The notes under the pieces were generated by a model, which worked only from the letters and a program-made list of their open reading frames with translations, did not search any database and was not told the DNA's origin. Positions 1-64,000 of a stretch of 64,000 nucleotides of DNA are shown in pieces. The first letter of the stretch is position 1. Each line of letters opens with the position of its first letter. The stretch lies in the NCBI RefSeq assembly GCF_026340675.1, contig NZ_JAPEOX010000002.1, forward strand, positions 2,379,747 to 2,443,746, read 5' to 3'. The position numbers were made by a program, and so were the translations under genes. Source of the stretch: Streptomyces sp. NBC_01264 (lineage in GTDB: Bacteria > Actinomycetota > Actinomycetes > Streptomycetales > Streptomycetaceae).

Positions 1-4
1 TCCG

Positions 5-1159
5 GTGACGGGACGGGAGGCGCAGCTCGTACTGGCCTCCGTGTCGGCGGCGCGGTCCGCCTTCACCGGGCTGCGGCTGGAGCTGGTGAGCGCGGTGGAC
101 TGCCTGGTGGAGGGGCTGGGCGGACAGTTGTCGACGCGGCCGGACCAGTCGGCCGTCGTCCGCCCGGAGCGCCGGCCCGGGGAGGTCGGCGGCGTCGTCA
201 GCCACGGCGGTCATGCGGGCGGCGACGAGGACGGGGACGAGCCGGACCTCTTCGCGATGGACCCGATCGCCTTCGAGAACCTGGTGGCGGAGCTGTTCCG
301 GGCGATGGGCATGGAGGCGGTGACCACGCAGCGGTCCGGTGACGGCGGGGTGGACATCGAGGCGAACGACCCGTCCCCGATCACGGGCGGGCGGATCGTG
401 GTGCAGGTCAAGCGCTACCGCAACACCGTGTCACCGACGGCGGTCCGGGATCTGTACGGCACGGTGCAGGACAAGGGGGCGAACAAGGGGGTGCTGGTCA
501 CCACCGCGACCTTCGGGCCCACCTCGTACACCTTCGCCAACGGCAAGCCGCTGGAGTTGGTTCCCGGTGCCGCGCTCGTGGAGCTGCTGCACCAGCACGG
601 GCTGCGCGGCCGTCTCGGCCCGGGCGCCGCGCCCTCGATTCCGGCCCAGCGGGCGGCCGCGCCGGAGCCCGCCGCGAACCACAACGTGCTCGGCATGTCC
701 TGGGCCGGGTCGGTCGCGCTGGACGTGTGCGCGCTGGTCTGCGAAGGCAGCCGGGTGCTGAGCGAGGACCACTTCGTGTTCTTCAACAACCCGAACAGTC
801 CGGACGGTTCGGTACGGACCCACGCGCACGCGGCGCCCGACAAGGCGGCGCTGCAGGTCGCCTTCGACGCGTTGCCGCAGCGGGCCGACCGGCTGGTCCT
901 CGTCGCCGCGACGGACCCCGAGGTCAATCCGCACGCCGATCTGGCCGGGTTCACCGACGCCCGGATCCGGCTGCTGGGGCCGGCCGGCGAGGAGCTGGGC
1001 CAGTTGGAGGTCTCCGACGGCCGCGCCGGCGAAACAGCCCTGGTCCTCGGCTCCTTCCGGCGCCGCCCGGGCGGCGACTGGGACTTCGTCCTGGGCGGCA
1101 AGGGCTACCCGGGGGGCCTGGCACCCCTCCTCGGCGACTTCGGCATCGAGGTCGCCTGA
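5..1159 (+). CDS. Mrr-type restriction endonuclease domain fused to TerD domain
   Basis: Two recognisable domains are joined. Residues about 82-200 match an Mrr-cat (PD-(D/E)xK nuclease) fold: the stretch GDGGVDIEAND supplies Asp117 and QVKRYR supplies Gln134-x-Lys136, so the D...QxK active site looks intact. After a Pro/Ala linker, residues about 225-384 match the TerD/stress-protein family (GMSW...LDVCAL near its start, then HFVFFNNP and VASDPEV-like segments); TerD proteins bind calcium and act in tellurite and stress responses. The nuclease part suggests cleavage of (possibly modified) DNA. The GTG at position 5 is at the window edge and the reading frame may continue upstream, so the N terminus is uncertain. 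The convergent neighbour ends 20 bp downstream. Confidence 0.85.
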   Translation: MTGREAQLVLASVSAARSAFTGLRLELVSAVDCLVEGLGGQLSTRPDQSAVVRPERRPGEVGGVVSHGGHAGGDEDGDEPDLFAMDPIAFENLVAELFRAMGMEAVTTQRSGDGGVDIEANDPSPITGGRIVVQVKRYRNTVSPTAVRDLYGTVQDKGANKGVLVTTATFGPTSYTFANGKPLELVPGAALVELLHQHGLRGRLGPGAAPSIPAQRAAAPEPAANHNVLGMSWAGSVALDVCALVCEGSRVLSEDHFVFFNNPNSPDGSVRTHAHAAPDKAALQVAFDALPQRADRLVLVAATDPEVNPHADLAGFTDARIRLLGPAGEELGQLEVSDGRAGETALVLGSFRRRPGGDWDFVLGGKGYPGGLAPLLGDFGIEVA

Positions 1160-1178
1160 GCTCCGCCGCCGGCTGCTC

Positions 1179-2282
1179 TCAGAAGTCCTCGGGGTCGGCG
1201 TCGGGCTCGGGCTCCGGGTCGGGCCTGGGCTCCCGCGCCGCCGGGCGGTCCACGTAGCGAAGGACTCCCCACATGCTCTCCGGAGTACCGCGCCACGGCT
1301 CCGGTTCGCGGCAGCTCTCGAGTTCGCGGAGCAGGGCGGGGCCGTCGGTGCCCGAGCCGATCAGGACGAGCTGCGTCAGGCGCGGCTCGCCCCGGCCCCA
1401 GGCGTGCGGGGCGAAGCGGAGGAAGCGGCCGACCGCGTGGATCTCGTAGCGCTCCTCGTGGCCGGGGACGCCGAAGTGGACGGAGCCCTTGATCCGGTAG
1501 AGGCCGGGCGGGCGGCGGTCGAGGAACTCGATGAACCGGCGCGGGCTGAGGGCCTGCTCGGAGACGAACTCCGTGCTCGCGTAGGCGGCGTGCACGTGGC
1601 CCGCGTGATCCTCACCGTCCCCCTCGTGGTCGTGTGCCTGGGCCAGGAGGTCCTCGAAGGACAGCTGGCCCCGCGTCTCGGTCCACGGGCGGCGGTCGAA
1701 GAGCAGCTCCGGGTCGATCCGCCCGTGGTCCGCGGCGACGACCGGGATCCCCGGCGCGCAGAGCGCGCCGAGCGCGGTCTCGATCCGGGTGCGTTCGGCG
1801 GCGTCGATCCGGTCGGTCTTGTTGAGCACCACCAGGTCGGCGACGGCGAGGTGCCGGTCGGTCTCGGGGTGCCTGGTCCGGGTCGCGTCGAACTCCGCCG
1901 CGTCGATGACGTGCACCATCCCGCCGTAGCGGACGGCGGGGTTCTCGTTGGCGACGAGCATCCGGACCATCTCCTGCGGCTCCGCCAGCCCGCTCGCCTC
2001 GATGACGATCACGTCGATGCGGTGGACGGGGTCGGCGAGCTTCTCCAGGTAGGCGTCCAGCTCACTGCCGTCCACCGCGCAGCACAGGCAGCCGCCGCCG
2101 AGGGAGACCATCGAGTCGCCGACCTGGCCCGCCACCGCCATCGCGTCGACCTCGATGGAGCCGAAGTCGTTGACGACGACCCCGATCCGGGTGCCGCCCC
2201 GGTGGCCGAGGAGGTGGTTGAGGACGGTCGTCTTGCCGGATCCGAGGAATCCGGCGAGGACGATGACGGGGATGCTGTTCAC
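1179..2282 (-). CDS. CobW/COG0523-family GTPase, putative metal chaperone
   Basis: A 367-residue G3E P-loop GTPase. The Walker A GFLGSGKTT is at residues 11-19, the metal-binding CxCC signature GGCLCC at 63-68 and the guanine-specificity motif NKTD at 154-157. A His/Asp-rich loop (AHDHEGDGEDHAGHVH) precedes the CobW C-terminal domain. The family delivers zinc or other divalent metals to target proteins, usually in the cytosol under metal limitation. The start is the GTG at 2282; translation from there opens directly into the beta strand before the P loop. It lies 42 bp downstream of the citrate synthase stop on the same strand. No Zur box was identified by eye. The substrate metal cannot be told from sequence. 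Confidence 0.9.
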   Translation of the reverse strand: MNSIPVIVLAGFLGSGKTTVLNHLLGHRGGTRIGVVVNDFGSIEVDAMAVAGQVGDSMVSLGGGCLCCAVDGSELDAYLEKLADPVHRIDVIVIEASGLAEPQEMVRMLVANENPAVRYGGMVHVIDAAEFDATRTRHPETDRHLAVADLVVLNKTDRIDAAERTRIETALGALCAPGIPVVAADHGRIDPELLFDRRPWTETRGQLSFEDLLAQAHDHEGDGEDHAGHVHAAYASTEFVSEQALSPRRFIEFLDRRPPGLYRIKGSVHFGVPGHEERYEIHAVGRFLRFAPHAWGRGEPRLTQLVLIGSGTDGPALLRELESCREPEPWRGTPESMWGVLRYVDRPAAREPRPDPEPEPDADPEDF

Positions 2283-2324
2283 CCGGTCGATCGTAGCCAG
2301 TGCTTCCCCGTCACGGCACGGGCG

Positions 2325-3485
2325 TCAGCCGAGGGCGGGGACCGGCTGGGGCGGGGTCGGGCCGGTGTAGCGGGCGGCGGGTCGGATGATCTTCGAGTCG
2401 GCGGCCTGTTCCAGGACGTTCGCGCTCCAGCCGACCACCCGGGCCGCGCAGAAGGTCGGGGTGAACATCTCGCGCGGCAGCCCGCACAGCTCCATGACCA
2501 CGCCGGCGTAGAACTCCACGTTGGTGTGGAGTTCCCGGCCCGGCTTGAGCTCGGCGAGGATCTCCTCGACGTGCCGCTCGACCTCCGCCGCGAAGTCCAC
2601 GAGCGGGCCGCCGAACTGCCGGGCGATCCCGCGGAGCATCCGCGAGCGCGGGTCCTCGGTGCGGTAGACGGGGTGTCCGAAGCCCATGATCCGCTCGCCC
2701 GCGAGGACCCGCTCGCGGATCCACGGATCGATCCGGTCCGCCGTGCCGATGGCGTCCAGGGTGTCCAGGGCCCGGCTGGGGGCGCCGCCGTGCAGCGGGC
2801 CGGAGAGCGCGCCGATCGCACCGGTGAGGCAGGCCGCGACGTCGGCGCCGGTGGAGGCGATCACGCGGGCGGTGAAGGTGGAGGCGTTGAAGCCGTGGTC
2901 GATCGTGGAGATCAGGTACCGCTCGACCGCGCGGGCCCTGACCGGGTCGGGTTCCCGCCCGGTCAGCATGTAGAGGTAGTTGGCCGCGTACGGGAGGTCC
3001 TCGCGCGGTTCCACCGGCTCCAGCCCCTGGCCGAGCCGGTACAGGGCGGTGAGCAGGGTCGGTACGGCGGCGCAGGCGGCCAGCGCGTCGGCGGCCCGGC
3101 GTTCGGGGGTCAGGTCGTAGACCGGGCGGAAGCCGGCGCAGGCGCCGAGCAGCGAGAGCGCCGTGCGCAGCCCGGCGAGCGGGCCGGACAGGGCGGTGGC
3201 GCGGGCCAGGGCGGGCAGGGCGTCCCGGACCTCGGCGGGCAGGCGGCGCAGCGGGGCGATCTCGGCGGCGAAGGCGGACCGCTCGGCGGCGTCGGCCGGC
3301 AGCGCGCCGCGGAACATCAGGTGCCACACGTCCTCGAAGGTGCGGCTCCCGGCGAGCTCGACGGCCGAGTACTGGCGGTAGTGGTAGAAGCCCTCGAGGC
3401 CTCGGACGTCACCGAGCTCGGTCTCGGTGACCACGACTCCCGCGAGTCCGCGGGGGCTTTCGGCGGGTGCGACGGTGGTGTTCAT
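2325..3485 (-). CDS. Citrate synthase family protein with Asp-to-Glu active-site change
   Basis: Predicted 386 residues from the ATG at 3485; upstream codons in the same frame run through the operator region and are rejected as coding. It belongs to the citrate/2-methylcitrate synthase fold, which condenses oxaloacetate with an acyl-CoA. The two catalytic histidines are visible in GPLHGGA (His232) and MGFGHPVY (His271). The catalytic base normally found as Asp in NVDF is Glu324 here (HTNVEFYAG). The substitution conserves charge but lengthens the side chain, so the protein may be slower, may prefer another acyl-CoA, or may define a subgroup. It is divergently transcribed from a second citrate synthase paralogue carrying a DNA-binding domain, with 70 bp between the two starts. 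A TTGACA -35-like hexamer for this gene lies at 3516-3521 (minus strand). Confidence 0.88.
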   Translation of the reverse strand: MNTTVAPAESPRGLAGVVVTETELGDVRGLEGFYHYRQYSAVELAGSRTFEDVWHLMFRGALPADAAERSAFAAEIAPLRRLPAEVRDALPALARATALSGPLAGLRTALSLLGACAGFRPVYDLTPERRAADALAACAAVPTLLTALYRLGQGLEPVEPREDLPYAANYLYMLTGREPDPVRARAVERYLISTIDHGFNASTFTARVIASTGADVAACLTGAIGALSGPLHGGAPSRALDTLDAIGTADRIDPWIRERVLAGERIMGFGHPVYRTEDPRSRMLRGIARQFGGPLVDFAAEVERHVEEILAELKPGRELHTNVEFYAGVVMELCGLPREMFTPTFCAARVVGWSANVLEQAADSKIIRPAARYTGPTPPQPVPALG

Positions 3486-3515
3486 GGATCGACCATCCAT
3501 GATGGACTCAATCAC

Positions 3516-3540
3516 TGTCAATATTGATTGAATCAATATT
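3516..3540. promoter_or_regulatory. Perfect inverted repeat between divergent citrate synthase genes
   Basis: Positions 3520-3529 (AATATTGATT) and 3531-3540 (AATCAATATT) are exact reverse complements around a single G. This is an unusually AT-rich 21-bp dyad in a GC-rich genome. Its left end overlaps a minus-strand TTGACA hexamer at 3516-3521, placing it where a bound protein would block transcription of the 2325-3485 gene. A TAGGGT hexamer at 3543-3548 could serve as a -10 for the plus-strand gene and imply a leaderless or nearly leaderless transcript. A smaller palindrome, TCCATGATGGA, sits at 3496-3506. The obvious candidate ligand is the HTH-bearing citrate synthase paralogue encoded alongside. 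Confidence 0.6.
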
Positions 3541-3555
3541 TGTAGGGTGTGCGTC

Positions 3556-4857
3556 ATGAGCGTCATGAACGACGAGCCCGATGAGCCGGGAGAGCCCGGT
3601 GGGCCCGGCGAGCGAAGGATCGGCACCCAGGAGGCCGCCCGGCTGCTCGGGGTGAAGCCCGCGACCGTGTACGCGTACGTCAGCCGCGGTCAGCTCACGA
3701 GCCGCCGCGACCCGGTCGGACGCTCCAGCAGTTTCGACGCCCGCGAGGTGGAGGCCCTGGCCCTGCGCAGCCGGCGCGAGGCGGCCGGTCCCCCCGGGGG
3801 CGCCGCCTCCGCCTCCGCCTCCGCCGGTGAGCTCTCCGTACGGACCGCGCTCACCCTCATCGAGTCCGGCAGGTACTACTTCCGTGGCGTGGACGCCGTG
3901 GAGCTGGCCTCGCGCCACCGCTACGAGGAGGTCGCCGAGTGGCTCTGGACGGGGACCATGGTGCCCGGGGCCCGGTTCACCGCTCCCCCGGAATCCCTCG
4001 CCGCCGCCCGGAGGGCGGTCGCCGCGCTGCCCGAGCACAGCGGTCCGATCGACCGGCTGCGGGTGGCCGTCGCCGCCGCGGCGGTCGCCGACCCGCTGCG
4101 CTTCGACCTGTCCGCGCCGTCCGTACTGGGCTCCGCGCGCGCCCTGATCCCCACCCTGGTCGGCGCTCTGCCCGAGGTGGGCCCGGCGCAGTGGGGCGGG
4201 GACGGACGCCTCTCCCGGCAGCTGTGGCCCCGGCTCTCCGCCCTGGACCCCGATCCGGACGCGCTGGCCGCCTTGGACCTGGCCCTGGCCCTGCTGACGG
4301 ACCACGACCTGGCCGCCTCGACCCTGGCCGTACGGGTGGCCGCGTCGGCGCGCGCGCATCCGTACGCGGTGGTCTCGGCCGGGCTCGGCGCGCTCGAGGG
4401 CCCGCTGCACGGAGCGGCCGGGCGGCTCGCGCACCGGATGCTGGTGGAGGTGCTGGAGCGGGGCGGCGCGGCTCCGGTGGTGGCGGAGTACCTGCGGGCC
4501 GGGCGCCGCGTGCCCGGGCTCGGGCACCGGCTGTACGAGGCCGAGGATCCGCGGGCCACGGCGCTGTTCGCGCGGCTGGAGCCGCTGGCGCAGGCGGGTC
4601 CGGCGCTGGGCGCGGCGCGCGAGGTGGCCGGGGTGATGGCCCGGCACGGCGGAGGCCTGTACCCCAATGTGGACCTGGCGCTGGCGGTGCTGACGGTCTC
4701 GTGCGGGATGGCCCCGGAGGCCGGGGAGACCGTCTTCGCGGTGGCCCGTACCGCCGGGTGGATCGCGCACGCGCTGGAGGAGTACGAGGAGCGCCCGCTG
4801 CGGATGCGGCCGAGCGGGCAGTACCACGGGCCCCGCCCGCCACGGCCGTTGCCGTGA
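3556..4857 (+). CDS. HTH domain-citrate synthase fusion, putative regulator/enzyme
   Basis: About 433 residues from the ATG at 3556 (GTG 3547 and ATG 3565 are alternatives). The N-terminal 75 residues contain an excisionase/MerR-like winged helix (IGTQEAARLLGVKPATVYAYVSRGQL...FDAREVEAL). The remainder is a citrate synthase domain. All three catalytic residues are retained: His285 in GPLHGAA, His324 in GLGHRLY and Asp373 in YPNVDLALA. Such HTH-citrate synthase proteins recur in actinobacteria, but their role is not well established. Linkage to a divergent citrate synthase and a shared perfect inverted repeat suggests metabolite-responsive control of its neighbour. Whether it also catalyses cannot be judged from sequence. 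An Ala/Ser linker (AASASASAG) separates the domains. Confidence 0.88.
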   Translation: MSVMNDEPDEPGEPGGPGERRIGTQEAARLLGVKPATVYAYVSRGQLTSRRDPVGRSSSFDAREVEALALRSRREAAGPPGGAASASASAGELSVRTALTLIESGRYYFRGVDAVELASRHRYEEVAEWLWTGTMVPGARFTAPPESLAAARRAVAALPEHSGPIDRLRVAVAAAAVADPLRFDLSAPSVLGSARALIPTLVGALPEVGPAQWGGDGRLSRQLWPRLSALDPDPDALAALDLALALLTDHDLAASTLAVRVAASARAHPYAVVSAGLGALEGPLHGAAGRLAHRMLVEVLERGGAAPVVAEYLRAGRRVPGLGHRLYEAEDPRATALFARLEPLAQAGPALGAAREVAGVMARHGGGLYPNVDLALAVLTVSCGMAPEAGETVFAVARTAGWIAHALEEYEERPLRMRPSGQYHGPRPPRPLP

Positions 4858-4941
4858 CGGGCGGGGTGTTCCCGGTGTCCGGGGCGGCCGCCGCCGCCCC
4901 GGGAACGCGGGGACAGATGTTCCGGCGGTCCGGCTGCGGCG

Positions 4942-6555
4942 TCAGGTCCGCAGCCAGACCGCCGTGTCCTGACCGAGCAACCCGTCCGCACCCAGGGCGG
5001 AACTGCTCAGCAGGAGGCTCGTGTGGGCCGGCAGCGGGACCGGCTCCGGGGACAGGTTGGCCACGCAGACCAGCCCGTCGGGGCGGCCGAAGGCCAGCAC
5101 TCCGGGCGGCGCTGGCAGCCACTGAAGCGATCCGCCGCCGAAGCCGGCCGCGGCCCGGCGCAGGCCGAGGGCCGTCCGGTAGAGGGTGAGCATCGAGTCC
5201 GGGTCCCCGGCCTGGCGGTCCGCGGCGTACGCCGGCCAGTCCGCGGGCTGGGGCAGCCAGGGCTCGTTCCAGGGCTCCTCGGTCCACGGCAGCGGGACCC
5301 TGCACCCGTCCCGGCCGGGGTCGGTGCCGCCGGACCGGAAGTGCATGGGGTCCTGGATCTGGCCGAGCGGGATGTCGGCCTCGGGAAGCCCCAGTTCCTC
5401 GCCCTGGTAGACGTAGACCGCGCCGGGAAGGGCGAGGCTCAGCAGCGCGGCGGCCCGGGCCCGGCGGGTGCCGAGGGCCAGGTCGGCGGGGGTCCCGAAG
5501 GCCTTGGTGGCGAAGTCGAAGCCGGTGTCGGCGCGCCCGTAGCGAGTGACCGTACGGGTCACGTCGTGGTTGCACAGCACCCAGGTGGCCGGGGCCCCGA
5601 CGGGGGCGTGCTCGGCGAGGGTCTCCTCGATGGAGGTGCGCAGCTTGCCGGCGTCCCACGGGCAGCTGAGGAAGGAGAAGTTGAAGGCGGTGTGCAGCTC
5701 GTCGGGGCGCAGGTAGCGGGCGAACCGCTCGGAGTCCGGCAGCCAGACCTCGCCCACGAAGATGCCCCCGTACTCGTCGGCGATGGCGCGCCACGAGCGG
5801 TAGATGGTGTGCAGGTCGTCGCGGTCGATGTACGGGTGGATCTCGGGCCCGGGCGGCCACGGCTCGGCCGGGCGGTCGGCCAGGTCGGGCAGGGCCGGGT
5901 CCTTGGCGAGCAGGGCCGCGGAGTCGATCCGTACGCCGGCCACCCCGCGCTCGAACCAGAACCGCAGCACGTCCTCGTGCTCCCGGCGGACGACGGGGTG
6001 GTCCCAGTTGAGGTCGGGCTGCTCGGGCGTGAACAGGTGCAGGTACCACTCCCCGTCCGGAACCCTCGTCCAGGTCGCCGCTCCGTTGAACTGCGAGGGC
6101 CAGTCCCCCGGTGGCAGTTCGCCGTGCTCCCCGCGGCCCGGGCGGAAGTGGAAGAGCTCCCGTTCGGGGCTGCCCGGGCCGGCGGCGAGGGCGGCCTTGA
6201 ACCAGGCGTGCTGGTCGGACACGTGGTTCGGGACGATGTCGACAATGGTGCGGATGCCCAGCTCGCGGGCCTCGGCGATGAGCTTCTCGGCCTCGGCGAG
6301 GGTGCCGAAGGCGGGATCGATGGTGCGGTAGTCGGCGACGTCGTAGCCGCCGTCGGCGAGCGGGGAGAGGTACCAGGGGGTGAACCACAGGGCGTCGACG
6401 CCCAGTTCGGCGAGGTAGGGGAGGCGGGCCCGGACGCCCACGAGGTCACCGGTGCCGTCCCCGTCGCCGTCGGCGAAGCTCCGTACGTACACCTGGTAGA
6501 TGGCGGCCGAGCGCCACCAGTCGGCGGCGTTTTCGGGCAGGGGAAAGTCAGCCAC
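4942..6555 (-). CDS. GH13 alpha-glucosidase
   Basis: A 537-residue intracellular glycoside hydrolase family 13 enzyme with no signal peptide. The conserved regions are in order: DIVPNH (region I), GVRIDSA with the nucleophile Asp (II), FVGEVW with the acid/base Glu (III) and LCNHDVTR (IV, with the usual His-Asp pair). This pattern fits oligo-1,6-glucosidase/alpha-glucosidase enzymes that release glucose from short imported alpha-glucosides. The start is the GTG at 6555 preceded by AAAGGA. It follows the second ABC permease by 81 bp on the same strand and is likely the last gene of the transporter operon. The neighbouring secreted GH87 suggests nigero-type (alpha-1,3) oligosaccharides as possible substrates, which is inference; malto-oligosaccharides are the alternative. 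Confidence 0.92.
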   Translation of the reverse strand: MADFPLPENAADWWRSAAIYQVYVRSFADGDGDGTGDLVGVRARLPYLAELGVDALWFTPWYLSPLADGGYDVADYRTIDPAFGTLAEAEKLIAEARELGIRTIVDIVPNHVSDQHAWFKAALAAGPGSPERELFHFRPGRGEHGELPPGDWPSQFNGAATWTRVPDGEWYLHLFTPEQPDLNWDHPVVRREHEDVLRFWFERGVAGVRIDSAALLAKDPALPDLADRPAEPWPPGPEIHPYIDRDDLHTIYRSWRAIADEYGGIFVGEVWLPDSERFARYLRPDELHTAFNFSFLSCPWDAGKLRTSIEETLAEHAPVGAPATWVLCNHDVTRTVTRYGRADTGFDFATKAFGTPADLALGTRRARAAALLSLALPGAVYVYQGEELGLPEADIPLGQIQDPMHFRSGGTDPGRDGCRVPLPWTEEPWNEPWLPQPADWPAYAADRQAGDPDSMLTLYRTALGLRRAAAGFGGGSLQWLPAPPGVLAFGRPDGLVCVANLSPEPVPLPAHTSLLLSSSALGADGLLGQDTAVWLRT

Positions 6556-6636
6556 GGAGGGGTCCTTTCACGGCGTTCTTCTCACAGCGGTCTTTTCATG
6601 GGGGCGACCGGGCACGGCGGCGGTGCGGGGTGGTGC

Positions 6637-7512
6637 TCACCCCTTGAGGGAGCCTGCCGTCAGGCCGCTCATGATGTTGCGCTGGAAGATCAGGAAGATG
6701 ATGAGCGTGGGCGCCGAGGCCATCGCCAGCGCGGCGACGAGATGGTTCTCGGGAACTCCCCTGGCGAGTGAGTAGATGCCGACGTTGAGCGTCTGCAGGG
6801 CCGGGTCGGGGAGGGTGAGCATGGGCCAGAGGAAGTCTTTCCAGACCCCGACGACGGCGAAGATCGACACGACTCCGAGGATCGGCCGGGACATCGGCAG
6901 GACCACGGAGCGCAGGGTGCGCAGGGAGGAGGCACCGTCGATGGACGCGGCGTCGAGGATCTCGCCCGGGATGGAGTCGAAGAATCGTTTCAGAAGGAAG
7001 ATGTTGAAGGCGTTCGTGACCGAGGGCAGCCAGATCACCCAGGGCGTGTTGAGCAGGTTCCGCTCGATGAGCGGCATGTCCAGGACCGTGAGGTACTGCG
7101 GTACGACGAGGACGGTGGCCGGGATCATCAGCGTGGCCAGCATCATGCCGAGGACGGCTTTGCCGAAGACGGGCCGGAGCTTGGACAGCGAGTAGGCGGC
7201 GGCCACGTCGAGGACGAGCTGGAAGGCCAGGGCGCCGAACGCGTAGTAGAGGGTGTTGAACAGCAGCTTGGCGAGGTCCATGACTTCCCAGGCCGCCGAG
7301 TAGTTGTCGGGGTGCAGGGAGTCCGGCACCACGGTCGGCGGGACCTGGGTGAACTCCGCGGTGCTCTTCAGGCCGTTGGCGACCATCCAGTAGAGGGGAC
7401 CGAGGAAGACGACCGTGAAGCCGATGACCACCAGGGCCAGCACGGACCAGTAGACGATCTTGCCCCGGGGGCGGCCGAGCTGGGCCGGCGATATGAGCGT
7501 GCGCTCTGACAT
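6637..7512 (-). CDS. Carbohydrate ABC transporter permease, MalG type
   Basis: A 291-residue inner-membrane permease with about six transmembrane segments and the cytoplasmic EAA loop DAASIDGASSLRTLRSVVLPMSRP that contacts the ATPase. The N terminus (first TM around residues 20-45) and the C-terminal NIMSGLTAGSLKG tail are typical of the MalG/LacG group. It pairs with the MalF-type gene 15 bp upstream. No ATPase is encoded in the cluster. In Streptomyces, sugar importers of this class commonly share the MsiK ATPase encoded elsewhere, so this one probably does too. Confidence 0.93.
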   Translation of the reverse strand: MSERTLISPAQLGRPRGKIVYWSVLALVVIGFTVVFLGPLYWMVANGLKSTAEFTQVPPTVVPDSLHPDNYSAAWEVMDLAKLLFNTLYYAFGALAFQLVLDVAAAYSLSKLRPVFGKAVLGMMLATLMIPATVLVVPQYLTVLDMPLIERNLLNTPWVIWLPSVTNAFNIFLLKRFFDSIPGEILDAASIDGASSLRTLRSVVLPMSRPILGVVSIFAVVGVWKDFLWPMLTLPDPALQTLNVGIYSLARGVPENHLVAALAMASAPTLIIFLIFQRNIMSGLTAGSLKG

Positions 7513-7527
7513 GTGAGGGTGCTCCCG

Positions 7528-8436
7528 TCAGTTCTCGTTGTCGCGGCTCAGCCGGACGTACACGGCGGAGAAGCCGGCGAGCAGGACGAGCAGGCACAGG
7601 CCCAGGGCCGCGGCGCCGCCGTACTGGTTGAAACTGAAGGCGTACTGGTAGATGAGGACGACGACGGTGGTCGTCGACCCTTCGGGACCGGCACCGCCCG
7701 TCAGCATGAACGGCTCGACGAACACCTGCATCGTCGCGATGATCTGCATGAGCAGCATCAGCGAGAGGATGAGCTTGGTCTGCGGGATCGTGACGTACCA
7801 GATCTTGCGCAGCACCCCGGCTCCGTCGAGCTCCGCCGCTTCGTAGAGCTCCCCGGGGATGCCCTGGAGGGCTGCCAGGTAGATCAGGGTCGCGCCGCCC
7901 ATGTTCATCCACGTGGAAGCGATGACGACGGAGAGCATCGCGGTATCGGTGGATTGCAGCCAGTCTTGCGCCGGCAGGTGCAGGAATTCCAGAATCCTGT
8001 TGAAGACCCCGTAACCAGGGTCGTAGAAGTACTTGAAGAGCAGGATCGAGGCCACCGGCGGCATCATCACCGGGAGGTAGACCAGCAGGCGCAAGTAGCC
8101 CTGCGCGTGCCGGAATTCGTTGAGCACGATCGAGATCACGAACGGCACGGCGAAGCCGAGTACCAGCGCGAGCCCGCTGAAGAGCAGGGTGTTGCGCCAG
8201 GCCTGCCAGAACGCCGGGTCGTTGAAGACGTAGCGGAAATTGTCCCAGCCGACCCAGTGGACGGCTCCGCCCTCGGTCTTCTGGAAGGCCAGCAGGAACT
8301 CCCGGACCATCGGGTACCAGGAGAAGAAGGAGAAGCAGAGGACGGCGCCGATCAGAAAACCGTGGGCCGAGAGGTTCCGCTTGAACGCCCGGAGGAATTC
8401 CTCACGAGAGGTACCGGACAGGGTGGGAGCCGACAT
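7528..8436 (-). CDS. Carbohydrate ABC transporter permease, MalF type
   Basis: A 302-residue permease with about six transmembrane helices and the EAA motif EAAELDGAGVLRKIWYVTIPQTK. It forms the presumed heterodimer partner of the MalG-type permease immediately downstream. Gene order (binding protein, this permease, second permease, glucosidase) is the usual one for actinobacterial oligosaccharide import operons. It starts at the ATG at 8436, 105 bp after the stop of the binding-protein gene. Confidence 0.93.
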   Translation of the reverse strand: MSAPTLSGTSREEFLRAFKRNLSAHGFLIGAVLCFSFFSWYPMVREFLLAFQKTEGGAVHWVGWDNFRYVFNDPAFWQAWRNTLLFSGLALVLGFAVPFVISIVLNEFRHAQGYLRLLVYLPVMMPPVASILLFKYFYDPGYGVFNRILEFLHLPAQDWLQSTDTAMLSVVIASTWMNMGGATLIYLAALQGIPGELYEAAELDGAGVLRKIWYVTIPQTKLILSLMLLMQIIATMQVFVEPFMLTGGAGPEGSTTTVVVLIYQYAFSFNQYGGAAALGLCLLVLLAGFSAVYVRLSRDNEN

Positions 8437-8541
8437 CGCCGCTCGCTCCTTGGTGGGTCGTCGCCGTCGAATTGCTGGTACGGGGCCTGCGGGCGGGTCC
8501 GGGCCGGGGAGGCGGCCCGGACCTCCCCCGGCCGGTGCCCC

Positions 8542-9942
8542 CTACTGGTTGGCCAGCACCTGGTTGACGGCCTTCTCGGCCTCCGCGAGGAGCTGCGCCG
8601 TGTCGGCGTTCTTGTTGGTCAGGACCCCCGACATCACCTTGTCGAGGACCTTGTAGACCTCCTGGGCCTTCGTCGGCTCGGGCTTGCCGGCGACCGGGTT
8701 GTCCAGGAAGGACTTGAAGTTGACGACCGGCATGGTGGCGCTGGCGGCCTTCAGCTCGTCGTCCTTGGCCTTGCTGGCACCGGTGAAGAAGGCGGGCTGC
8801 GGAAGTCCGACCGGCAGACCGTCGGTCTTGGAGCGGTCGTACTGGAACTGGCCCTTGCCGACCGAGAGCGTCTTGAAGTTCAGCCAGGCGATGGCGGCCT
8901 TGACCTTGTCCGGCGAGCTGCCCTTCTTGATCATGTAACCGTTGCCTCCGGCCAGCGTCGCGGCGCCGCCGGGGATGGGGCCCATGCCGAAGTTCTCGTA
9001 CTTGGCTCCGAGCTGCTGGACCATGTACGTGATGTCGTCGGGAGCGGCGAGGAACATGCCGAGCTTGTCCGAGGCCATCTGCTTCTGCAGGTCGCCCCAC
9101 TTGAGCAGCTGGGTCTTGCCCATGCTGTCGTCTTCCCAGCGCATGGCCCTGAGGTTGTCGGCGACCTGCTTGCCGGTCGCGTTGTTGAAGGCCGCCTTGC
9201 CGTCGGCGCCGACGACGTCGCCGCCCAGGCCGTACATCGCGGCGGTGAAGTGCCAGCCGCCGGTGTTCTCGACGCTGTACTCGCCGTAGCCGGCGGTGCC
9301 GTTGCCGAGCGCCGCGATCTTCTTGGCGGCCGCGCGGACCTCGTCCCAGGTGCGCGGAGGCTGGTCGGGGTCGAGGCCCGCGTCCTTGAAGAGCTTGCGG
9401 TTGACCAGCAGGCCCATCGTGTAGTTGCTGGTGGGCAGGCCGTAGAGCTTGCCGTCCTGCTTCAGGGTGTTGACGACGTTCTTGTCGATGTCGTCGATGC
9501 CCGGAACCGTCTTGGCCGTGACGTACGCGGAGATGTCCTCGGCGCCGTCGTTGTCCAGCACCTGCTTGAGATCCGTGAAGTAGGCGTAGAAGACGTCCGG
9601 CTGCGACTTGGCCTTGAGCATCGCGGTGAACCGCGGGGGCTCCAGGCACTGGCCGGGGGTGGAGCGGCCTTCGATGGTGACGTTCGGGTAGGTCTTGTTG
9701 AACTCCGCCACGTCCTCCTTCCACTGCTTGAGCTCCGCCTTCTTCGCGGCGGGCGGCATGCAGTCCATGGAGATGGTGACCTTGGTCTTGGGGTCGAGCG
9801 GCGCGGAGGCGTCCGTGGAACCGCCGGACGGCTGGTTCTTGGTGTCGTCCCCGTCGCTGCTCGTGCCGCAGGCCGCGAGGGCGGTGACGGCGAGCGCCGA
9901 GACGAGGGCGGTCGCGGTGGTGCGGCGGATGTTGGTTCTCAT
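8542..9942 (-). CDS. Sugar-binding lipoprotein of ABC transporter
   Basis: A 466-residue extracellular solute-binding protein (family 1). The N terminus is a lipoprotein signal with lipobox LAAC, putting the lipidated cysteine at residue 25, followed by a Gly/Ser/Asp-rich tether. Body motifs such as YGLPTSNYTMGLLVNRKLF and GNGYMIKKGSSPDKVKAAIAWL are typical of oligosaccharide receptors. The ATG at 9942 is preceded by GAAGGGG at good distance, so the very long upstream open frame is not used. Its promoter region (9943-10100) contains an imperfect dyad with TTGCG/TGCGC half-sites. The ligand is not identifiable directly; the operon and nearby GH87 point to alpha-gluco-oligosaccharides. Confidence 0.92.
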   Translation of the reverse strand: MRTNIRRTTATALVSALAVTALAACGTSSDGDDTKNQPSGGSTDASAPLDPKTKVTISMDCMPPAAKKAELKQWKEDVAEFNKTYPNVTIEGRSTPGQCLEPPRFTAMLKAKSQPDVFYAYFTDLKQVLDNDGAEDISAYVTAKTVPGIDDIDKNVVNTLKQDGKLYGLPTSNYTMGLLVNRKLFKDAGLDPDQPPRTWDEVRAAAKKIAALGNGTAGYGEYSVENTGGWHFTAAMYGLGGDVVGADGKAAFNNATGKQVADNLRAMRWEDDSMGKTQLLKWGDLQKQMASDKLGMFLAAPDDITYMVQQLGAKYENFGMGPIPGGAATLAGGNGYMIKKGSSPDKVKAAIAWLNFKTLSVGKGQFQYDRSKTDGLPVGLPQPAFFTGASKAKDDELKAASATMPVVNFKSFLDNPVAGKPEPTKAQEVYKVLDKVMSGVLTNKNADTAQLLAEAEKAVNQVLANQ

Positions 9943-10035
9943 CGGTGGTCCCCTTCGAGCATCGAGCAGGAGGCGTGGGGCGTGTAAGGAGGCGAGCGCG
10001 GCACACTCAACCACCACCGACAGATGAACGCAATA

Positions 10036-10058
10036 TCTCGCGCAGATTTCGCAAGAGA
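10036..10058. promoter_or_regulatory. Candidate LacI operator upstream of binding-protein gene
   Basis: An imperfect dyad: TCTCGCGCAG at its left and TTCGCAAGAGA at its right, with matching TCTC--GC outer positions. Read on the minus strand it contains TTGCG-N5-TGCGC. The repeats before the LacI gene and the GH87 gene have the same half-sites with N7 spacing. It sits about 95 bp upstream of the binding-protein start, a plausible promoter location. Confidence 0.4.
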
Positions 10059-10100
10059 TTGGCAGCAGAGCGCCGGACTGCCCCAGCCGGGAACGCAAAA

Positions 10101-10139
10101 CAGGGCCCCGGAACGTCGGTTGGACGTTCCGGGGCCCTG
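10101..10139 (-). terminator. Intrinsic terminator of the LacI-family regulator gene
   Basis: A perfect 17-bp stem (arms 10101-10117 and 10123-10139, loop GGTTG), followed on the minus strand by CTGTTTTGCG, giving a short T run. It lies 37 bp after the regulator stop and before the binding-protein gene, and would insulate the two transcription units. Confidence 0.8.
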
Positions 10140-10175
10140 CGGCCGGGGGTTGGAGTCGGTGGAGTCCTGTGGGCG

Positions 10176-11195
10176 CTACGCCGGACGGGGGCGCGGGACC
10201 TGTGCGGTGGAGCCGCGCACGACGAGCTCGGGCTCGAAGAGCAGCTCCCCGGGCTGCACGGCGGCCCCCTGGATCTGCGCGGTGAGCAGCTCCACGGCAG
10301 CCCTGCCCATGGCCTCGATGGGCTGCCGGACGGTGGTCAGCGGGGGTTCGGTGCAGTTCATGAAGGCCGAGTCGTCGTACCCGACGACGGAGACCTCGCC
10401 GGGCACGTCCAGCCCGCGCCGGCGGGCTGCCCTGATGGCCCCCAGGGCCAGCGGGTCGCTCGCGCAGATGATGCCGGTCACCCCGCGGTCCAGCAGCCTC
10501 GACGTGGCCGCGTGGCCGCCCTCCAGGGAGAACAGCGCCCGCTCCACGTGCGCGGCGGGCAGCTCGGTGCCGGCCGCGGCGGCGACCGCCTGGGCGGCCA
10601 CCAGCTTGCGCAGGGAGGGGATGTGGTCGGGCGGGCCCAGCACCAGTCCGATGCGTTCGTGACCGAGGGAGGCCAAGTGGCGCCAGGCCTGTTCGACCGC
10701 GACGGCGTCGTCGCAGGAGACGCACGGGAAGCCGAGGTCCTCTATCGAGGCGTTGATGAGCACCACCGGGACCTTGCGGTCGTGGAGCAGCCGGTAGTGC
10801 CCGTGCGGGGCGTCGGCCTGCGCGAAGAGCCCGCCGGCGAAGACGACGCCGGACACCTGCTGCTGGAGCAGGAGCTCGACGTAGTCCGCCTCGGAGACCC
10901 CTCCGGTGGTCTGCGTGCAGAGCACCGGGGTCAGCCCCTGCTGGGCCAGTGCCCCGCCGATCACCTCGGCGAAGGCGGGGAAGATCGGGTTCTGGAGTTC
11001 CGGCAGGACCAGGCCGACCAGCCGGGCCCGTTCGCCGCGCAGCTGGGTGGGGCGCTCGTAGCCGAGGACGTCCAGGGCGGTGAGCACGGACTGGCGGGTC
11101 GCGTCCGAGACGCCCGGCTTGCCGTTGAGCACCCGGCTGACCGTTGCCTCGCTGACCCCCACCTTCTTCGCCACTTGAGCAAGTCGTCGCGTCAT
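10176..11195 (-). CDS. LacI-family transcriptional regulator of the sugar operon
   Basis: A 339-residue LacI/GalR protein. The N-terminal HTH (RLAQVAKKVGVSEATVSRVLNGKPGVSDATRQSV) is followed by a hinge helix and a periplasmic-binding-like sensor domain (residues about 60-335). The ATG at 11195 begins exactly at the HTH; the upstream 45 in-frame codons are dismissed. It is collinear with, and just upstream of, the binding-protein/permease/glucosidase genes, a layout like malR-malEFG in S. coelicolor. Its own promoter carries GCGCAAG-N4-GCGCAAA and TGCAAG-N3-CTTGCA repeats, suggesting autoregulation. The same direct repeat appears before the GH87 gene. The inducer is unknown. Confidence 0.93.
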   Translation of the reverse strand: MTRRLAQVAKKVGVSEATVSRVLNGKPGVSDATRQSVLTALDVLGYERPTQLRGERARLVGLVLPELQNPIFPAFAEVIGGALAQQGLTPVLCTQTTGGVSEADYVELLLQQQVSGVVFAGGLFAQADAPHGHYRLLHDRKVPVVLINASIEDLGFPCVSCDDAVAVEQAWRHLASLGHERIGLVLGPPDHIPSLRKLVAAQAVAAAAGTELPAAHVERALFSLEGGHAATSRLLDRGVTGIICASDPLALGAIRAARRRGLDVPGEVSVVGYDDSAFMNCTEPPLTTVRQPIEAMGRAAVELLTAQIQGAAVQPGELLFEPELVVRGSTAQVPRPRPA

Positions 11196-11197
11196 GA

Positions 11198-11233
11198 GCG
11201 CAAGAGTAGCGCAAACAATGCAAGTTCCTTGCA
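11198..11233. promoter_or_regulatory. Operator-like repeats upstream of the LacI gene
   Basis: Two elements. The direct repeat GCGCAAG (11198-11204) and GCGCAAA (11209-11215) has half-sites 11 bp apart, one helical turn. Next comes a perfect inverted repeat TGCAAG-TTC-CTTGCA (11219-11233). They cover the first 40 bp before the start codon, so bound protein would block the promoter or early transcript. CTTGCAG-type half-sites resemble those described for MalR/Reg1-controlled Streptomyces promoters. Confidence 0.55.
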
Positions 11234-11318
11234 GTTCGATTACGGCCAGTTTGGCCCATCGGAAACCGGCGCGGAACCCCCCGCGTCCCACCGGCCCCGG
11301 CACGGCTCCGGGCGGCGA

Positions 11319-11351
11319 GCGGCGGGGCACCCCGAAGGGATGCCCCGCCGC
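11319..11351 (-). terminator. Terminator hairpin after the GH87 gene
   Basis: Arms 11319-11329 (GCGGCGGGGCA) and 11341-11351 are perfectly complementary (11 bp), and the interior CCCGAAGGG can pair further. It lies 26 bp past the GH87 stop on the minus strand, separating it from the LacI gene. Confidence 0.7.
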
Positions 11352-11377
11352 CCTCTGAGCCCTGGATCCGCCGCCCG

Positions 11378-14300
11378 CTACGGCAGCTGGTTGATCTTGA
11401 ACGTCGAGGTCGTGTTGCGCACGTCCACGGCGTTGTCACTCATCCTCAGATTCTGGATGGTGACCTCACCCACCGCGGGCCCTTGTCCCGCCTCGGGCAT
11501 TTCGTTCGCCCAGAGACCGAAGCCGGACTTGGCGTCGAAGGCGTCACCGCTCTTCTTGGCCCCCGTGATGGTGATGTCCTTCAGGATCGTGTCCTTGATG
11601 GGATTGACCGGCTGGCCGCCCACGTACTGCGTCTGGAACATGATGCCGCTGTAGGTCGGATCGACGATGTCCACGTTGTTGATGCGGATTCCCTGGAACA
11701 CCTTGGAAGCCGAGAAGATCCAGATTCCAGGGAAGGTCTGCGCCCCCCAGAAATGGCCTCCGGCCCGGACGATCGAGATGTTCTCGAAGAGCGTCGGGTC
11801 GGTCCCGAATCCGTTCATCGGATACCCGAAGTCCAGCGAACTGATGGTGATGCCCGAGTAGACGAGGATGTCGGCGATGTAGATGTTGCGGAAGGTGTTG
11901 TTGAAACCGCCGTAGACGGCGACACCGGCCGCGCGCCAGGTCAGGATGGCGCTCAGGTTCTCGTAGACGTTGTTCTTCATGTCCGCGCCGCCCGCGTCGA
12001 TGGCGGAGAACAGCGCGAAGCTGTCGTCACCCGTGGAGCGCGCCTCGATGTTGGCCACGAGGTTGTCCGTGCTGCCGTTGGTCATGTTGATGCCGTCGGC
12101 GAAGGTGTCACGGATCCGCGAGTTCTTGATCGTGATCCGGTCGGTGTTGGCGCCCCAGTAGAGGCACACCTGGTGTTCGTTCCAGACGTTGTCGATGGTC
12201 ATGTCGGTCACGTTGGCGAAGTCGAAGACCTTGCCCGGGCCGTCGATGCGCGAGGTGTAGTTGCCGAAGTAGGCGAACCCGGTGAAGGATGAGCCCTTCG
12301 CGGTGCCCTCCGCGCGCCAGCCGTTGTCGGTGTTGTCCTGCGTGGACGGGGCGTGGAAGCGGGTGAACCACGGTCCGGCGCCCACGACCTGCACGGCCTT
12401 GCCGTACACCTGGAACTTGCTCGCCGTGGCGTAGTCGCCCGGCGGCAGGTAGACGCCCACGAGCTTGCCCGTGGTGTCCATGCGGACCTTGTCCAGGGCG
12501 TTCTGCACGTCCTGGTGGGTGAAGCCTGCGGGCACCGTGTAGGTGGCCGGGTCGGGGTTGGCGATCACCGTGGCCTGTTCCAGGCTCACGAAGTCGATCG
12601 CGTAGGTGGTGGTGTTGGCCGCGTCCTTCTGGAGGCGGATCTTGCTGCCCGCCGGGACGGTCTCGCCGAGGAGGATGTTCGCCTCGTCGTAGATGTGCCG
12701 CGGGGCACCGGCGCTCGGGGCGTTGCCCGGGCCGGCCTCGGCCCCGTAGAGCCACGCGTACTTGGAGGTCAGCGGCAGGGCCTTCTTCAGGACGCCGTTG
12801 ACGTAGACGTTGATGGTGGAGTCGATGCCGCCGCCGCCCGGGGCGTCCGGGATGGAGAAGCGGGTGACCAGGGTGTTGGTCGCGGCCCGGGTGGTGAACT
12901 CGACGTACTCGCCCGTCGCGTCCAGTTTCACGGCCTTGCGGCCCGAGGCCTCGCCCGCGATGTCGCCGATGGTCCGGTTGGGTCCGACGACATTGGCGCC
13001 GCCGCCGACCGTGCCGTCCTCCGCCTCGTAGGTGTCGTAGGGCATGTTCGCCCCGCGGCCGACGAAGAAGGGCTTGGTGGAGGTGTTGTTGGCGCGCTTG
13101 ACCGGCAGTTCGTTGGCGTCGTCTGCGAGGACCACCTTGACGGTGTACTTGCCGTTGGTCGCGGTCCAGCTGCCGAGCGGGATCGGGGCCGTCGAGGCAC
13201 CGGCCGCGAGGGCGCCGCTGAAGGAGCTCGTCTGCGTACGGACGGTCGCGCCGCCCGCGTCCAGCAGCGCGAGGGTCACGTTGTGGGTGCCCGTGGCCGC
13301 GGCCACGGTGCCCTGGTTCTTGACCGTCACGGAGAAGTTCACCGTCTGGCCCGCGGACGGGGCGCTCGGCGACCAGTTGACGTCCGAGGCCACCAGGTCC
13401 GAGCTGTCGACGGGGCGGACCACCAGCGGGGAGCCGGTGAGGCTGTTGTTGGTGTCGTTCTGCTCGACGACCGTGTTCGCCTCGTCGACGATCGCGCTCA
13501 GCGGGTAGGTGCCCGCGTCGCGCGGTCCGATGCCGGCCGTGACGGTGGCCGAGGCGCCGGCGGCCAGCGCGGGCACGTTGGCGGTGGCGACCTTCGAGCC
13601 GCCGAGCTGGAAGGAGACGACGGTCGCGGCCGCCGGGGCCGGGCCGGTGTTCTTGACGGTGGCGGACAGGGTGACGGGGTCCGACTCGACCGGGGCGGCC
13701 GGGGCGGCGCTCACCGCGGTGACCTGGAGGTCCGGGTTGGGCGCCGCGACCCCGAAGACCTGGAACTCGGCGATCTGGCCGTTGGAGGAACCGGTGTTGG
13801 AGGTGAAGCGCAGCTGCACGTCCGCGACCCGGGCGTTCACCGGGATGGTGACGGTGTTGGAGCCGGAGGCCGGGTTGAAGACGTAGTCCTTGGCGGCCAC
13901 CAGGCCGGTGACGCCCGGGGCGCTCTGCTCGCGGCCGAGCACCTGGATGTTCTGGGTGCGGGTGCCCCAACTGCTGTCCGGGTTGAGCTTGAGGACCAGG
14001 CGGTCGACGTCGGCGTTGGCGCCGAGCTTGACGGTCAGGGTGCTCGGGTAGGCGCCGCCGGCGCCCTCCCAGTAGGTGGAGGTGCTGTTGTCGTTGGCGT
14101 TCTCCGCGACGAAGGTATGGATCACGGAGGAGCCCTCGATGGGCTTGCCGACGGCCAGGTTGGAGCCGCCCCCGCCGCCGCTGCCGTTGCGGGTCACGGA
14201 GTTGCTGTCGCCGGAGCGGTTGCCCGCCGCGTCCTTGGCCCGGACGAAGTAGCTCACGGTGGCGGTGGCCGGCTGGGTGTCCGTGTAGGTGGTGACGTTG

Positions 14301-15670
14301 CCCGCGACCGTGGTGAGCAGGACGTTGTTGGCGAACACCTCGTAGCCGGTGACGCCGGTGTTGTCGGTGGACGCCTGCCAGGCCAGCTTGATCTGCCCGG
14401 AGGCCGGCTCGGTGAAGGTCAGCGCGCCCGGGATGGTCGGGGCCTGGGTGTCACCGGTGTCGCCGGCGCGGGTGACGCTGTTGCTGTTCCCCGACTGGTT
14501 GCCGGCCGCGTCCTTGGCCCGGACGTAGTAGGTCACGCTCGCGGAGGCCGGCTGGGTGTCGGTGTAGGTGGTGACGTTGCCCGCGACGCTGGTGCGCAGC
14601 TGATTGTTGGCGTAGACGTCGTACCCGGTGACGCCCGTGTTGTCGGTCGCCGCGTTCCAGGTGAGCTTGATCTGGCCCGTCGCCGGCTCGGTGTAGGCGA
14701 GCGCCGTCGGGGCCGTCGGGGGCTGGGTGTCGCCGGTCGTCGGGCCGTAGATCTCCAGCTCGGAGAGCTGCCCGCCGGGCTGTACGGAGTTGGACGCGAT
14801 CCACACCCGTACGTAACGGGTGGTGGTGGCGTCGAAGGCGATGCTCACCGTGTTGGAGCCGGCGGGCGTGAAGTCGTACCCCTTGGACGCGGTCAGGTCG
14901 AGGTAGTCCGTGCCGTTGGCGCTGCCCTGGATCTTGAGGGTCTGGGTACGGGCGCCCCAGTTCTCGGGGAGCTTGAGGACCACGCGGTCCACGCGGACGG
15001 AGGAGCCGAGGTCGGCCTGGAGCCACTGGGGCATGGCGTTGTTGACGCTCTCCCAGTAGCTGGCGGCGTTGCCGTCGTTGGCGTTGCCCGGCACGTAGAC
15101 CTGGGTGTTGCTGCTCGCCGTGAGCGTCTTGCCGAGGGCCAGGTTGGTCCCGGACTCACCCGGGGCGCGGACCTCCAGCTCGGAGAGCTGGGCGGCCTGC
15201 CAGCCGGTGTTGGCGGTGATGTCGATCCGCACGTACCGGGCCTGGGTGGCCGGGAAGCCGATGGTGACCACGTTTCCGGCGCCCTGGCCGAAGGTGTACG
15301 TCGCCGAACTCACCAGGGTGCTGAAGCTGGTGCCGTCGGCGCTGCCCTGGACGGACAGGGTCTGGTTGCGGCTCTCCCAGGAGGCGGGGAGCTTGAGCAC
15401 CACCTGGTCGACGCGGGTGGTGGCTCCGAGGTCGGTCTGCACCCATTGCGGGAAGGTGCTGCCGGCGCTCTCCCAGTACGTGGCCTGGTTGCCGTCGGTG
15501 ACGTTGCCGGCCGCGTAGGCGCCGTTGGTACTGCTCGCCGTGGCGGGCCTGCCCGCCGAGACGCTCGGTCCGCCGGCGGCCACGGCGGTCAGAGCGGGCC
15601 AGCCCAGCATCAGCAGGGCGGTGCTGATCAAGGCGGCCAGGGTCCGCCATCTCCAGTTGTGCCTTCTCAT
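11378..15670 (-). CDS. Secreted multidomain GH87 alpha-1,3-glucanase/mycodextranase-like enzyme
   Basis: A 1430-residue secreted protein from the ATG at 15670 (RBS GAGGAC). In order: signal peptide (1-~32), two F5/8 type C (discoidin) domains (~33-170, ~173-311), two nearly identical fibronectin III repeats (~316-405, ~406-495), a third discoidin-like domain (~502-642), two CARDB domains (~644-757, ~758-870), a CBM6/35-like module (~872-1035; YDTYEAEDG...) and a right-handed beta-helix catalytic domain (~1037-1430). DTFADGIN and STGDDSF place Asp1192, Asp1215 and Asp1216 with the 23/24-residue spacing I recall for the catalytic aspartates of GH87 alpha-1,3-glucanases. The likely substrate is fungal-wall or bacterial alpha-1,3-glucan. 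It adjoins an oligosaccharide import operon and shares an operator motif with its regulator. Confidence 0.88.
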   Translation of the reverse strand: MRRHNWRWRTLAALISTALLMLGWPALTAVAAGGPSVSAGRPATASSTNGAYAAGNVTDGNQATYWESAGSTFPQWVQTDLGATTRVDQVVLKLPASWESRNQTLSVQGSADGTSFSTLVSSATYTFGQGAGNVVTIGFPATQARYVRIDITANTGWQAAQLSELEVRAPGESGTNLALGKTLTASSNTQVYVPGNANDGNAASYWESVNNAMPQWLQADLGSSVRVDRVVLKLPENWGARTQTLKIQGSANGTDYLDLTASKGYDFTPAGSNTVSIAFDATTTRYVRVWIASNSVQPGGQLSELEIYGPTTGDTQPPTAPTALAYTEPATGQIKLTWNAATDNTGVTGYDVYANNQLRTSVAGNVTTYTDTQPASASVTYYVRAKDAAGNQSGNSNSVTRAGDTGDTQAPTIPGALTFTEPASGQIKLAWQASTDNTGVTGYEVFANNVLLTTVAGNVTTYTDTQPATATVSYFVRAKDAAGNRSGDSNSVTRNGSGGGGGSNLAVGKPIEGSSVIHTFVAENANDNSTSTYWEGAGGAYPSTLTVKLGANADVDRLVLKLNPDSSWGTRTQNIQVLGREQSAPGVTGLVAAKDYVFNPASGSNTVTIPVNARVADVQLRFTSNTGSSNGQIAEFQVFGVAAPNPDLQVTAVSAAPAAPVESDPVTLSATVKNTGPAPAAATVVSFQLGGSKVATANVPALAAGASATVTAGIGPRDAGTYPLSAIVDEANTVVEQNDTNNSLTGSPLVVRPVDSSDLVASDVNWSPSAPSAGQTVNFSVTVKNQGTVAAATGTHNVTLALLDAGGATVRTQTSSFSGALAAGASTAPIPLGSWTATNGKYTVKVVLADDANELPVKRANNTSTKPFFVGRGANMPYDTYEAEDGTVGGGANVVGPNRTIGDIAGEASGRKAVKLDATGEYVEFTTRAATNTLVTRFSIPDAPGGGGIDSTINVYVNGVLKKALPLTSKYAWLYGAEAGPGNAPSAGAPRHIYDEANILLGETVPAGSKIRLQKDAANTTTYAIDFVSLEQATVIANPDPATYTVPAGFTHQDVQNALDKVRMDTTGKLVGVYLPPGDYATASKFQVYGKAVQVVGAGPWFTRFHAPSTQDNTDNGWRAEGTAKGSSFTGFAYFGNYTSRIDGPGKVFDFANVTDMTIDNVWNEHQVCLYWGANTDRITIKNSRIRDTFADGINMTNGSTDNLVANIEARSTGDDSFALFSAIDAGGADMKNNVYENLSAILTWRAAGVAVYGGFNNTFRNIYIADILVYSGITISSLDFGYPMNGFGTDPTLFENISIVRAGGHFWGAQTFPGIWIFSASKVFQGIRINNVDIVDPTYSGIMFQTQYVGGQPVNPIKDTILKDITITGAKKSGDAFDAKSGFGLWANEMPEAGQGPAVGEVTIQNLRMSDNAVDVRNTTSTFKINQLP

Positions 15671-15795
15671 ATGTCCTCGTCCCTCGACATGAACTTTCTG
15701 AACCACAAGAGCGACAAATTTGCGGTACGCGGTGCGAGAGTTGCAGAGCTTTGGCGAGTCGTCTACATCTCTGACCGCATTTTCACACCGTCATT

Positions 15796-15817
15796 GCTTG
15801 CGCAAGCTGGGCGCAAA
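15796..15817. promoter_or_regulatory. Operator-like palindrome and repeat upstream of the GH87 gene
   Basis: The perfect 12-bp palindrome GCTTGCGCAAGC (15796-15807) overlaps the direct repeat GCGCAAG-N4-GCGCAAA (15800-15817). The repeat is identical in half-sites and spacing to the one in front of the LacI gene. It lies about 126-147 bp upstream of the GH87 start and about 70 bp upstream of the divergent histidine kinase start, so either gene could be affected. Confidence 0.55.
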
Positions 15818-15885
15818 TAGCGAAAGCCATTTGCGTGAGGGACCCACATTCCGCTTACGCCCGAATCGGCCTACGGTTCGTACTC

Positions 15886-17517
15886 ATGCAGTCCCCGCGG
15901 TTCCTCCCCATGAGCGCTCGGCGCCTCGGGCTGCCCCGGCGGGCCGCCTCCCAGATCCTGCTGACCCAGCTGGCCATCGCCGCCGGGGTGCTCGCCCTGG
16001 CCACCGGCCTCTTCCTGGCCCCGCTGAGCGCGCAGCTCGACGACCAGGCCATGCGGCGCGCCCTGGCCATCGCGCAGAGCACCGCGGCCGACCCCTCCGT
16101 GGCCGCCGGCCTCCTCGGCTCGGCTCCCTCGCCCGACAGCCCGGTACAGGCCTCCGCGGAGCGGATCCGCTCCGCCACCGGCGCCGAGTACGTGGTGGTC
16201 ATGGACCTGGACGGCGTCCGCCGCTCGCACCCGAGCCCCGACCGCATCGGGCGGCCCGTCTCCACCGACCCCCGCGACGTCCTGGCCGGCCGCGAGGTCA
16301 TGGAGATCGACGAGGGCACCCTGGGCCGCTCCGCGCGCGGCAAGGTCCCCCTCCTCGCCGCAGACGGCGAGATCGTCGGCGCCGTCTCCGTCGGCATCGC
16401 CTACGACAGCGTCCAGGGCCGCCTGCTCGGAGCCATCCCGGGCCTGCTCGCGTACGCGGGCGGCGCCCTGGCCACGGGCGCCCTCGCCGCCTATCTGCTC
16501 TCGCGCAGGATCCACCGGCAGACCCGTGACCTGGCCTTCTCCGATATCGCGGGCCTGCTCGCCGAACGCGAGGCGATGCTGCACTCCATCCGGGAAGGTG
16601 TGATCGCCCTCGACCGGACCGGCCGGGTCCGGCTGGTCAACGACGAGGCGGCCCGGCTGCTGGGCCTCGCGCCCGAGGCCGCCGGAGCCGTCGCGGGGCG
16701 CGCCCTGGACGAGGTGCTCGGCGCGGGCCGCACCACCGACGTCCTCACCGGCCGGGTCACCGGCCGCGACCTGCTCACCGTCCAGGGCACCCGGGTCCTG
16801 GTCGCCAACCGGATGCCCACCGAGGACGGCGGAGCCGTGGCCACCCTGCGCGACCGCACCGAGCTGGAGCACCTGGGCCGCGAGCTCGACTCCACCAAGG
16901 GCCTGATCGACGCCCTGCGCGCCCAGGACCACGAACACGCCAACCGGCTCCACACCCTCCTCGGCCTGCTGGAACTGGGCCTGTACGAGGACGCCGTGGA
17001 GTTCGTCACGGAGGTGGTCGGCGTGCACCGCAGCACCGCCGAGCAGGTCACCGAGAAGGTGCACGACCCCCTGCTCGCCGCCCTGCTGATGGGCAAGGCC
17101 ACGGTCGCGGCGGAGCGCGGGGTCCCCCTGCGGCTGGCTGATTCCGCCCTGCTGCCCGACCGCCTCGTCGACCCGGGAGGCCTGGTCACCATCCTCGGCA
17201 ACCTGGTCGACAACGCCCTGGACGCCTCGGTCGGCTCCCCCGCACCGCTGGTCGAGGTCGACATCCGGGCGGAGGGCCGCACCGTGGTCCTGCGGGTCCG
17301 TGACAGCGGCCCCGGCGTGCCGGCGGCGCGCCGCGAGGAGATCTTCACCGAGGGCTGGTCGACCAAGCAGCCCCGGGCGGGCGCCCACCGCGGACGCGGG
17401 CTCGGTCTGGCCCTGGTACGGCGCCTGGCCGAACGTCAGGGCGGCACGGTCCGGGCCGGCGAGGCGACCGGCGGAGGGGCGGAGTTCTCCGTCGTCCTTC
17501 CGGAGGCCCTGCGATGA
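15886..17517 (+). CDS. Sensor histidine kinase, CitA/DcuS type
   Basis: Predicted 543 residues from the ATG at 15886 (ATG 15910 is an alternative; neither has a strong ribosome site). A first transmembrane helix near residues 25-45, an extracytoplasmic sensor (about 45-170, containing TGAEYVVVMDLDGVRRSHPSPDRIG), a second helix (about 183-205), a cytoplasmic PAS domain (LHSIREGVIALDRTGRVRLVNDEA) and a kinase core. The phospho-acceptor region is QDHEHANRLHTLLGLLELG of the Spo0B-like class; the ATPase has GNLVDNALDA and DSGPGVP/GRGLGLALV boxes. Family members sense external carboxylates. The gene overlaps the response regulator by ATGA and faces a sodium:solute symporter operon. Confidence 0.92.
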   Translation: MQSPRFLPMSARRLGLPRRAASQILLTQLAIAAGVLALATGLFLAPLSAQLDDQAMRRALAIAQSTAADPSVAAGLLGSAPSPDSPVQASAERIRSATGAEYVVVMDLDGVRRSHPSPDRIGRPVSTDPRDVLAGREVMEIDEGTLGRSARGKVPLLAADGEIVGAVSVGIAYDSVQGRLLGAIPGLLAYAGGALATGALAAYLLSRRIHRQTRDLAFSDIAGLLAEREAMLHSIREGVIALDRTGRVRLVNDEAARLLGLAPEAAGAVAGRALDEVLGAGRTTDVLTGRVTGRDLLTVQGTRVLVANRMPTEDGGAVATLRDRTELEHLGRELDSTKGLIDALRAQDHEHANRLHTLLGLLELGLYEDAVEFVTEVVGVHRSTAEQVTEKVHDPLLAALLMGKATVAAERGVPLRLADSALLPDRLVDPGGLVTILGNLVDNALDASVGSPAPLVEVDIRAEGRTVVLRVRDSGPGVPAARREEIFTEGWSTKQPRAGAHRGRGLGLALVRRLAERQGGTVRAGEATGGGAEFSVVLPEALR

Positions 17518-18311
17518 GCGACCTCGACGAACCCGGCGCATCCAGCGCATCGGGCGCGCTCCGTGCTTCCCGCGCGTTCAAGGCTCCCGGCGCGTCCACC
17601 GCACCCACCGCACCCACCGCTTTCGACGTGCTGGTCGTCGACGACGACCTGCGCGTCGCCCGGATCAACGCGGCCTACGTGGCCAAGGTGCCCGGCTTCC
17701 GCGTGTCGGCCCGGGCCCATTCGGCGGCGGAGGCACTGGCGCTCCTCGACTCCCGCCCCGTGGACCTGATCCTCCTCGACCACTACCTCCCCGACGAGAA
17801 CGGCCTCGACCTGGTCCGGCGCCTGCGCGAACGCGGTCACCGCACCGACGTGATCATGGTGACGGCCGCCCGCGACCTGGCCACCGTCCAGGCCGCCATG
17901 CGCCTCGGCGCCCTCCAGTACCTGGTCAAACCCTTCACCTTCACGGGCCTGCGCACCCGACTGGAGGCCTACGCGGCCCTGCGCCGCACCCTGGACACGG
18001 GCGGCGAGGCCGAACAGGCGGAGGTCGACCGGATCTTCGGCGCCCTCGCCGCGGCCGGCGCCGACGCCCCGAGCGATCTCCCGAAGGGCCACTCCCCCAC
18101 CACCGCCGACCTGGTCCGCGGCATCCTGCGCGCGGCCGAAGGCCCGCTCTCCACCCAGCAGATCGCCGACCGCGCGGGCATCAGCCGCCAGACCGCCCAG
18201 CGCTACCTCAAGCTCCTCGACCGCGCCGGCCGCGTCGTCCTCGCCCTGCGCTACGGCGAAACGGGCCGCCCGGAACACCGGTACGCCTGGCGCCCGCCCA
18301 CCACGGGCTGA
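17514..18311 (+). CDS. Response regulator, CitB/DcuR type
   Basis: 265 residues. An Ala/Ser/Thr-rich leader of about 38 residues precedes a receiver domain (FDVLVVDDDLRVARI, phospho-Asp in LILLDHYLPD, Thr in MVTAAR, Lys in YLVKPF). A C-terminal helix-turn-helix follows (LSTQQIADRAGISRQTAQRYLKLLDRAGRV). The start ATG overlaps the kinase stop (ATGA), indicating translational coupling. The leader is unusual and could instead mean that translation starts further in, but no better start lies close to the receiver. Candidate targets are the convergent symporter/DUF485 genes. Confidence 0.92.
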   Translation: MSDLDEPGASSASGALRASRAFKAPGASTAPTAPTAFDVLVVDDDLRVARINAAYVAKVPGFRVSARAHSAAEALALLDSRPVDLILLDHYLPDENGLDLVRRLRERGHRTDVIMVTAARDLATVQAAMRLGALQYLVKPFTFTGLRTRLEAYAALRRTLDTGGEAEQAEVDRIFGALAAAGADAPSDLPKGHSPTTADLVRGILRAAEGPLSTQQIADRAGISRQTAQRYLKLLDRAGRVVLALRYGETGRPEHRYAWRPPTTG

Positions 18312-18349
18312 CACCGCCCGGGCCGGTCCCGTCCCCCACCGCGCCGGCC

Positions 18350-19942
18350 CTACACCGCCCCGGCCCCCGTCAGCGCGCGGACCTCGGTCTCCGCGTGCCG
18401 CCGCTCGTCCGGCTCCTCCGCCGAGGTCACGGTGCCCAGCCAGCCCGCCAGGAAGCCCAGCGGGATGGACACGATGCCCGGGTTCTGGAGCGGGAAGAGC
18501 TGGAAGTCCACGCCCGGGAAGAGGGATTCGGGGCTGCCCGAGACCACCGGTGACAGGGCCACCAGCAGCACGGCCGGGAGCAGCCCCCCGTACACCGACC
18601 AGACGGCGCCCCGCGTGGTGAACCCGCGCCAGAACAGCGAGTACAGGAGCACCGGCAGGTTCGCCGAGGCCGCCACCGCGAAGGCCAGACCCACGAGGAA
18701 GGCCACGTTCAGGTCCTGGGCGAGCAGACCCAGTGCGATCGCCACCGCCCCGATCCCGACGGCCGCCACCCTGGCCACCGCCACCTCGCTGCGCTGCTTG
18801 GCGTGGCGGCGCTTGAGCGAGGCGTAGAGGTCGTGCGCCACGGAGGCCGACGAGGCGAGGGTGATGCCCGCGACCACCGCGAGGATCGTCGCGAAGGCGA
18901 TGGCCGCCACGAAGGCGAACAGCACCGCCCCGCCGGTCGAGTCGGCCCCGCCGCCCAGGAAGGCCGCGAGCAGCGGAACCGCCGTGTTCCCCGAGGCGTT
19001 GGAGGCCCGGACCTCCTCCGGCCCGAGCAGCGCCGCCGCACCGAAGCCGAGCACGATGGTCATCAGGTAGAAGCCCCCGATCAGCCCGATCGCCCACACC
19101 ACCGACCGGCGGGCCGCCCGCGCCGTGGGCACGGTGTAGAAGCGGGACAGGATGTGCGGGAGCCCGGCCGTCCCCAGGACCAGGGCGAGCCCGAGGCTCA
19201 TGAAGTCGAAGCGGGCCGTCCAGTCGCCGCCGTACTTGAGCCCGGGGCCCAGGAACCGGTCGCCGTGCCCGCTGCGCTCGGCCGCGCTGCTGAGCAGCTG
19301 GTCGAAGTTCCCGTGGAAGCGCAGCAGTACGAGCACGGTCAGGGTGATCGCCCCGCCCATCAGCAGCACGGCCTTGACGATCTGGATCCAGGTGGTGGCC
19401 CGCATACCGCCGAAGGACACGTAGATCACCATGAGCGCGCCGACCCCGATGACGGTCAGCGTCCGTGCGGTGCGGCCCGAATCGGCGAGCAGCAGGCCCA
19501 CGAGACTGCCGGCGCCCACCATCTGCGCGACGAGGTACAGCACGGAGACGACCACCGACGAGGTCCCGGCGGCGATCCGCACCGGCCGCTCGCTCATCCG
19601 CGCGGCGACCACGTCCGCGAGGGTGAACCGGCCGCAGTTGCGGACGAGTTCGGCGACGAGGAACAGGACGACCAGCCAGGCGACGAGGAAGCCCACCGAG
19701 TACAGCAGGCCGTCGTAGCCGAAGAGGGCGATGAGGCCGGAGATGCCGAGGAAGGAGGCGGCGGACATGTAGTCGCCGGCGATGGCGAAACCGTTCTCCA
19801 TGGGCGAGAACAGCCGTCCGCCCGCGTAGAACTCCTCTGCCGAACCGTGCCGGTTGCGGCTCACCCAGGTGGTGATGCCCAGGGTGACGGCGATGAAGAC
19901 GCTGAACAGGAGCAGCGCCAGGGTCTGGTGCTCGGTGGTCAC
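18350..19942 (-). CDS. Sodium:solute symporter, ActP-like (acetate/carboxylate)
   Basis: 530 residues from the GTG at 19942, with about 13 transmembrane helices. The SSS-family motif GDYMSAASFLGISGLIALFGYDG and the FYTVPTARAARRSV region resemble the cation/acetate symporter ActP. The start overlaps the stop of the DUF485 gene (GTGA), the same pairing as yjcH-actP. It would import small monocarboxylates with sodium. The two-component system ends 39 bp away in convergent orientation and may regulate it. Substrate assignment beyond small carboxylates is not supported by sequence alone. Confidence 0.9.
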   Translation of the reverse strand: MTTEHQTLALLLFSVFIAVTLGITTWVSRNRHGSAEEFYAGGRLFSPMENGFAIAGDYMSAASFLGISGLIALFGYDGLLYSVGFLVAWLVVLFLVAELVRNCGRFTLADVVAARMSERPVRIAAGTSSVVVSVLYLVAQMVGAGSLVGLLLADSGRTARTLTVIGVGALMVIYVSFGGMRATTWIQIVKAVLLMGGAITLTVLVLLRFHGNFDQLLSSAAERSGHGDRFLGPGLKYGGDWTARFDFMSLGLALVLGTAGLPHILSRFYTVPTARAARRSVVWAIGLIGGFYLMTIVLGFGAAALLGPEEVRASNASGNTAVPLLAAFLGGGADSTGGAVLFAFVAAIAFATILAVVAGITLASSASVAHDLYASLKRRHAKQRSEVAVARVAAVGIGAVAIALGLLAQDLNVAFLVGLAFAVAASANLPVLLYSLFWRGFTTRGAVWSVYGGLLPAVLLVALSPVVSGSPESLFPGVDFQLFPLQNPGIVSIPLGFLAGWLGTVTSAEEPDERRHAETEVRALTGAGAV

Positions 19943-20487
19943 CGGCCCGCCCCCCTGCCCCGGGTGCGCTCCCCGGCGTCCGCCCGGCGGACCTGCTCCT
20001 GCTCGAAGACCGTCCAGCGCAGGTCCAGCGCCGCGCGGTCGCGCCGCAGCCGGGCGTGGCGGGCGTAGGCCCAGGTCAGCAGGAAGGTGCTGAGGAACTG
20101 GCCGAGACCCGCGAGCAGCGCCACGTTGACGGACCCGAACACGGGCCGGGCCATCATGCCGGGCGCCGTGGTGGCGGCGATCACGTAGGCCACGTACCAG
20201 AGGAAGAAGCCGGCGGTCGCGGGGACGACGAACCTCCGGTAGCGGCCGCGCACCTCCTGGAAGGCGGCGCTGCGCTGCACTTCGAGGTAGATGTCGGACG
20301 CCGCGCGCGCGGGTGCGCCGCCGGGGCCGGAACTCGGGGGTGACGTTTCCGCTCCGCCGCCCGCCGGCCCACCGGGCCCCTCGCCTACGCCGGCACCCTC
20401 GCCCTCGCCCCAACCGACGGCCAGCGCGTCGTACCAGGGGTCGTCCAGCCGGATCGTTCCGGCATCACGACCTTCGTGCTTGTCCAC
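19939..20487 (-). CDS. DUF485 (YjcH-like) membrane protein
   Basis: 182 residues. The first about 70 residues are acidic and Gly/Pro-rich, longer than in classical YjcH. The DUF485 core follows (SAAFQEVRGRYRRFVVPATAGFFLWYVAYVIAATTAPGMMARPVFGSVNVALLAGLGQFLSTFLLTWAYARHA) with two transmembrane helices. The C-terminal charged segment resembles other actinobacterial members. DUF485 proteins accompany ActP-type symporters; here the genes overlap by four bases. A helper or stability role for the symporter is inferred. Confidence 0.88.
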   Translation of the reverse strand: MDKHEGRDAGTIRLDDPWYDALAVGWGEGEGAGVGEGPGGPAGGGAETSPPSSGPGGAPARAASDIYLEVQRSAAFQEVRGRYRRFVVPATAGFFLWYVAYVIAATTAPGMMARPVFGSVNVALLAGLGQFLSTFLLTWAYARHARLRRDRAALDLRWTVFEQEQVRRADAGERTRGRGAGR

Positions 20488-20673
20488 CGAACTCTCCTTG
20501 TCCGCCGCCGCAGTGGCCGCGTGCCCACAAGGATGTGCGGGAGGAAGGCTTCCCGGACTGGTGTCCCGGTGCTCTTCACTCCATCAGGTGATGGAGCGAA
20601 GGGCGCGGGTGTGCCAGTGCCGCGGAAGTGCAACCGGGGGCCCCGGTGGCACTCGTCAGCCGCCGGGGGCCGC

Positions 20674-22794
20674 TCAGGCGTCGATCCGAGAGCGGTCCAG
20701 GGTGGCCGCGGAGCTGGTGATGAACTCCTTGCGCGGGGCCACCTCGTTGCCCATGAGCAGGTCGAAGACCGACTCGGCCGAGTCCAGGTCGCCGATGTTG
20801 ATCCGGCGCAGGGTGCGGAAGCGGGGATCCATGGTGGTCTCCGCCAGCTGGTCGGCATCCATCTCGCCGAGGCCCTTGTAGCGCTGGATCGAGTCCTTGT
20901 ACCGGATGTTCTTGCGCTGGTACTCCAGCAGGGTCTGGCGCAGCTCGCTGTCCGAGTACGTGTAGACGTACTTGTCCTGGCCCTTCTTCGGCTGGACGAG
21001 CTCGATCCGGTGCAGCGGCGGCACCGCGGCGAAGACCCGGCCCGCCTCGACCATGGGGCGCATGTAGCGCTGGAAGAGCGTGAGCAGCAGGCAGCGGATG
21101 TGCGCGCCGTCCACATCGGCGTCGACGAGCAGGACGATCTTCCCGTAACGGGCGGCGTCGATGTCGAAGGTCCGGCCCGAGCCGGCTCCTATGACCTGGA
21201 TGATCGCCCCGCACTCGGCGTTCTTGAGCATGTCCGAGACCGAGGACTTCTGGACGTTGAGGATCTTGCCCCGGATGGGCAGCAGCGCCTGGAACTCGGA
21301 GTTCCGGGCGAGCTTGGCCGTACCCAGCGCCGAGTCACCCTCGACGATGAAGAGCTCGCTGCGCTCCACGTCGTCGCTGCGGCAGTCGGCCAGCTTCGCG
21401 GGCAGCGAGGAGGACTCCAGCGCGGTCTTGCGGCGCTGCGCCTCCTTGTGCTGGCGGGCCGCGATCCGGGTCCGGGCGGCCGCGACGATCTTCTCCATCA
21501 CGGAGCGCGCCTGCTGCTTGTCGTCGCGCTTGGTGGAGGTCAGGAAGGCCTTGAGCTCCTTGGCGACGACGGCCGCGACGATCCGGGTGGCCGCCGAGGT
21601 GCCGAGCACCTCCTTGGTCTGGCCCTCGAACTGCGGCTCGGCGAGGCGGACGGTGACGACCGCCGTCATGCCCTCCATCGCGTCGTCCTTGACCACGTCG
21701 TCCTCGGCGACGCGCAGCAGCTTCGCGGAGCGCAGCACCTCGTTCACGGTCTTGGTGACCGAGCGCTCGAAGCCGGAGATGTGGGTGCCGCCCTTGGGGG
21801 TGGCGATGATGTTCACGAACGACTTCACGTTCGTCTCGTACCCCGTGCCCCAGCGCAGGGCGATGTCCACGCCAAGCTCACGGGTGACCTCGGTGGGGGT
21901 CATGTGGCCGCGGTCGTCGAGGACCGGGACGGTCTCCTTGAAGGTGCCCGTACCGGTCAGGCGCAGGACGTCGCAGGCCGCCTTGTCCTGGGCGAGGTAC
22001 TCGCAGAATTCGCTGATGCCCCCGTCGAAGCGGAAGGTCTCCTCGGTCTTGCCGGCCCCCTCCAGGGCCCGCTCGTCGCGGACCACGATGGTCAGGCCGG
22101 GCACGAGGAAGGCCGTCTGGCGGGCGCGCTGGTAGAGCGTGTCCAGGGTGAGCTTGGCGTCCTTGAGGAAGATCTGGCGGTCGGCCCAGTAGCGGATCCG
22201 GGTGCCTGTCTTGCCCTTGGCGATCCGCTTGCCCTTGCGCAGGCCGTTGGCGGGGTCGAAGGGGCTGTCGGGGCCCTGCTCGGTGAACATGCCGGGGACG
22301 CCGCGGCGGAAGCTGATGGCCTGCGTGGCGCTGCCCCGGTCGACCTCCACGTCCAGACGCGCCGAGAGGGCGTTGACCACGGAGGCGCCGACGCCGTGCA
22401 GGCCGCCGGAGGCCGCGTACGACCCGCCGCCGAACTTGCCGCCGGCGTGCAGCTTGGTCATGACGACCTCGACGCCCGAGAGGCCGGTCTTGGGCTCGAT
22501 GTCGACGGGGATGCCGCGACCGTTGTCGCGGACCTCCACGGAGGAGTCCTCGTGGAGGATCACCTCGATGTGGTCGCAGTAGCCGCCCAGGGCCTCGTCG
22601 ACGGAATTGTCGATGATCTCCCAGAGGCAGTGCATGAGGCCCCGGCTGTCGGTGGAGCCGATATACATGCCGGGGCGCTTGCGGACGGCCTCGAGGCCCT
22701 CGAGGACGAGCAGGTGCCGCGCGGTGTAGTTGGAGCCGTCCCGGTCTGCTCCGGTCAGCAGTGCGCTGGAAGGCACGGACGTGTCGGCGGTCAC
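20674..22794 (-). CDS. parE: DNA topoisomerase IV subunit B (type IIA, GyrB/ParE)
   Basis: 706 residues from the GTG at 22794, preceded by GAGGAG seven bases upstream; the in-frame extension to 23094 is not coding. The GHKL ATPase is shown by WEIIDNSVDEALGG, VRDNGRGIPV and GGLHGVGASVVNALS. The TOPRIM domain has FIVEGDSALG and LLVDADVDGAHIR. The C-terminal motif YKGLGEMDADQL is typical of GyrB/ParE. With the ParC partner it decatenates daughter chromosomes. Position beside hrdB matches the Streptomyces parE/gyrB2 locus rather than the gyrBA locus near oriC. Confidence 0.93.
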   Translation of the reverse strand: MTADTSVPSSALLTGADRDGSNYTARHLLVLEGLEAVRKRPGMYIGSTDSRGLMHCLWEIIDNSVDEALGGYCDHIEVILHEDSSVEVRDNGRGIPVDIEPKTGLSGVEVVMTKLHAGGKFGGGSYAASGGLHGVGASVVNALSARLDVEVDRGSATQAISFRRGVPGMFTEQGPDSPFDPANGLRKGKRIAKGKTGTRIRYWADRQIFLKDAKLTLDTLYQRARQTAFLVPGLTIVVRDERALEGAGKTEETFRFDGGISEFCEYLAQDKAACDVLRLTGTGTFKETVPVLDDRGHMTPTEVTRELGVDIALRWGTGYETNVKSFVNIIATPKGGTHISGFERSVTKTVNEVLRSAKLLRVAEDDVVKDDAMEGMTAVVTVRLAEPQFEGQTKEVLGTSAATRIVAAVVAKELKAFLTSTKRDDKQQARSVMEKIVAAARTRIAARQHKEAQRRKTALESSSLPAKLADCRSDDVERSELFIVEGDSALGTAKLARNSEFQALLPIRGKILNVQKSSVSDMLKNAECGAIIQVIGAGSGRTFDIDAARYGKIVLLVDADVDGAHIRCLLLTLFQRYMRPMVEAGRVFAAVPPLHRIELVQPKKGQDKYVYTYSDSELRQTLLEYQRKNIRYKDSIQRYKGLGEMDADQLAETTMDPRFRTLRRINIGDLDSAESVFDLLMGNEVAPRKEFITSSAATLDRSRIDA

Positions 22795-23240
22795 GCAGTT
22801 CGCTCCTCGCTGAATTCTTTTTCTGGCCCGGTCGGGCGCAGTGGTGGCTCGGTTGCCGCTGGAAGGGTACCGAGGCCTGGTAGAGCCGATGCAACGCCAC
22901 CCCAGACCCTTCGTCAGCCTAGTGCAGCTCCGTACGCATGTTCGATCCCCCGTGGGAGTGAAGCAAACATCACGTTCCCTTCCGCGCATGAACCATTTAG
23001 TGTTCGGGCACGTCCTCATGAACAACCGGCACTCAGCCGGAGAGGGCAGAACTGCGACAAGCGAACGACCTGACAACGCGAAACCGTAAAGCAACGCAAT
23101 ACGGCTCCTTCGCCGCCAACCGGCAACGGCCGGCCAGCTTCGGAAGGAAGTTTCGAGGAAAAGCCGCGAGCGGGAACGTTTTCGGCCTGGTTGGATGTTG
23201 ACCCTGGTACGACAGCTCGTCGAGCTAGAGAAGAGGCGAC
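22795..23240. other. Divergent promoter region between parE and zinc-ribbon gene
   Basis: A 446-bp gap with no convincing ORF. It is less GC-rich than the genes around it. On the plus strand a TTGACC hexamer at 23198-23203 and GAGCTA at 23222-23227 (18-bp spacing) are a weak promoter candidate for the 23241 gene, followed by AAGAGG as ribosome site. Nothing else was resolved by eye. Confidence 0.4.
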
Positions 23241-23477
23241 GTGACTACTGTTCTGACACCCGCGACCCCGCTGACGGCCGCTGACCGATGCGACCGCTGC
23301 GGCGCCCAGGCATATCTGCGCGTCGTCCTGCTGAGCGGCGGTGAACTGCTCTTCTGCGCCCACCACGGGCGCAAGTTCGAGCCGGAACTCAAGAAGATCG
23401 CCGCGGAAATACAGGATGAGACCGAGCGGCTTACGTCCGCTCCGGCGGCAAGTGCCGCCGAACCCGAGGACCGCTGA
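23241..23477 (+). CDS. Small DUF7455-type zinc-ribbon-like protein
   Basis: 78 residues. CDRCGAQAY and LLFCAHHGRKF supply two Cys and a Cys-His-His cluster suited to one zinc ion, and a charged helix follows (ELKKIAAEIQDETERL). The size and motif match a conserved actinobacterial family of unknown function found next to parE/hrdB. The GTG start is preceded by GAAGAGG. A strong hairpin terminator follows 54 bp after the stop. It may bind nucleic acid or protein; no function is known to me. Confidence 0.88.
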   Translation: MTTVLTPATPLTAADRCDRCGAQAYLRVVLLSGGELLFCAHHGRKFEPELKKIAAEIQDETERLTSAPAASAAEPEDR

Positions 23478-23530
23478 CACAAGGCCTGCACCTCGCATCC
23501 GACGAGCCAGGACCGGCGTAGCCGGTCGAC

Positions 23531-23563
23531 GGGCGGTACCTCTGCGACCCAGAGGGACCGCCC
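23531..23563. terminator. Bidirectional terminator between convergent genes
   Basis: Arms GGGCGGTACCTCTG (23531-23544) and CAGAGGGACCGCCC (23550-23563) pair at 13 of 14 positions around the loop CGACC. It lies between the zinc-ribbon gene (plus) and the serine protease gene (minus, ending at 23585). Confidence 0.75.
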
Positions 23564-23584
23564 GCCCTCACGTCCGGACGGGGT

Positions 23585-24544
23585 TCAGCGCTTCAGCGAG
23601 GGCAGGTCCCCCGCCTCGAAGCCCCTCCCGGGCCCCTGGGCGGGGCGTACGTCCATCCGCAGGACTCCGCGACCACCAGGACGCCCCTGCTCCCCCCGGG
23701 TCGCCTCCTGGCCGCTGACGGGTTCGTCGACGAAGCCGATCAGCGGTGCGATCCGCGTGTACACCCCCGGGCTGTCCGCCCGCCCGCAGCCGCGCCCCCA
23801 GGACACCAGCCCGATCAGCCGCCCCTGGGCCACCAGGGGGCCGCCGCTGTCCCCCTGGCAGGCGTCCTTGCCGCCCCCGCGGTCCCCCGCGCACACCATG
23901 GAGTCGGCCCGGTACTGACCGTCGGCGTCTCCCGGGTAGGCCCGCCCGCACACCTCGTCCGCCAGCACCGTCACCCTGGCGGCCCGCAGCGCGTAGGCGT
24001 AGTCACCGAAGCCGCTGGTGTCACCCCAGCCGTATACGGCCGCCTCCGTGCCGGCTCCGTAGGCCGGATGGCCTCGGTCGGCCATCGGCAGCACGTTCTG
24101 CGCGGCCACCGCTTCGGCCAGCTCCAGGACGGCCAGGTCGCCGGCGTTGCTGCCCGGGTCGTACGCCGGGTTCACCCGGGCGGAACGCACCGCGATCTCC
24201 CGGCCCTCGCTCGCGCGCAGCTCCGTACGCCCGGTGATCACCCGGAAGTCGCGGACGGAGTCGACCGGGCCTCCCAGCACCTGACGCCCCAGGCAGTGGG
24301 CCGCCGTCACCACCTTGGTCGGGGTGACGAGGACGCCCCCGCAGAACTGGCCGCCGCGCGTACCCCCGAACCGGTCACGGCTGGCGAGGGCCACCACCCA
24401 CGGGGCATCGGCCACCTTCACCGGCTTCCCGCCGATCACCACGCTGTCCGCGGCCGCTCGCGGCGCCTGGGAGAGCGGCGCCGCCGCCGCTCCCGCCGCC
24501 AGGGTCAGCGCTCCCGCCAGGACACGGGCAAAGGGACGACGCAT
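23585..24544 (-). CDS. Secreted trypsin-like serine protease (S1)
   Basis: 319 residues from the ATG at 24544 with a perfect-looking GGAGG upstream. A signal peptide covers about residues 1-32 (RRPFARVLAGALTLAAGAAAAPL...), so it is exported. The catalytic triad is clear: His in VVTAAHC, Asp in NAGDLAVLEL and Ser in CQGDSGGPLV; paired cysteines are present. IGGKPVKVADAPWVVAL marks the zymogen activation region. A Gly/Arg-rich C-terminal tail of about 45 residues follows the protease fold. The gene sits between parE and hrdB, as in other streptomycetes by memory. Natural substrate unknown. Confidence 0.93.
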   Translation of the reverse strand: MRRPFARVLAGALTLAAGAAAAPLSQAPRAAADSVVIGGKPVKVADAPWVVALASRDRFGGTRGGQFCGGVLVTPTKVVTAAHCLGRQVLGGPVDSVRDFRVITGRTELRASEGREIAVRSARVNPAYDPGSNAGDLAVLELAEAVAAQNVLPMADRGHPAYGAGTEAAVYGWGDTSGFGDYAYALRAARVTVLADEVCGRAYPGDADGQYRADSMVCAGDRGGGKDACQGDSGGPLVAQGRLIGLVSWGRGCGRADSPGVYTRIAPLIGFVDEPVSGQEATRGEQGRPGGRGVLRMDVRPAQGPGRGFEAGDLPSLKR

Positions 24545-24653
24545 GAGGCCTCCTGACTCCGAGTGTGCATGACTCCACTCAGAGTGGGACGCCCGGTGGC
24601 CGAGCGCACCCGCGCGACCACCGGGCGACACGCCCGGCGCGGACCGGGCCCCG

Positions 24654-26255
<1,602 letters not shown>

Positions 26256-26742
26256 GAACAACCTCTCGGAACGATGGAAACGGCTTCCGACCCCGGCCTG
26301 GTGGTGCTGGACCGGAGCCGACGACCACCGACTGGGGATGGGCCGGGGGCGCGGGCAGGGGCCGGGGAGCTGCACAGCACCCCCAAGGGCTGCTGTCTTC
26401 CCTCCGTCGGCCATCACCTCTTAGGTCATCGCGTGACCTCGCGGAGCGTTACGCCCAATCTTCGTGGCCCGAGTCACACCCCGTTTGATGCCATGCCGGT
26501 CATACCCTGATTTCTGCACGTCCGGTGTGCCCGAACACGCCCCGTTTCGCGGGCCGGACGGCTCCCCGGAACCGGGGTCCCGGCGGCCGGACCGGAGCCG
26601 GGAGGCGGCCGGGGCGCTCAGGACCCGGACGGGGGGCCCTGCCCAGCCGCCGCCGGACCCTCCCCGGACCCCTTCCGGGAGTGCCGCCCCGGAACGACGC
26701 CCCGTCGACACGTCCATGCCGGCGCCCCTGAGCCGAGGTCCG
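26256..26742. other. hrdB leader/promoter and whiH 3' region
   Basis: A 487-bp gap between hrdB and whiH, both on the minus strand. A perfect dyad AGGTCA-TCGCG-TGACCT lies at 26423-26439, about 170 bp upstream of the hrdB start, where a promoter or leader would be. A CCCCGG-AA-CCGGGG hairpin at 26564-26577 could end the whiH transcript. No ORF with convincing codon use was seen. Confidence 0.45.
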
Positions 26743-27630
26743 TCAGTGCTCGCGCGGGGCGGGGACCACGCGCTCGACCTCCGGATGCACCGTCAGAAGC
26801 TGGCGCATGGCGTTCTCCGCGCCCACCGCGTCGCCGGCGGCGAGGCACTCGACCATGCGCGCGTGGTGCGCGACGCAGGTCTCGCTGGGGCGGTCGCAGG
26901 AGGTGACGGGGCTGCCGGACACCTGGAGCGCGGCGGAGACGATGCCGGACAGGTGCTCCAGCATGCGGTTGGCCGCGACCTGGATGAGCAGGGCGTGGAA
27001 CTCGTTGTCCGCACGCGCGAAGGTGATCGAATCGCCCTGCCCGAGCGCGTGTCCCATGATCTCGACCATGTCGGCGAGGCGCTGCTGGATCTCCGGGCGG
27101 CCGTGTCCGGCGGCGAGGCGGGCGGCCAGCGGTTCGATGGTCCAGCGGAGCTCGCCCAGCTCGCGGCGCTGGTCGTCGCGCTGCGGGCCGAAGGCGCGCC
27201 ACTCGATGATGTCGGGGTCGAGCAGGTTCCAGTCGGCGACCGGACGGACCCGGGTGCCGACGTTCGGGCGGGCGCTGACGAGGCCCTTGGCCTCCAGGAC
27301 CCGCAGCGATTCGCGGACGACGGTGCGGGAGACCTCGAAACGCTGCCCGATCTCCTCGGGGACCAGCGGACGGTCAGCGCCGAGGTCGCCGGAAACGATC
27401 ATCTGGCCCAGCTGCTGGACGAGTTGGCCGTGCAGGCCGCGTCCGCGGCTGCCCGCGGCGCGGCGGCCGACCCGGCTCAACTCGACGTCGGATCCGTCCC
27501 AGTGGGGCACTCCCACCCGGTCGGCCCCCGAGGCCTCCGGGTAGGGGTAGCGGTCGAGTTCGCCCGCGCCGGCGAGGCCGGAATCGGCATGGCGGGCGGC
27601 GGTCATCATGGTGTGCGCAAGGGTACTCAC
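26743..27630 (-). CDS. whiH: Sporulation transcription factor WhiH (GntR/FadR family)
   Basis: 295 residues from the GTG at 27630, preceded by AAAGGA; the N terminus MSTLAHTMMTAARHADSGLAG fits WhiH as I remember it. The winged helix (RGLHGQLVQQLGQMIVSGDLGADRPLVPEEIGQRFEVSRTVVRESLRVLEAKGLVSARPNVGTRV) is at about 80-150. A FadR-type FCD domain follows (about 165-285), with His residues suited to a metal/ligand site (FHALLIQ, VAHHARM). WhiH is an early sporulation regulator in aerial hyphae. Location directly upstream of hrdB matches the known locus. A CCGATCA element at 27694-27700 (minus strand) is reminiscent of the WhiG -10, although the nearest TCAA -35-like element is only 13 bp away, shorter than usual. 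Confidence 0.9.
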   Translation of the reverse strand: MSTLAHTMMTAARHADSGLAGAGELDRYPYPEASGADRVGVPHWDGSDVELSRVGRRAAGSRGRGLHGQLVQQLGQMIVSGDLGADRPLVPEEIGQRFEVSRTVVRESLRVLEAKGLVSARPNVGTRVRPVADWNLLDPDIIEWRAFGPQRDDQRRELGELRWTIEPLAARLAAGHGRPEIQQRLADMVEIMGHALGQGDSITFARADNEFHALLIQVAANRMLEHLSGIVSAALQVSGSPVTSCDRPSETCVAHHARMVECLAAGDAVGAENAMRQLLTVHPEVERVVPAPREH

Positions 27631-27834
27631 GAATCCTTTGTCGGCTGTGTCTCCGCGACCCTTGAGGTCTTTGGTGAAAAGCACACGAAAGGGTGATCGG
27701 TGCCACCTACGCAATTGACGACTTATCGTAAAAAACCGGGCCTTTTGCGGGGAGTTGCGGTCCGCCGGGCCTGACGTGGACCACAACGGTCCCGTTGGGT
27801 CCGGATCGACACCGGAACGATCAGCAACGATCCC

Positions 27835-29631
27835 TCACAAACGGACGCGGCCGCGCAGTCCTGTGAACCCATAGGCGCACAACAGGACCATCAGCGACAA
27901 CACCAGTGCCGTTCCCACCGGTTGGGCCATCACCCGGATCGCCCCGAGGACCACGCGGTCCGCCTCCGGCGGCCACTGCGCCCAGGCCAGACCGCGCAGC
28001 CGCTCCACGAGTCCGGTGACCGGGTACGCGGACGGACCGTCCAGGGCCTTGCGCACCAGCGGTACGACCATCACCGGTACGGCGAGCACCGCGGCCAGGC
28101 CGGCGGGGGCGGACCGGAAGACGCCGGAGGCCAGGACGCCGGACCAGGCGCAGCCGATGAGCAGCCCGGCCCAACTCGCGGCCGGGGAGACCCACTCCGC
28201 GGGTGTACGGAGCGGCGCGCTGCCGAACACCAGCGTCAGGGCGGCGGCGTCGGCGGTCACGGCGAGGGCGCCGAGCAGCAGCGCGAGGGCGGCGCTGACA
28301 CCGAGTTTGGCCGTGAGCAGCCCGAGTCGGCGCGGGACGGTGCCGCGGTCGGCGGCGAGCGCGGGGTAGCGGTACTCCTCGCCGAAGGCCAGGGCACCGA
28401 GGAGTCCGGCGCCCAGCGCCGCGGGGGGCAGCGGGAGCAACTCGGGCCAGGCGGCGAGCAGCCGGTTCTGCGGAGTGTGGCCGAAGCGTGCCAGCACCAG
28501 CGTCGTGACGACGGAGACGGCCACGACGAAGGCGGCGGTGAGCGCGGGGGTGGCGGTCCCGAAGATCCGGTGCAGCTCGTAGCGCAGCGGCCGCAGCGGG
28601 CCGCCGAGCCGGCGCACGGGCGAGGCGGGCCACCCCGGCCGGGCGCGGCGGGGCCGGCCGCCGGCGCCGGGTCCCTCTCCGGCTGCTGCTCCCGCTCCTG
28701 CCGCGGCCGGCGTTCCGTCGGCGGCCGCGGCCCGGGCGCGCGGCAGCGACGGCTGCGCTCCCGCGTCGCCGGTCTCGTCGGCGAGTTGGTGGACCAGCAC
28801 GCCGTGCCGGAAGGCGGCCTCGCCGATCTCGGCGCAGTTGCTGCCGTAGACGGACAGCCGGCTGCCGCTCTCCTCCACGATCTCCACCGTGCGCCGGTCC
28901 GCCCGCGCCTCCCGGCCCAGTACGTCGGCCAGCCGGGCGGCGTGCGGGGTGCGCACGGCGACCCGCGGCCGGAGCCGGGTCCGGGCGAACTCGGCGGCGT
29001 CCTGGTCGGCGACGAGCCGGCCCGCCTCGATGCTCACGACCCGGTCCGCGCTACGGGCGGCCTCCTTGGCGTCGTCGGTCGTGAAGAGCACCGCGCCGCC
29101 GAGCGAGGCGTGGCCGCGCAGCAGCCCGTGCAGCCAGCTCCGCTCCCGGGGCGAGAGCCCGGCGGCGGGCTCGTCGAGGAGGAGCGTGCAGGGGTCGGCG
29201 AGCAGTGCGGCGGCCAGTGCGACCCTGCGCTCCATGCCGAGCGAGAGCGAGCCGAGTCGCTGGTCGCGCAGTCCGGCGACGCCGACGACCTCCAGCATGG
29301 CGTCGGCCCGTGCGGCCGGCACGCCGGCGGCGGCGCAGAGCATCCGCAGCTGACCGCGCACGGTCCGCGAGGGGTTGCCGGGGAGATCGCCGAGGAGCAC
29401 GCCGACCTCGCGGCCCGGATGCGGGATCCGGTGCAGGGGGCGCCCGCGGAAGTAGGTGACCCCGCGGCCCGGTTCGAGTTCGAGCATGAGCCGCAGCGCG
29501 GTGGTCTTGCCCGAGCCGGGCTCGCCGAGCAGTGCGGTCACGCTCCCGGGGCGGGCCTCGAAGGTGAGGTCGTCCACGAGGGGCGGAAGGTTGCGGCGGG
29601 GGGTGCTGGTGAGTCCGATGGCCTGGAGCAT
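27835..29631 (-). CDS. ABC transporter, ATPase fused to membrane domain
   Basis: 598 residues. The ATPase is N-terminal: Walker A GEPGSGKTT (36-44), a degenerate signature SLSLGMERR and Walker B CTLLLDEPAAGLSP. A regulatory stretch (about 210-290) and a Pro/Ala/Gly-rich linker follow, then an ABC-2-like membrane domain with about six helices (from about residue 345). A single polypeptide combining both halves would work as a homodimeric exporter. The start ATG at 29631 is conventional. It lies downstream of whiH's promoter region and of the NUDIX gene, and the position next to whiH appears conserved in Streptomyces. Substrate unknown. Confidence 0.88.
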   Translation of the reverse strand: MLQAIGLTSTPRRNLPPLVDDLTFEARPGSVTALLGEPGSGKTTALRLMLELEPGRGVTYFRGRPLHRIPHPGREVGVLLGDLPGNPSRTVRGQLRMLCAAAGVPAARADAMLEVVGVAGLRDQRLGSLSLGMERRVALAAALLADPCTLLLDEPAAGLSPRERSWLHGLLRGHASLGGAVLFTTDDAKEAARSADRVVSIEAGRLVADQDAAEFARTRLRPRVAVRTPHAARLADVLGREARADRRTVEIVEESGSRLSVYGSNCAEIGEAAFRHGVLVHQLADETGDAGAQPSLPRARAAAADGTPAAAGAGAAAGEGPGAGGRPRRARPGWPASPVRRLGGPLRPLRYELHRIFGTATPALTAAFVVAVSVVTTLVLARFGHTPQNRLLAAWPELLPLPPAALGAGLLGALAFGEEYRYPALAADRGTVPRRLGLLTAKLGVSAALALLLGALAVTADAAALTLVFGSAPLRTPAEWVSPAASWAGLLIGCAWSGVLASGVFRSAPAGLAAVLAVPVMVVPLVRKALDGPSAYPVTGLVERLRGLAWAQWPPEADRVVLGAIRVMAQPVGTALVLSLMVLLCAYGFTGLRGRVRL

Positions 29632-29702
29632 CGCTTCTCTCGCGGGGGGTGAGACCGCTCTGCGGCAGGGTGAATACCGCTAACAAGATAACGCGATATG
29701 TC

Positions 29703-29731
29703 CGATTTGCGGCGTAGGTCGCCGCAAATCG
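29703..29731 (-). terminator. Hairpin after the NUDIX-family gene
   Basis: Perfect 12-bp arms CGATTTGCGGCG (29703-29714) and CGCCGCAAATCG (29720-29731) with loop TAGGT. It is placed between the NUDIX gene stop and the ABC transporter start on the minus strand. There is no clear T run, so an operator role for the ABC gene remains possible. Confidence 0.6.
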
Positions 29732-29789
29732 TGTCCGTGTCGGCGCCCCGGCGTGGGTGCGGGGCGCCGAGGCCTCGGACTTGCGGGCC

Positions 29790-30536
29790 TCAGACTTCCG
29801 GGCGCAGCATCGGCGGGTTGAGCAGGGTGGCCCCGCCGGCCCGGAACAGCTGGGCGGGACGGCCGCCCTGACGTGTCGTCGTGCCCCCGGCCGGTACCAG
29901 GAACCCGGGGGTGCCGGTGACCTTGCGGTGGAAGTTGCGGGGGTCGAGGGCGACTCCCCAGACCGCCTCGTAGACGCGGCGCAGCTCTCCGACGGTGAAC
30001 TCGGGCGGGCAGAAGGCGGTGGCCAGCGAGGAGTACTCGATCTTCGAGCGGGCTCGCTCGACGCCGTCGGCGAGGATCTGCTCGTGGTCGAAGGCGAGTC
30101 CGGCGCCGGTCCGGCCCTCCGTGGACAGGAGCTCGTCGACGGGCGCCCAGCGCGCGCTGTTGGCATCGCCGCCGGCCCGGGGGGCGGGCAGGTCCGGAGC
30201 CAGCACCAGATGCGCGACGCTGACCACGCGCATGCGCGGATCCCGCTTCGGATCGCCGTAGGTCGCCAGCTGTTCGAGATGCGCCCCGTTGCCCACCTCC
30301 GGAGCGGCCGGGTCGTGGGCGCAGAGGCCGGTCTCCTCGGACAGTTCGCGGGCGGCGGCCGCCGACAGGTCCTCGTCCCCGCGCACGAAGCCGCCGGGCA
30401 GCGCCCAGCGTCCCTGGAACGGCTGCTCACCCCGTCGGATGACCAGCGCGCAGAGCGCATGGCGCCGCACGGTGAGCACGACCAGGTCGACGGTGACGGC
30501 GAAGGGCGGAAAGGCCGACGGGTCGTAGGGCGACAT
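29790..30536 (-). CDS. NUDIX hydrolase-like regulator, NrtR type
   Basis: 248 residues. A NUDIX domain (about 10-150) carries a complete NUDIX box (GX5EX7REUXEEXGU as GGFVRGDEDLSAAAARELSEETGL). The C-terminal about 90 residues (FTVGELRRVYEAVWGVALDPRNFHRKVTG...) match the winged-helix domain of NrtR regulators. NrtR proteins use the NUDIX domain to bind ADP-ribose and repress NAD genes. Since the box is complete here, catalysis may be retained. A dyad 14 bp upstream of the start (30550-30564) is a candidate autoregulatory operator. No NAD biosynthesis gene is adjacent. Confidence 0.88.
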   Translation of the reverse strand: MSPYDPSAFPPFAVTVDLVVLTVRRHALCALVIRRGEQPFQGRWALPGGFVRGDEDLSAAAARELSEETGLCAHDPAAPEVGNGAHLEQLATYGDPKRDPRMRVVSVAHLVLAPDLPAPRAGGDANSARWAPVDELLSTEGRTGAGLAFDHEQILADGVERARSKIEYSSLATAFCPPEFTVGELRRVYEAVWGVALDPRNFHRKVTGTPGFLVPAGGTTTRQGGRPAQLFRAGGATLLNPPMLRPEV

Positions 30537-30549
30537 GCCGCGATCATAG

Positions 30550-30564
30550 TCGTCTGCCTGACGA
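30550..30564. promoter_or_regulatory. Candidate NrtR operator
   Basis: TCGTC (30550-30554) and GACGA (30560-30564) are perfect arms around TGCCT, inside the longer imperfect dyad TAGTCGTCT/TGACGATAA. It lies immediately upstream of the NUDIX-HTH start codon, consistent with autorepression. Confidence 0.4.
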
Positions 30565-30641
30565 TAAACAGAGCTTCGGGGATCTTCGGACCCGGAAACC
30601 GGAACCCCCGGCCCGATCCCGCCCGGTCGGCGGGGCGCCCC

Positions 30642-32627
30642 CTACCCGCCCAGTTGCAGCGCATCGGCGGCCTCCTCCACCATGCCCAGGCCCAGCCGGC
30701 TGATCCGGACGGCGAAGGGCTCCCCCGAAATCCGCAGCCCGGAGAGGCGGAGCCCGCCGAGCGGAGCGCCGGGGAGCGGTACCAGCGCGACCGTTCCGGC
30801 GGGGGCGTCCGGGCGGATCCCGGCCAGAGCGGTCAGTACGTGGATCCCCGCGGCCGCCGCCACCGCCGCCGGCCGGCAGGCCGCCGGGTGCGGAAACGGA
30901 GCGCTGCCCACCGTGCGCTGCTCGACGGCGTACATCTCCGGGAGGCGGAACCCGAAGGCCTCCGCCGCGTCCAGCAGGCCCCGCAGCAGCCCCGTGGCCT
31001 CCTTCTCGAAGCCCGCCTGGGCCAGGCCCGCCACGGCGACCGCGCTCTCGTACGGCCGTACCGCGCCCGAGCGGTACCCGAACGGGTTGTGCCCCGGCTC
31101 CCGCACCGCCATGCTGCGCAGCCCCCAGCCGGAGTCCATGGCGGGGGCTCCGAGCAGCCGGGCCAGCTGCTCGGTACGGACCCGGTCGAGCAGCCCGCGC
31201 GCGAGCCGGCCGCCCCCGAGCAGCCCGGTGTCCAGCAGGTGGGCGGCGGCCCCCGTCAGCCGGGGCAGGGGCCGCCCGTCGGGATGCAGGGCCGCCGCGG
31301 GCCGGCCGCCGTCGGGGCCGTCGACCCAGAAGCGGGCTGCGAACCGCTCCCGCAGCCCCGCCGCCCGGTCCCGCCACTCCTCGGCTCCGGGGCGCCCGCA
31401 CCCGGCGAGCAGGTCGGCCCCGAGCAGCGCGGCGCGATGGGCGTGGGCCTGGGTTTCACAGCGCCGGGGCCCCGGATCGGGATCGGCCAGGAAGCCGTCC
31501 TCCCCGAAGGCGCCCCGGATCCACTCCAGGCACCGCTCGGCGGCGGGGAGCAGCCGGTCCACCTCCGCCTCGGGCATCCCCCAGAGCCGGGCTTCGGCGA
31601 GCACCGCGGGGAAGGCGAGCGTGGCCTCGGTCCCGGTGCATCCCGGGGGCAGCTGCGGCCCCGCCCCCCGGAGCGGCCCCGGGATCCTCCCCGCGTCGGC
31701 GCCCCGCCCCCCGGTCTGGGTCCGGGCCAGGATGCGCAGGGTCGCGGCGGCCAGTCCGGTGCCGAGCGGGAGGGCCATGCGGGCGGCCCACAGGGACTCC
31801 GCCGGGGCCAGTCCGAGCCTCCACGGCACTCCGGCCGCCGCGTAGCTGTCGGCCGGCTCCTTCGGATCCCTGAGCAGCAGCGCGCCCAGGTCCTGCACGC
31901 TGGTGCGCAGCCATGCCTCGGCCCTCGGGTCGTCCCCCTCCGCGCGGGCGTCGCCGGACAGCGGATTGGCCACCTGTCCGGCCGGGGCCCGGGCGCCTCG
32001 GTCCCGGGTGGTCCGCAGCTCGATGGTGCGGGATCCTCCGGGGCCCAGTTCGAGCTGCCAGCGCAGCAGCCCGGCCGAGGCCAGCGCGTCGTCCGGGGGC
32101 GGATCGGCCGCGGTGACGGCCTGGGCCTCGCCGTTGGTCCAGCGCAGCCCGGCGGCGTGCACCCCGGCGGGCAGCTCCGGCCCGGCCCGGCCGGCGGCCA
32201 CCTCGGCCAGCTCCGCCAGGTCCGTGCCGAGCGAGACCTCCACCGGGATCCGCAGGGACCGCCCGGTGAAGCTGCGCAGGGTGATCCGCTCGGTGCCGTC
32301 GGCGTGCCGGACCCGCTCGACCCCGACGTCGGGATCGGGCCCGGGCTCCGCTCCGGTGCGGACGGTCGCGGTGAAGGAGGCCCGGTCGGCGCCGAGGCTG
32401 CGGCCCTGGACCGCGACCGGGTCCCGGCCGGCGACGCGCAGCACGCAGCGGGACAGCAGCCGGAGCCCGGCGCGGTAGATCCCGTCGGCCCCGCACCCGG
32501 TGAGCTGGCCGTGCTCGGGCGAGATGACCATGCACGGAGCGGAGACGCAGATGACGGCGCCGTGCACGGGCGGCAGGTCGGGCCTGCGGGAGGGGGCTGG
32601 GCGGGCGGGGGGTACGGGGTGCGGCAT
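30642..32627 (-). CDS. Glycogen-debranching N-terminal domain / amylo-alpha-1,6-glucosidase-like protein
   Basis: 661 residues from the ATG at 32627 (MPHPVPPARP), a start that follows open intergenic sequence better than the long upstream extension. Residues about 20-240 match the GDE N-terminal beta-sandwich (HGAVICVSAPCMVISPEHGQLTG, later RHADGTERITLRSFTGRSLRIPVEVSL). The C-terminal half is an (alpha/alpha)6 glycosidase-type toroid with the GWGLRSMAVREPGHNPFGYRSGAVRPYESA motif. The family debranches glycogen or related glucans in the cytosol. There is no signal peptide. Independent transcription from the NUDIX gene is likely, given the 105-bp gap. Confidence 0.88.
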   Translation of the reverse strand: MPHPVPPARPAPSRRPDLPPVHGAVICVSAPCMVISPEHGQLTGCGADGIYRAGLRLLSRCVLRVAGRDPVAVQGRSLGADRASFTATVRTGAEPGPDPDVGVERVRHADGTERITLRSFTGRSLRIPVEVSLGTDLAELAEVAAGRAGPELPAGVHAAGLRWTNGEAQAVTAADPPPDDALASAGLLRWQLELGPGGSRTIELRTTRDRGARAPAGQVANPLSGDARAEGDDPRAEAWLRTSVQDLGALLLRDPKEPADSYAAAGVPWRLGLAPAESLWAARMALPLGTGLAAATLRILARTQTGGRGADAGRIPGPLRGAGPQLPPGCTGTEATLAFPAVLAEARLWGMPEAEVDRLLPAAERCLEWIRGAFGEDGFLADPDPGPRRCETQAHAHRAALLGADLLAGCGRPGAEEWRDRAAGLRERFAARFWVDGPDGGRPAAALHPDGRPLPRLTGAAAHLLDTGLLGGGRLARGLLDRVRTEQLARLLGAPAMDSGWGLRSMAVREPGHNPFGYRSGAVRPYESAVAVAGLAQAGFEKEATGLLRGLLDAAEAFGFRLPEMYAVEQRTVGSAPFPHPAACRPAAVAAAAGIHVLTALAGIRPDAPAGTVALVPLPGAPLGGLRLSGLRISGEPFAVRISRLGLGMVEEAADALQLGG

Positions 32628-33010
32628 GGGTCGCCTTGTCTGCGCTCCGGGTGGGTCGGCTGGGCGGCGGCGCGGCCGGGTCCCCACCACCCCCCAGCGC
32701 AACGCCCCGGCCCCCGCCCGGGTCACGGGCCCCGGTGGTGGCTGCGCCCGGCGGAGCACCGGCCTTCGCGGGGGCCGGCGCCGCAGGACCGCTCGCGCCC
32801 CTTCCCGCAGCCACCCCCGCAGCAGGGAGCCGCAGGCCTCGCCCACACCGCGCCACCGTCCCGCGCGGCCGCCTCCACCCCGGCCTCCACCTCGGACTCC
32901 GCCGCCTCCACTCCGGCCCCGGCGGCCGACGCACCGGCCCGCGCGCCGACCGGCGCACCTGCCCGGGCCCGGGCCACGCCCGCTGTCCGTGTCCCCGCCC
33001 CGTCCGCGCA
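32628..33010. other. GC-rich low-complexity gap
   Basis: 383 bp between the DUF4192 stop and the debranching-like gene start, both on the minus strand. Frames on both strands stay open but translate to Arg/Gly/Pro/Ala-rich low-complexity sequence without recognisable motifs, so I call it non-coding. It probably holds the promoter of the debranching-like gene. Confidence 0.5.
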
Positions 33011-34330
33011 TCACTGCTCGCTCCCCGCGGTGCTGCCGGACTCACGGCGGCTGGTGCCCGTCCTGCCCGGGCGGCCCGGTGGCCGGGTGGCGGGGGCCGC
33101 CCGGCGGGTTCCCGCGGGGCGGCCCCGGCGCGGCTCCCGGCGCCGCCGCTCCTCGCGCAGGCACTCGCGCAGTCCCTCCGGGTCGATCCCCTCGTTGCAG
33201 GCGTGGTGGAGCAGCTGCGCGAAGCGGTACCCGTCGTCCGCCCGCAGGGCCAGCCCCAGGGCGATCCTGGCCGTCGGCTCGTCCCCGGTGGACCAGGAGA
33301 CCCAGCCCGCCAGGGTGAGGGGAGCCGCCGCGTGCTCCCCGTAGGCCCCGACGCAGCGCCGGGCCAGGGCCCGCCACAGCCGCAGGGCGGGAGCCGCCTC
33401 CTCGCCCTCCATCCACTCGGCGGCGATGTCGCGGATCTCGCGGTCCTGGAGCCCGAGGATCAACGAGGCGGCCTCGTCGTGGCCCAGCAGCCCGTCGTCC
33501 CGGGCATCGGCTCCGGGGCCGCCTTCGGCGGGCGGGGCCGAGGTCATGCGCTGGATCAGCGCGCGGGCGAGCAGGACCGTCTCGGCGCCCACCTCCTCCC
33601 GGGTGGCCCCGTCGAGGATCTTCGGCACCAACGCGACGGCCGCCCGGTCCAGGGCCGCCTCCATCTCGTCGGCCACCGCCCCGCCCAGCGGTGTCAGCCG
33701 GCGCTCGATCTCCCGGAGGGAGCCGCGCACCTGGAGGCCGGCGAAGGTGGCCGCGGCGGCCATCACCGAGGTGCCGGGCGCGGCCAGCGCGGTGCCCTCG
33801 GCGGGGCAGCACCGCTCGTCCGGGCAGCAGTAGGACCAGTACCGCCCGGAGGAGAGGCACAGGGCCTCCAGTACGGGCACGTCCAGTGCTCCGCTGGCCA
33901 GCCGGATCCGCTGCGCGAGCGGGCGCAGCCTGGTCATCACCCGCTGCGGGCTCTCGCCGCGGTGCGGGTCCTGGCAGAGGAAGACGATGATGCCGTCGGG
34001 CCTGGCGCCGCGCCGCACGCTGCCGCGGATCAGACAGTCGGCGACCTGACGGGCTGTGTCCTCCCATTCGTCGGGGGCGGCGGGGATGCCCACCCGGAGC
34101 CGGCCGCCGAAGCGCCCGGCCTCCCCGTGGACGGCGACCATGACGAGGGAGTCGCTCGGATGGAATCCGAGCATGTAGGGCAGCGCGTCGGCCAGTTCGG
34201 CCGGGCTGCGCAGGGTGATCCTCGACGCGTCGACGCCCCCGGGCGAACCGGAGGACGAGGAAGCCGAGGAGGCGGAGGAGGACGAGGGATCGGACGGGAC
34301 GTGTGCCGCTTCGTGGTTGTTGTTCGTCAT
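33011..34330 (-). CDS. DUF4192 domain-containing protein
   Basis: 439 residues from the ATG at 34330. A Ser-rich N-terminal stretch (about 12-30) precedes the DUF4192 core (ITLRSPAELADALPYMLGFHPSDSLVMVAVHGEAG...), which holds the conserved GFHPSDSLV signature. A Cys-rich patch CLSSGRYWSYCCPDERCCPAEG lies near residue 190. The C terminus ends in an Arg/Pro/Gly-rich tail of about 50 residues. Widely conserved in actinobacteria, with no experimentally defined function known to me. It marks the left flank of the mevalonate island. Confidence 0.9.
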   Translation of the reverse strand: MTNNNHEAAHVPSDPSSSSASSASSSSGSPGGVDASRITLRSPAELADALPYMLGFHPSDSLVMVAVHGEAGRFGGRLRVGIPAAPDEWEDTARQVADCLIRGSVRRGARPDGIIVFLCQDPHRGESPQRVMTRLRPLAQRIRLASGALDVPVLEALCLSSGRYWSYCCPDERCCPAEGTALAAPGTSVMAAAATFAGLQVRGSLREIERRLTPLGGAVADEMEAALDRAAVALVPKILDGATREEVGAETVLLARALIQRMTSAPPAEGGPGADARDDGLLGHDEAASLILGLQDREIRDIAAEWMEGEEAAPALRLWRALARRCVGAYGEHAAAPLTLAGWVSWSTGDEPTARIALGLALRADDGYRFAQLLHHACNEGIDPEGLRECLREERRRREPRRGRPAGTRRAAPATRPPGRPGRTGTSRRESGSTAGSEQ

Positions 34331-34401
34331 GTCCCGAAGGTCCCGTGTCCGGCCGGATCCGGAAACCCCTGTGGATAACCCACGAGAACGGCGGACAGCG
34401 G

Positions 34402-34430
34402 GCCGGCGGCGCCATGGTGGCGCCGCCGGC
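34402..34430 (-). terminator. Terminator of the mevalonate operon
   Basis: Perfect 13-bp arms GCCGGCGGCGCCA (34402-34414) and TGGCGCCGCCGGC (34418-34430) around the loop TGG. It begins 12 bp beyond the HMG-CoA synthase stop on the minus strand and separates the island from the DUF4192 gene. Confidence 0.75.
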
Positions 34431-34442
34431 AACCGGCGGCCG

Positions 34443-35663
34443 CTATCTCGGCTCGTACACCCGCTTGTGCCCGAACAGCCCGGCCAGCCGGTACGGCCCG
34501 GTGGTTTCCCCCGGAGCGGGATGGTCTCCGCCGTCGACCGGAAAGGCCTCCTCGTGGCGTTCGCGGTAGTCGGCGTAACCGATGTCCTGGCGCCGGGCGA
34601 TCGCCTCGCGGTGCTGCTCGGACCGCAGATGCGACCGGTAGCCCGGGACGGGGGTCGCGGCGAAGAACTCGGCGACGCTGCCGGACCCGTAGCTGAGCAT
34701 GCCGATGGCCCGGCCGGTCAGATCGTCGGCGTTGTCGAGCAGCGCGGCCAGACCGAGGTACACGGAGGCGGTGTAGCTGTTCCCGATCTCCTCGTTGTAG
34801 GTCGTCGTCCGCCCGACCGCACGGATGACCTCGGCCTCGTCGACTTCCCGCCCACAGCTCTCCAGCAGGGCCCGGTGGGCCTTGTAGGCCATCTTCGTGA
34901 ACGGCTGGTGGTAGCAGAACGCCTCGAACTCTTCGAAGGAACGGCCGCCTTGCTCGGTGTAGTCCTTCCACGCACCGTCCATCGCCTGCAGGTACGCGGA
35001 GACGGACTCCTTCCCGTCGACCAGGGCGGTGGTGAGGTAGTTCGGCCGCCAGAAGTCCATGATGTCTGCGGTGAACACCCCGGACGGTTCCTCGATGCGC
35101 ACCAGAGCGGGATCCGCGCTGATCAGCATGGCCACCGCCGCGGCCCCCTGGGTGGCCTCGCCCGGCTGGTCCAGCTCGTACTTCGAGACGTCGCTCGCGA
35201 TCACGAGGACCTGCTGCGAGGGGTCGCGGTGGACGAGGCCGATGGCGAACTGCAGGGCGGCGGTCCCGCCGTAGCAGGCCTGCTTGAGCTCGACGACGCG
35301 GGTGGCGGAGGGCATCGACAGCAGGGAGTGCACGTGGATGCCGGCCGCCTTCGCCTGGTCGACGGAGGACTCCGTGGCGAAGACGACCGTACGGATCCGG
35401 TCGGCGCCGTGCCGGGCGAGGATGGGGGCGGCGGCCGCGGCGCCCATCGTCACGATGTCCTCGTCGGCGGCGGGCACGCTCATCGAGCGCTGGCCGATGC
35501 CGACGTGGTACTTGCCCAGTTCGGTGCCGTTGTACGCGGCCAGCGTCTCGTGCGTCAGCACGAGCTGGCCCGTGGCGAAGGAGAGGTCGTGGATCCCGAC
35601 CGCCAGTCCCCTGGCGTCCGTACGGTCCCTGGCGTCCCTGGTGTCCCTGGCGTTCGTGGGCAT
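34443..35663 (-). CDS. mvaS: Hydroxymethylglutaryl-CoA synthase
   Basis: 406 residues from the ATG at 35663. It condenses acetyl-CoA with acetoacetyl-CoA to HMG-CoA, the first committed step of the mevalonate pathway. The acylated cysteine is Cys130 in VELKQACYGGTAAL. The conserved His lies in FCYHQPFTKMAYKAHRALLE, and GNSYTASVYLGLAALLD and SYGSGSVAEFF complete the family signature. An N-terminal Arg/Asp-rich leader (TNARDTRDARDRTDARG) of about 18 residues is unusual. It is the last gene of a seven-gene operon and starts 2 bp after the reductase stop. Confidence 0.95.
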   Translation of the reverse strand: MPTNARDTRDARDRTDARGLAVGIHDLSFATGQLVLTHETLAAYNGTELGKYHVGIGQRSMSVPAADEDIVTMGAAAAAPILARHGADRIRTVVFATESSVDQAKAAGIHVHSLLSMPSATRVVELKQACYGGTAALQFAIGLVHRDPSQQVLVIASDVSKYELDQPGEATQGAAAVAMLISADPALVRIEEPSGVFTADIMDFWRPNYLTTALVDGKESVSAYLQAMDGAWKDYTEQGGRSFEEFEAFCYHQPFTKMAYKAHRALLESCGREVDEAEVIRAVGRTTTYNEEIGNSYTASVYLGLAALLDNADDLTGRAIGMLSYGSGSVAEFFAATPVPGYRSHLRSEQHREAIARRQDIGYADYRERHEEAFPVDGGDHPAPGETTGPYRLAGLFGHKRVYEPR

Positions 35664-35665
35664 CT

Positions 35666-36736
35666 CTACCGTCCGATCGTCGTGGTCGATGTCGTCGAGG
35701 GCGTGCGCTCCAGTGCGACGTGAGCCCGCATGAGTTCGCCCGGATTGGTCTGCGCCGCCATGAGGGAGAGCTCCCCGCACAGCACCGTCGCGGCCACCAT
35801 GACCGCGAGCCGCCGTGCGTTCTCGCCGGGCTCGCGCTCCTCGCGGCAGCCCAGGCGCGCCAGGTTCTCCTCGACGAAGCCGAGTCCCTTTCCGTTGCCG
35901 ACCGTTCCGACGATCAGGTTCGGCAGGGTGCAGGAGAAGTACAGGTCGCCGTCCCGGTCCTCGGCCACGGTCACGCCCTGGGAGCCTTCGACGATGTTGG
36001 CCGCGTCCTGACCGGTCGCCAGGTAGAACCCGAGCAGCATGTTCGCGTAGTGGGCGTTGGCCGAGCGGATCCCGCCGGCGAGCAGGGTGCCGATCAGGTT
36101 CTTGCGCACGTTCAGCTCGGCTATCGCGGAGGCCGAGGTGTGCAGCACGTCGCGGACGATCTCGCGCGGTACGAGCAGCTCGGTGACCACGTTCTTGCCG
36201 CGGCCCAGGATGCCGTTGATGGCGGTGGCCTTCTTGTCGGTGCAGTAGTTCGCGGAGATCGAGCCGTACTCGATCCCCGGAATGGCACCGAGGACGTGCT
36301 TCAGGAGCGCGTCCGCGGCCAGCGTCGCCATGTTGTGCCCGGAGGCGTCGCCGGTGCTGAACTCGAACCGCAGGAAGAGCAGGTTGGCCACGATCTCGTG
36401 GCGGAAGCCGATCAGTTCCACGAAGCGGCCGCAGGTGCGGACGACGGCGCGCAGCTCGTCGAACCGGGCGTCGACCTCGAGCGCCGCCAGGTACGCGGTC
36501 TGCGCGTCCTTGGCCGTGACGAGCACCGAGCGCGTCATCCGCTCGTCGATGAGGGTGGCGACGATGCCCTGCTCGACCAGCCTGGAGACCTTCGCCCCGC
36601 GGTTGACGGAGGGCCACAGGGGCGACTCGTACGTGGCGAGCGGGACCTCCGTCTCGACGTTCGCCACGTTCCCCGAAATCCTCAGGGGGCCGACCCATTT
36701 CATGGGAACGCCTGCGACCTCGTTCGTGTCGTTCAT
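35666..36736 (-). CDS. mvaA: Hydroxymethylglutaryl-CoA reductase
   Basis: 356 residues, soluble, resembling Streptomyces CL190-type HMG-CoA reductase. It reduces HMG-CoA to mevalonate. Motifs: GDASGHNM (dinucleotide-binding DAMGMN counterpart), SANYCTDKKATAING (catalytic Lys), and VGTVGNGKGLGFVEENLARLGC near the C terminus. No membrane anchor is present, unlike eukaryotic enzymes. The start ATG overlaps the isomerase stop (ATGA). Confidence 0.95.
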   Translation of the reverse strand: MNDTNEVAGVPMKWVGPLRISGNVANVETEVPLATYESPLWPSVNRGAKVSRLVEQGIVATLIDERMTRSVLVTAKDAQTAYLAALEVDARFDELRAVVRTCGRFVELIGFRHEIVANLLFLRFEFSTGDASGHNMATLAADALLKHVLGAIPGIEYGSISANYCTDKKATAINGILGRGKNVVTELLVPREIVRDVLHTSASAIAELNVRKNLIGTLLAGGIRSANAHYANMLLGFYLATGQDAANIVEGSQGVTVAEDRDGDLYFSCTLPNLIVGTVGNGKGLGFVEENLARLGCREEREPGENARRLAVMVAATVLCGELSLMAAQTNPGELMRAHVALERTPSTTSTTTIGR

Positions 36737-37866
36737 CGGATCTCTCCTACCGTTGCGTGAGCGGTCTCGTGGGAGTGGGCGTGTGCGTGTGCCTGTGAGC
36801 GGGACCGGGTGGCCAGCCCGCGGGTGTCGATCCCCCGGTCGGCGCAGAAGGCGCGCAGGTCACCGTGGACGAGCACGTCGCACCGGGTCAGATCGGACGG
36901 GGTGCGCGCGCCCAGTGCGGTCATCAGGGCCTCCACCTGATCGAGCCAGGTGGTGATCTGCCTGATCAGGGCGGACGGGCCACCGTCGAGAACGGTCCGG
37001 AGGAACCCGCCGGAGACGCCTACGGCGGCGGCGCCCAGCGCCAGTGCGCGCACCACGTCGAGAGGGCCCCGGACGCCGCCGGACGCCAGCAGCGGGATGG
37101 CGGCGTTCTGGGAGTCCAGCAGGCAGGCGGGAGCGGACTGGCCCCAGCCGCCCAGGTAGGCGTAGTCGGCGTGCTCGCGCCGGTCGTTCTCGATGCGCGC
37201 GAAGTCCGTACCGCCGCGGCCTGCGACGTCGGCCACCCGCACGCCCATGTCGCCCAGCGACGCTACGGTTTCGCGGCTCAGGCCGAAGCCGACTTCCTTC
37301 ACGATCACCGGTATGCCGGCTCCGCCTCCGCCTCCGACGCCGTCCACGATCTTCTCGATCTGCGGTCCCCAGGAGGAGAACGAGCGGTCGCCCTCCGGCA
37401 TGACCGTTTCCTGGATGACGTTGAGGTGGATCTGCAGGGCGTCCGCCCGCAGCAGGTCCACGGCCCGTCGCGCCTTGTCCACGGAGGCGTTGGCGTTGAC
37501 GTTGGCCATCACGAACCCGTCCGGGTTCTCCCGGCGCAGCAGGCCGAAGGTGTCGGCGACGGCCTCGTCGGCGAAGTACGCGCTCATGGAGCCGCTCGCG
37601 ATGGGCACTCCGGTCTCACGGGCGGCGATCGCCAGATCCCGGTTGATGGCGCCCGTCCGCACGCTGCCGCCGGTCATCGCGTTGATGTACAGCGGCACCT
37701 GCCATTCCATGCCGCCGAACCGCGTGACCAGCGAAGCGTCCGAGCGGTCGATGCCGGCCAGGGCATGGTGGACGAAGGACACCTCGTCGAACTGGTTGTA
37801 CCCGCCCAGGTGGCGTTGTTGCTCGGCGGCGAACCGCACGTGGTCGTCCTTGCGCTCAGCGATCAT
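36733..37866 (-). CDS. fni: Type 2 isopentenyl-diphosphate delta-isomerase
   Basis: 377 residues from the ATG at 37866. An FMN-dependent TIM-barrel enzyme interconverting IPP and DMAPP. Signatures: RKDDHVRFAAEQQ, the INAMTGGS loop, VNANAS, LQIHLNVIQE, VIVKEVGFGLSRE, VADVAGRGGTDFARIEN and ASGGVRGPLDV. The C-terminal tail is His-rich (SQAHAHAHSHETAHATVGEIR), beyond the usual fold end. Its start overlaps the phosphomevalonate kinase stop (37863-37866), and its stop overlaps the reductase start. Confidence 0.95.
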   Translation of the reverse strand: MIAERKDDHVRFAAEQQRHLGGYNQFDEVSFVHHALAGIDRSDASLVTRFGGMEWQVPLYINAMTGGSVRTGAINRDLAIAARETGVPIASGSMSAYFADEAVADTFGLLRRENPDGFVMANVNANASVDKARRAVDLLRADALQIHLNVIQETVMPEGDRSFSSWGPQIEKIVDGVGGGGGAGIPVIVKEVGFGLSRETVASLGDMGVRVADVAGRGGTDFARIENDRREHADYAYLGGWGQSAPACLLDSQNAAIPLLASGGVRGPLDVVRALALGAAAVGVSGGFLRTVLDGGPSALIRQITTWLDQVEALMTALGARTPSDLTRCDVLVHGDLRAFCADRGIDTRGLATRSRSQAHAHAHSHETAHATVGEIR

Positions 37867-39035
37867 GCTGCGCTCCCTTTCGTCGACTGGAGACGGATCG
37901 GCACGGGGAGCACCCCTGCGGCGGCCCATCCCTTACGCAGCTGCGCGATCTGCTCGTGCGCCGTGGCGTCCAGCAGCGCGATGCCGCAGTCGCCGCCCCC
38001 GGCACCCGACGGCTTCCCCGCACCGCCGACGGCCTCGGCGGCATCGGACAGCGCGGTCAATGTGGTGGTGTAGATCCCGAGCCGGACCTCTTCGTCCAGT
38101 TTGGCGAGCATCCGGCGGGCGCCCCGGACCTCCCGGAGCAACGCGGGGCCGTCGCCCCGTTCGAGTGCGCCGACCGAGGCGCGCACGCACGCGTCGCTGC
38201 GCTCCACGAAGCTCCGCTGGGAGGCGCTGCCCTGCCAGGCGTGCCGTCCCAGGCTCCCGACCAGGGAAGCGGTACTGGCCGGCCGGCCGGTCCAGCCCAC
38301 CTCCACCGCCAGGTCGCGGGGCGGCGGCAGCCGCCGCACCCGGAGGCCCGGCCACGGTGCGCGGAGCGACTCCTCGATGCCCCGCCGCTCCACCAGGTCG
38401 AGCACGGCGGCCCGATCGGGGGCGTGGTACTCGATCCACCCGCCCCAGACGCTCGCGGCGAGATCACCGCCGGAGGAACGGGGGTCGAGCCGTGCCGTCG
38501 CGAGCATCGCGAGCCGGAACCGCGCGTCGTGCGACAGCTCCAGACCGTGGTACGCCGCTATGGCGGACACCGAGGCGACCGTCACCGCGCCGCTCGATCC
38601 CAGGCCGAGCTTGGTTCCCTCGTGGTGCAGGCGACTGCTGACCGAGACGTGGACGGGGCGTGCGGACAGGCCCTGCTCGGCGAGGAGCCCGTCGACCACG
38701 TCGATCGCCGCCACCACATGGGTGAGGCCCTCCCGCACCCGTTGTGCGTCGTCCGCGCCGAGCGCGACGAGCCCGCCGTCACCGCGCCGCAGTCGCGCCC
38801 TTCCCGGGGAAAGGTCGGACTCGATCACCACGTCCACGACACCGCCGGCACCGCCCACACTGCCGGCACCGCCCACACCACCGACACCGCCGCCGTGGGC
38901 CGCCGACACGGTGACGCGGACCTCCCGGTCGACCGCTGCCAGGATCGCCGGGTGGCCCGGCTGCACCACCGCGTACTCGCCGACGACGAAGAGCTTGCCC
39001 GGCGCGCGCAGGCTCACGGTTCCCGTACCGGTCAC
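37863..39035 (-). CDS. mvaK2: Phosphomevalonate kinase (GHMP family)
   Basis: 390 residues from the GTG at 39035, whose first codons read MTGTGTVSLRAPGKLFVVGEYAVVQPGHPAI, the standard GHMP N terminus. It phosphorylates mevalonate 5-phosphate. The ATP-binding loop is KLGLGSSGAVTVASVSA, and a C-terminal GAGGGDCGIALL matches GHMP motif 3. A Gly/Val-rich insertion (HGGGVGGVGGAGSVGGAGGVVDVV) near residues 48-71 comes from repetitive DNA. The GTGA overlap with the decarboxylase stop shows translational coupling. The longer open frame reaching 39788 is out-of-frame sequence inside the decarboxylase gene. Confidence 0.93.
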   Translation of the reverse strand: MTGTGTVSLRAPGKLFVVGEYAVVQPGHPAILAAVDREVRVTVSAAHGGGVGGVGGAGSVGGAGGVVDVVIESDLSPGRARLRRGDGGLVALGADDAQRVREGLTHVVAAIDVVDGLLAEQGLSARPVHVSVSSRLHHEGTKLGLGSSGAVTVASVSAIAAYHGLELSHDARFRLAMLATARLDPRSSGGDLAASVWGGWIEYHAPDRAAVLDLVERRGIEESLRAPWPGLRVRRLPPPRDLAVEVGWTGRPASTASLVGSLGRHAWQGSASQRSFVERSDACVRASVGALERGDGPALLREVRGARRMLAKLDEEVRLGIYTTTLTALSDAAEAVGGAGKPSGAGGGDCGIALLDATAHEQIAQLRKGWAAAGVLPVPIRLQSTKGSAA

Positions 39036-40093
39036 TGCTCGTCCGCCGACCGCAGCCGGGCTCCCGGACCGCGCCGGGCGGTGAGCACCGAGCAGCCGGG
39101 CGCGGCGGCGAGCAGCGTCTCGGCGACCCGGGGCGCCGCCTCGGGGTGGCAGAGCACCTTGACGTTCGGTCCGGCGTCCATGGTCGCGTAGGCCGCCACG
39201 CCGTCCTTGCGGAGCTGCAGGACGCCGTCGAGTACGGCCACCGTGGCCGGGGACATGTAGCGCACGGCCGGCCTCGCGGCCAGCATGGTCGCGTGCATGC
39301 CGAGGGCGTTGCGCTCCGCGATCTCCCCCACCGCTTCGAGGTCCCCGCGGCGCAGCGCCGCGTGCACGTCGGTCAGGTCTCCCTTGCTCGACGTCGCCCA
39401 GGCCCGGTAGAGCGGCGAGGTCTCGACGGTCCGCCGCATGGCCGCCCGGCTGGACACGGCCTTGGGGCCGGCGTTGACCAGTGCGACCACCAGGGCGGGA
39501 TCGAAGTCCGGGAGGGGTACCGGTTCGGCGAAGGAGCTGAGGTCCGCGGCCTCGCCGACGCCCCGGCCCGCGTGGCACACCGCGAAGCCGCCGAATATCG
39601 ACCGGGAGGCCGACGCGGACCCGCGCCGGGCGAGGCGGGAGAGGGCGGTGGGATCGAGATCCAGCCCGTACGCGGCGCTGGCGGCGACGGCCAAGGCGGC
39701 GAACCCGCTCGCCGATGACGCCAGTCCCGCGCCGGTGGGTACGGCGTTGCGGGTGTCGACTGCGGCGCGTTCGTCCCGCCCGGCCCATTCCCGTACCAGG
39801 TCCAGGAAGAGGACGACGCGCCGGCGCGGCTCACCCTCCGCGGGCCTGCCGTCGAGGACGACGTCGTCGGTCCGCGCCTCGGGGTCGAGCCGGACGGTGG
39901 TGTGCGTCGGGAACACGTCCAGGGTCATCGACAGGCTGTCGACGTACGGGATGATCAGCCGCTCGTCGCGCTTGCCCCAGTACTTGATCAGAGCGATGTT
40001 CGGATGGGCGACGGCGGTGGCCCCATGGCCGGAATCAGTCGATCCGGTCAGTCCAGTCAGTCCGGTTGGTACCATTTCGTGGTCAATCGTCAT
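39032..40093 (-). CDS. mvaD: Diphosphomevalonate decarboxylase
   Basis: 353 residues from the ATG at 40093, preceded by GGGAAGG. It converts mevalonate diphosphate to IPP with ATP. Motifs: AHPNIALIKYWGKRDERLIIP, TRNAVPTGAGLASSASGFAALAVAAS (phosphate loop), RRGSASASRSIFGGFAVCHAG, and AYATMDAGPNVKVLC with the expected Asp. A short linker (TGLTGLTGSTDSGHG) precedes the domain. Its first 11 bases overlap the mevalonate kinase gene. Confidence 0.95.
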   Translation of the reverse strand: MTIDHEMVPTGLTGLTGSTDSGHGATAVAHPNIALIKYWGKRDERLIIPYVDSLSMTLDVFPTHTTVRLDPEARTDDVVLDGRPAEGEPRRRVVLFLDLVREWAGRDERAAVDTRNAVPTGAGLASSASGFAALAVAASAAYGLDLDPTALSRLARRGSASASRSIFGGFAVCHAGRGVGEAADLSSFAEPVPLPDFDPALVVALVNAGPKAVSSRAAMRRTVETSPLYRAWATSSKGDLTDVHAALRRGDLEAVGEIAERNALGMHATMLAARPAVRYMSPATVAVLDGVLQLRKDGVAAYATMDAGPNVKVLCHPEAAPRVAETLLAAAPGCSVLTARRGPGARLRSADEQ

Positions 40094-41177
40094 GGTGTGC
40101 AAACCTTCCCATCGGGACGACCCAGGTACGGACGGCGCCGGCTTCGTGGAGGCTCCGTACGGTCGCCTCCGCCTGGCGCGGCTCTGCGGCCAGCGCGATC
40201 ACGCAGCCGCCCAGGCCGCCGCCGCTGATCTTGGCGCCCAGGCCGCCGGCCGCGAGCGCGGCATCGACCAGCCTCTCGATCCGGTCCGCGCTGAGCCCCA
40301 ACTCGTGCAGCAGTTTGTGGTTTTCCGTCATCCGCGCACCGAAGTCGGCCGTGCGGCCGTGCGCGAGATCACGTGCGGCGGCGCGGGTCAGGCGCGACGC
40401 CTCGAGGATGAAATCCGCCTGCGTCCGCGCGCTGCGCTCGAACTTCCGCCACAGGAGCTCGACCGCTTCCTTGGTACTGCCGCTGACCCCGCTGTCCGCG
40501 AGGACGAAGAGCCCGTCGAAGGCGTAGGACCCGCCTCCACCGGCGTGGCCGTCGGCCCGCTCGGGGTCGTGACCCGGCATGGGAACGGGCAGTTCCCGGG
40601 CCGTGCCCGAACGGAAGAGGAGGGGAGAGGTCGCCCCGGTGGCCAGCGCGTCGATACCGCTCGACCTGCCGTGCGCCACCTTCTCCGAGGCCTGGACGAG
40701 GTCGAACACCTCGCGGGCGTCGAGCCGGCGGTCGAAGAGGTCGGCCAGGGCCAGCACGGCCGCCCGGGCGCACGCCGCGCTGGAGCCGAGCCCGCGGCCC
40801 TGCGGGATCGAGCAGTCGATGACCACGTCCACGCACAGGTGGCCGCCGATGCCCGTCATCGCCTTGAAGTTCGGCAGCAGGCACCGCAGATCGTCCGCGG
40901 CGAGCGGCGTCACCGCCCCCGTCCCCGGATCCGCCAGCGCGAAGGAGACCCTGTCCGCGCCTTCGTCGGAGCACCGCAGTCGCCTGGCGGTCGCGGTCAC
41001 CGCCAATTGCGGTACGGGAATCGCCAGTGCGGGCGCGCCGTAGACGACGGCGTGCTCACCGAGCAGGATGGCCTTCGCGTGGGCCCGACCCCAGCCGATC
41101 CGGCCACCGCCGAGGTCCGGACCGCCCGTGGACACCGCACGGCCGGGAGAGATCCGCGCATTCGTCAGCGTCATCAT
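40083..41177 (-). CDS. mvaK1: Mevalonate kinase (GHMP family)
   Basis: 364 residues. It phosphorylates mevalonate. Key motifs are GRAHAKAILLGEHAVVYGAPALAIPV, the ATP loop IPQGRGLGSSAACARA, SSGIDALA with the catalytic Asp, and the C-terminal GGLGAKISGGGLGGCVIAL. The start ATG overlaps the GGPP synthase stop (ATGA at 41174-41177). A His/Asp tail (RFAHHDD) ends the protein. Confidence 0.95.
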   Translation of the reverse strand: MMTLTNARISPGRAVSTGGPDLGGGRIGWGRAHAKAILLGEHAVVYGAPALAIPVPQLAVTATARRLRCSDEGADRVSFALADPGTGAVTPLAADDLRCLLPNFKAMTGIGGHLCVDVVIDCSIPQGRGLGSSAACARAAVLALADLFDRRLDAREVFDLVQASEKVAHGRSSGIDALATGATSPLLFRSGTARELPVPMPGHDPERADGHAGGGGSYAFDGLFVLADSGVSGSTKEAVELLWRKFERSARTQADFILEASRLTRAAARDLAHGRTADFGARMTENHKLLHELGLSADRIERLVDAALAAGGLGAKISGGGLGGCVIALAAEPRQAEATVRSLHEAGAVRTWVVPMGRFAHHDD

Positions 41178-42262
41178 CGGGCTCGCTGGGTGGCCTTGAC
41201 CGCCATCGCGGCGAGCTGGTCCTTGGCCGGGGCGGTGGCGCTGCTGGAATCCAGTACGCCCAGGGCCCGGTCGGTGCGGTGCGCGATCTGGCGCTCGATG
41301 CGGTCCACGGCTCCGACCTCGACGAAGACCTGCCGCAGGGCGTCGATCTCCTTCTCGGAGAGATCGGTGCCCGTCTTCTGCCTGAGGAGTCCGGCCGCGA
41401 CCGGATCGGATGCGTCCGCCAGCTTGAGCGCCGTCGCGAGCAGGACCGTCCGCTTGCCCTCGCGAAGGTCGTCGCCCGAGGGCTTGCCCGTCACCGTCGG
41501 ATCGCCGAACACGCCCAGCAGGTCGTCCCGGAGCTGGAACGCGATCCCGATGTCCGCCCCGAACGCCCCGTAGGCGACGACGAGGTCCGCGTCCGCGCCG
41601 GCGATCGCGGCACCGAACTGCAGCGGGCGCTCCACCGTGTAGGAGGCCGTCTTGTACTGGTTGACGCGCAGCGCCGCATCGACGCTCTCGTCGTCACCCG
41701 CCTGGTTGATCACGTCGAGCAACTGGCCGTACAGGACCTCCGAGCGCACGGCGGACCACACCGGCCCGAGCCGGGCCTGCGCGTCGGCCGGCAGCCCGGA
41801 CGCGCGGACCATGACGTCCGACCACGTCTGGGCCAGGTCCCCCACCAGGATGGCGGTCGCGGTGCCGAAGGCCTCGGGGTCCCCCGAGAAGCGCCGGGTG
41901 CGATGGCGCTCGGCCAGGGCGACGTGCGCGGCGGGACGGCCGCGGCGGGTGTCGGACGCATCGATGATGTCGTCGTGTATCAGGGCCGAGGCGTGCAGCA
42001 GTTCGAGCCCGGCGCAGGCGGTCAGCACCGCCGTGGCACCCGGACCGTCCTGGTCGCCGCCGGCGCCGATCCAGCCCAGCCAGGCGAAGACCGGCCGGAC
42101 GCGCTTGCCGCCGCGCAGGACGTAGTTCTCCAGTTCGGCGATCACGGCCGCGAAGTCCTGGCCGAGCGCGTCTGCTTCGGCTCGGCGCTGGCCGAAGAAT
42201 TCACCGATCACGGCGTCGACGGCGGCCGTGTCCACGGCCGCCCCGAGATAACTGACGGTCAT
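41174..42262 (-). CDS. Polyprenyl diphosphate synthase, probable GGPP synthase
   Basis: 362 residues; first gene of the mevalonate operon. It is a trans-prenyltransferase with the first Asp-rich motif LIHDDIIDASDTRRGRPAAH, the second motif FQLRDDLLGVFGD, LRGGKRVRPVFAWLG, and KRTVLLATAL near the end. Three residues of the first motif (DDIID) match the FPP/GGPP class. Adjacent mevalonate genes suggest it condenses IPP/DMAPP into GGPP, as in the related Kitasatospora cluster. Chain length needs testing. The ATG at 42262 opens the operon, with the promoter in the 265-bp gap before the divergent KAS III-like gene. Confidence 0.9.
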   Translation of the reverse strand: MTVSYLGAAVDTAAVDAVIGEFFGQRRAEADALGQDFAAVIAELENYVLRGGKRVRPVFAWLGWIGAGGDQDGPGATAVLTACAGLELLHASALIHDDIIDASDTRRGRPAAHVALAERHRTRRFSGDPEAFGTATAILVGDLAQTWSDVMVRASGLPADAQARLGPVWSAVRSEVLYGQLLDVINQAGDDESVDAALRVNQYKTASYTVERPLQFGAAIAGADADLVVAYGAFGADIGIAFQLRDDLLGVFGDPTVTGKPSGDDLREGKRTVLLATALKLADASDPVAAGLLRQKTGTDLSEKEIDALRQVFVEVGAVDRIERQIAHRTDRALGVLDSSSATAPAKDQLAAMAVKATQRAR

Positions 42263-42372
42263 GCTCTTATCTCCCGGTCGAGGTGACGGTCACTCCCATA
42301 ATCAATCCCGCATTCACACGAATTCACCGAGATCAGCATGCTTCGATGTTAGCCACGGGCCGTCAACCTGCC

Positions 42373-42392
42373 CACTACTCAAGCGAGTAGTG
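42373..42392. promoter_or_regulatory. Dyad in the divergent mevalonate/NphT7 promoter region
   Basis: CACTACTC (42373-42380) and GAGTAGTG (42385-42392) are perfect arms around AAGC. The site lies about 110 bp upstream of the GGPP synthase start and 136 bp upstream of the divergent KAS III-like gene, in the only promoter-sized gap of the island. The same CTACTC/GAGTAG half-sites recur, more widely spaced, at the 3' end of the LuxR-like gene. Confidence 0.4.
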
Positions 42393-42527
42393 CCATTGAG
42401 CAGGAACGGTGAGCGCACGGGGCGGAATCCCACCTGACCGAGTGAGACATTCCCCGCCGGTGAAATACCCGAGCATGACGTGCCACGATGAACTGCCTGC
42501 TCGGATGAATGTCAGGACAACACGCGG

Positions 42528-43667
42528 GTGTTCATGCATCCAATGATGGGCCGTGAAACACGCGCTCTCCTCGCGGGGCAGTCGTGTGAACCGCCCACCC
42601 TCACTTCGGGAGTCGTCATCCGATCCATCGGAATCCTCGGTACCGGCGCGTACCTCCCCCCGACCGAGATCTCCAACGAAGAGATCGCCGGCCGGGCCGG
42701 GGTCACGGACGAGTGGATCGTCCGCAAGACCGGCATTCGGAGCCGCCGCCGGGCGGATCCCGGCCAGGCCACGTCCGACCTCGCCGCGGCGGCGGCCGTC
42801 CGGGCCCTCGAGCAGGCGGGGGTCGGCCCCGAGGAGCTCGCCTACATCGTCGTGGCCACGTCCACCCCGGATCACCCGCAGCCGTCCACGGCGAGCATCG
42901 TCCAGCACCGGCTCGGGGCGGTGAACGCGGCGGCCTTCGACCTGAACGCAGTGTGCAGCGGCTTCGTGTACGCGCTGACGGTCGCCCAGCGGATGCTGTG
43001 CGCCGAGCCGGGCGAGCGCTACGGACTGGTCATCGGGGCGGACATCTACTCCCGGATCCTCGACCACTCCGACCGCCGCACCGCCATCCTGTTCGGTGAC
43101 GGCGCCGGGGCCGTCGTCCTCGGCCCGGCCCCCGAGGACCGCGGCATATTCGCCACGTCGCTCCTCACCCGGGGCGACCAGCACGAGCTGATCGGCGTCC
43201 CGGCCGGCGGCAGCCGGACCCCGACCACCGCCCGGACCCTGGACGAGGGCCTGCAGTACTTCCGGATGGACGGCCGACGGGTCCGCGAGTTCGTACAGGA
43301 CAATCTGCCCGGGGCCGTCGGGGACCTGCTGGCCGGGGCGGGGCTGGACCCGCGGGAGGTCCGTCATGTCGTCGCCCACCAGGCGAACGCGGTGATGCTC
43401 CGGGAGATCTGGCCCTCGCTCGGACTGCCCGGGGCCGACTTCCACCTGGCGCTGGAGTCCTACGGCAACACCGGCGCGGCCTCCGTGCCCGTCACCCTCG
43501 ACCTCGTCCACCGCGACGGCGCCTTCGCCGACGGAGAGGTCGTCCTGCTCACCGGCTTCGGCGGCGGCATGTCGGTGGGCTCGGCGCTGACCCGCTGGCT
43601 GCCCACCCGGCACGCCCGGCCGGCCCGGAATCCGGCCTACGCCGCGGCCCCGGTGCGGTCGAGGTGA
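42528..43667 (+). CDS. NphT7-like acetoacetyl-CoA synthase (KAS III family)
   Basis: 379 residues if translation starts at the GTG at 42528; ATG at 42534, 42543 or 42546 are alternatives, since conserved sequence begins near residue 31 (IRSIGILGTGAYLPPTEISNEE). The catalytic triad is Cys143 (DLNAVCSGF), His284 (VAHQAN) and Asn314 (YGNTGAAS). The spacings of 141 and 30 residues equal those I recall for NphT7 (Cys115, His256, Asn286). Further NphT7-like stretches include QATSDLA, ADIYSRIL, VPAGGSR and GLQYFRMDGR. NphT7 condenses acetyl-CoA with malonyl-CoA to acetoacetyl-CoA, the HMG-CoA synthase substrate. Divergent from the mevalonate operon, it would feed it. Confidence 0.88.
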   Translation: MFMHPMMGRETRALLAGQSCEPPTLTSGVVIRSIGILGTGAYLPPTEISNEEIAGRAGVTDEWIVRKTGIRSRRRADPGQATSDLAAAAAVRALEQAGVGPEELAYIVVATSTPDHPQPSTASIVQHRLGAVNAAAFDLNAVCSGFVYALTVAQRMLCAEPGERYGLVIGADIYSRILDHSDRRTAILFGDGAGAVVLGPAPEDRGIFATSLLTRGDQHELIGVPAGGSRTPTTARTLDEGLQYFRMDGRRVREFVQDNLPGAVGDLLAGAGLDPREVRHVVAHQANAVMLREIWPSLGLPGADFHLALESYGNTGAASVPVTLDLVHRDGAFADGEVVLLTGFGGGMSVGSALTRWLPTRHARPARNPAYAAAPVRSR

Positions 43668-43689
43668 GGCGCCGGGCGGGACACCGGGT

Positions 43690-44759
43690 CTACTCGCCTT
43701 CGATCGAGTAGATCGCCGCCCTGCTCGAATAGCTCGCGGCTCCGCGTGCCAGTTCGACGCGCGTGTTGATGTTCAGCCTCCGGTAGATCTTCCTGAGGTG
43801 GTAATTCACCGTGTGCGCCGACAGGTGAACCCGCTTGGCGATCTGCTGGTTCGTCATCCCCGCGCTCACCAGGTACGCGATGCGCCGCTCCATGTCGGAA
43901 AGACCGGACCAGCAGGCGGAATTGAGCGCCGCCCCCTCGGGCTTGCCCTGCGAGGGGTCCGCCTTCGCACCGGAGAGCTTGGCGAGTTCCTCCGTCGCGA
44001 GGGCGACCGAGAGCGGGTCCGGCGACTGCGCGATGATGCGCGACAGGACGGCCGGATCGCCGTTCACCAGCGCGTTCGCGTGCAGGGCGCTGAGGCCGAG
44101 CACCGAGATGCCGGGATTGTCGCCGGCGAGGCCGTCCACCGTTTCGAGAACGCTGCGCTCCAGCTGGGTGTCGCCCACGTCCAGTGCCAGGCGGACCAGG
44201 AAGGCGGCCGCGGCCGGATCCTCGATGTACAGGCTCCGCTGCGTCGGCAGATGGCCGTACGTGATTCGCCCGCGACCTCTTTGATCGGGTCGGCCGGCCG
44301 GTCGGCCGTCCACAGCGGGTGACCGGTCACCCAGAACTGCCGGTCGTCCGATTCCGCGCGCCTCGTGGAGCGGCCCATGGCCTCGCGCCGCAACGCACCG
44401 CGCGCGGGAGCGGGGATCGACTCGACGACCCCGGTCAGGAGGAAATCGCTCTGGAATACCAGGTGATGTTCCGCCGCGACGACGAAGCCCGAGGATATCG
44501 CCTCGTCCAAGGACGAAAGGAGGCTGGCCGCGGATTGGTCCAGCATTCTGGAAACGTCCTCCAGCATGAAGGACCGGCCCAGGACTGCCGCGACCTTGAG
44601 GAATCGCTGACATTCCGTACTGAGATCCCCGAGACGGCGCAGGATCCGTTCACCGGCGATGTCCTCACCCGGCCGGCCGGACACCTGGCGCTGGACGGCC
44701 ATCGCACCGTCGGCCATGGCCTTCGGACTGCGATTCTCCATGAGCGATTTCGTTGCCAT
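43690..44759 (-). pseudogene. LuxR-family regulator, truncated and frameshifted
   Basis: The sequence reads as one protein in two frames. The N-terminal frame (from the ATG at 44759; the open frame reaches 44819) has RLGDLSTECQRFLKVAAVLGRSFMLEDVSRMLDQ...AGALRREA, typical of the middle of large ATP-binding LuxR (LAL) regulators. The C-terminal frame continues from about 44250 (ITYGHLPTQRSLYIEDPAAAAFLVRLALDVGDTQLER...) and ends in a complete LuxR HTH (LSDMERRIAYLVSAGMTNQQIAKRVHLSAHTVNYHLRKIYRRLNI). The join is near 44240-44290. The AAA+ ATPase domain expected upstream is absent. Thus it is a decayed or sequencing-shifted remnant, next to the mevalonate island. Confidence 0.65.
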
Positions 44760-44913
44760 TCCCCCGGCCAACCCCCGTAAATAGTCCGCCGCGCTACACC
44801 TTCGGCATAGAAGGCTCAACCCTTCTACGGGGATCCTACGAACTCCGGTCCGGTCTTGACTTGGCGAACAGTTGCCACGGACCGCGGCATGTGACCGGGC
44901 GGTCGAGGCGCCC

Positions 44914-47064
<2,151 letters not shown>

Positions 47065-47431
47065 GCCCCCATGCAACCCGATGCCTAGGACAATCGGCCA
47101 ATCCACCCAGCGTGACGCGCGGCCCACAAGCCGTCCGGCTCGCCGCGCGACCGCCATGGCGGGCGGCCGCCAGGGCGGTGTTCCCCCTGGTGCCCGCGCT
47201 CCGGCCGTGCCCGAATGAGTCATCTTCGGCGTGGCGGGGCAAGGATATGAACGGCATACCGGCGAATTCCGGTCGGCGGCTCCAATTGCTCGTTGCCGCA
47301 TGCTCACGGGCCACGCGAGAATTGTGTTGCGCGCGTTCGGCTCCGGCTCGACCGCGCTCTCCTGGGCCGTGCCGCGGCGCGCCCGCACCCCAGCTGTGCC
47401 CGTTCGCGGGCGTGTACCCGAAGGGAGGACC
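47065..47431. other. Divergent intergenic region, recQ and small hypothetical gene
   Basis: 367 bp with no convincing gene. A strong ribosome site AAGGGAGGACC lies at its right end for the gene at 47432, which decides that start. No clear inverted repeat or promoter was recognised. Confidence 0.4.
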
Positions 47432-48061
47432 GTGACCTTCGGATTCGCCCCGCCCTCGACCACGTCCCTGACCACGGCGACCGGCGGCGCCAGCCGGCAC
47501 GGCAGACTGCTGGAACCCTCCGAGTGGACGTCGTCGGGCGTCCCCCTGCTGCGCAATCCGCGCGAGGTCGTCAGCGGGCTGCACTCACGGCACGGCCCCG
47601 TCCCGTCCACAGCGGTGATCGCCGTGCTCGGCCCCGAGGAGCGGCTCGTGGCCAGCGCCTCCTTCGTTCAGCGCTCCACCGCGGCCGACGGCTGGGAGTA
47701 CCGCAACGCCCTGCTTTCCCGGCTGCGCCGGGTCATCCCGCACGACCTGCGCCGAAGGACCCCGGTACGGACCGCCGTGCTGTTGTTCTGCCGCGACGGC
47801 GACGAGCGCTGGACCGAGGAGGACGGGGCCTGGATGTGGGGGTTGCGGGACGCCTGCACCCTGCACGGGCTGCGCTGCGGCGCGTACATCACGCTGACCC
47901 GGGGCGGCTGGCAGGTGCTGGGCGAAGGCCGCGGCGGCCGGAGCCCCAGTTCGGACTCCCGGCCTGAGCGCCTCGGGGACACGCCGTCCGAGTTCGCGCC
48001 GCTCGCCCTGCGCGGCGGCGGCGGAGCCACGGAGGCCCTGCGCCGCACCGCCGCGCGCTGA
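47432..48061 (+). CDS. Conserved Streptomyces hypothetical protein
   Basis: 209 residues from the GTG at 47432 with AAGGGAGGACC directly upstream; the longer in-frame extension (to 47231) lacks any ribosome site. The sequence (WTSSGVPLLRNPREVVSGLHSRHGP...VIAVLGPEERLVASASFVQR...GWEYRNALLSRLRRVIPHDLRRRTPVRTAVLLFCRDGDERWTEEDGAWMWGLRDACTLHGLRCGAYITLTRGGWQVLGEG) resembles a small alpha/beta protein of unknown function. It has a Gly-rich C-terminal tail, no signal peptide and no TM segment. Position beside recQ is conserved as I recall. Confidence 0.8.
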   Translation: MTFGFAPPSTTSLTTATGGASRHGRLLEPSEWTSSGVPLLRNPREVVSGLHSRHGPVPSTAVIAVLGPEERLVASASFVQRSTAADGWEYRNALLSRLRRVIPHDLRRRTPVRTAVLLFCRDGDERWTEEDGAWMWGLRDACTLHGLRCGAYITLTRGGWQVLGEGRGGRSPSSDSRPERLGDTPSEFAPLALRGGGGATEALRRTAAR

Positions 48062-48134
48062 GTACGCACCGCCGCTCACGGAGCCCCGCGGCCGCGCGCC
48101 GAGCGCGCAGGGCCTCGTACCCGGGAACGACCAA

Positions 48135-48166
48135 CGGCCGTACACCCGGAAACGGGCGTACGGCTG
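48135..48166. terminator. Terminator hairpin before the IS110 element
   Basis: CCGTACACCCG (48138-48148), tetraloop GAAA, then CGGGCGTACGG (48153-48163): 10 of 11 pairs, extendable by G-C and G-U pairs outwards. It ends the 47432-48061 transcript and lies immediately outside the insertion element. Confidence 0.7.
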
Positions 48167-48191
48167 GTCAGACATCCCATGCCGTTTCATG

Positions 48192-49418
48192 TCAAGAGGG
48201 ATAGAGCTGGGCGTGGTGTGACCAGGCGGTTGCTTCGTCGTAGTGGGTGCGGGTTTTGAGGCATCCGTGGAGGATGCCGACGAGGCGGTTTCCGACCTGG
48301 CGGAGGGCAGGGTTGTAGCCGGCGTCGCGGGCGCGCTGCTTGTCGTAGTAGCGGCGGGCGCCGGGTGAGGTGTTCAGCGCGGAGAACGCCTGGAGTTGCA
48401 GGGCCGAGGCGAGGCGGTTGTTGCGGACGTAGCGGGCCTGGACGGTGTGGCTCTTGCCGGAGGCCCGGGTGATAGGGCTGGTCCCGGCGTAGTTCTTGCG
48501 GGCCTTCGCGTTGTCGTAGCGGGTGGGGTCGTCCCCGAACTCGGCGAGCACCCGGGCGCCGGTGATCTCCGCGATGCCGGGCATCGAGAGGTAGATCTCA
48601 GCGTCCGGGTGCTCAAGAAAATGTGCCTTCACCTGCCTTTCGAGCTCGGCTATCTGCTCGTTCAGACTGATCAGCAGGCGCGCGTGGGCTGTCGCGGCGG
48701 CCGCGTAGGCGGCGGTCACCGGTTCGGGCAGACCGAGGTGTTCTTCTCGCAGCGCGGTCTGGATCGTGGCGGCTTTCTGGGGCCGGTTGTGCCGGCGGTG
48801 GCGGGTCAGGACCGCGGTGATCTGGGGGCGCGTCAGCTTCGCCGCGGTGGCGGGCGTGGGCGCCTTGATCAGCAGCTCCAGTGCGTCCGTGCTGGTCAGC
48901 GCCAAGTCGGCGTAGGCGTCCAGGGCCGCGGGGAAGTACTCGCGCAGCGTATTGCGCAGCCGCTGGAAGGTGCGGGTGCGTTCCCAGATCAGTGTCTGGT
49001 GGGCACGGGCGACGACCTTCACGGCCTGGGCCTGCTCGCTGTCTCCAGCGACGGGCCGCAACTGGTCACGGTCGATACGGACCATGTCTGCCAGCGCGTG
49101 CGCATCGCCTTTATCGCTCTTGGCGCCGGAGGTTCCGTAGCGTTCCTTGAACCGGTTGACCTGCCTCGGGTTGATCGCGAACACCTGGTAGCCGGAGGCG
49201 ATCAGGGCCTGCACCCACGGGCCGCGATCGGTCTCGATCCCCACCACCACCTCGGCGGAGTCCACATCCGCGCCACCGTACTTCGCGATGAGCGCGTGCA
49301 GTTTCGCGATGCCCTCCACCCCCTCGGGCAGGGTCGCGACGGCCAGCTTGCGGCCCGTCCCGTCCTGGACCTCGACATCGTGATGGTCTTCGGCCCAGTC
49401 GTCACCGATCAGCAGCAA
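48192..49418 (-). CDS. IS110-family transposase (DEDD)
   Basis: About 408 residues starting at the TTG at 49418 behind GGGAGAG; upstream codons to 49601 look untranslated. The N-terminal RuvC-like DEDD domain begins LLLIGDDWAEDHHDVEVQD (Asp), continues with VVVGIETDRGPWV (Glu) and ends with SGAKSDKGDAHALADMVR (Asp...Asp). A coiled region follows, then the Transposase_20 domain LSMPGIAEITGARVLAEFGDDPTRYDNAKARKNYAGTSPITRASGK, with the conserved serine of the catalytic pocket in TSPIT. The protein looks full length and probably active. IS110 enzymes recombine under guidance of a bridge RNA. Confidence 0.92.
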   Translation of the reverse strand: MLLIGDDWAEDHHDVEVQDGTGRKLAVATLPEGVEGIAKLHALIAKYGGADVDSAEVVVGIETDRGPWVQALIASGYQVFAINPRQVNRFKERYGTSGAKSDKGDAHALADMVRIDRDQLRPVAGDSEQAQAVKVVARAHQTLIWERTRTFQRLRNTLREYFPAALDAYADLALTSTDALELLIKAPTPATAAKLTRPQITAVLTRHRRHNRPQKAATIQTALREEHLGLPEPVTAAYAAAATAHARLLISLNEQIAELERQVKAHFLEHPDAEIYLSMPGIAEITGARVLAEFGDDPTRYDNAKARKNYAGTSPITRASGKSHTVQARYVRNNRLASALQLQAFSALNTSPGARRYYDKQRARDAGYNPALRQVGNRLVGILHGCLKTRTHYDEATAWSHHAQLYPS

Positions 49419-49661
49419 CAGTTCTCTCCCGCTCGTATCCGTTCGTTCAGTTGCACAGCAGCCTGCGGAAGGCACGGCACGCGGCCTAATGGATCCAGTG
49501 CTCACGCCCGTGGGCGGGCACGCCATCCCATCAGCGGTCATGGCCTCCCGGCCGACCAGCAGGGGCACGGTCTGACCACAGAACTCGAACGGCTCCGGCA
49601 TCGGAAGTGCTCACCTGCTGGCGGCTACAACATCAAGTCTCTACGACCCGATACGTCCCAT
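49419..49661 (-). ncRNA. Candidate IS110 bridge-RNA region
   Basis: In the IS110 group (as opposed to IS1111) the bridge RNA is encoded upstream of the transposase. This 243-bp region is non-coding, sits between the element's end and the transposase TTG, and contains GC-rich inverted repeats (for example around 49500-49525). The octamer CATCCCAT at 49524-49531 also occurs at the left junction (48173-48180), a pattern expected of guide loops. Presence of the RNA is inferred from family knowledge, not demonstrated. Confidence 0.4.
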
Positions 49662-49731
49662 TAGGCCTCGGACTTCGGCAGGGCCGGCCACCAGCCCGCC
49701 CCGCCCCTCGACCGTGCGGGGGTACGGGGCG

Positions 49732-50328
49732 TCAGACGCCCGCCCCCAGCACGGAGTTGATCCGCTGCGGCTCGCCGCACACGATCAGGATGGCTCCGGC
49801 TCGCGCGAGGGCGACCGGCAGGGCTGCGGCGGCCGCGTCGACCGGTCCGCCGTTGACGGCGAAGACCACGACGGGACGCCCGGACGCACGCTGCACGTGC
49901 GCCGCGTCGGCGTAGAAGACGTCGTCCCCGGCGTCGTGCAGGGCCCAGTACGCGGCCTCGCCGAAGGACAGCTCGTGCGCGGCCCACGGGTGCGGGTCGC
50001 CGGTGGTGAGCACCAGGATGTCACCGGGCGCGCGCCCGGTGTCGAGCAGCAGGTCCACGGCCTCCTCGGCCGCGTCCAGCGCACCCTCGGCGGATGCCGG
50101 GATCAGCTGGACCTGCGGCACGGACGCCGAGACCGAGGGAGTGGTGGAGGCTACGGGACCGCGACCGGCCTGCGGCTTCCGCGGGGCGGGCGGCGCGGGC
50201 CTGGGAGCGGGACGGGGACCGGGGACGGGACGGGGGGTCTGCGCGGTGCGGCTCGCGGCCGGCGTGACGCGGGGACCCTGGGCACTCTCGTGAATCTGAG
50301 GCTCCTCGGGGGCGGGGGTGAGAGGCAT
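49732..50328 (-). CDS. Small protein with SF1-helicase-C-like domain
   Basis: 198 residues from the ATG at 50328 (GTG 50349 is an alternative; neither has a clear ribosome site). The first about 75 residues are Pro/Ala/Arg-rich linker. Residues about 78-198 resemble the C-terminal domain of UvrD/HelD-like helicases: APGDILVLTTGDPHP, a motif-V-like HVQRASGRPVVVFAVNGGPVD, and VALARAGAILIVCGEPQRI in the place of the VALTRARxxLIV motif VI. Catalytic arginines and Walker motifs are missing, so it cannot be an active helicase. The gene lies 38-59 bp downstream of rnhB and may be co-transcribed with it. Function unknown. Confidence 0.65.
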   Translation of the reverse strand: MPLTPAPEEPQIHESAQGPRVTPAASRTAQTPRPVPGPRPAPRPAPPAPRKPQAGRGPVASTTPSVSASVPQVQLIPASAEGALDAAEEAVDLLLDTGRAPGDILVLTTGDPHPWAAHELSFGEAAYWALHDAGDDVFYADAAHVQRASGRPVVVFAVNGGPVDAAAAALPVALARAGAILIVCGEPQRINSVLGAGV

Positions 50329-50387
50329 GAGCTGATTTTTATCAAACACCGGTGCGAAACGTACCGGTTGGTGGCACCTGCGTGCGA

Positions 50388-51098
50388 TCAGAAATCGAAG
50401 CCGAGTTGGCCTCCGTTTTCCAGCTCCATCGCTTCCTCGCTGCGGCGCACCTTCTTGAGGTGGCTCCAGCGGGGCAGCGCGTCGAGGTAGGACCAGGAGA
50501 GCCGGTGGTACGCGGTCGGCCCCTGCTCCTCCAATGCCGCCCGGTGCACGGGCGAGGGATATCCGGCGTTGGCGGCGAAAGCGAAGTCCTCGATTCCGCC
50601 GCCCTGTTCACCGATTTCGGCCATCATCCGGTCGCGCCGGACCTTGGCGATCACCGAGGCCGCGGCGACGGCGACGCAGGACTGGTCGCCCTTGATCACC
50701 GTCCGGACCTGCCAGGGCGCACCGAGGTAGTCGTGCTTGCCGTCGAGTATCACCGCGTCGGGCCGCACGGGCAGCGCCTCCAGGGCGCGCACCGCGGCCA
50801 GGCGCAGGGCGGCGGTCATCCCGAGCTCGTCGATCTCCTCGGGGGAGGAGTGGCCCAGGGCGTAGGCGGTGACCCAGTCCTCCAGGACGCCGACGAGCGC
50901 GTCACGGCGTTTGGGGGTGAGCAGTTTGGAGTCGGTGAGTCCCGCGGGCGGCCGGCGCAGACCGGTGATCGCCGCGCAGACGGTGACGGGACCGGCCCAG
51001 GCCCCTCGTCCGACTTCGTCGACCCCGGCGATGAGCTTGGCGCCGGTGGTCGCCCGGAGGGAGCGTTCGACGGTGTGAGTGGGTGCTTCGTACGGCAT
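50388..51098 (-). CDS. rnhB: Ribonuclease HII
   Basis: 236 residues. It removes ribonucleotides from DNA and RNA primers. The metal site is visible in [15 protein letters not shown] (DE), [10 protein letters not shown] (D) and [18 protein letters not shown]. The ATG at 51098 is in a clean context ([14 protein letters not shown]...). The C terminus ends in [24 protein letters not shown], conserved in Streptomyces members. The downstream hypothetical follows on the same strand. Confidence 0.96.
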
Positions 51099-51243
51099 GG
51101 CGCCAGCAAGGTTACGCCGCCCCGGGCCGCCTGCACACCCCGCCCCCTCCCGGCAGCGCCGTCACCCCCTCCCCGCCACGCCGCCGCCCCCTCCCCGCCG
51201 GGCCCCGGCCACCTCGGCGCCGCGCCGTCCGCCCCGGCCCGTC

Positions 51244-51846
51244 TCACACCCTGAGCAGCGGCACCATCACCCCGTCGATCATCTCGGCGATGTCCCCGTC
51301 GCTCCATTCGCTCCCGCACACCTTCGTGCGGTACATCATCAGCGCCGGAACCACGTCCACGAGAAACGGACCGGTCGCGTCCGATCGGACGTCCCCCCGG
51401 TCGATTCCGCGATGGACCAGCTCCCCGATCAGCCTGTGCGCCGGTTCGTGCAGCCCCGACCAGATCAGGCCGTGGAAGCGCTCCGCATGACTGTGATCGC
51501 ATTCGTGAAGCACCGCCCGCAGGGCCTGCCCGGCCCGCGAGTGCATGACGTCCCGCATCCGCACGCACAGCGCGTACAGGTCCTCGCGGATCGACCCCAG
51601 GTCCTGGATCTGGCCGAGCGGCGGCAGCCGCGTCCGCAGCGCCTCGGCCACCAGGTCCGCTTTCGAGGGCCAGCGCCGGTAGAGCGCCGCCTTTCCGGTG
51701 CGGGCCCCCGAGGCCACGCCCTCCATGGTGAGGGCGTTCCAGCCGACGGTGCCCAACTGCTCCAACGCGGCGTCGAGAATCGCCCGTTCGAGTTCGGGCC
51801 CCCGCCTGCGCCCCGGGGCCGCCACTGACCAGCGCGAACTCATCAC
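51244..51846 (-). CDS. TetR-family transcriptional repressor of the adjacent MFS gene
   Basis: 200 residues from the GTG at 51846 (GGAGGG seven bases upstream; ATG at 51843 also possible). The N-terminal HTH is ERAILDAALEQLGTVGWNALTMEGVASGARTGKAALYRRWPSKADLVAEAL. A ligand-binding C-terminal domain (TetR_C, about 85-195) follows. It is divergent from the MFS gene over a 140-bp gap holding a 34-bp perfect palindrome and a second similar site, the expected operators. Confidence 0.92.
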   Translation of the reverse strand: MMSSRWSVAAPGRRRGPELERAILDAALEQLGTVGWNALTMEGVASGARTGKAALYRRWPSKADLVAEALRTRLPPLGQIQDLGSIREDLYALCVRMRDVMHSRAGQALRAVLHECDHSHAERFHGLIWSGLHEPAHRLIGELVHRGIDRGDVRSDATGPFLVDVVPALMMYRTKVCGSEWSDGDIAEMIDGVMVPLLRV

Positions 51847-51890
51847 TCCCGAACCCTCCGCCCCGTACGCGCGTCCCCCGCACGTACGTA

Positions 51891-51924
51891 CAGCCTTAGT
51901 GAACGCTTGCGTTCACTAAGGCTG
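51891..51924. promoter_or_regulatory. 34-bp perfect palindromic TetR operator
   Basis: The sequence is an exact inverted repeat centred at 51907.5; the core arms are CTTAGTGAACGC and GCGTTCACTAAG, extended by GC and CA/TG pairs. The core GTGAACGC-N2-GCGTTCAC is 18 bp. It lies 45-78 bp from the TetR start and 63-96 bp from the MFS start, so it can control both genes. Confidence 0.75.
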
Positions 51925-51944
51925 ACTCCTACCTTGGTCTCGCT

Positions 51945-51962
51945 GTGAACGCCTATGTTCAC
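51945..51962. promoter_or_regulatory. Second TetR operator-like site
   Basis: GTGAAC and GTTCAC arms around GCCTAT, 18 bp, closely matching the core of the 34-bp palindrome 46 bp away. It sits 24 bp upstream of the MFS start, probably overlapping its promoter or transcript start. Confidence 0.6.
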
Positions 51963-51986
51963 TATTTCACTTTGGGGGGATCCACA

Positions 51987-53540
51987 GTGACAACTCCTCA
52001 GCTCTCCAAACTCCAGATACCGGGCGCGGCCCGCCGGGAGGGGCGCCCAGGAGTGGCGCTCGCCGTCATCGCCGCCTGTCAGCTCATGGTCGTCCTCGAC
52101 GCGACGATCGTGAACATCGCGCTCCCGCACATCCAGACCGACCTCGCGATCTCGACCACCGACCTGTCCTGGGTGATCAGCGCCTACACCCTCGCCTTCG
52201 GCGGCCTGCTGCTGCTCGGCGGCCGTGCGGGCGACATCCTGGGCCGCCGCCGGGTCTTCCTGACCGGCATCCTGCTCTTCACCCTGGCCTCCCTGCTCGG
52301 CGGCTTCTCCCAGGAGCCCTGGCAGTTGCTCGCCGCCCGCGCGCTGCAGGGCGTCGGCGGCGCCATCGCCTCGCCGACCTCCCTCGCCCTGGTCACCACG
52401 ACCTTCGCCGAGGGGCCCGCACGCAACCGCGCCTTCGGCGTGTTCGCCGCCGTCTCCGCGGGTGGCGGCGCGGTGGGCCTGCTGGCCGGCGGCATGCTCA
52501 CCGAGTGGCTCGACTGGCGCTGGGTGTTCTTCGTCAACGTGCCGATCGGGCTGCTGATCGCGTTCCTGACCCCGCTCTACATCAGCGAGTCCGAGCGCCA
52601 TCCGGGCCGCTTCGACATCGCCGGAGCCCTCACTTCCACGGTCGGGATGACCTCGCTGGTCTACGGGTTCATCCGCGCCTCCCAGGACGGCTGGCGCGAC
52701 GGCGTGACCATCGGCGCGTTCGTCCTGGCCGTGGTCCTGCTCGCGGCCTTCGTGCTCGTCGAGTCCCGGGCCGCCGATCCGATCATCCCGCTGCGCATGT
52801 TCGCCGAGCGCAACCGCACCGGCACCTACGTGATCATGCTCAGCCTGGCCGCGGCCATGTTCGGAATGTTCTTCTTCATCGTCCAGTTCGTGCAGAACGT
52901 GCTGAACTTCAGCCCGATCCGGTCCGGCATCGGCTTCCTGCCCATCACCGTCGCCATCGTCACCGCCGCCGGACTCTCCCAGCGCCTGCTGCCGCGCTTC
53001 GGCCCCAAGCCGTTCATGGTCATCGGGTCGGCGCTCACCGGCATCGGACTGACCTGGCTGACCTTCATCGAACCCGACAGCTCCTACGCCTCCGGGGTGT
53101 TGGGCCCCATGCTGCTGTTCGGATTCGGCATGGGCCTGAACTTCGTCACCCTCACCCTCACCGCCGTCTCCGGAGTGGCCCCGCAGGAAGCGGGCGCGGC
53201 CTCCGGACTCCTCAACGCCAGCCAGCAGGTCGGCGGCTCGCTCGGACTGTCCATCCTGGTCACCGTCTTCGGCACGGCCAGCCGCAACGAGGCCGGCAAA
53301 CAGGTCCCCGACTTCATGGCCCACGCCGACCAGGGGCAGGCCGCGGCCTTCCAGCAGACCGGCCGGCTGCCCGACCCCTGGGGGGACGCGGTCCTCACCC
53401 AGGGGATCTCCACCTCGTTCATCGCCGCCGTCGCCATGTCGGGGCTCGCGCTCGTCACCGCGCTGCTGGTGGTCCGGGTGCGCAAGAGCGACCTCGAGGC
53501 CCTGAACGGAGCCGCCGCCCAGGCCGGTCCGGCCGCCTGA
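51987..53540 (+). CDS. MFS drug exporter, DHA2 family
   Basis: 517 residues from the GTG at 51987, preceded by GGGGGGA. About 14 transmembrane helices. The DHA2 signatures are VVLDATIVNIALPHIQTDLAIS (helix 1), GGRAGDILGRRRVFL (motif A) and LLAARALQGVGGAIASPTSLALV (motif C-like). It is a proton-coupled efflux pump for toxic compounds. The TetR gene alongside implies substrate-induced expression. The region upstream carries two palindromic operators. Confidence 0.93.
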   Translation: MTTPQLSKLQIPGAARREGRPGVALAVIAACQLMVVLDATIVNIALPHIQTDLAISTTDLSWVISAYTLAFGGLLLLGGRAGDILGRRRVFLTGILLFTLASLLGGFSQEPWQLLAARALQGVGGAIASPTSLALVTTTFAEGPARNRAFGVFAAVSAGGGAVGLLAGGMLTEWLDWRWVFFVNVPIGLLIAFLTPLYISESERHPGRFDIAGALTSTVGMTSLVYGFIRASQDGWRDGVTIGAFVLAVVLLAAFVLVESRAADPIIPLRMFAERNRTGTYVIMLSLAAAMFGMFFFIVQFVQNVLNFSPIRSGIGFLPITVAIVTAAGLSQRLLPRFGPKPFMVIGSALTGIGLTWLTFIEPDSSYASGVLGPMLLFGFGMGLNFVTLTLTAVSGVAPQEAGAASGLLNASQQVGGSLGLSILVTVFGTASRNEAGKQVPDFMAHADQGQAAAFQQTGRLPDPWGDAVLTQGISTSFIAAVAMSGLALVTALLVVRVRKSDLEALNGAAAQAGPAA

Positions 53541-53626
53541 GCGCGCAGTCCCGTACGAGGGGTCCGGCGCGGGAAGCCTCCGTCCCGGGCCTCTCCCGGG
53601 CCGGAACGCGCCCTGGGCGGTGGTGG

Positions 53627-55342
53627 CTAGTACTCGATCCGGCTCCCGAAGGTTCCCAGGCTCCTGCACTGCTCGTACGAGGCGCTCACCCCGCGCTCGC
53701 CCAGGATCTGCCGGGCCCGCCGCTCCCCCAGGCTCGTCGCGTACCAGGGCGTGCGGCCCGCCGCCTCCAGTTCCCTGGCGATCCCGCGCAGGGCGCAGGA
53801 GCGCTGGGGCTCGGGCAGCCGGTCCAGGGCGGGCACCGCGTCGGCCGACAGGGACTGGAAGTAGGCCAGGTCGATCTTGCCGTCCTGCTCGTACCGCGTC
53901 ACGTTGCCCTCCGCGATCACCCCGTCCGGGGAGATCAGCCCGAAGGCCAGTACGGCCGCCATGGCGCTCCCCGCGACCGCGCGGGGCCGCCACCGCGCCC
54001 CGAACAGCCCGCCGGCCATGATCAGTACGATCACCAGGCCGAGCCACAGCTCCATACCGGCGACCGACAGGCGCAGCCTGGTCAGGCCGTACGCGTCCAC
54101 GTACAGGTCCATGCGGCGCAGGGCCGAGGCGACGACGACGAGGGTCAGCGCGCAGAGCGTGCCGAGCACGACGCGCACCAGCCGCCGGTCGCCGGCTCCC
54201 TCCCGCGGGGCCCAGCGCAGGGCCAGTGCGATGACGGCGAGGGTGAGCAGGGTGGCCCAGAGCAGCTGCCAGAAGCCCTGGCGCGCGTACGCGGCGTAGG
54301 TGAGGCCGGTGGCTTCCAGGACCTTGCGGTACCCGCCGAACAGGACGGCGAGCTGGACGGCGTTGAAGGCGGCGAAAAGCAGGTTCAGCACGATGAGCGG
54401 GAGGGCCCACTCCACCCGGGAGCGCGCCTTCCCCGGGCGCACCTCGATCCGGTCCCAGCGGGAGGGGGCGGCGGCCGCGCGGGCGACGGCGGCCGCGACG
54501 AGGAGGCCGAGCGCGAAGAGCAGGAAGCGGACCGGGCCGTCCAGACCGCTGACGTCGGGGGTGAGCCCGCTCAGCAGGTCCGCGAACGCGGCGTCGGCGG
54601 AGGCGAAGAGCGTGCCGAAGAGGGCCAGCAGGACCACCGCCACCACGACGGCCTTGATCACCGGCAGCAAGCGCTCCCGGCGCCCCTCGCCGCGCGAGCG
54701 CAGGCCCTTCCAGACCCAGCGCACCCCGAGGACGGCGGAGTCCAGGAGGCCGACCGGGCCGAGCAGGATGCCGGGCCAGCTCCGGCTGCCGTGCAGGGCC
54801 AGGGCGCCGGTCAGCAGGGCCGCGAGCAGGGCCGTGACGGCCGGCCAGGCGGAGGCGCGCAGGGCGGGCACGGCGAGCAGCGCGAGGCAGCCGAGCGCCC
54901 ACAGCGCGGTCCAGGGACGCAGCGTGCGGCCGGCCGTGCGGGCGGCCGCCCAGGCGGCGACGAGCGCGGGCAGCACCGCGAGGAGCAGACCCGGCCCGAG
55001 CCCCTCGCCGAGGAGCAGGGAGACGGCGATGCCGGAGGCGAGCACGGCGCCCAGCACGACGACCGGTACCGGTCCCACGGCGGCCGGGCGCGCGGCCTCG
55101 GCCCAGGCGAGCGGGGCGATCGACCAGGCGCCGGAGGCGGCGCGCTCCTTGCGCAGCTGGTGGGTGCGCCAGGCCTTGGGATCCCAGCCGGGCGGCGCGG
55201 GTGGCGCGGGCGCGGATGGCACGGGCGCGGATGGCACGGGCGCGGATGGCGCCGGGGCGGGAGCTTTCGCCTCCGCGCCCGCGGCATCCGCCGTCTCGGT
55301 GTTCTCCGCGCCGTTCTCCGCGCCGGTGTTCCCTGCTGACAT
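53627..55342 (-). CDS. DUF4153/DUF4173-type membrane protein
   Basis: 571 residues. An Ala/Pro-rich cytoplasmic leader (about 1-50, including SAPVPSAPVPSAPAPPAPP encoded by 15-bp DNA repeats) precedes about 12 transmembrane helices. The family hallmark is TYAAYARQGFWQLLWATLLTLAVIALAL. A soluble C-terminal part (about 455-571) contains DLAYFQSLSADAVPALDRLPEPQRSCALRG and GERGVSASYEQCRSLG. It is convergent with the MFS gene. Function unknown in the family. Confidence 0.88.
   Translation of the reverse strand: MSAGNTGAENGAENTETADAAGAEAKAPAPAPSAPVPSAPVPSAPAPPAPPGWDPKAWRTHQLRKERAASGAWSIAPLAWAEAARPAAVGPVPVVVLGAVLASGIAVSLLLGEGLGPGLLLAVLPALVAAWAAARTAGRTLRPWTALWALGCLALLAVPALRASAWPAVTALLAALLTGALALHGSRSWPGILLGPVGLLDSAVLGVRWVWKGLRSRGEGRRERLLPVIKAVVVAVVLLALFGTLFASADAAFADLLSGLTPDVSGLDGPVRFLLFALGLLVAAAVARAAAAPSRWDRIEVRPGKARSRVEWALPLIVLNLLFAAFNAVQLAVLFGGYRKVLEATGLTYAAYARQGFWQLLWATLLTLAVIALALRWAPREGAGDRRLVRVVLGTLCALTLVVVASALRRMDLYVDAYGLTRLRLSVAGMELWLGLVIVLIMAGGLFGARWRPRAVAGSAMAAVLAFGLISPDGVIAEGNVTRYEQDGKIDLAYFQSLSADAVPALDRLPEPQRSCALRGIARELEAAGRTPWYATSLGERRARQILGERGVSASYEQCRSLGTFGSRIEY
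55210..55254. repeat. Three 15-bp tandem repeats in the DUF4153-type gene
   Basis: The unit GCGCGGATGGCACGG (plus strand) occurs at 55210-55224 and 55225-55239, with a third, slightly diverged copy at 55240-55254. It encodes the Pro/Ala/Ser/Val pentapeptide repeats of the protein's N terminus, in frame, so copy-number change would alter only leader length. Confidence 0.85.
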
Positions 55343-55479
55343 CGGGTTCCCCTCCCCTGTCGGCCGCCCCCGCCGTGGGGCGGGGGTGGCGAAGCCGACA
55401 GAGTAGGCCGGTCACCTGCAGTTTTGAACAGGCTCAAAAGATGCCTGTGGCAGGACCGTGACAAACGGAGGAGGGCGAA

Positions 55480-56394
55480 CTACCCCGCCGCCTCCGGCAG
55501 CCAGGCCGGCAGCGCCTCGGTCCGGGCCAGCCAGGCCGGCGGCAGCACCGCGTCCCCGCGTGCGCCCAGGACTCCGCCGACGATCGCGCAGGTCGTGTCC
55601 ACGTCTCCGCCCACCTGGGCGGTGGTCCAGAAGGCCCGCTCGTAGTCGTCCAGACCCCGCGCCGCCGACCACAGGGCGAACGGCACGGTGTCGTGGGCGC
55701 TGGTGCGCCGCCCGCAGCCCAGTACCGCGGCGACGGTGGTCGCGTCGCCGTAGTCGAGCATGTCGCGCGCCCGCCGCACCCCGGCGCCCACCGCGCTCCG
55801 CGGGACCAGCGCGATCACCCCGTCCAGCAGGTCGGCGGCCTTCGGCGGCCCGGCCGGATCGGCCGCCAGCGCGGCCGCGGCGGCCACGGCCATCGCGCCG
55901 CACACCGCTTCGCGGTGCTGGTGGGTGGTGTAGGCGGAGATCTCCGCCTGGTGGGTGGCCTGCTCCGGGTCGTCGGCGTACCAGGCGCCCAGCGGGGCGA
56001 CCCGCATGGCCGCTCCGTTGCCCCAGGAGCCCTGCCCGTTGAAGAGTTCCGCGGCGAGCGTGCGCCAGTCCGCGCCCTCGCGGATCAGGCGCAGCATCCG
56101 GTTCACGGCGGGCCCGTAGCCGCGGTCGAAGTCGTGGTGCCGGGCGAAGGAGGCCGCCAGCGCGTCCTGGTCCACCCTGCCGTGCCCGGCGAGCACGGCC
56201 ACCACCGAGCAGGCCATCTCGGTGTCGTCGGTCCACTGCCACGGATCGCTGCCCGCGGGCAGCTCGCGCCGCTTGAGCAGCGGGTAGTTCACGGGGACGA
56301 AGTACTGGGAGCCCAGTGCGTCACCCAGGGCCAGCCCCCGGAGGCTGGCCATGGCGCGTGCGTAGCGCCTTTCGGGAGAGGAGTCAGAGGTCAT
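55480..56394 (-). CDS. ADP-ribosylglycohydrolase family protein
   Basis: 304 residues. The metal-binding motifs of the DraG/ARH fold are present: WTDDTEMACSVVAVL, GQGSWGNGAAMRVAPLGAWYADD, and GGDVDTTCAIVGGVLGARG. These coordinate two magnesium ions that help hydrolyse ADP-ribose from proteins or small molecules. The ATG at 56394 gives the standard N terminus ERRYARAMASLRGLALGDALG. Cytosolic. The histidine phosphatase gene upstream ends 11 bp before its start, so they are likely co-transcribed. Target unknown. Confidence 0.94.
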   Translation of the reverse strand: MTSDSSPERRYARAMASLRGLALGDALGSQYFVPVNYPLLKRRELPAGSDPWQWTDDTEMACSVVAVLAGHGRVDQDALAASFARHHDFDRGYGPAVNRMLRLIREGADWRTLAAELFNGQGSWGNGAAMRVAPLGAWYADDPEQATHQAEISAYTTHQHREAVCGAMAVAAAAALAADPAGPPKAADLLDGVIALVPRSAVGAGVRRARDMLDYGDATTVAAVLGCGRRTSAHDTVPFALWSAARGLDDYERAFWTTAQVGGDVDTTCAIVGGVLGARGDAVLPPAWLARTEALPAWLPEAAG

Positions 56395-56405
56395 CGCGCG
56401 TCACT

Positions 56406-57065
56406 CTAGCCGTCCAGGTCGTAAGGCTCCGGTGTGGTCCACCGCTCAAACGGGCGGTCCATCCAGTACCGGCCGTCGGAACCGAGCATCAGCACCCGGT
56501 ACTCGCCGTTCCCCGGGTTGGACAGGGCCTCGAACTCGGCCACGGACCAGTGGAACCAGCGCATGCAGAACAGCCGCATCGTCAGGCCGTGGGTCACGAG
56601 CAGCACGTTCTCCGGATGGTCCGGGGCCTCGAAGCTGCGGTAGAGGCTCTCCAGGAAGGCCCCGACCCGGTCGTACACGTCCGCGCCCGACTCCCCCTGC
56701 GCGAAGCGGTAGAAGAAGTGCCCGTACGCGTCCCGGTACGCCTTCTGCAGCCGTACGTCCTCCCGCTCCTGCCAGTTCCCCCAGTCCTGCTCGCGCAGCC
56801 TCGGCTCCTCGCGCATCCGTACGCGCGTCGGGTCCAGGCGCAGCTCGCGGAAGGTCTGCAGGGTCCGGCGGTACGGGGAGACGTACGCGCTGACGTGCTC
56901 GTCCCCGAACAGCTCGCGCAGGAGCACGCCGGCCTCCGCCGCCTGCTCGCGGCCGGTGCGGGTCAGCCGCAGGGCGTGGTCGGGCTCCCGCTCGTACACC
57001 GTGTCATCGGCATTGCCCTCCGATTCCCCGTGCCGGACAAGGACGATGCGCCGTGGTCGAACCAT
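56406..57065 (-). CDS. Histidine phosphatase family protein
   Basis: 219 residues. The branch-1 histidine phosphatase signature LVRHGESEGNADD (catalytic His11 area) is followed by VSPYRRTLQTFREL and LLVTHGLTMRLFCMRW with the second histidine. A phosphoglycerate mutase-like fold is expected. Insert residues WQEREDVRLQKAYRDAYGHFFYRFAQGESGADVYDRV fit bacterial phosphatases acting on small phosphorylated molecules. Starts at the ATG at 57065. Confidence 0.93.
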   Translation of the reverse strand: MVRPRRIVLVRHGESEGNADDTVYEREPDHALRLTRTGREQAAEAGVLLRELFGDEHVSAYVSPYRRTLQTFRELRLDPTRVRMREEPRLREQDWGNWQEREDVRLQKAYRDAYGHFFYRFAQGESGADVYDRVGAFLESLYRSFEAPDHPENVLLVTHGLTMRLFCMRWFHWSVAEFEALSNPGNGEYRVLMLGSDGRYWMDRPFERWTTPEPYDLDG

Positions 57066-57161
57066 TCCACGACCCTATTCGGCCACTGCCGGGCACACCG
57101 ACCGGGGCTCGCCGATCGGGCGGGGCGGCGACCATACAGTCGGGTCGTCAGGCAGGCCCGG

Positions 57162-57767
57162 TCACACCGTCCAGGACGCCTCGAGATCGACGACGTCCCC
57201 GGTGAGGGCCTCCACATCGGCCTGGATCTGGGCGCGCAGCGACAGCCGCTCCACGCGCTCCTGCCGGTACTTGCCGTGTTCTGCCGCCGCGTGCCACATC
57301 GAGAGCACCAGGAACTCGCGGCCGGGAGCCTCGCCGAAGAGGCCCCGGACCATGCCGGGCGATCCCGCCATGGCCGGGTTCCAGACCTTCTCCTGCATGA
57401 GCGCGAAATGGTCCACGCGGCCCTCGCGCACCCGGGTGTGGGCGACCCGGACGACGTCGGCGTCGGTGAAGCGCGGTTCGAAGCCGGTCTTCACGTCGAA
57501 GCGGTGGTCGAAGAGCGTGACCCGCGCGTCGGTGTAGGTTCCGTTCTGCGAAGCGGCCAGCCGGTCGTGGGAGCGGGCCATGAAGGAGTCGTAGAAGGAA
57601 CGGCTCTCCCAGAAGGTGAAGACGTGCGCCACCCCCTGCCGGCCCCGGCTCCAGCCGCCGCCCTGACCCCGGAATCCCGGTTCGCCGGGGAGCCCGGCCC
57701 ATTTGCGCTGCCCGCGCTCGAACCCGCGTCGGTCCGTCACCGTGCAGCGAATCCACTTGACCAGCAC
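57162..57767 (-). CDS. YdbC/DUF4937-like protein, tandem ABM-type ferredoxin folds
   Basis: 201 residues from the GTG at 57767 (weak ribosome site). Two repeated alpha/beta units are recognisable: VKWIRCTVTD...VAHVFTFWESRSFYDSFMARSHDRLAAS and VRVAHTRVREGRVDHFALMQEKVWNPAMAG...FLVLSMWHAAAEHGKYRQERVERL. This pattern matches the YdbC family, built from dimeric alpha-beta barrel (antibiotic-monooxygenase-like) repeats. No catalytic residues are assignable. It lies 32 bp downstream of the arylamine N-acetyltransferase gene. Confidence 0.78.
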   Translation of the reverse strand: MLVKWIRCTVTDRRGFERGQRKWAGLPGEPGFRGQGGGWSRGRQGVAHVFTFWESRSFYDSFMARSHDRLAASQNGTYTDARVTLFDHRFDVKTGFEPRFTDADVVRVAHTRVREGRVDHFALMQEKVWNPAMAGSPGMVRGLFGEAPGREFLVLSMWHAAAEHGKYRQERVERLSLRAQIQADVEALTGDVVDLEASWTV

Positions 57768-57799
57768 TGCGCCATCGTACGGGCCCGGCGGGGCCCGGG

Positions 57800-58642
57800 T
57801 CAGTCCTCGGCGCGGTACATCCGAAGGAGTTCGGCCTCGTCCCGCTCGGACAGCCGAATCCCGAACTCCCGGCCGAGCAGGGCGAGCAGTTCCCCGGCCG
57901 GCACCTCCCGCCGCTCGGTCCGCCCGTCGGGGAGCAGCCGGGAGAGCTCCCGTCCCACGAGGGCCGTCCGCTCGGAGTCGGCCTGCTTCTGGACGACGAC
58001 CCGGCCGACGAAGGAGGAGCGGGGGTGCGAGGAGCTGTAGTGGTTCAGCACCACGTAGTCGACGGGGTGGTAGGGCTGCGGGGAGAAGGCGTACAGGTCC
58101 CGCCAGGCGCCCTCGCGCGGCACGCCGAACACGAGGACCCCGTCCGCTTCCTCCCGGACGCGGAACACCCATTCCCCCTGCCGCACTTCGGCACCGGGGC
58201 GCGCCAGCGGCACGGGTTCGCGCGGCCCCTGCCACCCGAACCCGGCGTCGCAGAGCCACGGTTCCCCGTCGACGGTGACGACGAGGACGGCGTGCGTCAC
58301 CGCGGTCAGGCCGTCCCCCCGGCTGCGGTTGCGGGCGCCGCGTCCGGAGACCTCAAAGCCGATCCGCTCCAGGGCGGCGGCCAGCAGGGTGTTCTGCTCG
58401 TAGCAGTACCCGCCGCGGCGGTCGTGCACGAGCTTGTCCTCGATCGTCTTGACGTCCAGCCCGACGGGGCGGCCGAACAGCACGTCCAGGCTCTCGAAGG
58501 TGATCGCACCGGTGTGGGCCCGGTGTACTGCCTTCAACGTCGCGAGATCCGCGCGGAGTTCCCCTCCCTCCCAGCCGATCCGCTCCAGATAGGCGTCGAG
58601 ATCCAGCTCGTCGCCGCCCCACACTGCGCCCCTGCTCCCCAT
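57800..58642 (-). CDS. Arylamine N-acetyltransferase
   Basis: 280 residues from the ATG at 58642, preceded by GGGGGAG. It acetylates arylamines or hydrazines from acetyl-CoA. The catalytic triad is complete: Cys in RRGGYCYEQN, His in VTHAVLVV and Asp in LCDAGFG. The N-terminal helical part ITFESLDVLFGRPVGLDVKTIEDKLV is standard. It may detoxify arylamines or take part in secondary metabolism. Confidence 0.94.
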   Translation of the reverse strand: MGSRGAVWGGDELDLDAYLERIGWEGGELRADLATLKAVHRAHTGAITFESLDVLFGRPVGLDVKTIEDKLVHDRRGGYCYEQNTLLAAALERIGFEVSGRGARNRSRGDGLTAVTHAVLVVTVDGEPWLCDAGFGWQGPREPVPLARPGAEVRQGEWVFRVREEADGVLVFGVPREGAWRDLYAFSPQPYHPVDYVVLNHYSSSHPRSSFVGRVVVQKQADSERTALVGRELSRLLPDGRTERREVPAGELLALLGREFGIRLSERDEAELLRMYRAED

Positions 58643-58672
58643 GGCTCCCCCGTTCTCCGCACCGCGATATTC

Positions 58673-58696
58673 GGGGGCGGCCCTCAGGCCGCCCCC
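58673..58696. other. Hairpin between N-acetyltransferase and DUF1152 genes
   Basis: Perfect 10-bp arms GGGGGCGGCC (58673-58682) and GGCCGCCCCC (58687-58696) with loop CTCA. It lies 5 bp before the DUF1152 start and replaces any visible ribosome site there, so it may affect expression of that gene or be an operator for the divergent pair. Confidence 0.5.
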
Positions 58697-58701
58697 GCAC
58701 A

Positions 58702-59670
58702 ATGATGGCCATGCCCGCCTTGCACACCAACCCGCTGTTCACCCGCCTGGCTTCGGCCGAGCGGATCCTCGTCGCCGGGGCCGGCGGTGGTTTCGACGTC
58801 TACGCCGGCCTCCCGATCGCCCTCTCCCTCATGCACCAGGGCAAGGAGGTCCACCTGGCTAACCTCTCCTTCAGCGCGCTCGCGGGCCTCCCGATCGACG
58901 ACTGGGTCGCCCCGGGCGTCGTCGCCGTCACCCCCGGCTCCGCACCGCACCAGACGTACTTCCCCGAGCGGACCCTGGCCCAGTGGCTGGAACTGCACCG
59001 CTACCCGTCCACGGTGTACGCCTTCCAATCGGTCGGCGTCCAGCCGCTGCGGGCCGCCTACCGGGCCCTGATCGACCTGCACGGCATCGACGCGGTGGTC
59101 CTGGTCGACGGGGGCACCGACATCCTGATGCGGGGTGACGAAGCGGGGCTCGGCACCCCCGAGGAGGACATGACCAGCGTGGCGGCACTGGCCGCGCTGG
59201 ACGACGTACCCGAACGGTTCGTCGTGTCGGTCGGCTTCGGCGTGGACGCGTACCACGGGATCAGCCACTCGCTCGTGCTGGAGAACATCGCGGCCCTGGA
59301 GCGGGACGGGGCCTATCTCGGGGCGTTCTCGATCTCGCGCAACACCCGCGAGGGCGCCCTGTACCTCGATGCCGTGGCCCATGCCCAGGACCGCACGCCG
59401 GACCACCCGAGCATCGTGCACGGCTCGATCGCCGCGGCCGTCCGGGGCTCGTTCGGGGACGTCCGGTTCACCTCCCGGACCCGGGGCAGCGAGCTGTTCG
59501 TGAATCCGCTGATGTCCCTGTGCTTCGCCTTCGAGCTGACCGGCCTGGCGGCCCGCTGCCTCTACCTGGACCGGATCGAGGACACCCACCTCATGCGCCA
59601 GGTCGCCTCGGCGATCGAGGTCTTCCGCGAGGAAGTGATCACCCGCCCGGCCCGCACCTTCCCCCACTGA
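58702..59670 (+). CDS. DUF1152 domain-containing protein
   Basis: 322 residues from the ATG at 58702 (in-frame ATGs at 58705 and 58711 could also serve). The family's nucleotide-binding-like motif is ILVAGAGGGFDVYAGLPIALSL, followed by HLANLSFSAL and VVLVDGGTDILMRGDEAGLGTPEEDM. The protein is cytosolic and of unknown function. No ribosome site is visible and a hairpin directly precedes the start. It is convergent with nrdJ, with a terminator between. Confidence 0.9.
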   Translation: MMAMPALHTNPLFTRLASAERILVAGAGGGFDVYAGLPIALSLMHQGKEVHLANLSFSALAGLPIDDWVAPGVVAVTPGSAPHQTYFPERTLAQWLELHRYPSTVYAFQSVGVQPLRAAYRALIDLHGIDAVVLVDGGTDILMRGDEAGLGTPEEDMTSVAALAALDDVPERFVVSVGFGVDAYHGISHSLVLENIAALERDGAYLGAFSISRNTREGALYLDAVAHAQDRTPDHPSIVHGSIAAAVRGSFGDVRFTSRTRGSELFVNPLMSLCFAFELTGLAARCLYLDRIEDTHLMRQVASAIEVFREEVITRPARTFPH

Positions 59671-59683
59671 CCGCGAACGCGGA

Positions 59684-59714
59684 AGCGGGGACCGGCCAGT
59701 GGCCGGTCCCCGCT
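59684..59714. terminator. Bidirectional terminator between DUF1152 gene and nrdJ
   Basis: Perfect 14-bp arms AGCGGGGACCGGCC (59684-59697) and GGCCGGTCCCCGCT (59701-59714) with a three-base loop. Position between convergent genes fits termination of both. Confidence 0.8.
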
Positions 59715-59745
59715 CCTCAGCTACTCAGTGGCAGCGGCGTACCCG

Positions 59746-62640
<2,895 letters not shown>

Positions 62641-62784
62641 GCCGTTCCTCCCAATGCGGGCAAAACGCCCTAAAGTGCCAGCGCTATTCCGCGGCACGGT
62701 GCTGTGTGTCTTGTATCTACGTCTTCTTCGCCGGACCCACCGGCCGTTCCACGACGCGCATGCGACGGGGAACGGGCAGGCCGG

Positions 62785-63294
62785 TCAGTCGGCGGCGGAG
62801 GCGGGCACGGGGACCGGAGCGGTCCCACCGGGCTCGCACTCTTCGTGAGGCCGCGGCACGCGGAGTTCCGCGATGGCGGTCTCGAAGTCTTCGAGTGTGT
62901 CGAACGCCTTGTAAACGGACGCGAACCGGAGGTACGCGACCAGATCGAGGTCCTGCAACGGGCCGAGTATGGCCAGACCCACGTCGTGGGTGGTCAGCTC
63001 GGCGCTCCCGGTGGCGCGCAGCGCCTCCTCGACCCGCTGGCCGAGTTTGGCGAGGGCGTCCTCGGTGACCGGCCGCCCCTGGCACGCCTTGCGCACGCCG
63101 GAGATGACCTTGGTACGGCTGAAGGGTTCGGTCACCCCGCTGCGCTTGATCACCATCAGCGAGGCCGTCTCCACCGTCGTGAAGCGACGGGAGCAGTCGG
63201 GGCACTGGCGGCGCCGGCGGATCGACGTGCCGTCGTCGGTGGTGCGACTGTCGACGACACGGCTGTCGGGGTGCCTGCAGAAGGGGCAGTGCAT
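62785..63294 (-). CDS. nrdR: Transcriptional repressor NrdR
   Basis: 169 residues from the ATG at 63294 (GAGGG upstream). The zinc ribbon [42 protein letters not shown] uses four cysteines, and the ATP-cone follows ([29 protein letters not shown]). It senses dATP/ATP and represses ribonucleotide reductase operons. It is co-directional with nrdJ, as in other streptomycetes. Tandem NrdR-box-like sites 134-180 bp upstream suggest autoregulation. Confidence 0.97.
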
Positions 63295-63427
63295 GGTTCC
63301 CTCACCCTCCTCTTGGCACGACTGAATCACCTCGCGAGTCCCCTGAGCGGCAGGGCCGAAGCTCTGTCGGAGGCTCTCGAAGCAGCCACAAGCATATGCG
63401 ATGTCGAGGGCCTCGGCAGACCGAGGA

Positions 63428-63474
63428 CCACAACTTCTGGGTGGCAGCGCTCATCCAACCACTAGATCTTGGGT
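63428..63474. promoter_or_regulatory. Tandem NrdR boxes upstream of nrdRJ
   Basis: Two 16-bp sites: CCACAACTTCTGGGTG (63428-63443) and CCACTAGATCTTGGGT (63459-63474), starting 31 bp apart. They fit the NrdR consensus (acaCwAtATaTwGwgt), the second better than the first. A spacing of about three helical turns is characteristic of paired NrdR boxes. Confidence 0.6.
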
Positions 63475-63693
63475 TGTGGTGGATTTACACCGCTCCGCGT
63501 GTCGCGGCGTCCGATGGCCGGATAGCAGGCCTCGCGGTGCCACACTGGGCGCTGACCCGGACGGTGGCGACCCGACCCGGAAGGGTACCGTAAGCAGTGG
63601 ATCCGGAAGCGAACCCCCGTTCGGCCCGGACAGCCCGTCGGCGGCATATACACCTCACAAAGTGAACACGGTGGGTGATCTCCGATTTTTCAC

Positions 63694-63709
63694 TCGAACG
63701 TGTGTTTGG
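63694..63709. promoter_or_regulatory. LexA SOS-box-like site
   Basis: TCGAAC-GTGT-GTTTGG matches the actinobacterial SOS box TCGAAC-N4-GTTCGA with a perfect left half and a partly conserved right half. It lies 63-78 bp upstream of the lexA start and would give autoregulation. Confidence 0.6.
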
Positions 63710-63771
63710 CGCAACCTTTCGAAAGCAACTACCGTTGTCCAGCTAGGGAGAACATTTCGAGAGGGGCCGAC

Positions 63772-64000
63772 GTGACCACCACCGCAGACAGTGTCAGTGC
63801 CACCATCACTGCCCAGAACCGCTCCCAGAGCCGACTTGAGCCGGTGCATGCCATGAGTGACGCAAGCCTGAACCCGGAGGCGGAGCCCGTACGCCCCGCA
63901 CGCTCGCTGCCAGGGCGACCTCCAGGCATCCGCGCCGACAGCTCCGGGCTCACGGACCGGCAGCGGAGGGTCATCGAGGTCATCCGCGACTCGGTGCAGC
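63772..64000 (+). CDS. lexA: LexA repressor, 5' part (runs off the window)
   Basis: Starts at the GTG at 63772 behind GAGGGG and stays open to the window end (76 codons). Translation reads MTTTADSVSATITAQNRSQSRLEPVHAM...RSLPGRPPGIRADSSGLTDRQRRVIEVIRDSVQ, the standard Streptomyces LexA N terminus leading into its winged helix. LexA represses the SOS response and self-cleaves after DNA damage. The 3' part, including the peptidase domain, lies outside the window. Confidence 0.9.
   Translation, partial: MTTTADSVSATITAQNRSQSRLEPVHAMSDASLNPEAEPVRPARSLPGRPPGIRADSSGLTDRQRRVIEVIRDSVQ

Follow-up and report, generated by a model that had tools for sequence, protein, structure and literature searches.

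α-1,3-Glucan acts as a shield of fungal walls and adds strength to dental plaque, as stated in the available parts of two reports (PMC5753165, PMC12394665). The closest described gene set is the nigerose cluster of Lachnoclostridium phytofermentans, in which the GH65 nigerose phosphorylase Cphy1874 and the GH31_u1 α-1,3-glucosidase Cphy_1877 occur with an ABC transporter, a LacI regulator and, nearby, a putative GH87 (PMC9061262, available part). Cyclic tetrasaccharides are bound by CMMBP of Arthrobacter globiformis (7BVT) and by Lmo0181 of Listeria, the latter binding cyclic nigerosyl-nigerose (5F7V; PMC7676653, in excerpt), and nigerose binding has been confirmed for PsMBP, for which the available part of the report gives no dissociation constant (PMC13311272).

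The initial annotation of the DNA studied here held that import of nigero-oligosaccharides is little described. The Lachnoclostridium cluster (PMC9061262), Lmo0181 (PMC7676653) and PsMBP (PMC13311272) narrow that statement. Judged by title and the start of the abstract, none of the open-licence PMC papers among the matches listed describes a LacI/importer/GH87 set in this genus, and the main text of PMC4052901, on LacI regulons, has 0 occurrences of "glucan" and of "nigero". Our best explanation of the locus, which we consider probable, is a substrate-inducible α-1,3-glucan utilization locus under LacI.

Gene content of the locus

Pfam searches of the window, the whole 64-kb stretch of Streptomyces DNA analyzed, revealed a row of six genes on the minus strand. 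They encode a secreted GH87 enzyme of 1430 aa (GH87a; 11378–15670; signal peptide recognized by eye), a MalR-like LacI-family regulator of 339 aa with a LacI HTH and a sugar-binding domain (10176–11195), the sugar-binding lipoprotein of an ABC importer (SBP_bac_1; 8542–9939; lipobox LAAC by eye), a MalF-like and a MalG-like permease (BPD_transp_1; 7528–8436 and 6637–7512), and a GH13 α-glucosidase that by eye lacks a signal peptide (Alpha-amylase; 4942–6555). This bears out the gene order and families first proposed, with GH87 directly beside LacI, the importer and GH13. The six proteins included GH13 and GH87 domains and no GH65 or GH31 domain, and none matched an NCBIfam equivalog over its cut-off. 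Elsewhere in the same genome there are a second paralogous set, identical in kind in its gene content, and a separate mal-like locus (L102).

The GH87 enzyme

The start of GH87a was set at ATG 15670, as in relatives, and a longer GTG frame was not used. The protein has three F5/8 type C (discoidin) domains, an FN3-like domain, two CARDB domains and the C-terminal catalytic parts CatAgl_D1 and D2 (267 and 354 bits against cut-offs of 27). A PDB sequence search gave the α-1,3-glucanase 6k0m as its nearest solved relative, with 414 bits over the catalytic part. In this alignment, Asp1192, Asp1215, and Asp1216 correspond to the three Asp residues mutated in 6k0p, 6k0q, and 6k0s; the motifs FADGIN and GDDSF are kept, leaving the catalytic triad intact. 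By family and Asp triad, GH87a is therefore predicted to be an α-1,3-glucanase.

A related substrate has to be weighed here, a mixed-linkage glucan (nigeran or mycodextran, α-1,3/α-1,4) whose α-1,4 bonds would be cut by GH13. This reading overlaps with ours but names another polymer, and we regard it as unlikely. A mycodextranase is among the Streptomyces enzymes named in the available part of PMC11475409, several GH87 subtypes exist, and the intracellular enzyme is a GH13 rather than a GH65 or GH31 α-1,3 enzyme. Against it stands the nearest solved GH87, 6k0m, a weak point since all six PDB sequences matched by GH87a are named α-1,3-glucanases, so that a mycodextranase, which in Streptomyces we take to be a GH87, could not have come nearest. 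Growth also argues for α-1,3-glucan: the isolates Alt1, Alt2, and Alt4 of Streptomyces poriferorum grow on mutan (PMC11475409, available part), and the type strain of this species, in which the gene set was read, carries GH87a, importer and GH13 (L019).

Candidate operators

It had been noted at first that the repeat GCGCAAG-N4-GCGCAAA occurs with identical spacing before the regulator and the GH87 gene only. This was confirmed: the exact repeat is found at 11198–11215 and 15800–15817, and allowing two mismatches adds no other place in the window. Exact copies averaged 0 over 200 Markov-shuffled versions of the window; at two mismatches the shuffles gave a mean of 0.86 matches, with at least two matches in 21 of 100. 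The repeat pair is real, but does not stand alone as a direct repeat. It makes up the start-proximal portion of a longer element that comprises TTRCR-N5-TGCGC-N5-TTGCG (the N5 element) and an inverted half-site (CGCAA-N4-CTTGC) present in lacI promoters of other species.

The proposed lacI operator (11198–11233, minus strand) combines GCAAG-N3-CTTGC (within 11219–11233) with TTGCA-N5-TGCGC-N5-TTGCG (11199–11223) and overlaps a −10-like TACTCT. The proposed GH87 operator (15800–15835, minus strand) has the same layout, with one half-site altered to TTTCG in the window and intact in close relatives. A third candidate precedes the binding-protein gene, where a related dyad had been placed at 10036–10058; a better reading is that the element recurs here with its last spacer longer by one base, TTGCG-N5-TGCGC-N6-TTGCG (the N6 element; 10029–10054, minus strand).

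The search patterns were composed after inspection of these promoters. With no more than one mismatch allowed, the N5 element occurred at two places in the 10.67-Mb genome, the lacI and GH87 promoters, versus three for the reversed control pattern. The N6 element was exact once, before the binding-protein gene, and at up to one mismatch had four matches versus six for its reversed control. A further pattern had no mismatch at lacI, one at GH87 and two at two other places; at up to three mismatches it gave 69 matches versus 145 when reversed. Since the reversed controls equal or exceed the real counts, the placing of the best matches is telling and their number is not. In the genome-wide scan that had been suggested, few places outside the locus match the sites. 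The MalR-like pattern CTTGCAG-N11-CTTGC, with three places in the genome, all outside the locus, was dropped.

A matrix was trained on 45 other lacI promoters (41 unique), omitting nine of 57 loci with LacI at least 92% identical, L044 (partial), and L065 and L080 (no alignable site). It scored 43.9 bits at the lacI operator and 22.2 bits at the GH87 site, whereas no score in 20 shuffled windows exceeded 15.9. The importer site had 6.4 bits, exceeded by three of the 20 shuffles, and none of 55 importer promoters was matched at 10 bits. Among 94 further neighborhoods, 94 of 97 lacI promoters matched at 15 bits; all eight other matches were at GH87a-promoter distance, and the reversed sequence gave none.

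Conservation and linkage in Streptomyces

The N5 element was present in 46 of 57 and 81 of 97 lacI promoters in two sets of relatives, and in 14 of 80 and 6 of 30 GH87a promoters; such low counts indicate that direct control of GH87a does not extend to the genus as a whole. The N6 element marks importer promoters of relatives, including those of a distant second importer type (29/38), and is common to importers only 41%–50% alike. Importer promoters were counted from binding-protein matches of at least 500 bits (25 and 38 in the 94 neighborhoods). Statements on promoters made by eye rest on part of the upstream sequences, and element and matrix counts on all of them.

Of 151 sampled Streptomyces genomes, 86 carry LacI, among them 53 of the 54 with this GH87 versus 33 of the 97 without it, as raw counts that ignore kinship. 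In the 94 neighborhoods, chosen by LacI alone and counted without the window itself or the three second copies of lacI inside a fetched stretch, GH87 was present in 66, in three subtypes, and LacI had none of its partners in 14; several neighborhoods end at contig ends (e.g., L138, L141, L178, L184, L210, L217, and L218). In the subtype GH87c, 35 of 36 genes were codirectional with the GH13 gene and no more than 600 bases behind it. The linkage of GH87, LacI, importer and GH13 persists through rearrangement. In many Streptomyces species the same LacI and GH13 accompany other importers and GH87 subtypes; LacI and GH13 thus resemble an invariant core to which interchangeable glucanases and importers are added.

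α-1,3-Glucan is a fungal wall polymer, and GH87a carries discoidin domains, both of which would suit an enzyme serving mainly in antagonism, by lysis of fungal walls, with uptake of the products incidental. Since GH87 is repeatedly linked to genes for an importer and a cytosolic glucosidase, in many cases within the same putative operon, we consider this very improbable.

Regulator, importer and intracellular GH13

The genome encodes three paralogues of the regulator at 54%–56% identity, two of them in the mal-like locus, which also holds GH13 paralogues 53%–56% identical to the GH13 of the locus. These likenesses, the GH13 family itself and CTTGC half-sites resembling those of MalR/AcrC (PMC5526262, available part) could point to a second maltodextrin system, with importer and GH13 serving malto-oligosaccharides, LacI a MalR paralogue responding to maltose-type sugars, and GH87 under the same switch since α-glucans co-occur. 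We consider this distinctly unlikely: L102 already provides a separate mal-like locus, three GH87 subtypes recur beside LacI, and the binding protein is only about 20% identical to Streptomyces scabiei MalE (8ART). At that identity it is not an orthologue of Streptomyces MalE as in a canonical malR-malEFG locus, and the divergent layout of the latter is absent, lacI being codirectional with the importer genes.

The best PDB sequence match of the binding protein, 7bvt, has 65 bits, too weak to assign a ligand from it. Its AlphaFold model (pLDDT 87.5; alignment of 33 sequences) was compared by Foldseek and VIA-align, where the lack of a family carries no meaning; binders of α-glucan, β-glucan, chitin, sulfoquinovose, and nucleotides came within a few Z units, so close that the modeled fold cannot tell the ligand. 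Among the six proteins scanned, the binding protein and two permeases occur without an ATPase gene, which fits a CUT1 importer served by a shared ATPase of MsiK type. OB_MalK, matched by domain alone, was found at three genome places and scored highest in a frame of 367 aa at C1:4643143.

The nearest solved relatives of GH13 are the α-glucosidases 8yif/8yie, on which a literature search around GH13_30/CmmB gave no paper among the matches listed. GH13 α-glucosidases act mostly on α-1,4 or α-1,6 bonds. In the favored reading, the importer would take nigero-oligosaccharides and GH13 would cleave their α-1,3 bonds.

Proposed model

The secreted GH87 would cut fungal wall glucan or mutan into short oligosaccharides, an activity established for the family and predicted here, with the discoidin domains probably holding it on the polymer. 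The lipoprotein and permeases would import the oligosaccharides with a shared MsiK-type ATPase encoded elsewhere, and the cytosolic GH13 would turn them into glucose. When substrate is lacking, LacI would occupy the multi-half-site element at its own, the GH87 and the importer promoters, as the conservation of these sites suggests; imported oligosaccharide would release it, by analogy with LacI/MalR relatives.

As far as computation on sequences goes, a LacI-controlled α-1,3-glucan utilization locus is well supported. The single regulon first predicted fits the few other matches in the genome, the best being at the locus, the recurrence of the sites in relatives and the three GH87 subtypes beside LacI; it is weakened by the few GH87a promoters that carry the site. 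More tentatively, and with some doubt, we propose that over half of the sampled Streptomyces species have a dedicated, LacI-switched import of nigero-oligosaccharides from α-1,3-glucan, with a constant LacI and GH13 core, exchangeable GH87 and importer, a repressor recognizing an unusual arrangement of direct TTGCG half-sites whose last spacer is 5 (regulator, glucanase) or 6 (importer), and a GH13 acting on α-1,3 bonds. If true, this switchable pathway would explain how many Streptomyces feed on α-1,3-glucan. It would also make available, for nigero-oligosaccharides, a reporter switch together with an importer and a glucosidase, and give a testable role to SCO7014 of Streptomyces coelicolor, very likely the same regulator judging by published qPCR primers.

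Comparison with known systems

The catalytic domain of GH87a is common to the solved α-1,3-glucanases 6k0m, 5zru, and 7c7d, with the triad compared at residue level for 6k0m. CMMBP and Lmo0181 differ from the binding protein of the locus in their cyclic ligands with α-1,6 bonds (PMC7676653, in excerpt) and are 17%–21% identical to it. With MalR/AcrC and malEFG of actinomycetes, the locus shares the LacI subfamily and half-sites of CTTGC type that form inverted as well as direct repeats (PMC5526262, available part); acrC is head-to-head with malEFG there, whereas here lacI is codirectional, GH87 is a partner and identity of the binding protein to Streptomyces MalE is about 20%.

The Lachnoclostridium cluster likewise has GH87, an ABC importer and LacI beside an intracellular α-oligosaccharide enzyme, α-1,3-acting in that organism. 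It belongs to another phylum and uses GH65/GH31 where Streptomyces has GH13, and a shared operator is predicted in Streptomyces. The GH87/ABC/LacI grouping is thus known already with GH65/GH31, and the Streptomyces variant has GH13 in their place.

Gene content of the locus

The locus (4942-15670, minus strand) is transcribed in the order GH87, lacI, lipoprotein, permease, permease, GH13. The GH87 gene (11378-15670) encodes a protein whose residues 862-1414 align with the alpha-1,3-glucanase 6k0m (411 bits; 414 bits when only the catalytic part is used). A signal peptide was recognised by eye, and the protein also carries three stretches of F5/8 type C and two of CARDB. Asp1192, Asp1215, and Asp1216 correspond to the three aspartates altered in mutant chains 6k0p, 6k0q, and 6k0s. 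The remaining genes, all on the minus strand, are lacI (10176-11195) and those for a sugar-binding lipoprotein (8542-9939), two permeases (7528-8436 and 6637-7512), and a GH13 alpha-glucosidase (4942-6555). A domain scan found no ATPase among the six cluster proteins. A profile search of the same genome found a 367-aa frame with OB_MalK outside the cluster (contig C1, 4643143), a candidate, by its domain, for a shared MsiK-type ATPase of the importer.

Divergent from GH87 lie a sensor kinase (single cache, PAS, SPOB-type) and a response regulator (15835-18311, plus strand), which we take to be CitA/DpiB-like; such a pair adjoins GH87 in 16 of 80 loci. At 3547-4857 (plus strand), a citrate synthase domain is fused to an N-terminal HTH_17/MerR-type helix-turn-helix, possibly an enzyme-derived regulator; its neighbour, in divergent orientation, is another citrate synthase gene (2325-3626, minus strand).

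Linkage in Streptomyces

In 80 loci found by GH87 alone, LacI was present within 10 kb of GH87 in 57, the window-type binding protein in 56, and GH13 in 56, counts that use identity floors and include loci ending at contig ends. Linkage was kept in six loci with rearranged gene orders (L014, L040, L056, L062, L065, L068). Among 151 Streptomyces genomes, 86 had LacI (E<=1e-130) and 54 had GH87 (E<=1e-100); 53 had both, 33 LacI alone, one GH87 alone (G046), and 64 neither (Fisher p 2e-16, not corrected for relatedness). The binding protein (E<=1e-90) occurred in 84 of the 86 genomes with LacI vs. 0 of the 65 without. By hand count, LacI and GH87a, the window's subtype, lay within ~10 kb in 31 of the 53 genomes holding both.

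The 94 neighbourhoods chosen by LacI alone, which overlap the 80 loci in some species, contained a GH87 of some subtype in 66 cases, a binding protein in 72, and GH13 in 67; all three were present together in 54, and 14 had none of them. With subtypes a, b, and c assigned by best query, the most frequent order was LacI-importer-GH13-GH87c, all codirectional (32/94, our count); GH87c lay <600 bases behind the GH13 gene in 35 of 36 cases. With five GH87 genes in the 10.67-Mb genome of the window, a GH87 would lie within 20 kb by chance in ~1% of cases, as estimated from this one genome.

A second paralogous set in this genome (L101, G000:C2:680000-699000) comprises GH13, GH87, two permeases, a binding protein, and LacI; its LacI and GH13 are 55% and 60% identical to the window counterparts. 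A second GH87 subtype, GH87b (~1140 aa), lies between lacI and GH87a in L014 (6553-9969); in the similar loci L143-L145 and L158 it is divergent from GH87a. Locus L013 retains GH87a, LacI (90%), and GH13 (77%) and has an importer 46-60% identical in place of the usual one, which by sequence comparison looks like a cassette swap; L138 resembles it and ends before GH13.

The S. coelicolor regulator SCO7014 is reported to be up in the first compartmentalised mycelium, and we matched its qPCR primers, listed there, against lacI loci at <=2 mismatches per primer (PMC3610822). They had 0 mismatches to lacI of L017 and L072 and one mismatch in eight more loci, including S. coelicoflavus (L020); at this threshold they did not match lacI of the window, L101, or the mal-like locus L102. 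From the primer matches, SCO7014 is very likely the S. coelicolor member and counterpart of the window LacI, and we assume that the importer is encoded at adjoining SCO numbers.

Predicted LacI sites

The repeat GCGCAAG-N4-GCGCAAA is exact at 11198-11215 and 15800-15817. The initial annotation had placed it only before lacI and GH87, which held for the window at <=2 mismatches; 200 shuffled windows gave 0 exact matches. We compared the regions upstream of 57 lacI, 80 GH87, and 55 binding-protein genes from the 80 loci. Among those listed, a larger element containing the repeat was seen by eye: most lacI promoters are close to CGCAA-N4-CTTGC-N5-TTGCG-N5-CTTGCG (coding strand), which stops a few bases before the ATG, and the GH87 promoter of close relatives has these half-sites at identical distances. 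A -10-like TACTCT lies ~7 bases before the lacI ATG (11193-11210), so the mRNA may be leaderless. Many GH87a promoters (15706-15780 in the window, and in L004-L083) have a block in common before the ATG, GTAGACG...TCTCTGCAACTCTCTGACCGC; among promoters listed it was found, by eye, also in those without the LacI element, and perhaps represents the core promoter or the site of another regulator.

A matrix was trained on 45 lacI promoters from other species, 41 of them unique, excluding loci with LacI identity >=92%. Window scores were 43.9 (lacI site), 22.2 (GH87 site), 6.7 (an unrelated place), and 6.4 (importer site, before the binding-protein gene), and maxima in 20 shuffled windows ran from -3.0 to 15.9 (3/20 above 10); by this matrix the GH87 site is therefore distinct and the importer site is not. 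At 10 bits, the 80 loci gave 83 matches (55 at lacI, 21 upstream of GH87a, of which 14 bear the label of the divergent kinase gene, and 7 other), and their reversed sequence 8 (top score 14.8). At 15 bits, the 94 neighbourhoods gave 102 matches, 94 at lacI and 8 others, all eight at GH87a-promoter distance from a GH87a catalytic domain; their reversed sequence gave 0.

The lacI and GH87 sites share the core TTRCR-N5-TGCGC-N5-TTGCG (N5 form), and the importer site has the same core with a last spacer of N6. In the 10.67-Mb genome, the N5 form at <=1 mismatch occurred at two places, lacI and GH87 (reversed control pattern, three); the N6 form was exact once, at the importer promoter, with three further places at one mismatch (control, six). 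Since control counts were greater, the number of matches is not above chance; the informative part of the genome-wide scan proposed initially is where the best matches fall, namely lacI, GH87, and the importer.

In the 80 loci (1.83 Mb, <=1 mismatch), N5 matched 46/57 lacI, 14/80 GH87a, and 3 other places (1 control match), and N6 matched 49/56 importers and 1/80 GH87a (3 control matches). In the 94 neighbourhoods (1.79 Mb), N5 matched 81/97 lacI, 6/30 GH87a, and 1 other, and N6 matched 24/25 window-type and 29/38 second-type importers, 4/9 GH87b, 4/30 GH87a, 1/36 GH87c, and 6 other, with 0 control matches for either form. The GH87b and GH87a matches to N6 are probably the same four, between divergent genes. 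The two importer types are only 41-50% identical (42-47% in a further comparison) and have the N6 element in common; last spacers of N4 and N7 gave 1 and 0 matches. Because the patterns were written after inspecting the promoters, counting them on those promoters is in part circular; this does not apply to the controls with reversed sequence in the loci or to the scarcity of matches elsewhere there.

Proposed model

From its family and catalytic residues, GH87 would cleave alpha-1,3-glucan extracellularly; the importer would take in the resulting oligosaccharides, its presumed ligand, and GH13, whose linkage preference is likewise predicted, would free glucose from them. LacI would keep three targets repressed (its own gene, the importer operon, and GH87) and be released by an imported sugar, the putative inducer; this regulatory link is suggested by the shared predicted sites. 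The initial observation is borne out and refined, and the single LacI regulon first proposed is well supported by shared predicted sites and linkage. We consider it likely that this is a LacI-controlled alpha-1,3-glucan utilisation system, with a presumed nigero-type substrate and predicted repressor binding; the N5/N6 genome control counts lowered our confidence slightly. Mutan as sole carbon source is reported to support growth of S. poriferorum isolates Alt1, Alt2, and Alt4 (PMC11475409); the type strain of that species (L019) carries GH87a-importer-GH13, the growth data concerning other isolates, and the main text of that paper contains neither "LacI" nor "transporter." A mixed-linkage glucan is an unlikely substrate, and as this reading overlaps with the alpha-1,3-glucan model, the probabilities of the readings do not sum to one.

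Comparison with known systems

For MalR-type regulators, half-sites of the form CTTGC(A/T)G are reported, arranged both as inverted and as direct repeats (PMC5526262), and for this reason the window LacI is predicted to act like a MalR. Identity with the malR-malEFG locus was rejected: the gene order is different, the binding protein is only ~20% identical to S. scabiei MalE, and the genome has the separate mal-like locus L102.

The import of nigero-oligosaccharides had initially been thought little described. Precedents for nigerose-type uptake are Lmo0181, a binding protein for nigerosyl-nigerose rings (PMC7676653), and PsMBP, for which nigerose binding was confirmed, without a dissociation constant (PMC13311272). 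The nearest system described in these sources is a cluster of Lachnoclostridium in which a GH65 nigerose phosphorylase and GH31_u1 occur together with an ABC transporter, LacI, and a GH87 close by (PMC9061262); the Streptomyces locus has GH13 instead of GH65/GH31_u1, and it adds a GH13-bearing Streptomyces version to an already described type of cluster.
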